This document shows positions 1 through 27,261 of a stretch of DNA of 27,261 nt, piece after piece; the first letter of the stretch is position 1, and each line of letters opens with the position of its first letter. The translations under genes were made by a program, and so were the position numbers. The notes beneath the pieces are model-generated. The model worked only from the letters and a program-made list of their open reading frames with translations, was not told the origin of the DNA and ran no database searches. Origin of the DNA: a virus. The stretch is taken from the IMG/VR virus record IMGVR_UViG_3300006810_008931, positions 1 through 27,261 of that record; one strand, 5' to 3'.

Positions 1-104
1 ACGACGCCGACAGCCAGAAGCACGAGTACCTGACCGAGTGCGGTCTGGAACTCTTGCAGGATAAGGTCCACACCCACATCAAGAACTGGTCGTCTAACGC
101 ATAA
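1..104 (+). CDS. 3' end of a virion gene, probably major capsid protein (partial)
   Basis: An open frame runs in from the left edge, with its first complete codon at base 3, and gives 33 residues (from DADSQKHEYLTECGLEL to KNWSSNA) before TAA at 102-104. The fragment is too short to identify on its own. The call rests on position. It ends just before a strong terminator and sits directly upstream of the adaptor and nozzle genes, which is where the major capsid gene lies in T7-like podoviruses. Many phage capsid proteins also end in a beta strand/helix with acidic and aromatic residues like this one. A scaffold or capsid-decoration protein cannot be excluded. Confidence 0.45.
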   Translation, partial: DADSQKHEYLTECGLELLQDKVHTHIKNWSSNA

Positions 105-135
105 GGACGACGACAACTTGATGTCGCTCTAAGTT

Positions 136-165
136 AAGGGTGCCCTTTCGGGGGCACCCTTTTTT
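136..165 (+). terminator. Rho-independent terminator after the capsid-like gene
   Basis: A perfect 10-bp stem (AAGGGTGCCC at 136-145 with GGGCACCCTT at 152-161) closes a 6-base loop and runs into a T tract ending at 165. It follows the upstream stop codon by about 30 bases and precedes the next start by 15. This is the strongest intrinsic terminator in the window. No obvious promoter lies between it and the next gene, so the tail genes probably depend on partial read-through, which would make the capsid message the most abundant. Confidence 0.9.
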
Positions 166-179
166 ATGGAGTTCTATAT

Positions 180-461
180 ATGAGTGAAGATGATTCCACG
201 CCGAAGCCGAAGAGGCGAGCGCCCCGGACGAAGGTATCTGCGCCGAAGGATGAGCCCCCCACGACGAAGCCTGCGCCTAAAAAGACTGGCCCGATATATT
301 TCAGGTCCGCAGAACCAGAACCCTTGGCCTTCTCTATACGTGAGAGACGTGCGGCTCGTCGGCCAGATGGAAGATTAGAGTGGCGTTTCTCACCCGAGGA
401 CGCTGAAAAAGTCCGCCGACACTCTCATGTGGTTGGTGGCCGTGTTGTGGAAGTGAAGTAA
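180..461 (+). CDS. Small basic protein of unknown function in the head-tail block
   Basis: A 93-residue protein that I do not recognise. Its first 40 residues are Lys/Arg/Pro-rich and low in complexity (for example KPKRRAPRTK and TKPAPKKTG), so probably disordered and nucleic-acid- or capsid-binding. Residues 50-93 look folded, with a charged helix (IRERRAARRPDG) and a C-terminal beta-like stretch (VVGGRVVEVK). The ATG at 180 has GGAG at 168-171, eight bases upstream, which supports the start. The gene lies 15 bases after the terminator and ends one base before the adaptor gene. A head-decoration, head-completion or scaffold-like role is possible but only positional. Confidence 0.7.
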   Translation: MSEDDSTPKPKRRAPRTKVSAPKDEPPTTKPAPKKTGPIYFRSAEPEPLAFSIRERRAARRPDGRLEWRFSPEDAEKVRRHSHVVGGRVVEVK

Positions 462-462
462 C

Positions 463-948
463 GTGGCAGAGACAAGCGATTTCAACCCGCACATTCGTAA
501 CGTCAACTCTCCGCTGGAGACCCTGATCCTTCAGGCGCTTCGGCGTTTTGGCGATTACGCACCGTCGACGGCATCTGGTGACACGATCATCATGTTCATT
601 GAGTTTGCCAACCAGATCATAGACGAAGTGCGGATGCACCCATATTGGGATGGAACTGAAATCGACTATTACGAGCATCCATCTGAGGCTCGTGCCATAC
701 CTGACAACATCATCGTGGCTGGCCTGCTGTTTCATTATGCGATGCAGCAGGCCAGCGAGAAGTTCCAGATGTATAGTCAGTCTTACATTCGGACTATGAA
801 TCAAGAGCTTTGGCGTCGTCTTAACGGCGGCAACACCAAGATACAAATGCGCGTCATGGATAATGGGTCCAACCCTCATTATGTCCAAGACGCTAAGACG
901 AGTGAGATCAACGGCCTGCTGGCTGACGACGCGAAACGGTATCAATGA
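463..948 (+). CDS. Head-tail adaptor / tail accessory protein (T7 gp11- or P22 gp4-like)
   Basis: A 161-residue mostly helical protein. Its size and the pattern of long amphipathic helices (around residues 40-62 and 88-125, the latter with LLFHYAMQQASEKFQMY) fit the adaptor proteins that sit between portal and nozzle in podoviruses (P22 gp4 is 166 residues, T7 gp11 196). The start is GTG at 463, one base after the previous stop, with purine-rich GAAGTGAAG just upstream; no ATG gives a comparable N-terminus. It overlaps the next gene by ATGA, so the two are translationally coupled. The call combines size, helical pattern and position immediately before the nozzle-like gene; no signature residue proves it. 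Confidence 0.6.
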   Translation: MAETSDFNPHIRNVNSPLETLILQALRRFGDYAPSTASGDTIIMFIEFANQIIDEVRMHPYWDGTEIDYYEHPSEARAIPDNIIVAGLLFHYAMQQASEKFQMYSQSYIRTMNQELWRRLNGGNTKIQMRVMDNGSNPHYVQDAKTSEINGLLADDAKRYQ

Positions 949-2441
949 GCAGCAGCTATAAAAGCCCGGCAGGTATCAAACTCCGCACATCTGGCTATGA
1001 CACGTTCATGGGTCTGGATGTGTCGCGTGATACCGCTGCGCTCGACACTGGCGAGCAGCAACACCTCTCCCAATGCGAAAATGGTTTTTGCGATTGGCGC
1101 GGTCAGGTGTGCCGTGATGCGGGTGCCGACTTTGTGCAGGGTCTGCGCCCGGTTGAGGAGATCTGCTTTTATTCGTCTGAGAAGGTTGTCTATGCAGAGC
1201 GTGCCGGTGACGGGATCAACCTTGTCAGCGAAGACGATCACATTAAGTTGACTGCCTTTCCCTTGTCGTCGGTTGTCACCAGCGCCGTCTTCAACAAAAA
1301 GGCAATCTTCTTTTCCTCTGGCCAGCCGGTGCAGCGCTATGACGGGACAAACTACACGGTAAACACCAGCCCTGCTCTGGCTGCGCTTCAGCCGAGCTTT
1401 GGTGTTGCGGTCGCCCGGCGGTTAGCTGTGTCTGGTATTCGCGGAAGAGAGACAGAAATTCACCTGTCTCGCGTAGATGACGATGGAATTTTTCCAGAAG
1501 ATGAGGCGATTGATAGCACAAATGTATTGCGTGCGGGCTATATCGACATCGGCAATCAGCTCGGTACGTCTGAAATCATCACGGGTCTGGCCAAGTTTGA
1601 ACAGTCTCGTCTTGCGGTTTTCACCAATGACCGTGTTTTGATTTATCAGATCGACGCCAACATCAATCTTTGGGCTTTGGACGACCGCGCCTCTATTAAC
1701 ATTGGCTGTCTTAGTCACAGCACCATCCAGCGTGCGGGCACCGACATCCTGTTCTGCTCTCGCTCTGGCGTGCATAGTCTGCGCCGCTCTGTGGAGAATG
1801 GCCTGACTATTGAGGGAGCTTCTCTTTCTGACAAGGTCGACATTCTATATCGCGAATTGCTGGCTTCGGTAAAAGATCCCAAGCAAATCAAGGCAGTATA
1901 CGATCAGGACCTTGGCCAATACCACATTTTCTTCCCGCAGTCTGGCGGGATCATTTCCAAGCGGCTGACGCTAACGCTGCGCTCTGGCGAGCTGGGCCCG
2001 TCTTGGTCGACGGGTGAGTTTCTCAATGCACGCAGTGGCGCATTCCTTGGCGGTCGTCTTGTGTACGGAACATCTGGTGGCATCTACAACGTCCGCAAGA
2101 TCGAAGACGAAGCGGAAGTTCATCCGGACATGGTAATCACAACCCCTATGCTCTGGCATGGGTCTTTCGTCGATACGAAGTCTGTGCAGTCTATTTTGCT
2201 GCAGGCAACAGGCAATGGTGATGCCAAACTGGAGATTATTGATGACGAGGGAAACACTCTCGCATCTCAGGATTTCCAAATATCGGAAAGTCCGGACGAC
2301 AACTCCTTCCAAAATGTACCACTATCCCGACAGTATGAGCGCCCGCTGTCGGTTCGATACAGGGGTGCTCAATATCGTTTAACCGTCGCAGGGAAAGGTC
2401 TCTGTCGCATCATTGGCTTTGGTGTTCTGATAAGGAAGTAA
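945..2441 (+). CDS. Tail nozzle / DNA stabilisation protein (T7 gp12- or P22 gp10-like)
   Basis: A 498-residue protein rich in short beta strands and aromatic/Gly turns throughout, as expected of the propeller-like tail-tube proteins that form the nozzle below the adaptor and seal packaged DNA. Repeated strand-turn patterns are visible, such as LAVFTNDRVLIYQID near residue 225 and DILFCSRSGVHSLRRS near 270. The C-terminal quarter looks like a beta sandwich. Three cysteines (C44, C49, C56) lie close together near the N-terminus and could bind metal. ATG at 945 overlaps the adaptor stop, which fits co-assembly of the two products. It is shorter than T7 gp12 and close to P22 gp10 in length. Family assignment is by size, fold pattern and synteny. 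Confidence 0.6.
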   Translation: MSSSYKSPAGIKLRTSGYDTFMGLDVSRDTAALDTGEQQHLSQCENGFCDWRGQVCRDAGADFVQGLRPVEEICFYSSEKVVYAERAGDGINLVSEDDHIKLTAFPLSSVVTSAVFNKKAIFFSSGQPVQRYDGTNYTVNTSPALAALQPSFGVAVARRLAVSGIRGRETEIHLSRVDDDGIFPEDEAIDSTNVLRAGYIDIGNQLGTSEIITGLAKFEQSRLAVFTNDRVLIYQIDANINLWALDDRASINIGCLSHSTIQRAGTDILFCSRSGVHSLRRSVENGLTIEGASLSDKVDILYRELLASVKDPKQIKAVYDQDLGQYHIFFPQSGGIISKRLTLTLRSGELGPSWSTGEFLNARSGAFLGGRLVYGTSGGIYNVRKIEDEAEVHPDMVITTPMLWHGSFVDTKSVQSILLQATGNGDAKLEIIDDEGNTLASQDFQISESPDDNSFQNVPLSRQYERPLSVRYRGAQYRLTVAGKGLCRIIGFGVLIRK

Positions 2442-2442
2442 G

Positions 2443-3990
2443 ATGGCACGTCTCAGGCAACAAAATCCGCAGAACTACATCTCAAGCTCCAACATCAGTG
2501 CCGAGTTTGAAAATGTGGTTCGCTATATTAACGCAGCAGAGCTGGGTGATAAGACGATAGGCGAGCTTCTCGATCAGATCTTCGACACCAATGGTGAGTG
2601 GGATGGTCCTATTGAGATCAGGCTCGACAGCTCTGCTGGCTTGCAGTACCGCGTCGGCAACTACACTGGCGCAGAGGTTGGCTGGGAGACAATCACCACG
2701 ATTGAGAGCCTTCGCGGTCCTGCTGGCCGCGATGTTGGTGACATTGGGGCTCCGATTATTCACGCTCGTCAAGACACAACTGCGACTGCGGCGCAGACTG
2801 TTGTGTCCTATGCGCATGATTCTGATGATGAGCTGATCGTCTTCGTAGACGGCGTGTTGAAAGTTCCCGGCGCATCGAATGACTACACCAACAGTGCCGC
2901 TGCCGACACGGTTACGTTTACTTCCGCCTTCTCTGGCGGTGAGATTGTTACGATCTACAAAATCCGCGCCACGGCGATCACCGGGTTTACGCGCTCTGAT
3001 ACCGTAACTACCGCAAGCCAGACCGTGTTCCCCTTTGTACATGACACGACTGCTGTGCTGCAGGTTTACAAGAACGGCATCCTTCAGCGAGCTGGCGGAT
3101 CAAATGACTATGTCTCGAATGCTGAAACGGACACGGTTACGTTCACTTCTGCCGTTCCATCTGGCAACACGGTGTCGATCATTACCGTGGAGAACACCAC
3201 GACGAACGCGGTAACGGGTCTGATGCTGGAAGGCACATACACTGACACTGCCACTGGACTTATTCCGTACAGCGCTCTTGGGCTGGCGGACGGCGATGTG
3301 CCGCAAGCCAAGGTCAATGGTTTGGTTGCTCACATTGCCAATGCTGCGAAGATCACGATTTCGTCTAGCGCTCCTGTTGCCCCTGCCACTGGCGATCTCT
3401 GGCTGGACACGTCGCTGTCTCCGAACATCCTGAAATTTTACGACGGCACGCAATTCCTGCGGACCTCCCCTGAAAGTGGGCTGCCGACATTTACAACGTC
3501 AGATGCTGGCAAGGTCGTTAGCGTAAACGGGACGGGCACAGCGCTCGTTTATGCCGACATTGACCTGACATCTGTTGTGCCGGTCACACAGAAGGGTGCG
3601 GCCAATGGTGTCGCCACGCTTGATTCATCTGGTCGTCTTCCGGCTACGCAGCTTCCTTCTGCGGTTACGACGTTCAGCATTTACGACGCGCAGACCGGCA
3701 ACGTGGCCAATGGCGCTTTCACCATTCAACGCATCTTTAAGGAGCGGGTGCGGATCATAGGGATCAGCGTTATCTGTGCCTCTGGCACAGCCGATGTGCA
3801 GATTCAAATCAACGGAGTTTCAGTTGGCTCGACTTACGGAGTTAGCTCGGCTGGCACGGAAGTAACGCTGTCAACGCCGCAAGAAGTTGATGCGCTTTCG
3901 ACCTCCAAACGAATTGGTTATGTTGTGACCAATGAAGCATCCCTCGTGGATCTCGAAGTAACTCTTGCACTGGAGATTTTGAGTTCCTAA
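2443..3990 (+). CDS. Tail fibre protein with duplicated beta modules
   Basis: A 515-residue probable host-recognition fibre. The N-terminal part (about 1-90) would attach to the tail and is followed by a short collagen-like turn, RGPAGRD (91-97). Two related modules of about 70 residues then follow (about 107-176 and 183-250). Both carry a version of TASQTVxxxxHD, a VYKNG/VFVDG strand, SNDY, and DTVTFTSA. Later segments have the fibre-type sequence GVATLDSSGRLPATQLP (about 385-402), and a C-terminal beta domain of about 110 residues with alternating hydrophobic residues likely forms the trimeric tip. AGGAAG at 2433-2438 precedes the ATG. No catalytic depolymerase motif is evident. Its place after the nozzle gene matches podoviral order. 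Confidence 0.75.
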   Translation: MARLRQQNPQNYISSSNISAEFENVVRYINAAELGDKTIGELLDQIFDTNGEWDGPIEIRLDSSAGLQYRVGNYTGAEVGWETITTIESLRGPAGRDVGDIGAPIIHARQDTTATAAQTVVSYAHDSDDELIVFVDGVLKVPGASNDYTNSAAADTVTFTSAFSGGEIVTIYKIRATAITGFTRSDTVTTASQTVFPFVHDTTAVLQVYKNGILQRAGGSNDYVSNAETDTVTFTSAVPSGNTVSIITVENTTTNAVTGLMLEGTYTDTATGLIPYSALGLADGDVPQAKVNGLVAHIANAAKITISSSAPVAPATGDLWLDTSLSPNILKFYDGTQFLRTSPESGLPTFTTSDAGKVVSVNGTGTALVYADIDLTSVVPVTQKGAANGVATLDSSGRLPATQLPSAVTTFSIYDAQTGNVANGAFTIQRIFKERVRIIGISVICASGTADVQIQINGVSVGSTYGVSSAGTEVTLSTPQEVDALSTSKRIGYVVTNEASLVDLEVTLALEILSS

Positions 3991-4409
3991 TGACAGTCAA
4001 CGCCATCACGAAGAACCAGAAAGCGATAGCCCTGATCTCTGGCATGAAGATTGGGCGCGGTCGTTTGCCGGAGCCGAACAGCTCCATTGGTTTTGAGAAG
4101 GATGGCAAGCTGGTGGGGGCTGTTGTCTTCAACAACTTCACGGGGCGGGACATTTGGGTTTCGGTATGGTCGGACGACAAATCCATCTGGACCCGTAAAA
4201 ACATGAAGATAATGTGCGACTACCCTTTCAACATTTGCAGGGTTAAGCGCATCTCTACAGTTGTGCGAAGTGGCAACAAGAAGGCCATCAAGCTCAACAA
4301 GCAGTTTGGTTTCGTCGAAGAGGGGGTCTCTCGCCGTCTGTTCGGGGATGATGAAGATGGAGATGGGGTCTTTTTCGGGCTCCTGAAAGAAGATTGCAGG
4401 TGGCTTTAA
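3990..4409 (+). CDS. GNAT-fold virion protein (T7 gp13-like)
   Basis: A 139-residue protein with a GNAT-like second half. Around residues 87-116 it has a strand (RISTVVRSGN), then a helix and the turn KLNKQFGFVEEG, matching the acetyl-CoA-binding motif A/B region of N-acetyltransferases, where a GN..A...N..GF..EG pattern is usual. T7 gene 13 lies at the equivalent position and also has a GNAT-like fold; its product is needed for assembly of the internal core. The start overlaps the fibre stop by one base (TAATG), and the product is almost the length of T7 gp13 (138). It could be a structural factor that has lost catalysis or an active acetyltransferase that modifies a virion or host protein. 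Confidence 0.7.
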   Translation: MTVNAITKNQKAIALISGMKIGRGRLPEPNSSIGFEKDGKLVGAVVFNNFTGRDIWVSVWSDDKSIWTRKNMKIMCDYPFNICRVKRISTVVRSGNKKAIKLNKQFGFVEEGVSRRLFGDDEDGDGVFFGLLKEDCRWL

Positions 4410-6440
4410 ATGTCTAAAGATTCCCCGTCCCCTCCCCCGCCTCCGCCGGATTATAGTCGCCAGATCCAACAGAATGTTTCTGGTGAAAACCGCAGCCGCG
4501 AGCAGCAGGCGCGTCAGTACAATGAACGGATCAATGCCTTTAACCAAGCGCTGTCTCAGTATGGCTCTGGCATTAGCGGACTGTCTGATCAGTTTGGTGG
4601 CTTTAGCATTGCGACGGAGGACCCGCAGCTTTCATCCTTTCAAGGCCAGATCGATGAGTATCAGCGCAACCTTGGCAACTTCTTGGCTGGCGATGTTGGT
4701 TTCCTAGGTGTCAACTTCGAGCAGCCAGAGAGCCAGACGCAGGGTGGGATTGACTTTTCCAACTTGGATTTCAGCGGCATGGGTGGTGAGCGTGAGGGTG
4801 TGGGGACGATTGCTCCCGGCACAAACCTACCATTTGTTATGGGCAATGTTCCAACCCAGTCTGGCCTGCAGTATGACGAATTCGGTTTGCCGCTTGATCC
4901 CGGCTTCTCACCGACGGGGACAGCGTATGGCGAAACTGTGGCATATGATGTGCCCAACCTTCAGGACCTCAACCTCTCACTGGCTCGCAATTATCTCGGC
5001 GAGCTTGATGCGTTGGAACGTCAGCTTCAGGGTTTGCAGAGTCAGCGCCAAGCAGAGCTTGGGCGCATTGAAGACTTCTTTGGTGGGGCTGTAGATCGCT
5101 ACAACGAACAGGACATTGATGCCCGGTTCCTTGATTTAAATACAAATTTTGATCGCTACCTTGCGGAAGTCGAGCGCGAGCGTAATCGTCTTAATCAATT
5201 CAAGAGCCTGATTGATGTGGGCAGCCAGCGCCAACTGGCCCTCGACGAGCTGGCTGAACTGGAAAGCTTTCTGCAGGGGCGCATCGGGGAGCGCGATGTT
5301 GAACAGGCGCGTATTGACGCATTCCGCGAGGATTTGCGCAATCGCTTAGGCGGTCTGGAGAGCGAGCTGGGCGGTTTGTCAATCGCAGATCTGACTGACC
5401 CAAGCGGGTACAATCAGCGTATAGGAGAAATAGAAGACCTCCTTGCTGGCTTCGAGTCAGAGCTGAACACGAACTTTGGCAGGGAAAGCGGCGATCTCAG
5501 CGACATCGAAAGAATGCTGTCTGACCTGCAGCGGCAGCGCACGAGCGAAGAGCGTCGTCTTGAAACCATGGGTGGTGGGTTTGAAAACCTTGCCCGCTCC
5601 CTGCAGCGTCGCGCATCACGTCTTGATCCTTATGATCTGTATGCTCTTCAAAACCTTGAGGATGAGCTGGACTTCCTGCGTCAGGACATCAGCGGCGTTG
5701 ATTCACCGCTGGCATATGACTTCAGCGGAACAACGGGCACGATTGATGAGGCGCTTGCCCAGCTTCAAAACATATACGGCCAGCGCTCTGAACTTCTTGG
5801 TGCCGAGCGTCAGGACGTTGCCAACCTCCTGTCTGGCCTGACGGATATTCAGGATTACGACGAGGGCGGCCTGCGCGATCTGCGTGCCCAGCTTGAAAGT
5901 GAGTTCGGTGATCTGTCCCGCTTCTCTGGCGGGCTGACCGAAAACCAGCAGGCCATCCAAGACGCGCTGTCTCAGATTGATGATCGTCTTCGTGGGCTTG
6001 GTGCAACGCGGCGCGGTATCGAAGACGAAGCACTCACTCGTCTTCAGGCTCTGCGCGAACAGGAAATCAGCACGCCAGAAGAGATTGACCAGATCATGCA
6101 GGAACTGCTGGATCTGCGTAATCGTTCTGAGCGCTTCGGTGCGACGCAAGCGGGCGATGAGTTTGCAGCGATTGATGCCCTGCTTGGCCGCGAGGGTTCG
6201 CGCATTGAGCGCCAGCTCGCAGAAAGCGAGGCGCGACGCCAGCGTGAGGCGGCAGAGATTACGCCACTGCTTGATGCGCAGGGCAATCTGCGGTTCCCGA
6301 TGGTTAATCAGTCGACGAGCCTGACGACTGAACAAATTCAATCTTTGCTTTCGCAACTCGGAACGGACGAAGACGAGATCTTTAACCTTGTTAATCCGAA
6401 TGCGTTCTCGCAAAACCTACTAGGCGCACTGGGGACTTAA
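4410..6440 (+). CDS. Long coiled-coil internal virion protein candidate (676 aa)
   Basis: I do not recognise a named family. The protein starts with a proline run (PSPPPPPPDYSRQ, residues 6-18) and then a Gly/Gln/Ser-rich stretch to about residue 180. From about 181 to 610 it is almost continuous heptad-like helix rich in Leu, Glu, Arg and Gln (for example LGELDALERQLQGLQSQR), so a long rod or multimeric coiled coil is likely. The last 50 residues are not coiled. It begins on the base after the GNAT stop, with AGGTGG upstream. As the first of three long helical proteins before the giant gene, it occupies the place of internal core/ejection proteins in T7-like phages. No enzyme motif was seen. 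Confidence 0.7.
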   Translation: MSKDSPSPPPPPPDYSRQIQQNVSGENRSREQQARQYNERINAFNQALSQYGSGISGLSDQFGGFSIATEDPQLSSFQGQIDEYQRNLGNFLAGDVGFLGVNFEQPESQTQGGIDFSNLDFSGMGGEREGVGTIAPGTNLPFVMGNVPTQSGLQYDEFGLPLDPGFSPTGTAYGETVAYDVPNLQDLNLSLARNYLGELDALERQLQGLQSQRQAELGRIEDFFGGAVDRYNEQDIDARFLDLNTNFDRYLAEVERERNRLNQFKSLIDVGSQRQLALDELAELESFLQGRIGERDVEQARIDAFREDLRNRLGGLESELGGLSIADLTDPSGYNQRIGEIEDLLAGFESELNTNFGRESGDLSDIERMLSDLQRQRTSEERRLETMGGGFENLARSLQRRASRLDPYDLYALQNLEDELDFLRQDISGVDSPLAYDFSGTTGTIDEALAQLQNIYGQRSELLGAERQDVANLLSGLTDIQDYDEGGLRDLRAQLESEFGDLSRFSGGLTENQQAIQDALSQIDDRLRGLGATRRGIEDEALTRLQALREQEISTPEEIDQIMQELLDLRNRSERFGATQAGDEFAAIDALLGREGSRIERQLAESEARRQREAAEITPLLDAQGNLRFPMVNQSTSLTTEQIQSLLSQLGTDEDEIFNLVNPNAFSQNLLGALGT

Positions 6441-8039
6441 ATGAGTTTTGCAGCAGCATTTCAGGCAGTTGGCACAGTATCCAACCTGTTGGGTGCGAGG
6501 TCTGCGCAACGTGCAGCCGCCGAGCGATACAACTATGAGGCGGCTGTAGCCCAGCGAGCGCGAGAGCAGATGCAGCGTCAAGCTAACGTGCAAAACCAGC
6601 TTGGCTCTTATTACTCTCAGCTCATGCAGGATCAGGACGAATACTTCCGGGATCTTTACGACGCTGATCTGGCCCGCGCTCAGGAGCTGCAGCGTTACAT
6701 GCGCGAGGGTGACATTGCCAATGAGGCTCGTCTTCAGTCTGAGTTTGAGCGCACATTGCAGCGCCAGCAAATGCAGGACGCGGCGGCACGTGAGCGCCGC
6801 ATGTTTGAGCTGGAGCGGATTGCCAGTGATGACCGCATTTCTCAGGCCGAGCGTGAGCTTGCGCTAGACGATCTTGCGCGTATGCGTGAAGTTGCCCGCG
6901 CCGAACGTGCGCAGGAGCTGGATGCACGTGCTGCTGGCCAAGGCATGTTGGCGTCGGAGTATCAGGATCGCCTGAACCGACTGACAGAAGATCGGATGCA
7001 GAGAGCCCTTGAGCGTCAGCGAGAGGTAGACCGGCAGGATCAGATCATTGCCGAGCTTTCTGGCACGCGGGATCGAATGCGCGACATTCTGGATCGCACT
7101 GGCCGCATTACTCCGCCTGAGCTTTTGGGTCAGGAAGAGATCGACCGCCGCGCTGATGAGTATTACGGCCAGCTTGAGGGTGGTGTCCAAGCAGCCATGG
7201 ATCGTGCGCTCTCCACTGGCGAAGCTGACATGATCCGTCGGGGCATGGATGTTGGTGGAGCATCTAATGAGCAGCGCTCTGAGATCCTTGCTCGTCTTAT
7301 GCCACAGCTTCAGCAGGCCCAGATCGCCGCACGTCAGTCTGCATCACGTGATGTCGCCGGTCTGAACCGCATCGAACAGGATCAATTTGCATTGCTGCGT
7401 CAGGCACTTAGCGACGAGCTGGCTCGCGAACAAACTGTCGGCCAGTCTGGTCTTGATCTCATGGCTCGTCTTGGGGCTGCGCCGAGCGCAGTCTATGACG
7501 CGAATGTTGGCTCTGCATTCAATGCGGCCCTTCTTGATCCACGCACAAGCGAGCTGAATGCCCGTGGTGCGTTGGATATTGCAAGCCTGCTGCGAAATGT
7601 AAGCGCACCAAGCGCTGGCATCTCGGACATCTTGAGACCGCAAAACATTGCCTACAATCGCAGCGCTCAGGACGCAACGATTGAGGGACCGAACCTCAAC
7701 ACTTATGACTTTGGCGGCTTCTATAGCCGAGGCATGGGTGGTCTTGGTGACGTTATGAGGGATGCTTCTGTAGCGGAAAGTCGCGGATTCAACCGGGCAA
7801 GGGAGGCGGCCATTAACTACGGAGCTTTGCGGCAAAACGCCTCCGAAGGATTTGGCCGGTTCTTGGATAAACGGTTCCCCAATATATTTGACGAAGGCAA
7901 TGCTTTGGGGGCGTTTGGTGGATTGTTTGGTGGTAAGAAAACGTCTGAACCTAAAGTAGACATGACCCCAACATCTTTGTTGTCAGGGTTCACCAAAACG
8001 GACGAGTTTGATGACGATCCGCTTGCGGGCATTTATTAA
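6441..8039 (+). CDS. Internal virion protein candidate with N-terminal hydrophobic helix (532 aa)
   Basis: Residues 2-18 form a small-residue hydrophobic helix (SFAAAFQAVGTVSNLLGA) followed by a Gln/Arg/Ala/Glu-rich coiled coil to about residue 275. This layout resembles T7 gp14, the internal protein that inserts in the outer membrane during DNA ejection, although gp14 is much shorter (about 196 residues). The second half is less helical and ends in a Gly-rich stretch (GNALGAFGGLFGGKK) and an acidic tail (TDEFDDDPLAGIY). The ATG directly follows the previous stop, with GGGGA as a weak ribosome site. Role is inferred from layout and position; no sequence family was recognised. Confidence 0.7.
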   Translation: MSFAAAFQAVGTVSNLLGARSAQRAAAERYNYEAAVAQRAREQMQRQANVQNQLGSYYSQLMQDQDEYFRDLYDADLARAQELQRYMREGDIANEARLQSEFERTLQRQQMQDAAARERRMFELERIASDDRISQAERELALDDLARMREVARAERAQELDARAAGQGMLASEYQDRLNRLTEDRMQRALERQREVDRQDQIIAELSGTRDRMRDILDRTGRITPPELLGQEEIDRRADEYYGQLEGGVQAAMDRALSTGEADMIRRGMDVGGASNEQRSEILARLMPQLQQAQIAARQSASRDVAGLNRIEQDQFALLRQALSDELAREQTVGQSGLDLMARLGAAPSAVYDANVGSAFNAALLDPRTSELNARGALDIASLLRNVSAPSAGISDILRPQNIAYNRSAQDATIEGPNLNTYDFGGFYSRGMGGLGDVMRDASVAESRGFNRAREAAINYGALRQNASEGFGRFLDKRFPNIFDEGNALGAFGGLFGGKKTSEPKVDMTPTSLLSGFTKTDEFDDDPLAGIY

Positions 8040-8060
8040 TCTTAATATTTAGGAGCCGTC

Positions 8061-10265
8061 ATGTTTCAGGGGTACATTGCGCAGGGGGCAACTCAGCAAG
8101 CCGAAGCCAATGAGCAGCAGCGCCGCGATCTCGCGGATCAGCTCGCTCTATATGCACGTCAAAACCCAACCGCTACGCGGGACGAGCTGCGCAATTATGC
8201 AGACAGCCTGACCCGTCAAAATTATTTGATGCCCGGTAATGCGCAGGGCGCAGCCTTTGATGCGATGGTTCGTCGCGCAGACGAGGCAGCGCGTTCCGTC
8301 AATGCCGAAGCATTCCGTAATTTCATGGAAGCGAACCCCGATCTGAGTGCCGATGAGTACATGTCTTACGTTCAAAAAACGTATACTGATCCGCTGCGCA
8401 CACCCTTCAACGCAACACAGCAGGCAGTTCAGTCATTCGTTGATGATCGCACCGAGGCTGAACAGGAAGAGGAAAGAAATAGGCTTGTCGGCATTGATAC
8501 GTTTACTTCTTCAATACGTGACAATCTGTTGGGTCAAGCCCGAGATCTTTATAGAAAACATGGAAACGGTGCGGTTGTCGCCAGTCTGCTCAATTTGCCT
8601 GAACACTATGCGGGCAATCAGATGGCTCAAAACGAACTGGAGCTTTTAAAACGCAATCTAACTGATGGTCAATATGACGACCAGTTTGTTTCAGCATTGC
8701 GTACAGAATTTATGGACGAGCTTGAGTTTTCCATAAACAACGATAGCGAGTTTTCTGAATTCGTGAAAATTTTGCCGGATGGTTTGAGAAATAATCTAGA
8801 ACAAGTTCAATGGTTTGAGAGCACATTTAATCAAAAAAAGCTGGAACGTCAGAACGCTCTTGCCAATAATCAAGCACAACTTTTAAGTGGACTTGAAACC
8901 AACTTGGCCGATCTGGTCGACAGGGGCGCAACTCTTCAAGGCATACGCAACAGCACGGCTTACAGAAGAGTTGTAGAGGTAAAGGGGGAAGATTATGCGG
9001 AGGGTATTGTTGGGCCACTTTTTGGAATTTATACGTTGAGAAAGGATTCTCGATTCAAAGACTTTGCTTTAAAGGGTGTGCCCCTAGAGGATCTTAGACC
9101 TTCGTTAGGTGACCTTGTCGACGACCCACAAGTTCAAGCCGAATATGCCTTAATGGTGGAACGGGCGGCCACCGAGAATCTGCAAAGTAATGTCATCCCA
9201 CAGCTACCTACTCTTGCTAGGTTTATGACAGAGCAAGAGCTGTACGCTGTGTATCCGAATCTTAGAGAGGACCCCCTCCTTAAAGCTCAAGTTCAGGCTG
9301 CTTATGAAGGTGTTGAGTTAAATCTCGAAACCAGACAACAGGCTGCTTTTGAATTTATTCAGGGTTATGTACAAAACAATCCGAATATTTCCATGGCGAA
9401 TATGTTAAATAATCCCGCCGTTAAAGCCGCCCAAGCCTTGCTGACTGAGGAACAATTCCGCTCCGCGATGAATATACCCTCTCAACAAAATTTCCGTCAA
9501 ATCGCATCTGCTGCTACGACGGCAACGTTAGAAGAAATCAACGCTGCCATGGATGAACAAACAACAAACTTCCTTGCGGCTGCAGAACTCGGTCTTCCTG
9601 ACGGATTTATAGCTGCAGAGATCACCCTCTTGGGCAACAATTATTTCATTCCTCCAGAGTACCAAAGAGATATTATTGCTCGACTGAGTGGAGTTGGTAA
9701 AGACCCGATCAAGATCCAACGGGAAGTTGACAAAATTATATCGGACTTTGGGCTACTCACAAAAGAAAACTATAGATCCCAACAGATGAGGAGGCAGGCC
9801 CCCCCAAGTGATCAGATTCCATTTGACCAAGTTGATAATATAATTGAGGACATGGTACGAAAATCAAATACTATTTTGAACTCTTTGGACCCCATATTTG
9901 ATGATGCCCTCTCTGGAAGGGCTCTTGATGCTGCCACTATCCAGAACCACAAAACGAATCTTGAGATTCGACGGCGTGAAATACAGGCAGAAATGGACAA
10001 AGTAAGCAACCAACTCGGAAGGATTTATCAACAGTCCTATTACGACTTCGGTTCGTATAATGAGGATGATCGCAACCGATATGCAGAAGCGCTAGAAAGC
10101 ATGTATCTGGCTTACTCTGGAAAACTCAATGAAATTGACGAACTCCTAAACGAAGACGTCGGGCGTAACTTTGTTAAAATACCATCGCAGGATGTCCCAT
10201 CCACCTTCCGTGGAAGTACTGGTTTTGACTTTAACCTTTTTGGCGAAGACTATTTTCCAGACTAA
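8061..10265 (+). CDS. Internal virion protein candidate, helical, AT-rich gene (734 aa)
   Basis: Not recognised as a named family. The product is almost all alpha-helical, Gln/Asn/Asp-rich, without a clear transmembrane segment, and ends in an aromatic-acidic tail (GFDFNLFGEDYFPD). AGGAG at 8051-8055 lies five bases before the ATG, the clearest ribosome site in the structural block. It sits between the coiled-coil proteins and the giant gene, the slot of T7 gp15, which is 747 residues long; similar size and position suggest a gp15-like component of the ejection channel. From about 8470 to 10140 the DNA is visibly richer in A+T and uses codons such as AAT, TTA, ATA and AGA more than its neighbours, a sign of separate origin. 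Confidence 0.7.
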   Translation: MFQGYIAQGATQQAEANEQQRRDLADQLALYARQNPTATRDELRNYADSLTRQNYLMPGNAQGAAFDAMVRRADEAARSVNAEAFRNFMEANPDLSADEYMSYVQKTYTDPLRTPFNATQQAVQSFVDDRTEAEQEEERNRLVGIDTFTSSIRDNLLGQARDLYRKHGNGAVVASLLNLPEHYAGNQMAQNELELLKRNLTDGQYDDQFVSALRTEFMDELEFSINNDSEFSEFVKILPDGLRNNLEQVQWFESTFNQKKLERQNALANNQAQLLSGLETNLADLVDRGATLQGIRNSTAYRRVVEVKGEDYAEGIVGPLFGIYTLRKDSRFKDFALKGVPLEDLRPSLGDLVDDPQVQAEYALMVERAATENLQSNVIPQLPTLARFMTEQELYAVYPNLREDPLLKAQVQAAYEGVELNLETRQQAAFEFIQGYVQNNPNISMANMLNNPAVKAAQALLTEEQFRSAMNIPSQQNFRQIASAATTATLEEINAAMDEQTTNFLAAAELGLPDGFIAAEITLLGNNYFIPPEYQRDIIARLSGVGKDPIKIQREVDKIISDFGLLTKENYRSQQMRRQAPPSDQIPFDQVDNIIEDMVRKSNTILNSLDPIFDDALSGRALDAATIQNHKTNLEIRRREIQAEMDKVSNQLGRIYQQSYYDFGSYNEDDRNRYAEALESMYLAYSGKLNEIDELLNEDVGRNFVKIPSQDVPSTFRGSTGFDFNLFGEDYFPD

Positions 10266-10271
10266 ACCGAG

Positions 10272-10319
10272 TGAACATAGGAATAAGGACGACCCTTGCT
10301 CTCGTAGCCCATATGTTCA
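10272..10319 (+). repeat. Inverted repeat in the leader of the giant gene
   Basis: The 85-base gap before the giant gene contains an 8-bp inverted repeat, TGAACATA (10272-10279) and TATGTTCA (10312-10319). Inside its 32-base loop is a smaller hairpin, AAGG (10285-10288) with CCTT (10294-10297). No T tract follows, so it does not look like a terminator. It could be an mRNA processing or stability element; the ribosome site of the giant gene (GGAG at 10339-10342) remains outside it. Confidence 0.45.
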
Positions 10320-10350
10320 ACCGTGCCTTTAAAATTGCGGAGTTCTGTCT

Positions 10351-13300
10351 GTGTCAGAATTTGACGATATCCTACGCGCCTTTCGAGACACCAGCCCTGA
10401 AGCTGTAGAGCGGCGTCGGCAACAATATTACGGGAGAGTTGGCCAACTGCAGACAGCCCCTCTGGCGCAGCTTGAGACCGACCCTTATCGGCTTTCCACA
10501 TCAACAGGCGCGGATGCGCTTAAAGACCCCAAGTTTCTGGCCGAGCTTAAGGACTATTTCCGCATAGCCCGAGGCAGGAGCTACGACAGCGACGACAAGC
10601 TAATCGAAGAGTTTTACCGCGAAATGACACGGGCGAACTTTAATTCGCTTGGGATTGCGGAAAGCTATAAGAAGATTAGCGGTGCTGACCAGCGCGTCAG
10701 GGATCTTTTTAATCGTATGCGGGAGGTCTACGATACCGTTCCTGCTTTTTATGAAGAGGGCGGACGCGGGCTTGCTGGGTTTACGCAGGTTGCCGTCAAC
10801 ACAGTCGTTGATCCAATCAACCTTATTGGTTTTGGTGTAGGTGGTGCTGCGGCAAAGGGTGCCATCGCCGCTGGCAAACCTGCAATACAGGCAGCAGCAC
10901 GAAGCGGTGCCACATCTCAGGCGCTAGGGGGTGCAGCCGTTGCTGGCGGATTTGATGCCGCAACACAAGCACGTGACATTGAATCCGGATACCAAGACCA
11001 GTTTAACTTTGGTCGTTTCGGAAGGGCTACGGGGCTAGGTGCTGGTCTGGGTGCCGCTCTTGGTTATGCGGGAGGCAGGGCCGCTGGGCGAAGCGCGCAG
11101 GGGCAGGCTGGTGAAATTCAGAAGCAGCGTTTGCTTGAGCTTAATTATTCCGAAGAGCAGGCTAATCAGTTGCTTGCCGCCGCCAGCGAAGATCAAATCA
11201 ACAACATACTGGCCAACAACCTGACGCCAGAAGCTTTGGAAAAACAGCAGCTTGAAACCTTTAAGCGTCGTCTTATTGAGGCTGGCAAAACTGATCAGGA
11301 AGCTGACGATATCATTGCTAATGCTCAGTCGCCAGACGAAATTGAGCGAGCGATTTCTGGTGGACCGGAGGCTGCTGAAAGCGCCCCCAACACCCCCCGC
11401 GTAGCCACAGAGGAAGAGTTTAATGCCCGTGTGGATCAGGAAAAACAAAACAATCCTGACCTCACAGAAGAAACAGCTCGCGAAGCTGCCCGCCGTGGTC
11501 TGGCGGGCGAGGGTTACAGTCGCGCCGTCATTGACGGGCAGGAAGAGTTTATTGGCTCCACCCGTACAACCAACACTCGCAAGCTGCAAATGCTGCAAGA
11601 CGAAGTCGACAGCATAGTCACGCAGCTAGACGAAGATATCTTGGTCCGTCGTCGCGCTGGTGAACCTGTAGAAGATTTGATCGACTTGCGCACAGAAGTT
11701 GAAAAACTTCGCGGACTGCCTGCTCGTCTTGACCAGTATGATGTTGAGATCCGCAAAAATCTGGAAAGCTCTGACCCGACCGTCGCTGCCAAAGGCGCAC
11801 GCCAGATTGCAGAAGTAAACGAGCTGCGCGATTTGCTGTCCCTGATCCGCGAAGTTGGCGTTCGTGATGCGTCTGAGATTTTACGCAGAGAGCGTCAGCT
11901 TGCCCAGCAACTTGAGCTGGAAGCATCGGCCCAGAAAAAGGTTGCTCGCGCTCAGGCCGATAAGCAGGCCAGAGAAGCTGCAGCAGCCGAAGCTGCACCC
12001 GCTGCTCCAGAAGGTGAAGCTGCTGCGGCTACTCCAGAGGCTGCCGCGCCTGAAGCGGCGGCAGCCCCAGAGCCAGAAGCTGCGCCAGCTCCTGAGCCAG
12101 AGCCTGACCTTACAAGCATACGGTTTACACAGAAGAACGTGTTTAACTATGCCGAGTCAAATGGCTTGGTTCCGGCTGACTTTGAGGGTGTCACCCAAAG
12201 CGGGGTGCGCGGTTACAGCAAGGCGGATGTGGATGGCATTATTGCTGCCAAGCGCGGTGCTGCCGAAGAAGCTGCGCCAGCAGTCGAAGACGTTGCTCCA
12301 GCCGCAGTTGCGGAGGGAGAAGTCCCGCCCGCCTCCATGCCTCGCATCGAGTGGTCATACCGCAGTGACGCCCAACGTGATTCTATTCAGAAGATCCTCG
12401 CTAAAGAAGGATTGGACGAGGCTGATCTGGATGACCTGATCCAAGCGGGTGACGTTGAAGTCAGCCCGAATGGCAAACTCACCAAGGAAGGCAATAAGTC
12501 TCTACGGCGCAAGCTTGAAGAGCGTGGCGTGGAGAAAGCGCCCGAGACTGGCTTCGACAAACAGCTTGAAGGGATTTCTGTCAAGGCTCTGCGCAGGCTG
12601 GCCGAACGCGGATTGCCGCAGGATCACCTTGAATATTTAATTGAGAGCGATCCCGAAAAGCTGCGGGCTATCATGCGTTTGGTGGATCCGAAGAATGGTG
12701 ACGCGATCACCGATTATATTCTGGGACAATCTGGATCTGGCGCAAACATTACAGCAAGAATGGCGTCTGACGCGTCTGGTATTCCCGGCCTTAAATTGAC
12801 TAAGACGGAGCGCAAGCTCGTTGTGGATCGCCGCAAAGCCTACGTGGCCAGCGGGATGGACGAGGCTGATGCAGCTCTTAAGGCAAATCGCGATGTGATC
12901 GCGATGCGTGCCGACAAAGCAGCAGGTAAGTTGGTTCAGCAAAGCGATGTAAGCGGAACGCTTTCTCGTCCTCCGATAGATGTAACTGCTGGTAGAAATA
13001 AATCGGGCGGCATACAGCGCCTGTTAAAGTATGCGTATGGCGGGATGCTCAACCCTGTTGGCCGCATTGACAACGCTTTGGGTGACGAGCTTTTGCAAAC
13101 TGCCGAAGCCATGCGCTCTTATGGCAATCGCCTTATTGAAGATCAGTACGATCTGAGTGCAGACGAAATCAAAAAGGTTAACGCAGCAGCCGAAGGCTAC
13201 ATTGCAGACGGAGCTACTCCGGAGCGGGCGCGAACTCTGGCGGAAGGAGAGGTGCGTCGAGCCCGTCCCCGCCAGCAAGTGCGTAACACCGCGCCAGTTC

Positions 13301-16300
13301 GTGGCTATGCAACTGACGCGCCGCTCGCTGATGGTTCGCCACGCGTAAAATATGACGAAGATGGCAACCCCGTTCTGACCAAGGATGGCCGCAAGGTCAT
13401 GATCCGTGAAAAGGCGAAAGCGGGCGAGCCGATCTTTTACGATCCAATTACAAACGCATTCTATCGCAATGAGCGAGCGATGCGTAAAGCTCGCAATGAG
13501 ACAGACACACTTCGTCCTGAACCATTTGCCCCAGACCAGTATGACGAATTGTTTCAAAACCTTGGGGACGATGCAGAGGCCGCACTTGATGCGCTTATTG
13601 GCTCGCTTAAACAAAACTCTCCTCCTTCTCGCCCTGCCGCTGCGCCTGATACTCGCATAGACTTGCCGCCTGTTCGTCGCACAGCAGATGGTGGTGAAGA
13701 AATCCTTGCTGTCCGCATGGGCGATGGGATCATTCGAGTTTTGAGCGAGGCTCAGATTTCAAGCAACAAAGGTGTGAGGGCCTTGATTGGTGACAACACG
13801 TCACTCTCCGAAATCGAGGTGGGATATGTTCGCGCTCCCGCAACCAGCGGCTCTTATCTTGCGAACAAGACATTTACAAAAGTCGATCCGGATTCACCCG
13901 ACCCATCTCAGTTTAAACCTGTCATCACGTCCACTAGCGCTAAAGGCTCAATCATCAACCCGGTGGCTGAAGATTTTGAGAGGCTCATCCCAGAGGCAGA
14001 GCGGATGCCCGGCAAATCACCCACCGATAAGGTGGGCGAACCAGCAAAAATTCTGCAGCGGCTAGTCAACAAAATAAATTCAGACGCTGATGTCACCAAG
14101 TTTGATATCGATGCAACCATTCAAAGCATCGAGTTCAACATCGGTTGGCCGCGAGGTGAAACAGCAACGGCCTCAGTTGCCGATTTTATGATCGAGCTAT
14201 TGGAGCTGCGTCGCAAGTATGTGCCGGAAGAAATCCGGGCACCTTCCGCAAAAGTTTCAGAAAATATCAAAGCCTTAAGAAGCAAGTCCCTCAACTACAC
14301 TGGCCGGGAAAAGGCACAGATCAAGAGAATTCTTAATTCGATTGCTCTTGCAACTGGCCGCCGTCCAAACATTGTCCCAACGGATTCGGCCCGAGAGTTT
14401 GTGCGTGGCGTAGATCCCCTGACTGGCCGAGATATAAACGAAATTCGGTTGCCAAATTATTTTAGAGGTTTTGGCACTGCTATGGATCAACCAAAGATGG
14501 CGCAGTTCCTGCACGAACTGGGTCACTGGTTGTATGCAAATGCCCTGTCCGTTGATGATCGCATTGCATTCTGGGCGGCAACAAAAAAATACCTTGGCGA
14601 TGCTGAACAGAACCTCCCCGCATTCTTTGGCGTAAACGAGCAAAAGCTACGTGAGCGTCTGCCCATCCCGGAAGACGAAGTTCGTCTTTCATTTGATGAT
14701 GTAAATCTGAATCAGGCCGACAACCCGCAAGAATTTTTTGCAAATCAATTTGCCATCTTTGGTATGCGCGAACGCGTAGACTCAATCTTCAGAACAGAAA
14801 AAATGTTTGATGAGCGGATGCGTGCGGCTCGCATGGGGCCAGACCATGAAGCATATCGCCCAATCATGGGTCGGCTCTTCCGTCTGGCCAAGTCCATATA
14901 CAACCGCTTCTTTGGCCAAGAGGCCATCGAAATAGACGAAGACTTGCTGCCGATCTTTGAGCGCATCCTGCCTGACACCGAAGAAGCAACTCGCGCAATG
15001 AACCTTAAGAATGCTCAAACGGCAACTGGTGCCCGCCTGTTGGAGCGAGGGTACTCCTTACGTGAGCACTCTAACAATCTTCATGATGCGATTGCCAATG
15101 ATGACTCATATGCAATCGTTGATGCAGCCGACAATCTGGCCCGCGAATTGTTTGGCATCGCTGGCCGTGCCAGCAATAGCAATAACCCATCTCCGCCACA
15201 TGATCCGTTCCGTGTTCTTCGTGAAGTTCATGGCAAAGCCCGCGATCTTTCTCGCAAACTGCATGAAGCTATTGGCATCAAGGATGAGCTGGAAGGCGGC
15301 TACTATGACGAAGACGGCCTGTATGTCAGCAACATCGACCCTGACGTGGTCGCCGACAATATCGTAAAAGCCATATCTGGAGCTGATGGCTCTTTGGACA
15401 GCGCTCGTGTTGTTGGCGAAGTAATCGATGAAATACGCAAGAAGTTCAACCAGTTAGACGATGAGTCCGTCAAGCTGACCAAGTCATTTGAGCTTGACTT
15501 TAAGCGGCCACGAACCACGACATCCAAGCGTTATGCTAAGGCCAGCCTTGCCAAGAAGCAGAAGAAGAAAGCAGAAAAGCGTAAGGTCAAGGCGGCTGCA
15601 GCCAGAGCTGCGAGAGAGGGCCAGCCCGAGCCATCCATGAACCCTGCCGAAGCAATGCTTCCTGTCCGCTCCATGACGGATGACCAGCTTGCTCAAGAGT
15701 TGGCGCAAGAGGGCGGAACCAACAGAGGTCGTATCATCGCCAATGAAATTGAGCGACGTGAACGTGCAGGTCCCGCAAGTGTTGGCATCGGCTCAAAGTC
15801 TGAGCGCGTGTCGCAAGCACTGGAAAATGAGGCTGCCCACTCTGCGGGCAATGGAGACACTGCAATTCCTGCTGCGCCTGAGCCAATTCGTCAGGCGCTT
15901 GAGTTGATATCAGCGAGAGATCCTGATCGTCGCAACACAGCGCAAACGCTTTTCTATCGCATCATGAATCTGCTGAATCCGGAAAGCGCATTGGACGGTT
16001 CTCCCTTCCCGACTGGCAGGACGCTTCGTCTTATTGCTGACGCAGATCCCTCTCCAGATTTTTCCGATGGCGTGCGGATACTTGATTTTAAAAACTCGAA
16101 AGAGTTTAACGCTGCTCGTCTTGGGGTTCGTCGCATGGCAACGAATTTGTCCAAGACTAAAACAGGGAAGCAGAAAGCGGCGGAGGCTGTCCTTCAGGAT
16201 CTGGCAGACTTGGTGTACCGGCTTGGCCTTTACGACACGAGCAGTCAGTTCACGAGAGAATCATTTACCAAAGCGCTCGTCTCACACCTTCGTGCGTCTG

Positions 16301-19300
16301 ACCGCTCAGTCCTCGAAGGTTTGTCTGATCCCAATTTTGTTGATGCAATTATCACTGGCGCTGACTCAATCGCATACCTGACAAATGGTCTGATTGCTCG
16401 CAGTGACATTGCGCAATCTGCACCGAACCTCGGGCGCTATGGTGATATGTTTGGTGGCACAAGCTCACCTGTTTCACATGTTACAAAAACCACAAAGGAG
16501 GCAACCACGGCACCGGGGGTTTACTCTGACCATCTGGCTGCTGAACTTGCAGAGCAAACTCTGCTTGGCTTGCCCGTCCCATTAAGACGAGCTGTTGCCA
16601 AGTTCACAGGCGCAAGCTCGCCAAAAATTTATTTTGTTCCGTGGCGTGGGGGCAATCCTAAAACTCCATCCAGCGAAAAAACGCCCGTGGGCAGCGGATT
16701 CAGAATCAGCCGCAATATCTCAGACATTGCTGAAATCAATGATCCCGACGTGTTTGCCAGCGCCGCAAGGGAACTCGGCAAGACTGACAATGAGATAGAA
16801 GAAATTCTTGAGGTGGTGCAACAAAGGCAGTCTCTTGTTGAGAAGGCTGAAAAGCGCAGAATGGATGCGCAAACCGCGACCCCCAAGAGGGCCAAGGGGC
16901 TGCTTAAATCTGCTGAAGATATTGATATGCAGATACAGGAGCTTGACGCCGATTATTTGTCTGAGCTTTTTGAAGAAGCGTATGGGCACAAGATGGGTGT
17001 TGTTCCATTTGTCTTGTCTGACTCTGCCAGAAAAAATTCAATTTCATTTGAAAGCGCAACCAAGATAGATGTCAACGAACTCATGCCCATCATATCCAGA
17101 ATGATTGGAAAGTTCGGGGTCTCAAGGGAACTTGTTTATGATGTGATGCAAGGAAGAGCGTCTCCCGGTTCTGACATAACTGGTGATGAAGCGCTGCAAA
17201 TTCTGGTGGATCTAATCTCGGGAGGGTTCGACAACAACGGATTCAGGAAGCTTAATTCCACAGATAGATACCAAGAGCTTCAACGAGTTCTCAAGGACAT
17301 GGGCTACGAGTCTGTGCGGTTTGAGAATTTTGACATTGTGTTTGACGCCAAGAACATCAAGCACTTGGAAGACTTCGCCCCAGACATAGAGCCAGACATC
17401 ACGGCCAAGATGACTGTTGGTGCCCGAGCTGTAAATCGGGAGCTTGTTTCTTCTGCACTTGAGGGACATCGCATCAATGGGGACACTGAGTCATATCTCC
17501 GCTTCCTACTGGCTGCGGATGGTACGCCCCAAGACGTAGTGTCCGCCATGAACAAGGCGATGAACGGGAAGGTCCCGAACGCCCGTGAGGTAGGCTCGTT
17601 CCGTCGTTTCTTCCAGAGCTTCCTTGCGCAGAACACCACGAACACAAGACGTGCCGGGATGCACTGGATTGCAGACTGGGTTGCCCCGTCTCGCGAAGCT
17701 GGTACTGGCCATTTTGAACGAATTGCTGGTCAAACAGGGCAAGTCCTGCAGCCCGTTTTGCGCTCACTGCGCAAGCTGCCGGAAGCAGGAGGCATCGCCG
17801 CATGGCGTCGCCGCGCATTGGACTACGGGTTCGTTCCCGAGGGCGTAAAAGAAACAACGCCCGGCCTTCGCCAGCCAAAAGCCTATAAGAAAATTGTGCG
17901 GGCATTGCGCCGTGATCCCGGATCTAAGCAAGAGCAAGCCCTTACGCCGGACGAGCTGGGTGTCTACAAAAGCATTCGCGCTATGTTTGGCGACATGCAC
18001 CGCAGGCTGGTAGAAGCTGGTGTGATGATTGGCAATGTCACACCCTACTTCCCGCAGGTGTGGTCGGTTGAAAAGATCAAGGCAAATCAAGATCAGTTCC
18101 TCGATGCCCTGTCTCGCTACCTTTTGGACGAAGCGGCAAGCAGCCCGCGCAGTAGTCCAATGTCTAAAGATGATTCAATGGTCATTGCCCGTCGCATCAT
18201 GGGCAACCTCATAGATGATGACGGTGTCTACACACCACCGCCTGTCAGCTCGCGCTCTCCGGTTGGTGACCACGTTGACTACCAGCGTCTCATTCGTCTT
18301 GATAAATTCCAGAATCACCTCGATGACGTTGGCCGTTTCTTGGAGGACGATCTTGAAGCGATCATTGCCAAGTACGTCGATAACGGAATGCGCAGAATTG
18401 ATTTCGCTGCCAAGTTTGGAGAGGGCAATCACGGCTTCCACGACTACATAAGCGTAATGGAAGATTCGGCTACTGGCTTACAGGCCGTGGCCCGCTTGCT
18501 TTCGTCTAACAAAATCGAGAAGAGAAATTTTACCGCACGCTCCACCACTCCCGGCGGCGAAACAGATGAGGTCGTCTTAGAACGTCTAACATCCATGCCG
18601 TTCAAGTCTCTGGAGGGCGCGTTGCCTGCGGCCAAAAAAGCTCTTGAGATGGCAGAGAAAGGAGACGCCGCATCTCTGCGCAATTTCCTTCTGGCTCTTG
18701 ACACCAACACGGCAGACTACGCACAGCGCACTTATGCCAAGCGAGTTGATGCAATCGTTGGTGGCCTTATGGACCGTCAGCGGATCGGCAACAAGCGGCC
18801 AGCAGCTCAAGACATCAAAGAGGCTACTGCGTTGATGCGCACCACAATGCGTAAGCCGGTTGATGCAGGCGGAACATTCTTCGAGATGTCTCATGGCGTC
18901 TCGAAATGGTCTAGAAACATTATGTCCTTGACCCTGCTCGGCTTCACAACCCTTACGTCCTTGGGTGACCCGGCGCTAGTTGCCATACGCAGTGGAAACC
19001 TGAAGGCTTTCTCTGAAGGGATTGGCAAGTGGATAACAGACCCAGAGTATCGTGAAATGATCAGGGGTTCTGGCGTCGCTATTGAACAGTTGGTTCACGA
19101 GCGCATGACTGGCCTTTACGGAACGGACGCATCCAGAACAACAACTGCCTTTTTCAACGCAACATTGCTGTCTCCATGGACGTCAATGCAACGTCAGTGG
19201 GCTGGCGCAGTTGCGCTGCAGTGGTTCCATGCGGAGATGAAGAAAGCTGCGAAAGCTTATGATCCGTCTAAACCTTTGCAGCAGCAAAGCGGTCAATACA

Positions 19301-20187
19301 AAAAGAGCTATCGCATCTTGCGCAGATATGGCGTCGAAGGTTTGCTCGACAGTCGTGAGACGACAGGCTTTGATCCTATGCTGCCCGACTTTGAGAAGAT
19401 GCCGCAGCTTCGAGATGGCATGATTAAGTTTGCCAACGAGACGATCTTCACGCCCAACCCGAACGACATTCCTCTTTGGGCTCAGACGCCGATTGGGGCG
19501 ATGGTTTTCCAACTCAAGTCTTTCCCGTTGATGATGCAGCGTCTGGCTGCAGACACACTCGTCAATAACTTGCGGGTTGATCCTGTCACACAGGGTGGAC
19601 GTCGGTTTAGCCCTCTATTGATGATGGCAACGCTTGGCCCGCTTGGTGGTGCTACTGCCTTGGGCGCAAAAGATTTTGTCCAGCAGCGCGGCGAAGACGA
19701 CAATACTTTCCGCCGCAGAAGTCTTAGCAAGATCCTTGGCCACGATGAAAACATTCACGGCCCGCTGGATGAGTTCATTGGCTGGTATGCAGAAGGGTTT
19801 GCCATGATGGGCGGACTTGGTCTGGTGGCCGAGTTGATGCACGACAGTGTTGAACAGCTTGATCAGGGCGGAGCTTATGGCTCCATGCGCTTCATGAGCA
19901 ACCTTGCTGGCCCGAGCTTCGGTGCCGTTTATGATGTCACTCAGGTGGGACAGGGTCTCGTAGACGCCGCAACCGAGGGACGCGAAAACGGAACTGGGGT
20001 TGAACGCGCTGGAGCAAGAGCCGTGGTAAGACGCGTCCCTGTTCTCGGCGGTGTTCGTTCCCTGCGAGAGTCCGCAGTAGATGTGATTGCTGGAGAGTCG
20101 ACCAGAGGCAAGGCCAACAATAGCTCATGGGACAGCCAGTGGGGCGGATGGGAAACCAATGAATGGGATAGTAAGTGGGGCGACTAG
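10351..20187 (+). CDS. Giant polyvalent virion protein with zincin protease and ART-like domains (3278 aa)
   Basis: One uninterrupted frame, 36% of the window; GTG start with GGAG eight bases upstream. Domains in order: helical N-terminus (1-135); Gly/Ala-rich hydrophobic stretch (137-250); Ala/Pro/Glu linker (530-588); peripheral-subunit-binding-like module (589-636); zincin metallopeptidase with HELGH (1388-1392) and probable third ligand E1461 in QEFFANQF; Lys/Ala-rich basic stretch (1718-1756); ART-like domain (about 2090-2345) from IYFVPWRGG to GYESVRF and DIVFDAKNIK; a long helical region with TPYFPQVWS; probable membrane-active segments (about 3088-3110 and 3141-3165); Trp-rich end (WDSQWGGWETNEWDSKWGD). 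The tail-proximal part resembles large podoviral internal proteins such as T7 gp16. It is likely packaged and ejected with the DNA, delivering enzymes to the host. No lytic transglycosylase motif was recognised. Substrates are unknown. Confidence 0.85.
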   Translation: MSEFDDILRAFRDTSPEAVERRRQQYYGRVGQLQTAPLAQLETDPYRLSTSTGADALKDPKFLAELKDYFRIARGRSYDSDDKLIEEFYREMTRANFNSLGIAESYKKISGADQRVRDLFNRMREVYDTVPAFYEEGGRGLAGFTQVAVNTVVDPINLIGFGVGGAAAKGAIAAGKPAIQAAARSGATSQALGGAAVAGGFDAATQARDIESGYQDQFNFGRFGRATGLGAGLGAALGYAGGRAAGRSAQGQAGEIQKQRLLELNYSEEQANQLLAAASEDQINNILANNLTPEALEKQQLETFKRRLIEAGKTDQEADDIIANAQSPDEIERAISGGPEAAESAPNTPRVATEEEFNARVDQEKQNNPDLTEETAREAARRGLAGEGYSRAVIDGQEEFIGSTRTTNTRKLQMLQDEVDSIVTQLDEDILVRRRAGEPVEDLIDLRTEVEKLRGLPARLDQYDVEIRKNLESSDPTVAAKGARQIAEVNELRDLLSLIREVGVRDASEILRRERQLAQQLELEASAQKKVARAQADKQAREAAAAEAAPAAPEGEAAAATPEAAAPEAAAAPEPEAAPAPEPEPDLTSIRFTQKNVFNYAESNGLVPADFEGVTQSGVRGYSKADVDGIIAAKRGAAEEAAPAVEDVAPAAVAEGEVPPASMPRIEWSYRSDAQRDSIQKILAKEGLDEADLDDLIQAGDVEVSPNGKLTKEGNKSLRRKLEERGVEKAPETGFDKQLEGISVKALRRLAERGLPQDHLEYLIESDPEKLRAIMRLVDPKNGDAITDYILGQSGSGANITARMASDASGIPGLKLTKTERKLVVDRRKAYVASGMDEADAALKANRDVIAMRADKAAGKLVQQSDVSGTLSRPPIDVTAGRNKSGGIQRLLKYAYGGMLNPVGRIDNALGDELLQTAEAMRSYGNRLIEDQYDLSADEIKKVNAAAEGYIADGATPERARTLAEGEVRRARPRQQVRNTAPVRGYATDAPLADGSPRVKYDEDGNPVLTKDGRKVMIREKAKAGEPIFYDPITNAFYRNERAMRKARNETDTLRPEPFAPDQYDELFQNLGDDAEAALDALIGSLKQNSPPSRPAAAPDTRIDLPPVRRTADGGEEILAVRMGDGIIRVLSEAQISSNKGVRALIGDNTSLSEIEVGYVRAPATSGSYLANKTFTKVDPDSPDPSQFKPVITSTSAKGSIINPVAEDFERLIPEAERMPGKSPTDKVGEPAKILQRLVNKINSDADVTKFDIDATIQSIEFNIGWPRGETATASVADFMIELLELRRKYVPEEIRAPSAKVSENIKALRSKSLNYTGREKAQIKRILNSIALATGRRPNIVPTDSAREFVRGVDPLTGRDINEIRLPNYFRGFGTAMDQPKMAQFLHELGHWLYANALSVDDRIAFWAATKKYLGDAEQNLPAFFGVNEQKLRERLPIPEDEVRLSFDDVNLNQADNPQEFFANQFAIFGMRERVDSIFRTEKMFDERMRAARMGPDHEAYRPIMGRLFRLAKSIYNRFFGQEAIEIDEDLLPIFERILPDTEEATRAMNLKNAQTATGARLLERGYSLREHSNNLHDAIANDDSYAIVDAADNLARELFGIAGRASNSNNPSPPHDPFRVLREVHGKARDLSRKLHEAIGIKDELEGGYYDEDGLYVSNIDPDVVADNIVKAISGADGSLDSARVVGEVIDEIRKKFNQLDDESVKLTKSFELDFKRPRTTTSKRYAKASLAKKQKKKAEKRKVKAAAARAAREGQPEPSMNPAEAMLPVRSMTDDQLAQELAQEGGTNRGRIIANEIERRERAGPASVGIGSKSERVSQALENEAAHSAGNGDTAIPAAPEPIRQALELISARDPDRRNTAQTLFYRIMNLLNPESALDGSPFPTGRTLRLIADADPSPDFSDGVRILDFKNSKEFNAARLGVRRMATNLSKTKTGKQKAAEAVLQDLADLVYRLGLYDTSSQFTRESFTKALVSHLRASDRSVLEGLSDPNFVDAIITGADSIAYLTNGLIARSDIAQSAPNLGRYGDMFGGTSSPVSHVTKTTKEATTAPGVYSDHLAAELAEQTLLGLPVPLRRAVAKFTGASSPKIYFVPWRGGNPKTPSSEKTPVGSGFRISRNISDIAEINDPDVFASAARELGKTDNEIEEILEVVQQRQSLVEKAEKRRMDAQTATPKRAKGLLKSAEDIDMQIQELDADYLSELFEEAYGHKMGVVPFVLSDSARKNSISFESATKIDVNELMPIISRMIGKFGVSRELVYDVMQGRASPGSDITGDEALQILVDLISGGFDNNGFRKLNSTDRYQELQRVLKDMGYESVRFENFDIVFDAKNIKHLEDFAPDIEPDITAKMTVGARAVNRELVSSALEGHRINGDTESYLRFLLAADGTPQDVVSAMNKAMNGKVPNAREVGSFRRFFQSFLAQNTTNTRRAGMHWIADWVAPSREAGTGHFERIAGQTGQVLQPVLRSLRKLPEAGGIAAWRRRALDYGFVPEGVKETTPGLRQPKAYKKIVRALRRDPGSKQEQALTPDELGVYKSIRAMFGDMHRRLVEAGVMIGNVTPYFPQVWSVEKIKANQDQFLDALSRYLLDEAASSPRSSPMSKDDSMVIARRIMGNLIDDDGVYTPPPVSSRSPVGDHVDYQRLIRLDKFQNHLDDVGRFLEDDLEAIIAKYVDNGMRRIDFAAKFGEGNHGFHDYISVMEDSATGLQAVARLLSSNKIEKRNFTARSTTPGGETDEVVLERLTSMPFKSLEGALPAAKKALEMAEKGDAASLRNFLLALDTNTADYAQRTYAKRVDAIVGGLMDRQRIGNKRPAAQDIKEATALMRTTMRKPVDAGGTFFEMSHGVSKWSRNIMSLTLLGFTTLTSLGDPALVAIRSGNLKAFSEGIGKWITDPEYREMIRGSGVAIEQLVHERMTGLYGTDASRTTTAFFNATLLSPWTSMQRQWAGAVALQWFHAEMKKAAKAYDPSKPLQQQSGQYKKSYRILRRYGVEGLLDSRETTGFDPMLPDFEKMPQLRDGMIKFANETIFTPNPNDIPLWAQTPIGAMVFQLKSFPLMMQRLAADTLVNNLRVDPVTQGGRRFSPLLMMATLGPLGGATALGAKDFVQQRGEDDNTFRRRSLSKILGHDENIHGPLDEFIGWYAEGFAMMGGLGLVAELMHDSVEQLDQGGAYGSMRFMSNLAGPSFGAVYDVTQVGQGLVDAATEGRENGTGVERAGARAVVRRVPVLGGVRSLRESAVDVIAGESTRGKANNSSWDSQWGGWETNEWDSKWGD

Positions 20188-20190
20188 TCG
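20181..20190. repeat. 10-bp palindrome at the convergent stop codons
   Basis: CGACTAGTCG is a perfect palindrome. Its central CTAG supplies the TAG stop of the giant gene on + (20185-20187) and the TAG stop of the DUF3310 gene on - (20184-20186). There is no separate terminator at this junction. Confidence 0.8.
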
Positions 20191-20444
20191 TCGTCTTGAA
20201 TGATGATGGCTTTCGCAATGTCAGGTCTTGAGCGCAGCTCCTCAATGCGGCGCTCAAGAAACCACTGGGCCTTGCGCAGATCTGCTAATTCATTCTGCTC
20301 GTCTGTCCCCACATAGTTCTTGCGCCCTGCCCGGCTGACATAGCGAATGATCTGGCCACGCCAGAATTCAAACTTGTTTTTGTGGATGTAGTCGAATGGC
20401 TCGATGGGCAGATCTTTGTAGTGCGCTGGGTCAGTTATACTCAT
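20184..20444 (-). CDS. DUF3310 family protein (T7 gp1.7-related small protein)
   Basis: An 86-residue protein matching the DUF3310 pattern: HY near the start (H8, Y9), then a helix with QIIRYVSRAGRK (31-42), an insert, and LADLRKAQWFLERRIEEL (53-70). DUF3310 proteins are common in phages. One member, T7 gp1.7, is a nucleotide kinase affecting dTMP metabolism, but this protein is far shorter and a catalytic role is not shown. It is the last gene of the minus-strand operon, starts 14 bases inside the preceding coiled-coil gene, and ends overlapping the stop of the giant gene. A role in nucleotide metabolism would fit the DNA metabolism operon. Confidence 0.75.
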   Translation of the reverse strand: MSITDPAHYKDLPIEPFDYIHKNKFEFWRGQIIRYVSRAGRKNYVGTDEQNELADLRKAQWFLERRIEELRSRPDIAKAIIIQDDD

Positions 20445-20718
20445 TGTCGTATTCCAAGTAGGCTTTCATGATTTGAATTGATGCTTCAGTAGCTGCCAGA
20501 TCGCCGCGCACTTCTGCAAGACGACCAAGCGTGTGACGCGCTTTGTCCGTTGTGCGGATCAGGCTTTCTTCTCCACCCGTGTCCGAGTTCAGAAGTTGCA
20601 TGATGCGGTAGTGCAGGCTTTGTGTCTCGGCCTCCAGCTCCGCAACCTCACCTCTAAGACGACCGCGCTCTTTCATCTCAACGGTCAGCTCGTCGAGCAG
20701 TTTGTTTTTCTTCGTCAT
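20431..20718 (-). CDS. Small coiled-coil protein of unknown function
   Basis: A 95-residue protein from the ATG at 20718. The frame is open further upstream (an ATG at 20748 would add 10 residues), but the chosen ATG makes an ATGA overlap with the stop of the nuclease gene, the same coupling used elsewhere in the window. The sequence is highly charged with heptad-like Leu and Glu (LLDELTVEMKERGRLRGEV, then AELEAETQSLHYRIMQLL) and a second helix in the C-terminal half. It is probably a helical hairpin dimer. I do not recognise a family. Placement between nuclease and DUF3310 suggests an accessory in DNA metabolism, without further support. Confidence 0.65.
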   Translation of the reverse strand: MTKKNKLLDELTVEMKERGRLRGEVAELEAETQSLHYRIMQLLNSDTGGEESLIRTTDKARHTLGRLAEVRGDLAATEASIQIMKAYLEYDNEYN

Positions 20719-21527
20719 ATTCCGGGCTCTATCTTTATCTTGCTCCACCGATCACATGGCTGGTTGCAACTCTTATTGTGAAGAGTGCAGTGCCAGTCCC
20801 CTGACATTGTCGGTCGAGAGTGGTCGCATGTTCTACAGATTTGGGGGATATCTTCATCGTGCTCGTCTGACCAGCAGTATTTCTTCGCATCACAGAAGCG
20901 ACAAACGAAACGCGTTGGGTCATCGGACGTGCGCTGCTTTGCTCCTTCCATGGCTCGCGTGATCTTGTTCTTGATGAACGAGAAAACGAACTCGTCATAC
21001 TCCACGATCTCGCAGTGGTACGCGCTGGTGTCTTTGTTGTATGCAATAAACAGGGCCTCCTTGAGGCGGCCCATCCCCATCATCATTTGCATCTGCTCGA
21101 AGTAGCGCTTGTTCGCTGACTTGATGCCCTTCTTGATAAACTCGGTGTGCTTCTTGTTGTTCATCGACTTGATCTCCAGCAGGCTGAGTCTGCCAAGACC
21201 GAGGTCGATGAGCCCGTCGGCATGTGCCTTGATGTGTCCGCCTGCGTCTTTCCACTCCCACTGGCGGTTAGTGAAGTCGTCTTTCTCCATGACGTGGAAG
21301 CCAGCCTTCTTCAGGTCGGCGACGACAATGTCTTCAATGATGTGACCCAAGGCGAAGATGCGCAGGATGCGCGGATCGAATTCGTCTTTGGGGTAGCCGC
21401 GCAGTCCCATCTGAAGACGAACCTCGCAGTCATCTCCGATCATGGATGCGCCAAGGTAAGCTCGCTGTTCGCGATCCTTTTCCCGAGAGCCTTCGTCTAT
21501 GCGTTGTAGTATTTCGTCTTCTGTCAT
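20715..21527 (-). CDS. PD-(D/E)XK nuclease, Cas4/RecB-like with cysteine clusters
   Basis: A 270-residue protein with the nuclease core: GHIIED with E65, HADG with D104, and LLEIK with E118 and K120, the D...ExK metal-binding signature; Q145 in the FEQMQMMMG helix matches the usual QxxxY region. C34 plus C209, C212 and C218 (VCRFCDAKKYC) follow the Cas4/AddB arrangement that binds a 4Fe-4S cluster. A second group at the C-terminus (C231, C234, C247, C254, C258) is extra and could bind zinc. With the Sak4-like ATPase and SSB in the same operon it is the likely exonuclease that makes single-stranded ends for annealing, or acts in host DNA degradation. There is no Shine-Dalgarno site; the leader next to the ATG is T-rich (see 21531-21586). 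Confidence 0.85.
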   Translation of the reverse strand: MTEDEILQRIDEGSREKDREQRAYLGASMIGDDCEVRLQMGLRGYPKDEFDPRILRIFALGHIIEDIVVADLKKAGFHVMEKDDFTNRQWEWKDAGGHIKAHADGLIDLGLGRLSLLEIKSMNNKKHTEFIKKGIKSANKRYFEQMQMMMGMGRLKEALFIAYNKDTSAYHCEIVEYDEFVFSFIKNKITRAMEGAKQRTSDDPTRFVCRFCDAKKYCWSDEHDEDIPQICRTCDHSRPTMSGDWHCTLHNKSCNQPCDRWSKIKIEPGI

Positions 21528-21530
21528 GTC

Positions 21531-21586
21531 AAAAAAAATGGCTGGGCCTCACAGGGAAAGGAGAACAAAACCTGCAAGACCCAGCC
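21531..21586 (-). terminator. Hairpin plus T8 tract just before the nuclease start (attenuator candidate)
   Basis: Read on the minus strand, GGCTGGG (21586-21580) pairs with CCCAGCC (21546-21540) across a 33-base loop, followed by ATTTTTTTT and then, after three bases, the nuclease ATG at 21527. The stem plus T run has the form of an intrinsic terminator, but the loop is long and it stands before, not after, a gene of the same operon. It may reduce transcription into the nuclease, coiled-coil and DUF3310 genes, or be opened by an antiterminator. Confidence 0.5.
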
Positions 21587-21601
21587 AAGTCAGCGATCCA
21601 C

Positions 21602-21620
21602 GGGCACATGGGAGGGTGGG
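21602..21620 (+). other. G-quadruplex-forming motif on the + strand
   Basis: Four GGG runs lie within 19 bases (602-604, 610-612, 614-616 and 618-620 of the 21 kb block) with loops of 5, 1 and 1 bases, the classic quadruplex pattern. It is in the 111-bp gap between two minus-strand genes, on the template strand for their transcription. It overlaps the inverted repeat GCACAT (21604-21609) / ATGTGC (21622-21627). Confidence 0.6.
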
Positions 21621-21638
21621 TATGTGCATTCCGGTTCG

Positions 21639-22151
21639 CTATCTGGGGATTGGATATCCGGGTGTCGGGTACCCGTCTCTGATGTTTATTTTTTCTTGAA
21701 TGTCGTCGCGCTCTCTTTGGGGGTACCTCGCACCCGCAGCCATCCGTTGATCAATTCGTCTTTGCAGTGCCGCATACTCTTGCGGATCAAGCAAAAGCTC
21801 TCTTGCGAAAGCGCTTTCCATGTCCGCAAACCGCCGGTTGTAATCAGCATCATCGATCTCTGGCCCAGTAATCCCCGCAACATACGCATCCGGATACGGA
21901 TGCGGTGCGGGCGGTTCGTTTAACTCCTGAAGCTGCATCGCCAGCTCCTCAATCGGGTCATAGCTTCGGTGCATTCTAAGTTGCTCGGGGTGAACCCCAC
22001 CGCTGTCATAGAGACGGGTGGGGCTCCCCTGAAACATTTCCCGAAAACTGTTGGGGATATAGTTTTTGAGGGTTCTTTTCTCAAACTCTACCTCATCGTC
22101 GTCTTTCTCGTCGAGGATGAGGTCCAAGAATTTCCGGGCAAACAGGTTCAT
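21639..22151 (-). CDS. Hypothetical protein in the recombination operon (170 aa)
   Basis: Not recognised. The N-terminal 20 residues form a helix followed by an acidic patch (LDEKDDDEVEFEKR). The middle is Pro/Tyr-rich (EPPAPHPYPDAY), and residues 105-150 are helical and charged. The C-terminus is a Pro/Tyr/Gly motif, DGYPTPGYPIPR. No enzyme signature or membrane segment is visible. The ATG overlaps the SSB stop by one base (TGATG on the minus strand), so the two are probably translated together. After it comes a 111-bp gap, the only sizeable one in this operon. Confidence 0.65.
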   Translation of the reverse strand: MNLFARKFLDLILDEKDDDEVEFEKRTLKNYIPNSFREMFQGSPTRLYDSGGVHPEQLRMHRSYDPIEELAMQLQELNEPPAPHPYPDAYVAGITGPEIDDADYNRRFADMESAFARELLLDPQEYAALQRRIDQRMAAGARYPQRERDDIQEKINIRDGYPTPGYPIPR

Positions 22152-22669
22152 CAGAATGGTATCTCGTCGTTAAGCTCGTTAGACGAAGCCGCTGGAGCTG
22201 TGGCGGGTGGTGTTGGCTCACGAGCACCCAGCTCAACCTTTCCATCTAATGCGAAATAAGCACCGTTTTTCAAAGGTTGTCCACCTCCGGGGCGAACATT
22301 GCCATCATTGTCACGCCAGTCTGGCCCGTTCTCTACGCGAACACCGACCTTCAAACCGACGAGACTCTTTATGTCTCCGGGCTTATCAGGATTAGCGTGG
22401 CCACCATAGACAAGGAGAGACTTAAGGCGTTCCAGTCCAATCTTCGTAGCAGTTGCATTACGGTTATGAACATTGATGCGATCCTTAACGTGTGCGCCCG
22501 TGGCGTCTTTCAGGATCACCTCGACATAACGACCTGACCCATCCTTGGTCTGCTTGATCTCGGCAGCATCGACTGTGACTTCGTGGTTGCCGGGCCTTAG
22601 CGTGGCCCGGCCCCCAGAGTCAGCAGCTACATCTCCAAGATCAAGAGATCCAAAACCTTTCCAGCTCAT
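22151..22669 (-). CDS. Phage ssDNA-binding protein (OB fold, DUF669-like) with SSB-type tip
   Basis: A 172-residue protein. Residues 22-120 follow the pattern of phage OB-fold proteins of the DUF669 type: GNHEVTVDAAEIKQTKDGSG, then a strand YVEVILKD, then NVHNRNATATKIGLERLKSLL. A Pro/Ala/Ser linker (151-163) leads to an acidic tip NDEIPF (167-172), very close to the DDDIPF tip of bacterial SSB that recruits repair and replication proteins. It would coat single-stranded phage DNA and load the annealing ATPase encoded just upstream; Sak4-type ATPases are known to depend on SSB proteins. AAGGAG sits six bases before the ATG, overlapping the end of the ATPase gene. Confidence 0.8.
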   Translation of the reverse strand: MSWKGFGSLDLGDVAADSGGRATLRPGNHEVTVDAAEIKQTKDGSGRYVEVILKDATGAHVKDRINVHNRNATATKIGLERLKSLLVYGGHANPDKPGDIKSLVGLKVGVRVENGPDWRDNDGNVRPGGGQPLKNGAYFALDGKVELGAREPTPPATAPAASSNELNDEIPF

Positions 22670-22672
22670 GAT

Positions 22673-23419
22673 TTACTCCTTTTCATTCATACGCTTAAGA
22701 AGTTCAACAACATTGCCGCAAGCCTCGACTGGCTTGAGACGATTACGAGGATCACGCGTCTTGCCATGCCAGCCGCGCACCTCATCGGTGATGATGTGAC
22801 GACGAATGACGACGTCACTTCCGCTCTCATCCGTGGAGCGGAGCCCACAAAAGACGTGGTCAAATAAAGCTGGCAACTTCTTGGCTACCTTGGTCTGCAT
22901 AACCATGGGCCAGTACTCGACCTCGTCATTGTCGTTCTTCTCCTCCTTGGCGAGGCACGTTGCGTAAACCTCGAGGGGAAGATCACGAATAAGTTTCAGT
23001 GCGCCAATCATCTGGCGCTCATACTCCTGCCACTTGCGCATGTCGGTCGGGCTATCGAAGTCCCGTTCGACATCAGCCATGCAGCGATCAGACATCTCGG
23101 TCAGCGAATCAATGCAGATCCACTTGTAGCCTTCGTCCTTGAACTTATCGCTCAGGATCAGGCGGATGATATCGCGAAAGCAGTACTCGTTTTCTGCGAG
23201 CTTGGGGTGGTGCTTGCGATCCCATCCATGGAATGGGACGAAGTCAATGTCGACATCAGACAACGAGGCGAGACCGCCTTCGCCTGAAATGATCAGACCC
23301 TTCCCGTATTCTTCGGCGAAGAAGCGACACTGATACGTCTTCCCCCAGCCATGGTGGCCGTAGAGTAACGTCTTGGTGTGCTGCCCACCGGCTGTCGCAG
23401 TGCTTGCGAACATAGACAT
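22673..23419 (-). CDS. Sak4-like RecA-fold ATPase (single-strand annealing / recombination)
   Basis: A 248-residue RecA-core ATPase. Walker A is GHHGWGKT (21-28); Walker B is in YKWICIDS with D104; the length and lack of extra domains fit phage Sak4/AAA_24-type proteins, which promote single-strand annealing. A charged loop follows the Walker B strand (TEMSDRCMADVERDFDSP). It overlaps the stop of the upstream coiled-coil gene (TAATG) and is followed three bases later by the SSB gene. The operon with SSB and a PD-(D/E)XK nuclease supports recombination rather than packaging or partition. A generic phage AAA ATPase of another role is the alternative. Confidence 0.8.
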   Translation of the reverse strand: MSMFASTATAGGQHTKTLLYGHHGWGKTYQCRFFAEEYGKGLIISGEGGLASLSDVDIDFVPFHGWDRKHHPKLAENEYCFRDIIRLILSDKFKDEGYKWICIDSLTEMSDRCMADVERDFDSPTDMRKWQEYERQMIGALKLIRDLPLEVYATCLAKEEKNDNDEVEYWPMVMQTKVAKKLPALFDHVFCGLRSTDESGSDVVIRRHIITDEVRGWHGKTRDPRNRLKPVEACGNVVELLKRMNEKE

Positions 23420-23904
23420 TATGATTTCCTTTTTGCTTGTAGTTTCACGAAGACGTTCCGCCCCTTCAGCGCTGGCTCAAACACAGCCTGCTCAACGGGG
23501 CCGAGGTCATCCCACGTCTTGCGTGAGATGGACAGGCGCTGGTTAATGACATTCGTCGTTGCGTCTGCCGTGCTCGAGATGGTCTTCAGCATCTCGCTAT
23601 CCCAAGAGAGACGAGCGACGGGTGTCATTCGCCCCGTCCACTGGTCTGTCTCGAAGTCCACGGTCTCTTCGTCCGTCAGCTTGCCGCCAACAAACTTGTC
23701 AACCATGAACTGTAACTGCTCTTTCTTCTCCGAGATCAGGGCGTCAAGTGCTGCGACCTGCTCGTTCATTTCGGTAATTTCATCCAGCATATCGTTCAGA
23801 TCTTTGGACTGAATCTGGAACACGCCGTCGCGCACATATGATTCGTAATGCCGGGTGGAAATCGGCTCATCTGCCGATGAACCATGGGGTACTCTGAGTT
23901 TCAA
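23419..23904 (-). CDS. Coiled-coil protein heading the recombination operon (TTG start)
   Basis: A 161-residue protein starting MKLRVPHGSS. The frame is open up to a GTG at 23988 (189 residues), but that GTG has no ribosome site and would place the operator dyad in coding sequence. The TTG at 23904 has AAAAGGAG six bases upstream, so I chose it. Residues 33-90 include a coiled coil (LNDMLDEITEMNEQVAALDA); the second half has several short strands and ends in a basic tail (FVKLQAKRKS). I do not recognise a family. First place in the operon before the Sak4-like ATPase suggests a DNA-recombination accessory, which is inference only. Confidence 0.65.
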   Translation of the reverse strand: MKLRVPHGSSADEPISTRHYESYVRDGVFQIQSKDLNDMLDEITEMNEQVAALDALISEKKEQLQFMVDKFVGGKLTDEETVDFETDQWTGRMTPVARLSWDSEMLKTISSTADATTNVINQRLSISRKTWDDLGPVEQAVFEPALKGRNVFVKLQAKRKS

Positions 23905-23910
23905 GTGGGG

Positions 23911-23918
23911 CTCCTTTT
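23911..23918 (-). promoter_or_regulatory. Ribosome binding site AAAAGGAG deciding a TTG start
   Basis: On the minus strand AAAAGGAG is followed by CCCCAC and then TTG at 23904. It is the only strong Shine-Dalgarno match between the divergent control region and the coding part of this gene. Confidence 0.65.
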
Positions 23919-23942
23919 TAGTGATGTATTGGTAAAGTGATG

Positions 23943-23989
23943 ACCTTAAGGTGTCATGGGGCTTGACGCTTGTCAACTCTTGAGACACC
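23943..23989. promoter_or_regulatory. Divergent control region with nested dyad and CCTTAAGGTGT
   Basis: The 108-bp gap between the minus-strand recombination operon and the + prim-pol gene contains ACCTTAAGGT, a perfect 10-bp palindrome (23943-23952). Overlapping it is a dyad centred at 23969.5, with outer arms GGTGTC (23950-23955) and GACACC (23984-23989) and inner arms TTGAC (23963-23967) and GTCAA (23972-23976). Both arm pairs share one centre, which suggests a bound dimer or tetramer. TTGACA occurs on the minus strand at 23976-23971, but no good -10 hexamer was found for either direction. Confidence 0.6.
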
Positions 23990-24012
23990 GTTAGGGCTCA
24001 AAAGAGGACATC

Positions 24013-25968
24013 ATGACATTACTAAACGCCGCCCTCGAGTATCTCGAGGAGGGCCTGTCGGTCATCCCGATACGCCCGGACACTAAGCGACCTTGCATTC
24101 GTTGGAAGGAATATCAAAGCCGCCAAGCGACCGAGGAAGAGGTCGAGGAATGGTTCCGCATCTGGCCCGATGCCTATCTGGCCGTGGTCACGGGAGCCGT
24201 CTCGGGAGTTCTCGTGGTTGACTGCGACAATGACGAGGCATTCAGGACAGCAGTGGCTGCCGGGATGCGCTCGCCTGTTATGGTCAAGACGAAGCGGGGT
24301 TGTCACCTGTGGTTCAAGGACCCGGCAGACGGACAGCGTCGAGGACCACGTGCTGGCAACAACAGCACCGGAGCTGACTGGCCACGCGTAAACGGTTTGG
24401 ACTTCAGGGGTGACGGTTCGTATGCCCTGCTCCCGCCGTCTAAAAACTATGAGTGGAGTGTGCCAGAGGGGCTGGATCGTCAGGACGACATGCCAGTGTG
24501 GAGGGACTGGAGCCCTGCGGTTGGCACGAGCACAGCAGATGCCTTCGTCTTCGAGAAGCTGGACTTGTCGACCGTGCGTTTCAATCCAGCGGAGCTGATG
24601 ACCGAGTGGGAGCGCACCGAAGCCTACATTCGTGATCAGGGTTTCCCCGGTGGAAAGATCCCTTCTGGCCAGAGCAATGGGCGCAATGAGCGTGTCATCC
24701 GCTACGCTGCCGAGTGCGTGCTTCAGGGAATGTTTGGCGCAGAGCTGCGTGTTCGCGCTCGCGCTTTCATGGACAAGTTCTTTGTCGATCACCTGCCAGA
24801 GTTTGAGTACGAGGCGACGATATCCAGCGTCGAGCAGATGGAAAGGCGCAATCACCCTGAGCGTTTCGATCCCAACACTGGAGACTACGTCTACAAGCGT
24901 CCGGGTCCCGGACCAGAGGAGGACAGAAAGCCTCGTCGTCTTGTCACGGTGGCGGATGCGGAGGATCTCATTCAGGCTGGCGAGGGTCAGGAGTATCTGA
25001 TCGAGCCATGGCTTGCGCCGCAGACGATTGTTCAGGTCCATGGCTATTCCGGTTCGGGCAAGACGATGTTCCTGCAACATGCTCTTTACGCCATGGCTTC
25101 GGGGGCTCGCTACTTTGGGCCTTACGAAATCAACCGGGCTGCCAAGACGCTTTACATGGATTTTGAGTTGAGCCGTGGTGATCTGGGTCGCAGGCTGGTA
25201 CGGATGCGCTCCGTCTTTGGTGACGCCGAAGATCGCTTCTCGGTGTGGGCACCGTGGATTACGGGCGAGGAGTTGAGCCTGTCGGATGCGGCGGGTCTGC
25301 AGGAGTTGCAAGCCTACATCGAGTTCGCTCGTCCCGACGTTGTTGTCATCGACACCATCCGCTCGGCGTGGTCAGGTCTTGCGGAGAATGATGCAAGCGC
25401 ATGGTCACCCATCAACAAGCTGGCTGTTCGTCTCAGGAATGCGGGCATCGCTGTCGTCATGCTGCACCACAGCAACAAGCCGGGCGAGGATGGTCTTGGT
25501 CGTGAGGCTGGCTCGTCTAACCAGCTCACAGTTGTTGAGACCCAGATCCGGATTGCTCAGGTTTACCAAGACGAAGAGACAGCCAAGCAGAAGTCTGGCA
25601 TCTGGAATGAGAAGTATTCCGTTCCGCCATTCGAGAATCTGCAGGCCAAGCTCACTGATGAGTGGTACATCGAGATGGTCTTGGAGGTTCGTTATGGGAA
25701 GGTCAGGGAGTGGACTCACCTGCACGATGCGATCAGCTTCATCGGTTGGGCGACGCATCGTGAGACGGGTGAGGCTCGCATCGTCAGCAGCTTCTCCACG
25801 AAGCAGAAGGCGAAGGAGATGGCGTTAGACGGACAGGCTCCTGCAGATATTGCGCAGGCCCTGTTCCGTCCTATGAATGTGATAAGTCGTTGGCTTGGCC
25901 TAGAAGATCAGGCGGAAAAAGACAGTCCAGAAGGTGAGGCAGAAGAGGAGAGCCCCGGTCCAGACTGA
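24013..25968 (+). CDS. Primase-polymerase / RepA-like helicase fusion protein
   Basis: A 651-residue replication protein. Residues 1-170 are a prim-pol domain: VVDCDN with D70 and D72, TKRGCHLWF with H98, and GLDFRGDGSYALLPPS with D130. Residues 330-560 are a RecA-fold ATPase of the RepA/DnaB-like group: Walker A GYSGSGKT (344-351), Walker B VVVIDT with D447, and MLHHSNK (483-489) as sensor. The two are joined by a helical region (190-300). This single chain can supply priming and unwinding at the fork. The C-terminus is acidic and possibly disordered (EGEAEEESPGPD). GAGGA lies four bases before the ATG. It has its own upstream control region and converges, 14 bp apart, on a small minus-strand gene. 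Confidence 0.88.
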   Translation: MTLLNAALEYLEEGLSVIPIRPDTKRPCIRWKEYQSRQATEEEVEEWFRIWPDAYLAVVTGAVSGVLVVDCDNDEAFRTAVAAGMRSPVMVKTKRGCHLWFKDPADGQRRGPRAGNNSTGADWPRVNGLDFRGDGSYALLPPSKNYEWSVPEGLDRQDDMPVWRDWSPAVGTSTADAFVFEKLDLSTVRFNPAELMTEWERTEAYIRDQGFPGGKIPSGQSNGRNERVIRYAAECVLQGMFGAELRVRARAFMDKFFVDHLPEFEYEATISSVEQMERRNHPERFDPNTGDYVYKRPGPGPEEDRKPRRLVTVADAEDLIQAGEGQEYLIEPWLAPQTIVQVHGYSGSGKTMFLQHALYAMASGARYFGPYEINRAAKTLYMDFELSRGDLGRRLVRMRSVFGDAEDRFSVWAPWITGEELSLSDAAGLQELQAYIEFARPDVVVIDTIRSAWSGLAENDASAWSPINKLAVRLRNAGIAVVMLHHSNKPGEDGLGREAGSSNQLTVVETQIRIAQVYQDEETAKQKSGIWNEKYSVPPFENLQAKLTDEWYIEMVLEVRYGKVREWTHLHDAISFIGWATHRETGEARIVSSFSTKQKAKEMALDGQAPADIAQALFRPMNVISRWLGLEDQAEKDSPEGEAEEESPGPD

Positions 25969-25982
25969 CAGCTTGAACCAGT

Positions 25983-26165
25983 CTACTCTATGCGCGTCAC
26001 CTTTGCGCCCGGAAAGTGCTTCCGGAATTCGGCGATCTCTTCTTCCAGTTCCGGGAAACGTCGTTTCCACTCTTTCGCTAATTCGTTCCATTCGTGCTCC
26101 GTAAAGTTTTGTTTTTCCCGCACATCAACAGGCGGGAGTTCTTCATCTGAAAGGTCACGCCACAT
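25983..26165 (-). CDS. Small charged protein of unknown function (60 aa)
   Basis: Starts MWRDLSDEEL from the ATG at 26165, which overlaps the last codons of the resolvase gene; a longer frame to 26204 would lie further inside that gene and is less likely. The product is acidic/basic helical (EWNELAKEWKRRFPELEEEI) with no recognised motif, ending HFPGAKVTRIE. It converges on the prim-pol gene with a 14-bp gap and no terminator. Its only context is coupling to the RuvC-like gene. Confidence 0.6.
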   Translation of the reverse strand: MWRDLSDEELPPVDVREKQNFTEHEWNELAKEWKRRFPELEEEIAEFRKHFPGAKVTRIE

Positions 26166-26595
26166 TTTTCTCAGCCCAAGCACAGATGAGCATCGCATCC
26201 GCATGGTTGTCGTCCACGGGAATCTCCCGCCCGAGATTAACTGCAGCCTTAATCATCTCCTCCTTGTCTGCCTTGGCATTGCCGGTCGCAAATCTCTTGA
26301 TCACGGAAACCCCCACGCTCCGCAGGGGAATCTGAAACTGATGACACACACCCCTCGTCTGCCAGTGCAGGCCGAGCAGGATGAGCCTCGCATTCCCTTT
26401 CAGTGTCGGAGGCGGCATCTCCGCCACCACAATGTGGGCGGGATGCCTCATCAAAAGTTGTTCCAAGCGTCGCCGCCACACATGCGCCATCCGCTCATAG
26501 TCAGGGGGGCTAGAGCGCAAATCAATCACGCCACCATGCTTGTCGGAATGAGCCCAGCCCACCCGAGATGCAAGGTCTAAAGCCATAATTTTCAT
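26155..26595 (-). CDS. RuvC-like Holliday junction resolvase
   Basis: A 146-residue RNase H-fold nuclease with the RuvC acidic residues: D7 in MALDLASRVGW, E59 in IVVAEMPP, and D129 and D133 in VDDNHADAMLICAWA. It also has the RuvC-type segment VIKRFATGNAKADKEEMI (98-115). Phage members resolve branched DNA before packaging or during recombination. It is somewhat shorter than bacterial RuvC (about 173). Minus-strand GAAGG seven bases before the ATG lies within an 11-bp inverted repeat arm, so its translation could be affected by that structure. It is coupled to the small gene downstream. Confidence 0.85.
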   Translation of the reverse strand: MKIMALDLASRVGWAHSDKHGGVIDLRSSPPDYERMAHVWRRRLEQLLMRHPAHIVVAEMPPPTLKGNARLILLGLHWQTRGVCHQFQIPLRSVGVSVIKRFATGNAKADKEEMIKAAVNLGREIPVDDNHADAMLICAWAEKNVA

Positions 26596-26717
26596 CCGGC
26601 AGCCTTCGGCCTTTAATTAAGTTTAATTAAATTAAATAACTCTTCACTCGAGTACAGGCCGCGGGCCCCCAAAGGCCAAGCGGCCAACTTAATCTCGAAT
26701 GCCGAAGGCTGAATATC
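26596..26717. other. Non-coding region with AT-rich repeats and palindromes; replication origin candidate
   Basis: Between the divergent resolvase and HTH genes. It holds two copies of TTTAATTAA 10 bp apart (26612-26620 and 26622-26630) followed by ATTAAATAA, a 28-bp run of nearly pure A/T in an otherwise balanced sequence; then the palindrome ACTCGAGT (26646-26653); then four GGCC sites (26657, 26664, 26674, 26682) with the inverted repeat GGCCGC (26657-26662) / GCGGCC (26680-26685). An AT-rich unwinding element next to repeats, near prim-pol/helicase and at a change of transcription direction, is what a phage origin often looks like; a purely regulatory role is the alternative. Confidence 0.45.
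26600..26711. repeat. 11-bp inverted repeat flanking the AT-rich/GGCC region
   Basis: CAGCCTTCGGC (26600-26610) and GCCGAAGGCTG (26701-26711) are exact inverse copies 90 bp apart and enclose the AT-rich and GGCC elements. Each carries GAAGG pointing outward, toward the resolvase gene on one side and the HTH gene on the other. Confidence 0.75.
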
Positions 26718-26726
26718 ATGTTTCGA

Positions 26727-26762
26727 GACAACTGTCAACGCCTTAAGGTGTTGTTAGTTGTC
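26727..26762. promoter_or_regulatory. 36-bp near-perfect dyad upstream of the HTH gene (operator candidate)
   Basis: Centred at 26744.5, 15 of 18 base pairs are symmetric: arms GACAACT (26727-26733) and AGTTGTC (26756-26762), then CAAC (26736-26739) and GTTG (26750-26753), then the core palindrome CCTTAAGG (26741-26748). It ends 48 bp before the HTH protein start. A further GTTAGTT (26753-26759) / AACTAAC (26788-26794) pair overlaps it. Likely an operator; a replication-protein site is possible. Confidence 0.65.
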
Positions 26763-26810
26763 ATACGTGCGACAATGTGCAACACAAAACTAACTGATTC
26801 GGGAGGCGTC

Positions 26811-27098
26811 ATGCCCAAGGTCGTAACGATCACCGACGAGGACATGGAGTGGTTACGCGAGAACCACGACAGGGTCAGTTACTCTTCCGCTGCAAAGAGA
26901 CTTGGCGTCTGCGCTGACACACTCAAGCGCATCCTCGTTCGCGAGGGCCTTCAGGATTTCAGCGGCGCGAAGTACGTAAGTGCAAGACGAAACGACACAC
27001 AAATGTGGGAGCGCCCGTGCATGAGATGCGGCGACACCGAGCCCCGCCCCAAATGGATTTATTTTTGTCAGTCCTGCAAGAATAGTTTGGAATTTTAG
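26811..27098 (+). CDS. Small HTH / zinc-ribbon DNA-binding protein
   Basis: A 95-residue protein from the ATG at 26811, with GGGAGG five bases upstream. An in-frame ATG at 26718 would add 31 residues, but they look like translated regulatory DNA and would cover the dyad. Residues 22-46 are a helix-turn-helix (VSYSSAAKRLGVCADTLKRI), and residues 70-89 a zinc ribbon with C70, C73, C86 and C89 (CMRC...CQSC). Such small phage proteins usually act as transcription regulators or as homing-type DNA binders. Position next to the 36-bp dyad suggests it controls its own gene and perhaps the divergent resolvase and the similar site at 23943-23989. Confidence 0.75.
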   Translation: MPKVVTITDEDMEWLRENHDRVSYSSAAKRLGVCADTLKRILVREGLQDFSGAKYVSARRNDTQMWERPCMRCGDTEPRPKWIYFCQSCKNSLEF

Positions 27099-27134
27099 GA
27101 CGACGAACCGCTCAATCCCCTGCACCTTGGCCCC

Positions 27135-27260
27135 ATGAAACGCTTCCTCACCATCGAAGATGTCCTCGAAGAACTCCGCTCGCTCTCCGAGGATGACGGC
27201 AACACAGTCGAGGGCGTCATCCTTCTGGCCAAAGTAAGCTCAGACGAAAGCGACGCATAG
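27135..27260 (+). CDS. Short ORF of unknown function (41 aa)
   Basis: A complete frame from ATG at 27135 to TAG at 27258-27260, beginning MKRFLTIEDVLEELRSL. The product is acidic and helical (LEELRSLSEDDG). It follows the HTH gene by 36 bases on the same strand. The ribosome site is weak, so I am moderately sure at best; amino-acid make-up (hydrophobic heptads, acidic end) looks like a real small phage protein. It ends one base from the window edge. Confidence 0.5.
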   Translation: MKRFLTIEDVLEELRSLSEDDGNTVEGVILLAKVSSDESDA

Positions 27261-27261
27261 T

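Follow-up and report, generated by a model that had tools for sequence, protein, structure and literature searches.

A probable gp16-type ejection protein of 3,278 residues from a CRP-810-type marine phage, with a polyvalent insert in which one putative zincin protease looks active

The window, the whole 27,261-nucleotide stretch of virus DNA that was analysed and the full length of its source contig, contains a complete ORF of 3,278 aa (10351..20187, + strand, GTG start) that is read here as a polyvalent gp16-type ejection protein. It is probably the gp16-equivalent of a CRP-810-type short-tailed marine phage, with a large cargo inserted into it in which the first zincin alone still looks active. 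The C-terminal part is clearly of T7 gp16 type, the cargo carries one well-preserved zincin site, and a second zincin and an ART domain that relatives keep intact have decayed.

The frame runs from the GTG at 10351 to a stop at 20187, 3,278 codons with no internal stops. A chance long frame was ruled out by the uninterrupted homologues and by the probability of a stop-free run of this length, about 1e-47 given the stop-codon frequency of the window. The 9.8-kb frame and 3,278-residue protein of the original prediction were thus upheld, and in most contigs by far the full-length homologues are unbroken. Complete homologues, from uncultured relatives of Roseobacter phage CRP-810, span 3,050–3,550 aa in a single frame. 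Among 50,697 phage records searched, CRP-810 is the only isolate that matches along the length; the likeness of Pelagibacter phage HTVC033P is confined to the N-terminal ~100–150 residues. In IMG/VR, a C-terminal profile identified 203 relatives, of which 80 were retained, while a middle slice alone found none among viral contigs and a first scan of genome contigs also found none. Prophage or host-bin copies are present in Poseidonocella sp. HB161398 (L085) and in MAG contigs, and the copy in L085 is likewise 3,278 codons from stop to stop. The CRP-810-type phages were described as a family built on one isolate and 251 contigs, with FZCC0198 as the cultured host of CRP-810; ORF36 was named internal virion protein D, and polyvalent proteins, ART and zincins are absent from that paper (PMC11288001).

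The giant gene is split over three overlapping frames in CRP-810 and in contig L040. The breaks in CRP-810 (L001) fall within 17790–17920 and 23800–23920, and the second coincides with a 31-nt tandem duplication when compared with the close relative L028; these breaks could be assembly error, true fission or frameshifting. In L040 the three overlapping frames occupy 2604–12460, whereas its close relatives L034 and L033 are unbroken. A split gene as the normal state was rejected, as uninterrupted full-length ORFs dominate, but CRP-810, the sole isolate, carries three frames, and the sequences at face value do not show one chain in every member. Two MAG contigs have other arrangements. In the fragment L087 (3–3287), the frame passes from the second zincin and ART straight into the late gp16 body and does not have ~640 residues found in other members. 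In the Neomarinimicrobiota contig L088 (629–4054 and 4058–12613), the N-terminal gp16-like region and the remainder are adjacent separate genes, and the split falls inside the cargo. Long antisense open frames lie over the giant gene in L002 (5097–8555, minus strand) and L084 (5954–9007 and 9080–12118, minus strand); they encode 1,152, 1,017 and 1,012 aa and are probably an effect of codon bias.

Scanned in one piece against the HMMs of Pfam and PHROGs, the 3,278-aa protein gave no matches; slices of the protein and its relatives, not the full chain, were needed for domain detection. The original prediction placed its domains at no particular residues, and the positions stated here come from this analysis. 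PDB matches of kinesin, calmodulin and keratin type were discarded as coiled-coil or chance.

An ejection-protein body of T7 gp16 type makes up the C-terminal ~860 residues (17527..20100, +, residues about 2393–3250), as both profile and fold matches confirm. Comparison by hhalign with four gp16-type proteins gave a global Prob of 99.8 (E 2.8e-29) and a local Prob of 99.3 (E 1.2e-20), and the HMM matches are collinear over three blocks of the TL-2011b protein. With T7 gp16 as the sole profile target the match was far weaker (Prob 17). Residues 2373–3278 match PHROGs virion structural families (best 8.8e-12), and 11 of 41 family C-termini match phrog_342 (best 2e-22) over its C-terminal part. 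T7 gp16 scores 1,354 bits against phrog_342, and the TL-2011b protein (1,004 aa), which a family C-terminus finds by tblastn at E 5e-12, matches it at 4.8e-210; phrog_342 is therefore the gp16 family.

The AlphaFold2 model of the C-terminus (mean pLDDT 71.9, pTM 0.74) is in agreement. Foldseek found no PDB match at E<=0.001 for either this model or that of the cargo; the core proteins, like the zincins described below, emerged only after re-ranking with VIA-align. The top four chains were then podophage core proteins – PhiM1, T7 (two entries) and E1004, with Z 8.2–8.9 over 258–302 residues – and the next unrelated chain had Z 6.0. Values of Z 6–9 are modest for large, partly helical models, and the gp16 claim is carried by the sequence evidence. 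A C-terminus like that of podoviral ejection proteins, as first proposed, is borne out.

At the other end of the protein, the resemblance to gp16 is weaker. A conserved Gly/Ala-rich, mildly hydrophobic segment (10480..11100, +, residues 44–250) has about 45% identity inside the clade of the window and appears, from profile comparison, to resemble the first membrane region of gp16 (TMH I). The N-terminal profile matched gp16 of Alteromonas phage ZP6 at 181–299 with E 5.9e-6, a score reached by none of 500 local shuffles. Matches to T7 gp16 (323–391) and to Vibrio 456E52-1 (123–184) are collinear and non-significant, so the TMH I match is significant for one gp16 only (ZP6). The hydrophobic stretch expected at the N-terminus is present, but it is mild: its Kyte-Doolittle peak, 1.3 at residues 147–172, falls short of a classical transmembrane helix. 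In T7 gp16, TMH I comprises residues 243–410, and gp16-C (411–1118) is thought to be cytoplasmic in the host (PMC8954989). The cargo is placed between TMH I and gp16-C because the C-terminal evidence is strong and the N-terminal evidence moderate. A lytic transglycosylase domain was not found in the N-terminal slices with Pfam or PHROGs; this domain is not universal in gp16-like proteins, as P22 and Sf6 do not have it (PMC8954989).

The giant gene comes after amidase-like, tail-fibre-like and unknown virion-block genes, and CRP-810 has the same order, in accordance with the proposed position as last gene of the block. Directly upstream is a gene of 734 aa (8061..10265, +) that corresponds to T7 gp15 in position and falls within its size range, preceded in the same block by one of 532 aa (6441..8039, +) that is positionally like another ejection protein; PHROGs detected no gp14 or gp15 homology in either. 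The virion-block gene at 945–2441 (+) has an amidase-like PHROGs match (5.9e-8) and could possibly supply the peptidoglycan hydrolase missing from the gp16-like protein. Also within the virion block is a GNAT-like acyltransferase gene (3990–4409, +; phrog_4470, E 3e-31), whose position is conserved in CRP-810 (gp40). Elsewhere in the window, 24013–25968 (+) encodes a bifunctional primase-polymerase fused with an AAA_25 helicase-like domain, as does CRP-810 gp23.

The cargo, which separates the gp16 body from the N-terminal membrane region by ~2,100 residues, contains a zincin-like metallopeptidase domain, here called zincin 1 (14248..14985, +, residues 1300–1545), for which the AlphaFold2 model supports a fold like that of lethal factor and Pro-Pro endopeptidases. 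The HELGH zinc-binding motif is at 14512..14526 (+, residues 1388–1392, with H1388, E1389 and H1392), and the putative third zinc ligand is E1461, in PQEFFANQF (14731..14733, +). Both the HExxH and the Glu about 70 residues downstream are invariant in all 34 homologues that cover the region. An HExxH appears in 1.7% of shuffled copies of the protein, and the evidence is therefore the conservation, not the motif alone. In the cargo model (13888–17466; pLDDT 73.0, pTM 0.46), residues about 1300–1545 were aligned by VIA-align with lethal-factor-type zincins at modest Z values of up to 6.9, and with the Pro-Pro endopeptidase PPEP-3 at Z 5.8 over 145 of 206 residues. A zincin 1 profile had no significant match among PDB sequences, with Pro-Pro endopeptidases below significance, and no Pfam peptidase family matched the window protein. 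The zincin protease site that had been predicted is nonetheless well founded, given the invariant HELGH and Glu and the zincin-like model. The peptidase domain of phage N4 has been assigned to the same zincin superfamily (PMC5512222).

In fourteen members of the family an HE(I/V)xH motif occurs a second time, about 600 residues past the first HExxH, and is followed by EW..E. In the window, the corresponding domain (15868..16530, +, residues 1840–2060) is degenerate, and the HEIGH of relatives is QDLAD at 1949–1953. The next domain (16588..17385, +, residues 2080–2345) is a degenerate ART-PolyVal domain. The Pfam ART-PolyVal family (PF18760) was matched in 23 of 37 relatives' cargo slices, with scores of 39.1 bits in L063 and 31.4 bits in L028 (gathering score 31.2), and had no match in the window slice. 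Most relatives keep the YHGT and GPGIY motifs; in the window these are YFVPW (2094) and GSGFRI (2114), and the catalytic His and Tyr are replaced. Profiles of the ART and second zincin regions had no significant match to PDB sequences.

The window falls within a fully supported clade of five, in all of which the second zincin and ART are degenerate. On a tree of the C-terminal domain, a quick tree with several long branches, the state of the ART switches once and that of the second zincin twice. The change is read as loss, since a scaffold that persists is more likely to lose its catalytic residues than to gain them. At a matched C-terminal identity of ~49%, identity in the second zincin is 24% in the window clade and 52% in the intact groups, and in the ART 21% compared with 33–36%, while in zincin 1 it is 33% and 34%, respectively. 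The linkers have 23–25% identity, about the level of the ART in the window clade. This comparison is descriptive, as the sequence pairs share ancestry. Judged by their sequences, the second zincin and ART are decayed features of the family that have lost their catalytic residues in this clade; the ART of this phage is very probably dead, and zincin 1 is the sole enzyme that still looks active.

The ART-like domain of the original prediction can therefore be recognised as a region, at about 2080–2345, that is ART-PolyVal in most relatives, but in the window its motifs are lost and Pfam does not match it. The modification of host targets by this ART is unsupported for this phage: both catalytic residues (His and Tyr) have been lost, the whole clade shares the decay, and identity is down to that of the linkers. 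An injected multi-effector, in which the zincin processes the chain and a still-active ART modifies host targets upon entry, is accordingly most doubtful here. Polyvalent proteins have been proposed to act in this way (PMC5512222), both zincins and the ART all occur in the family, and relatives such as L063 or L028 could still fit such a reading; the replaced His and Tyr, the missing Pfam match and the clade-wide loss of constraint argue against it for the window.

The rest of the cargo includes an Ala-Pro-Glu-rich linker (11968..12120, +, residues 540–590), evident in the sequence, a small conserved module with YRSDAQ...GKLT (12349..12522, +, residues 667–724) that is 43% identical to L056 over 667–723, and a conserved domain before zincin 1 (13633..13860, +, residues 1095–1170). 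A candidate peripheral-subunit-binding-like module (12109..12261, +, residues 587–637) is a look-alike to which neither Pfam nor PDB profiles lend support. Pfam E3_binding was matched in 4 of 24 members (best 3e-11 and 7e-13), with L020 scoring 48.9 bits against PF02817 (gathering score 23.7). PF02817 was absent from the window, and a five-sequence profile of residues 587–637 found no E3-binding domains. The predicted binding module is thus real in four relatives, but its counterpart in the window goes unrecognised by Pfam or profile.

The theme of polyvalent proteins was recovered in the predicted structures: the best viral matches of the cargo are three BFVD proteins named 'Large polyvalent protein associated domain' (E 3.8e-17 to 6.9e-9). 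In polyvalent make-up, the window protein joins a zincin to a gp16 body, and relatives add a second zincin, ART and E3_binding. The best PDB match of the cargo is a chain of the cyanophage A4 pre-ejectosome (9k3a_B; Foldseek E 0.018, VIA-align Z 9.0, 166 residues), which may point to such cargo in another ejectosome.

The location of the protein in the virion, its ejection and topology, and the activity and target of its protease are inferred. A few copies would be packed in the head and, during infection, threaded out through the tail along with the DNA; the N-terminal region and the gp16 body would then anchor the protein in the inner membrane. T7 gp16 probably passes into the cytoplasm after its first membrane region; as the cargo lies at that point of the chain, it would reach the cytoplasm too. 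Zincin 1 may cut the giant chain itself, in the head or after entry, or a host protein, and the remnants of the second zincin and ART would serve at most as spacers or binding surfaces.

Even zincin 1 might be kept for structure, with the whole cargo a catalytically irrelevant filler or structural mass in this phage. In favour of this, two of the three enzyme domains are dead with length undiminished (3,278 aa), but 34 of 34 homologues keep the catalytic Glu, its two flanking His and the third ligand, which catalysis demands and bulk does not, and a filler role is very unlikely.

The task of an active zincin 1 could be confined to virion maturation, trimming the chain inside the head to let it fit or leave, with nothing acting on the host. 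This is a tenable possibility that falls short of probable. Zincin 1 is never lost while the putative host-directed enzymes come and go, DdrB of phage P1 is cleaved prior to packaging (PMC5512222), and it has been proposed that the zincins of polyvalent proteins carry out self-processing (PMC5512222). On the other side, N4 ejects its vRNAP, which has a similar zincin domain, as a chain of ~3,500 residues (PMC5512222, PMC12633501), and for the giant protein no cleavage site or fragment is known. The zincin might instead cut a host cytoplasmic protein, for example a defence or envelope protein, having been carried in by the gp16-type part. By analogy with the topology of T7 gp16 (PMC8954989) the insert would reach the cytoplasm, and the closest folds are substrate-specific secreted zincins. 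This alternative is rather unlikely. The zincin is invariant over hosts as unlike as roseobacters and, possibly, SAR11, which speaks against a single host target that evolves fast. The universal retention of zincin 1 amid the turnover of other enzymes tips the balance slightly towards a housekeeping task, for instance self-processing.

For the family as a whole, the case is evenly balanced for a broader proposal: that the junction of TMH I and the cytoplasmic body is a cargo bay whose inserted enzyme modules the DNA-injection machinery brings into the host cytoplasm, with one permanent zincin and with other modules (the second zincin, ART and binding domains) that are exchanged and decay where they stand while length is kept.

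For the crossing of the inner membrane by short-tailed phages, the reference protein is T7 gp16. A gp16 version of 3,050–3,550 aa with an insert would join the mechanics of the ejectosome to polyvalent injected effectors, hitherto treated apart. The gp16-like proteins in a 2022 review are of 609–1,337 aa (PMC8954989). The combination of domains had been suggested to be undescribed. Zincin and ART together in giant injected polyvalent proteins, including those of N4-like podoviruses, are already known (PMC5512222), but no description of zincin/ART cargo inside a T7 gp16-type protein was found in the open-access literature searched. Among podoviruses, ARTs are otherwise uncommon (3%; PMC9503650). 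The family is widespread among marine viral contigs, includes the isolate CRP-810 on a cultured host, and forms a natural active/dead series for the ART and second zincin. The old conjecture of processing or attack by polyvalent zincins after injection is therefore directly testable.

Among known systems, the short gp16-type proteins – T7 gp16 and those of TL-2011b (Escherichia), 456E52-1 (Vibrio) and ZP6 (Alteromonas) – are homologous by profile to the C-terminal ~860 residues of the window protein and similar in fold. They are likewise encoded by the last gene of the ejection block, and the N-terminus of the window protein appears to resemble their TMH I, weakly except in ZP6. They have about 1,000–1,320 aa, compared with 3,278; unlike T7 gp16, the window protein has a ~2,100-residue enzyme-bearing insert and no N-terminal lytic transglycosylase. 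The cyanophage A4 pre-ejectosome protein (PDB 9k3a) matches 166 cargo residues in structure, without a sequence match.

The N4-type vRNAP (gp50) is of comparable size, about 3,500 aa, and is the third protein of its ejection operon. It, too, has an HExxH domain of zincin type, along with a C-terminal part that is large and helical, and N4 demonstrates that ejection of so long a chain with such a domain is feasible (PMC12633501). Unlike in gp50, the C-terminal part of the window protein is gp16-like, and no slice scan with Pfam or PHROGs matched an RNA polymerase family. With the phage polyvalent proteins (Iyer et al. 2017, PMC5512222), in which the zincin peptidase is the commonest domain, the window protein shares a giant multi-domain architecture, a place among virion genes and a zincin, along with an ART-PolyVal domain in most of its relatives. 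It differs from those described in being built into a gp16-type ejection protein and in having lost the catalytic residues of its ART and second zincin. A further counterpart is CRP-810 gp36-gp35-gp34 (PMC11288001), an orthologue that is divided into three overlapping ORFs, whose annotation goes no further than 'internal virion protein D' and hypothetical proteins, and that is collinear with the window protein over its whole length, with the motifs of zincin 1, the second zincin and ART all intact.

What the first reader, a model, noticed from the sequence alone, without database searches (positions are those of the whole stretch)
16540..17410. ART-like domain in the giant protein
Residues about 2090-2345 begin IYFVPWRGG and end GYESVRF...DIVFDAKNIK, close to the pattern of the ADP-ribosyltransferase-like domain of phage polyvalent proteins (a YRG start, a GYDGV and VVFDPxxIK end). 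An injected ADP-ribosyltransferase could reprogramme host transcription or block defence. The DNA here also looks richer in A+T than the flanking parts of the gene, which would fit module acquisition.
Basis: partly seen in the sequence, partly recalled or inferred. Interest (0 to 1): 0.75.

Follow-up and report, generated by a model that had tools for sequence, protein, structure and literature searches.

The report
Dead ADP-ribosyltransferase domain in phage protein
A giant protein of a marine bacterial virus carries a domain descended from ADP-ribosyltransferases, enzymes that chemically tag host proteins, but this virus and a whole branch of its relatives appear to have lost the catalytic residues while natural selection still keeps the domain.

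Summary
Homology rests on profile-profile comparison (99.8%; reversed controls under 1%), a profile hit in the window protein, and models of the window domain and of an intact relative that both pick cyanophage A4 pre-ejectosome chain B. The enzyme reading is not supported. The family's H-Y-D triad, invariant in 24 of 24 intact relatives, reads V-R-E here. Of 59 non-redundant rows, window included, 28 keep H-Y-D, 6 keep the His with an altered site, and 25, the window's branch, lack the His, with one change on the tree. Most of these also lost the loop after the third residue. The neighbouring metalloprotease motif stays intact, and the domain is under purifying selection in 22 unsaturated pairs of the branch (omega 0.03-0.18). 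Best reading: a maintained pseudo-ART in a virion protein. The A+T dip does not show module acquisition.

The parts
10351..20187 (+). Giant virion/polyvalent-type protein, 3278 aa, GTG start
   Evidence: syntenic with CRP-810 gp35+gp34 and with the ~3050-3550 aa ORFs of relatives that reach full length
16606..17385 (+). Pseudo-ART domain, aa 2086-2345
   Evidence: syntenic and homologous to ART-PolyVal domains of relatives; model pLDDT 86.4, pTM 0.71
16627..16641 (+). Strand 1 of the model, aa 2093-2097; V2096 aligns with the invariant His of intact relatives
16690..16710 (+). Strand 2 of the model, aa 2114-2120; R2118 aligns with the invariant Tyr of intact relatives
17302..17313 (+). GYES, aa 2318-2321; E2320 aligns with the invariant Asp of intact relatives
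17332..17361 (+). Last strand and tail DIVFDAKNIK, aa 2328-2337, counterpart of VVFxPxNVKH; the loop from E2320 to its Phe is 10 residues
14512..14526 (+). HELGH zinc-metallopeptidase motif, aa 1388-1392, intact
   Evidence: HExxHW present in every non-redundant relative that reaches this far
17611..20184 (+). Conserved C-terminal domain (aa 2421-3278) used for the family searches and the trees

Best explanation
The stretch is a catalytically dead descendant (pseudoenzyme) of the ART-PolyVal domain, lying between an intact zincin metallopeptidase motif and a conserved C-terminal domain of a giant virion-type protein in a CRP-810-like marine phage. Shown: homology and conserved position; absence of the His, with the Tyr and Asp positions read as Arg and Glu in the window; absence of the same His in the whole branch; purifying selection on the domain in close pairs of that branch. 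Inferred: the ancestor was an active H-Y-D ADP-ribosyltransferase that was packaged and ejected; the window's branch gave up catalysis and kept the fold as a non-enzymatic module, most likely a structural or binding part of the ejected protein. In the window's own sub-branch a basic residue at the Tyr position goes with a retained Asp or Glu in 9 of 9 rows (for L012 the placement of the basic residue depends on the alignment); a salt bridge across the former nicotinamide pocket would explain this, but no coordinates were measured.
For: Position: CRP-810 gp35 matches PF18760 (E 7e-5, below the curated cut-off) in colinear place. 21 of 24 intact relatives match PF18760 at E up to 1, best 1e-11; 0 of 10 of the window's branch do. 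hhalign between the two groups 99.8%, E 1.9e-28; reversed controls 0.4% and 0.3%. H29, Y60 and D260 are invariant in 24 of 24 intact rows, matching the published H-Y-D. Window: V-R-E; 25 of 59 rows lack the His; one change on the tree (35 rows 100/100; 59 rows SH-aLRT 91). Loop after residue 3: 10-22 residues in 23 of 25 His-less rows, 22-38 in 28 H-Y-D rows. HExxHW kept in 17 of 17 His-less rows that reach it, plus 2 shorter rows. Omega of the domain 0.030-0.179 in the 22 His-less pairs that were not saturated. PF18760 is found in 7 of 7 records with an intact domain; of 10 His-less records, window included, 1 has a short match, in another gene (states checked), which Pfam does not confirm. 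Both models rank 9k3a_B first.
Against: No activity, binding or structure was measured. An acid is kept at the third position in the window's sub-branch, so some chemistry cannot be excluded. The window's model was built on an alignment that includes intact relatives, which may pull it towards their fold; no model from the His-less rows alone was made. Structural matches are moderate (Foldseek E 5.2e-3; VIA Z 9.8, rmsd 4.0 over 156 residues, next row 7.7). No close relative of the window was found that spans the domain, so omega was measured in other members of the branch. The direction (loss, not gain) rests on intact triads in other ART-PolyVal members and in the A4 protein, not on a rooted tree.
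Confidence: 0.8

Rival explanations
1. An active ADP-ribosyltransferase with a re-invented active site: Arg in or near strand 1 or 2 and Glu2320 act as an R-x-E type site, as in the Alt/VIP2 group.
For: R2099 lies just after strand 1 and E2320 is where the catalytic acid sits; an acid is kept in 9 of 9 rows of the window's sub-branch.
Against: R2099 is not conserved in other rows of the branch, L098 (also V-R-E) included; strand 2 GSGFRIS has no S-T-S (that motif is recalled); the loop after residue 3 is cut to 10 residues.
Confidence: 0.08
2. A decaying remnant with no function, still on its way out.
For: The domain diverges fast: 15-22% identity between the window domain and the other 33 rows against 46-52% for the C-terminal domain in the five nearest rows compared. 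The domain's omega is often somewhat higher than that of the C-terminal domain.
Against: Omega 0.030-0.179 in 22 unsaturated pairs of the branch; the fold is predicted with pLDDT 86; the reading frame is kept through the domain in the giant ORFs of the branch.
Confidence: 0.1
3. One reading: an ordinary injected ADP-ribosyltransferase.
For: Homology to ART-PolyVal and the C-terminal GYES and VFDAKNIK signature.
Against: Triad absent in the window and His absent in its whole branch; 0 of 10 rows of the branch match PF18760.
Confidence: 0.02

Closest known systems
[quoted passage not shown] 2017, PMC5512222)
   Same: Same place in the protein as PF18760-matching relatives, profile-profile homology, linked zincin motif, GxD/E and VxFxxxxxK signature
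   Different: H-Y-D triad reads V-R-E, loop after the third residue cut, no profile match
Roseobacter phage CRP-810 gp35/gp34 (OR671924) and the CRP-810-type phage family (PMC11288001)
   Same: Gene order and giant protein; 31.7% identity over 62% of the query
   Different: CRP-810 keeps YHGT, GIYL and GYDG and a second HExxH; it is annotated as two ORFs
Anabaena phage A-4L ORF27L = PDB 9k3a chain B, cyanophage A4 pre-ejectosome
   Same: Top structural match in the PDB for the window domain and for an intact relative
   Different: 1717 aa; keeps YHGT (1425), GTYF and GVDA, so an apparent intact H-Y-D; no significant sequence match to the intact profile
Inactive PBECR domain of the phage Mu MuF protein (PMC5512222, passage)
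   Same: Precedent for a dead effector domain kept in a phage protein of this class
   Different: Different fold and chemistry

Membership tests
ART-PolyVal (PF18760) | Profile match over the curated cut-off | tested here: not met
   No match for the window and 0 of 10 of its branch at E up to 1; 21 of 24 intact relatives match at E up to 1
ART-PolyVal (PF18760) | H (strand 1), Y (strand 2), D (strand 5) active site | tested here: not met
   V2096, R2118, E2320
ART-PolyVal (PF18760) | Common descent and fold | tested here: met
   hhalign 99.8% with reversed controls under 1%; synteny; models share the top PDB match
ART-PolyVal (PF18760) | NAD-dependent ADP-ribosylation | not testable with these tools
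   needs an assay
Polyvalent protein | Large multidomain phage protein with a zincin-like metallopeptidase | tested here: met
   3278 aa; HELGHW at aa 1388; motif only, the fold of that region was not modelled
Polyvalent protein | Packaged in the virion and delivered into the host | not testable with these tools
   inferred from gene position and from the match to a pre-ejectosome chain
Alt/VIP2 (R-S-E) ART | R-S-E active site | tested here: not met
   no S-T-S in strand 2 (GSGFRIS); R2099 not conserved; the R-S-E site is, its S-T-S form is recalled

The most novel reading that the evidence does not exclude
A whole branch of marine phages converted an ejected ADP-ribosyltransferase into a non-catalytic module with a rebuilt pocket (basic residue at the Tyr position together with Asp/Glu in the window's sub-branch; Tyr/Phe mostly together with Thr/Ser in the sister sub-branch). 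It now binds a host target, NAD or an ADP-ribosylated ligand without modifying it, for instance as a shield or decoy against a host NAD- or ADP-ribose-based defence.
Probability: 0.15. Interest if true: 0.7.

Novelty: new variant of a known kind. Interest (0 to 1): 0.45.

Why it matters
ARTs are reported as the commonest protein-modifying domains in polyvalent proteins (PMC5512222, section 9), and they tend to be read as active weapons on resemblance alone. Here a motif that looks right at both ends belongs to a branch with a dead site that selection still maintains. If true, part of the predicted phage ART arsenal is structural or binding. This family has intact and dead versions at one locus and a cultured intact member (CRP-810), so the enzymatic and structural roles could be separated by experiment. 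The solved A4 pre-ejectosome chain with an apparent H-Y-D site places such a domain physically inside a virion.

Tried and rejected
Direct Pfam and PHROG scans of the window protein gave no ART. A search for relatives with the domain itself found none, so the conserved C-terminal domain was used instead. One scan of bacterial genomes found a single distant relative, L088, in a metagenome-assembled contig. Sequence search of solved structures with the intact profile gave calmodulin, coiled-coil and other chance matches, and none for the C-terminal domain. A single PF18760 match in a His-less phage (the L002 record, E 0.0019) covers 49 of 140 profile positions in the upstream gene; that protein shows no YHGT or GIYL, and Pfam does not confirm it: rejected as chance. 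The window's own upstream gene (8061-10265) shows no such motifs either. Known ARTs such as the PARP group are not among the listed matches of the window model; tankyrase appears weakly for the intact model (E about 0.5). Module acquisition was rejected on third-position G+C and synteny. Literature: searches listed no paper describing a dead ART-PolyVal; the library is partial.

Limits: of 144 proteins taken up (window included), 26 were too short upstream to judge and 118 were collapsed to 59. L137 was left out because its match starts near the contig end; L088 and L006 were not used; loci that lie on contigs already held were dropped by hand. Omega was printed for 31 of 63 candidate pairs (the script stopped there), 9 of them saturated, and the pairs are not independent.

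Papers: PMC5512222, passages and section 9 in full. PMC9503650, passages. PMC11288001, passages. PMC12810830, passages of its reference list. PMC12002296 (cyanophage A4 structure), not held; its title was seen only as a reference. PMC7955679, PMC10789625 and PMC7159879, search listing only.

Full report
The giant ORF runs from 10351 to 20187 on the + strand (3278 aa). IYFVPWRGG starts at aa 2093 (nt 16627) and DIVFDAKNIK ends at aa 2337 (nt 17361). The stretch is A+T-rich (G+C 0.467 against 0.531 for the gene; 0.13% of windows of that length are as low), but third-position G+C is ordinary (48th percentile), so the dip follows amino-acid content and is no sign of recent import.

The window protein alone gives no ART match. 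The context does. The only phage record with a match is Roseobacter phage CRP-810, a member of a marine phage family described in 2024 (PMC11288001, passages). Gene order agrees: GNAT gene, large proteins, giant protein, then nuclease, AAA ATPase and primase-polymerase. CRP-810 gp35 carries a PF18760 (ART-PolyVal) match (E 7e-5, below the curated cut-off), and gp35 and gp34 align colinearly with the window protein on both sides of the domain.

Scans of IMG/VR with the conserved C-terminal domain fetched 80 relatives, and further scans more. In a first set of 35 non-redundant proteins (window and CRP-810 included), 25 have the motifs YHGT (or YHAT), GxGxYL, G-x-D and VxFxPxxxKH or close forms, and 10, the window among them, lack the His. 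In the 24 intact rows used for alignment A3, H29, Y60 and D260 are invariant. These are the H, Y and D that Iyer et al. define for this family (PMC5512222, section 9). 21 of the 24 match PF18760 at E up to 1; 0 of 10 His-less rows do.

The two groups are homologous. Profile-profile comparison gives 99.8% and E 1.9e-28 over 277 columns; reversed controls give 0.4% and 0.3%; the window alone gives 96.7% and the reversed window 2.8%. A profile of the intact rows hits the window at aa 2151-2324 (15.3 bits; best of 200 shuffles 2.5). AlphaFold2 models of the window domain (pLDDT 86.4) and of the intact L038 domain (pLDDT 91.3) both rank PDB 9k3a chain B first (Foldseek E 5.2e-3 and 2.2e-4, probability 1.00; VIA Z 9.8 with rmsd 4.0 over 156 residues and Z 11.2 with rmsd 3.8 over 173). 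That chain is Anabaena phage A-4L ORF27L, its entry is titled as the cyanophage A4 pre-ejectosome, and the matched part contains YHGT, GSGTYF and GVDA, an apparent intact H-Y-D site. Its paper is not in the library. Caution: the window model was built with intact rows in its alignment, and Z values of this size can be reached by common helical arrangements.

The window's site is not the family's. Its aligned residues are V2096, R2118 and E2320; the only His residues between aa 2086 and 2345 are at 2213 and 2338, far from strand 1. In the enlarged set of 59 non-redundant rows, 28 are H-Y-D, 6 keep the His with other changes, and 25 lack the His. The His-less rows need one change on the tree (careful tree of 35 rows, support 100/100; quick tree of 59 rows, SH-aLRT 91). 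The letters that replace the His vary (V, G, I, L, T, R, K, Q, S), as expected for a position without catalytic constraint. The loop after residue 3 is 10-22 residues in 23 of 25 His-less rows and 22-38 in the 28 H-Y-D rows; L015 and L018 (40 and 38) are the exceptions.

Two facts speak for loss of catalysis with retention of the domain. The zincin motif HExxHW upstream is present in all His-less rows that reach it (17 of 17, plus 2 shorter), in 21 of 21 H-Y-D rows and in 5 of 5 of the third group. And in close pairs inside the His-less branch the domain evolves under purifying selection: omega 0.030-0.179 in the 22 pairs that were not saturated, of 31 printed. The pairs are not independent and none includes the window. 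No replacement ART was found: PF18760 matches 7 of 7 records with an intact domain and, of 10 His-less records, only one, in another gene by a short stretch that Pfam does not confirm. Some of these records are fragments, the window (27 kb) included.

A pattern worth testing: in the window's sub-branch the Tyr position is Arg or Lys while Asp or Glu is kept (9 of 9 rows; for L012 the placement depends on the alignment); in the sister sub-branch Tyr or Phe is kept in 13 of 16 rows while Asp is Thr or Ser in 16 of 16 (exceptions at the Tyr position: L139 Ser, L184 and L190 Arg). A salt bridge filling the old pocket in the first case is an inference; no coordinates were measured, and shared ancestry alone could produce the pattern.

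Mechanism, as committed: the giant protein is probably packaged and ejected (inferred from gene position and the pre-ejectosome match), its zincin may cut it into parts (proposed for polyvalent proteins in general, PMC5512222, abstract passage), and the pseudo-ART serves as a structural or binding part, not as an enzyme. Pseudoenzyme status: about 0.8. The exact role is open.

Noticed in passing
L104, L106, L107, L109, L110, L119 (ART region): A second branch keeps the strand-1 His but reads H-Y-E, H-H-E or H-H-Q at the triad (WHSSPNG ... GRGIH ... GYE), a different alteration of the active site.
   Followed up: partly
about 540-580 aa upstream of the C-terminal domain in relatives: A second HExxH motif is present in 13 of 27 H-Y-D rows that reach it, 0 of 6 of the altered-His group and 0 of 23 His-less rows; the window has only the HELGH at aa 1388.
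   Followed up: partly
L007:12841-21382: CRP-810 splits the giant protein into gp35 and gp34 with overlapping frames (18863-18891), while the close relative L038 reads one frame across: a frameshift, biological or from sequencing, in CRP-810.
   Followed up: partly
L089:20116-25269 (Anabaena phage A-4L ORF27L, PDB 9k3a chain B): A solved pre-ejectosome protein carries YHGT, GTYF and GVDA, an apparent ART site that Pfam does not detect; whether its authors noted it is unknown to me.
   Followed up: partly
window 8061-10265: The gene before the giant protein has clearly lower G+C (about 0.43-0.46 over much of it) than its neighbours and no family match.
   Followed up: no
window 3990-4409: GNAT-like acetyltransferase in the structural gene block (PHROG 4470, E 3.1e-31), also annotated in CRP-810 as gp40.
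   Followed up: no
L006:1-5153: A fragment of a near-identical phage (29 C-terminal residues of the giant protein 100% identical) from another metagenome; it does not reach the domain.
   Followed up: no
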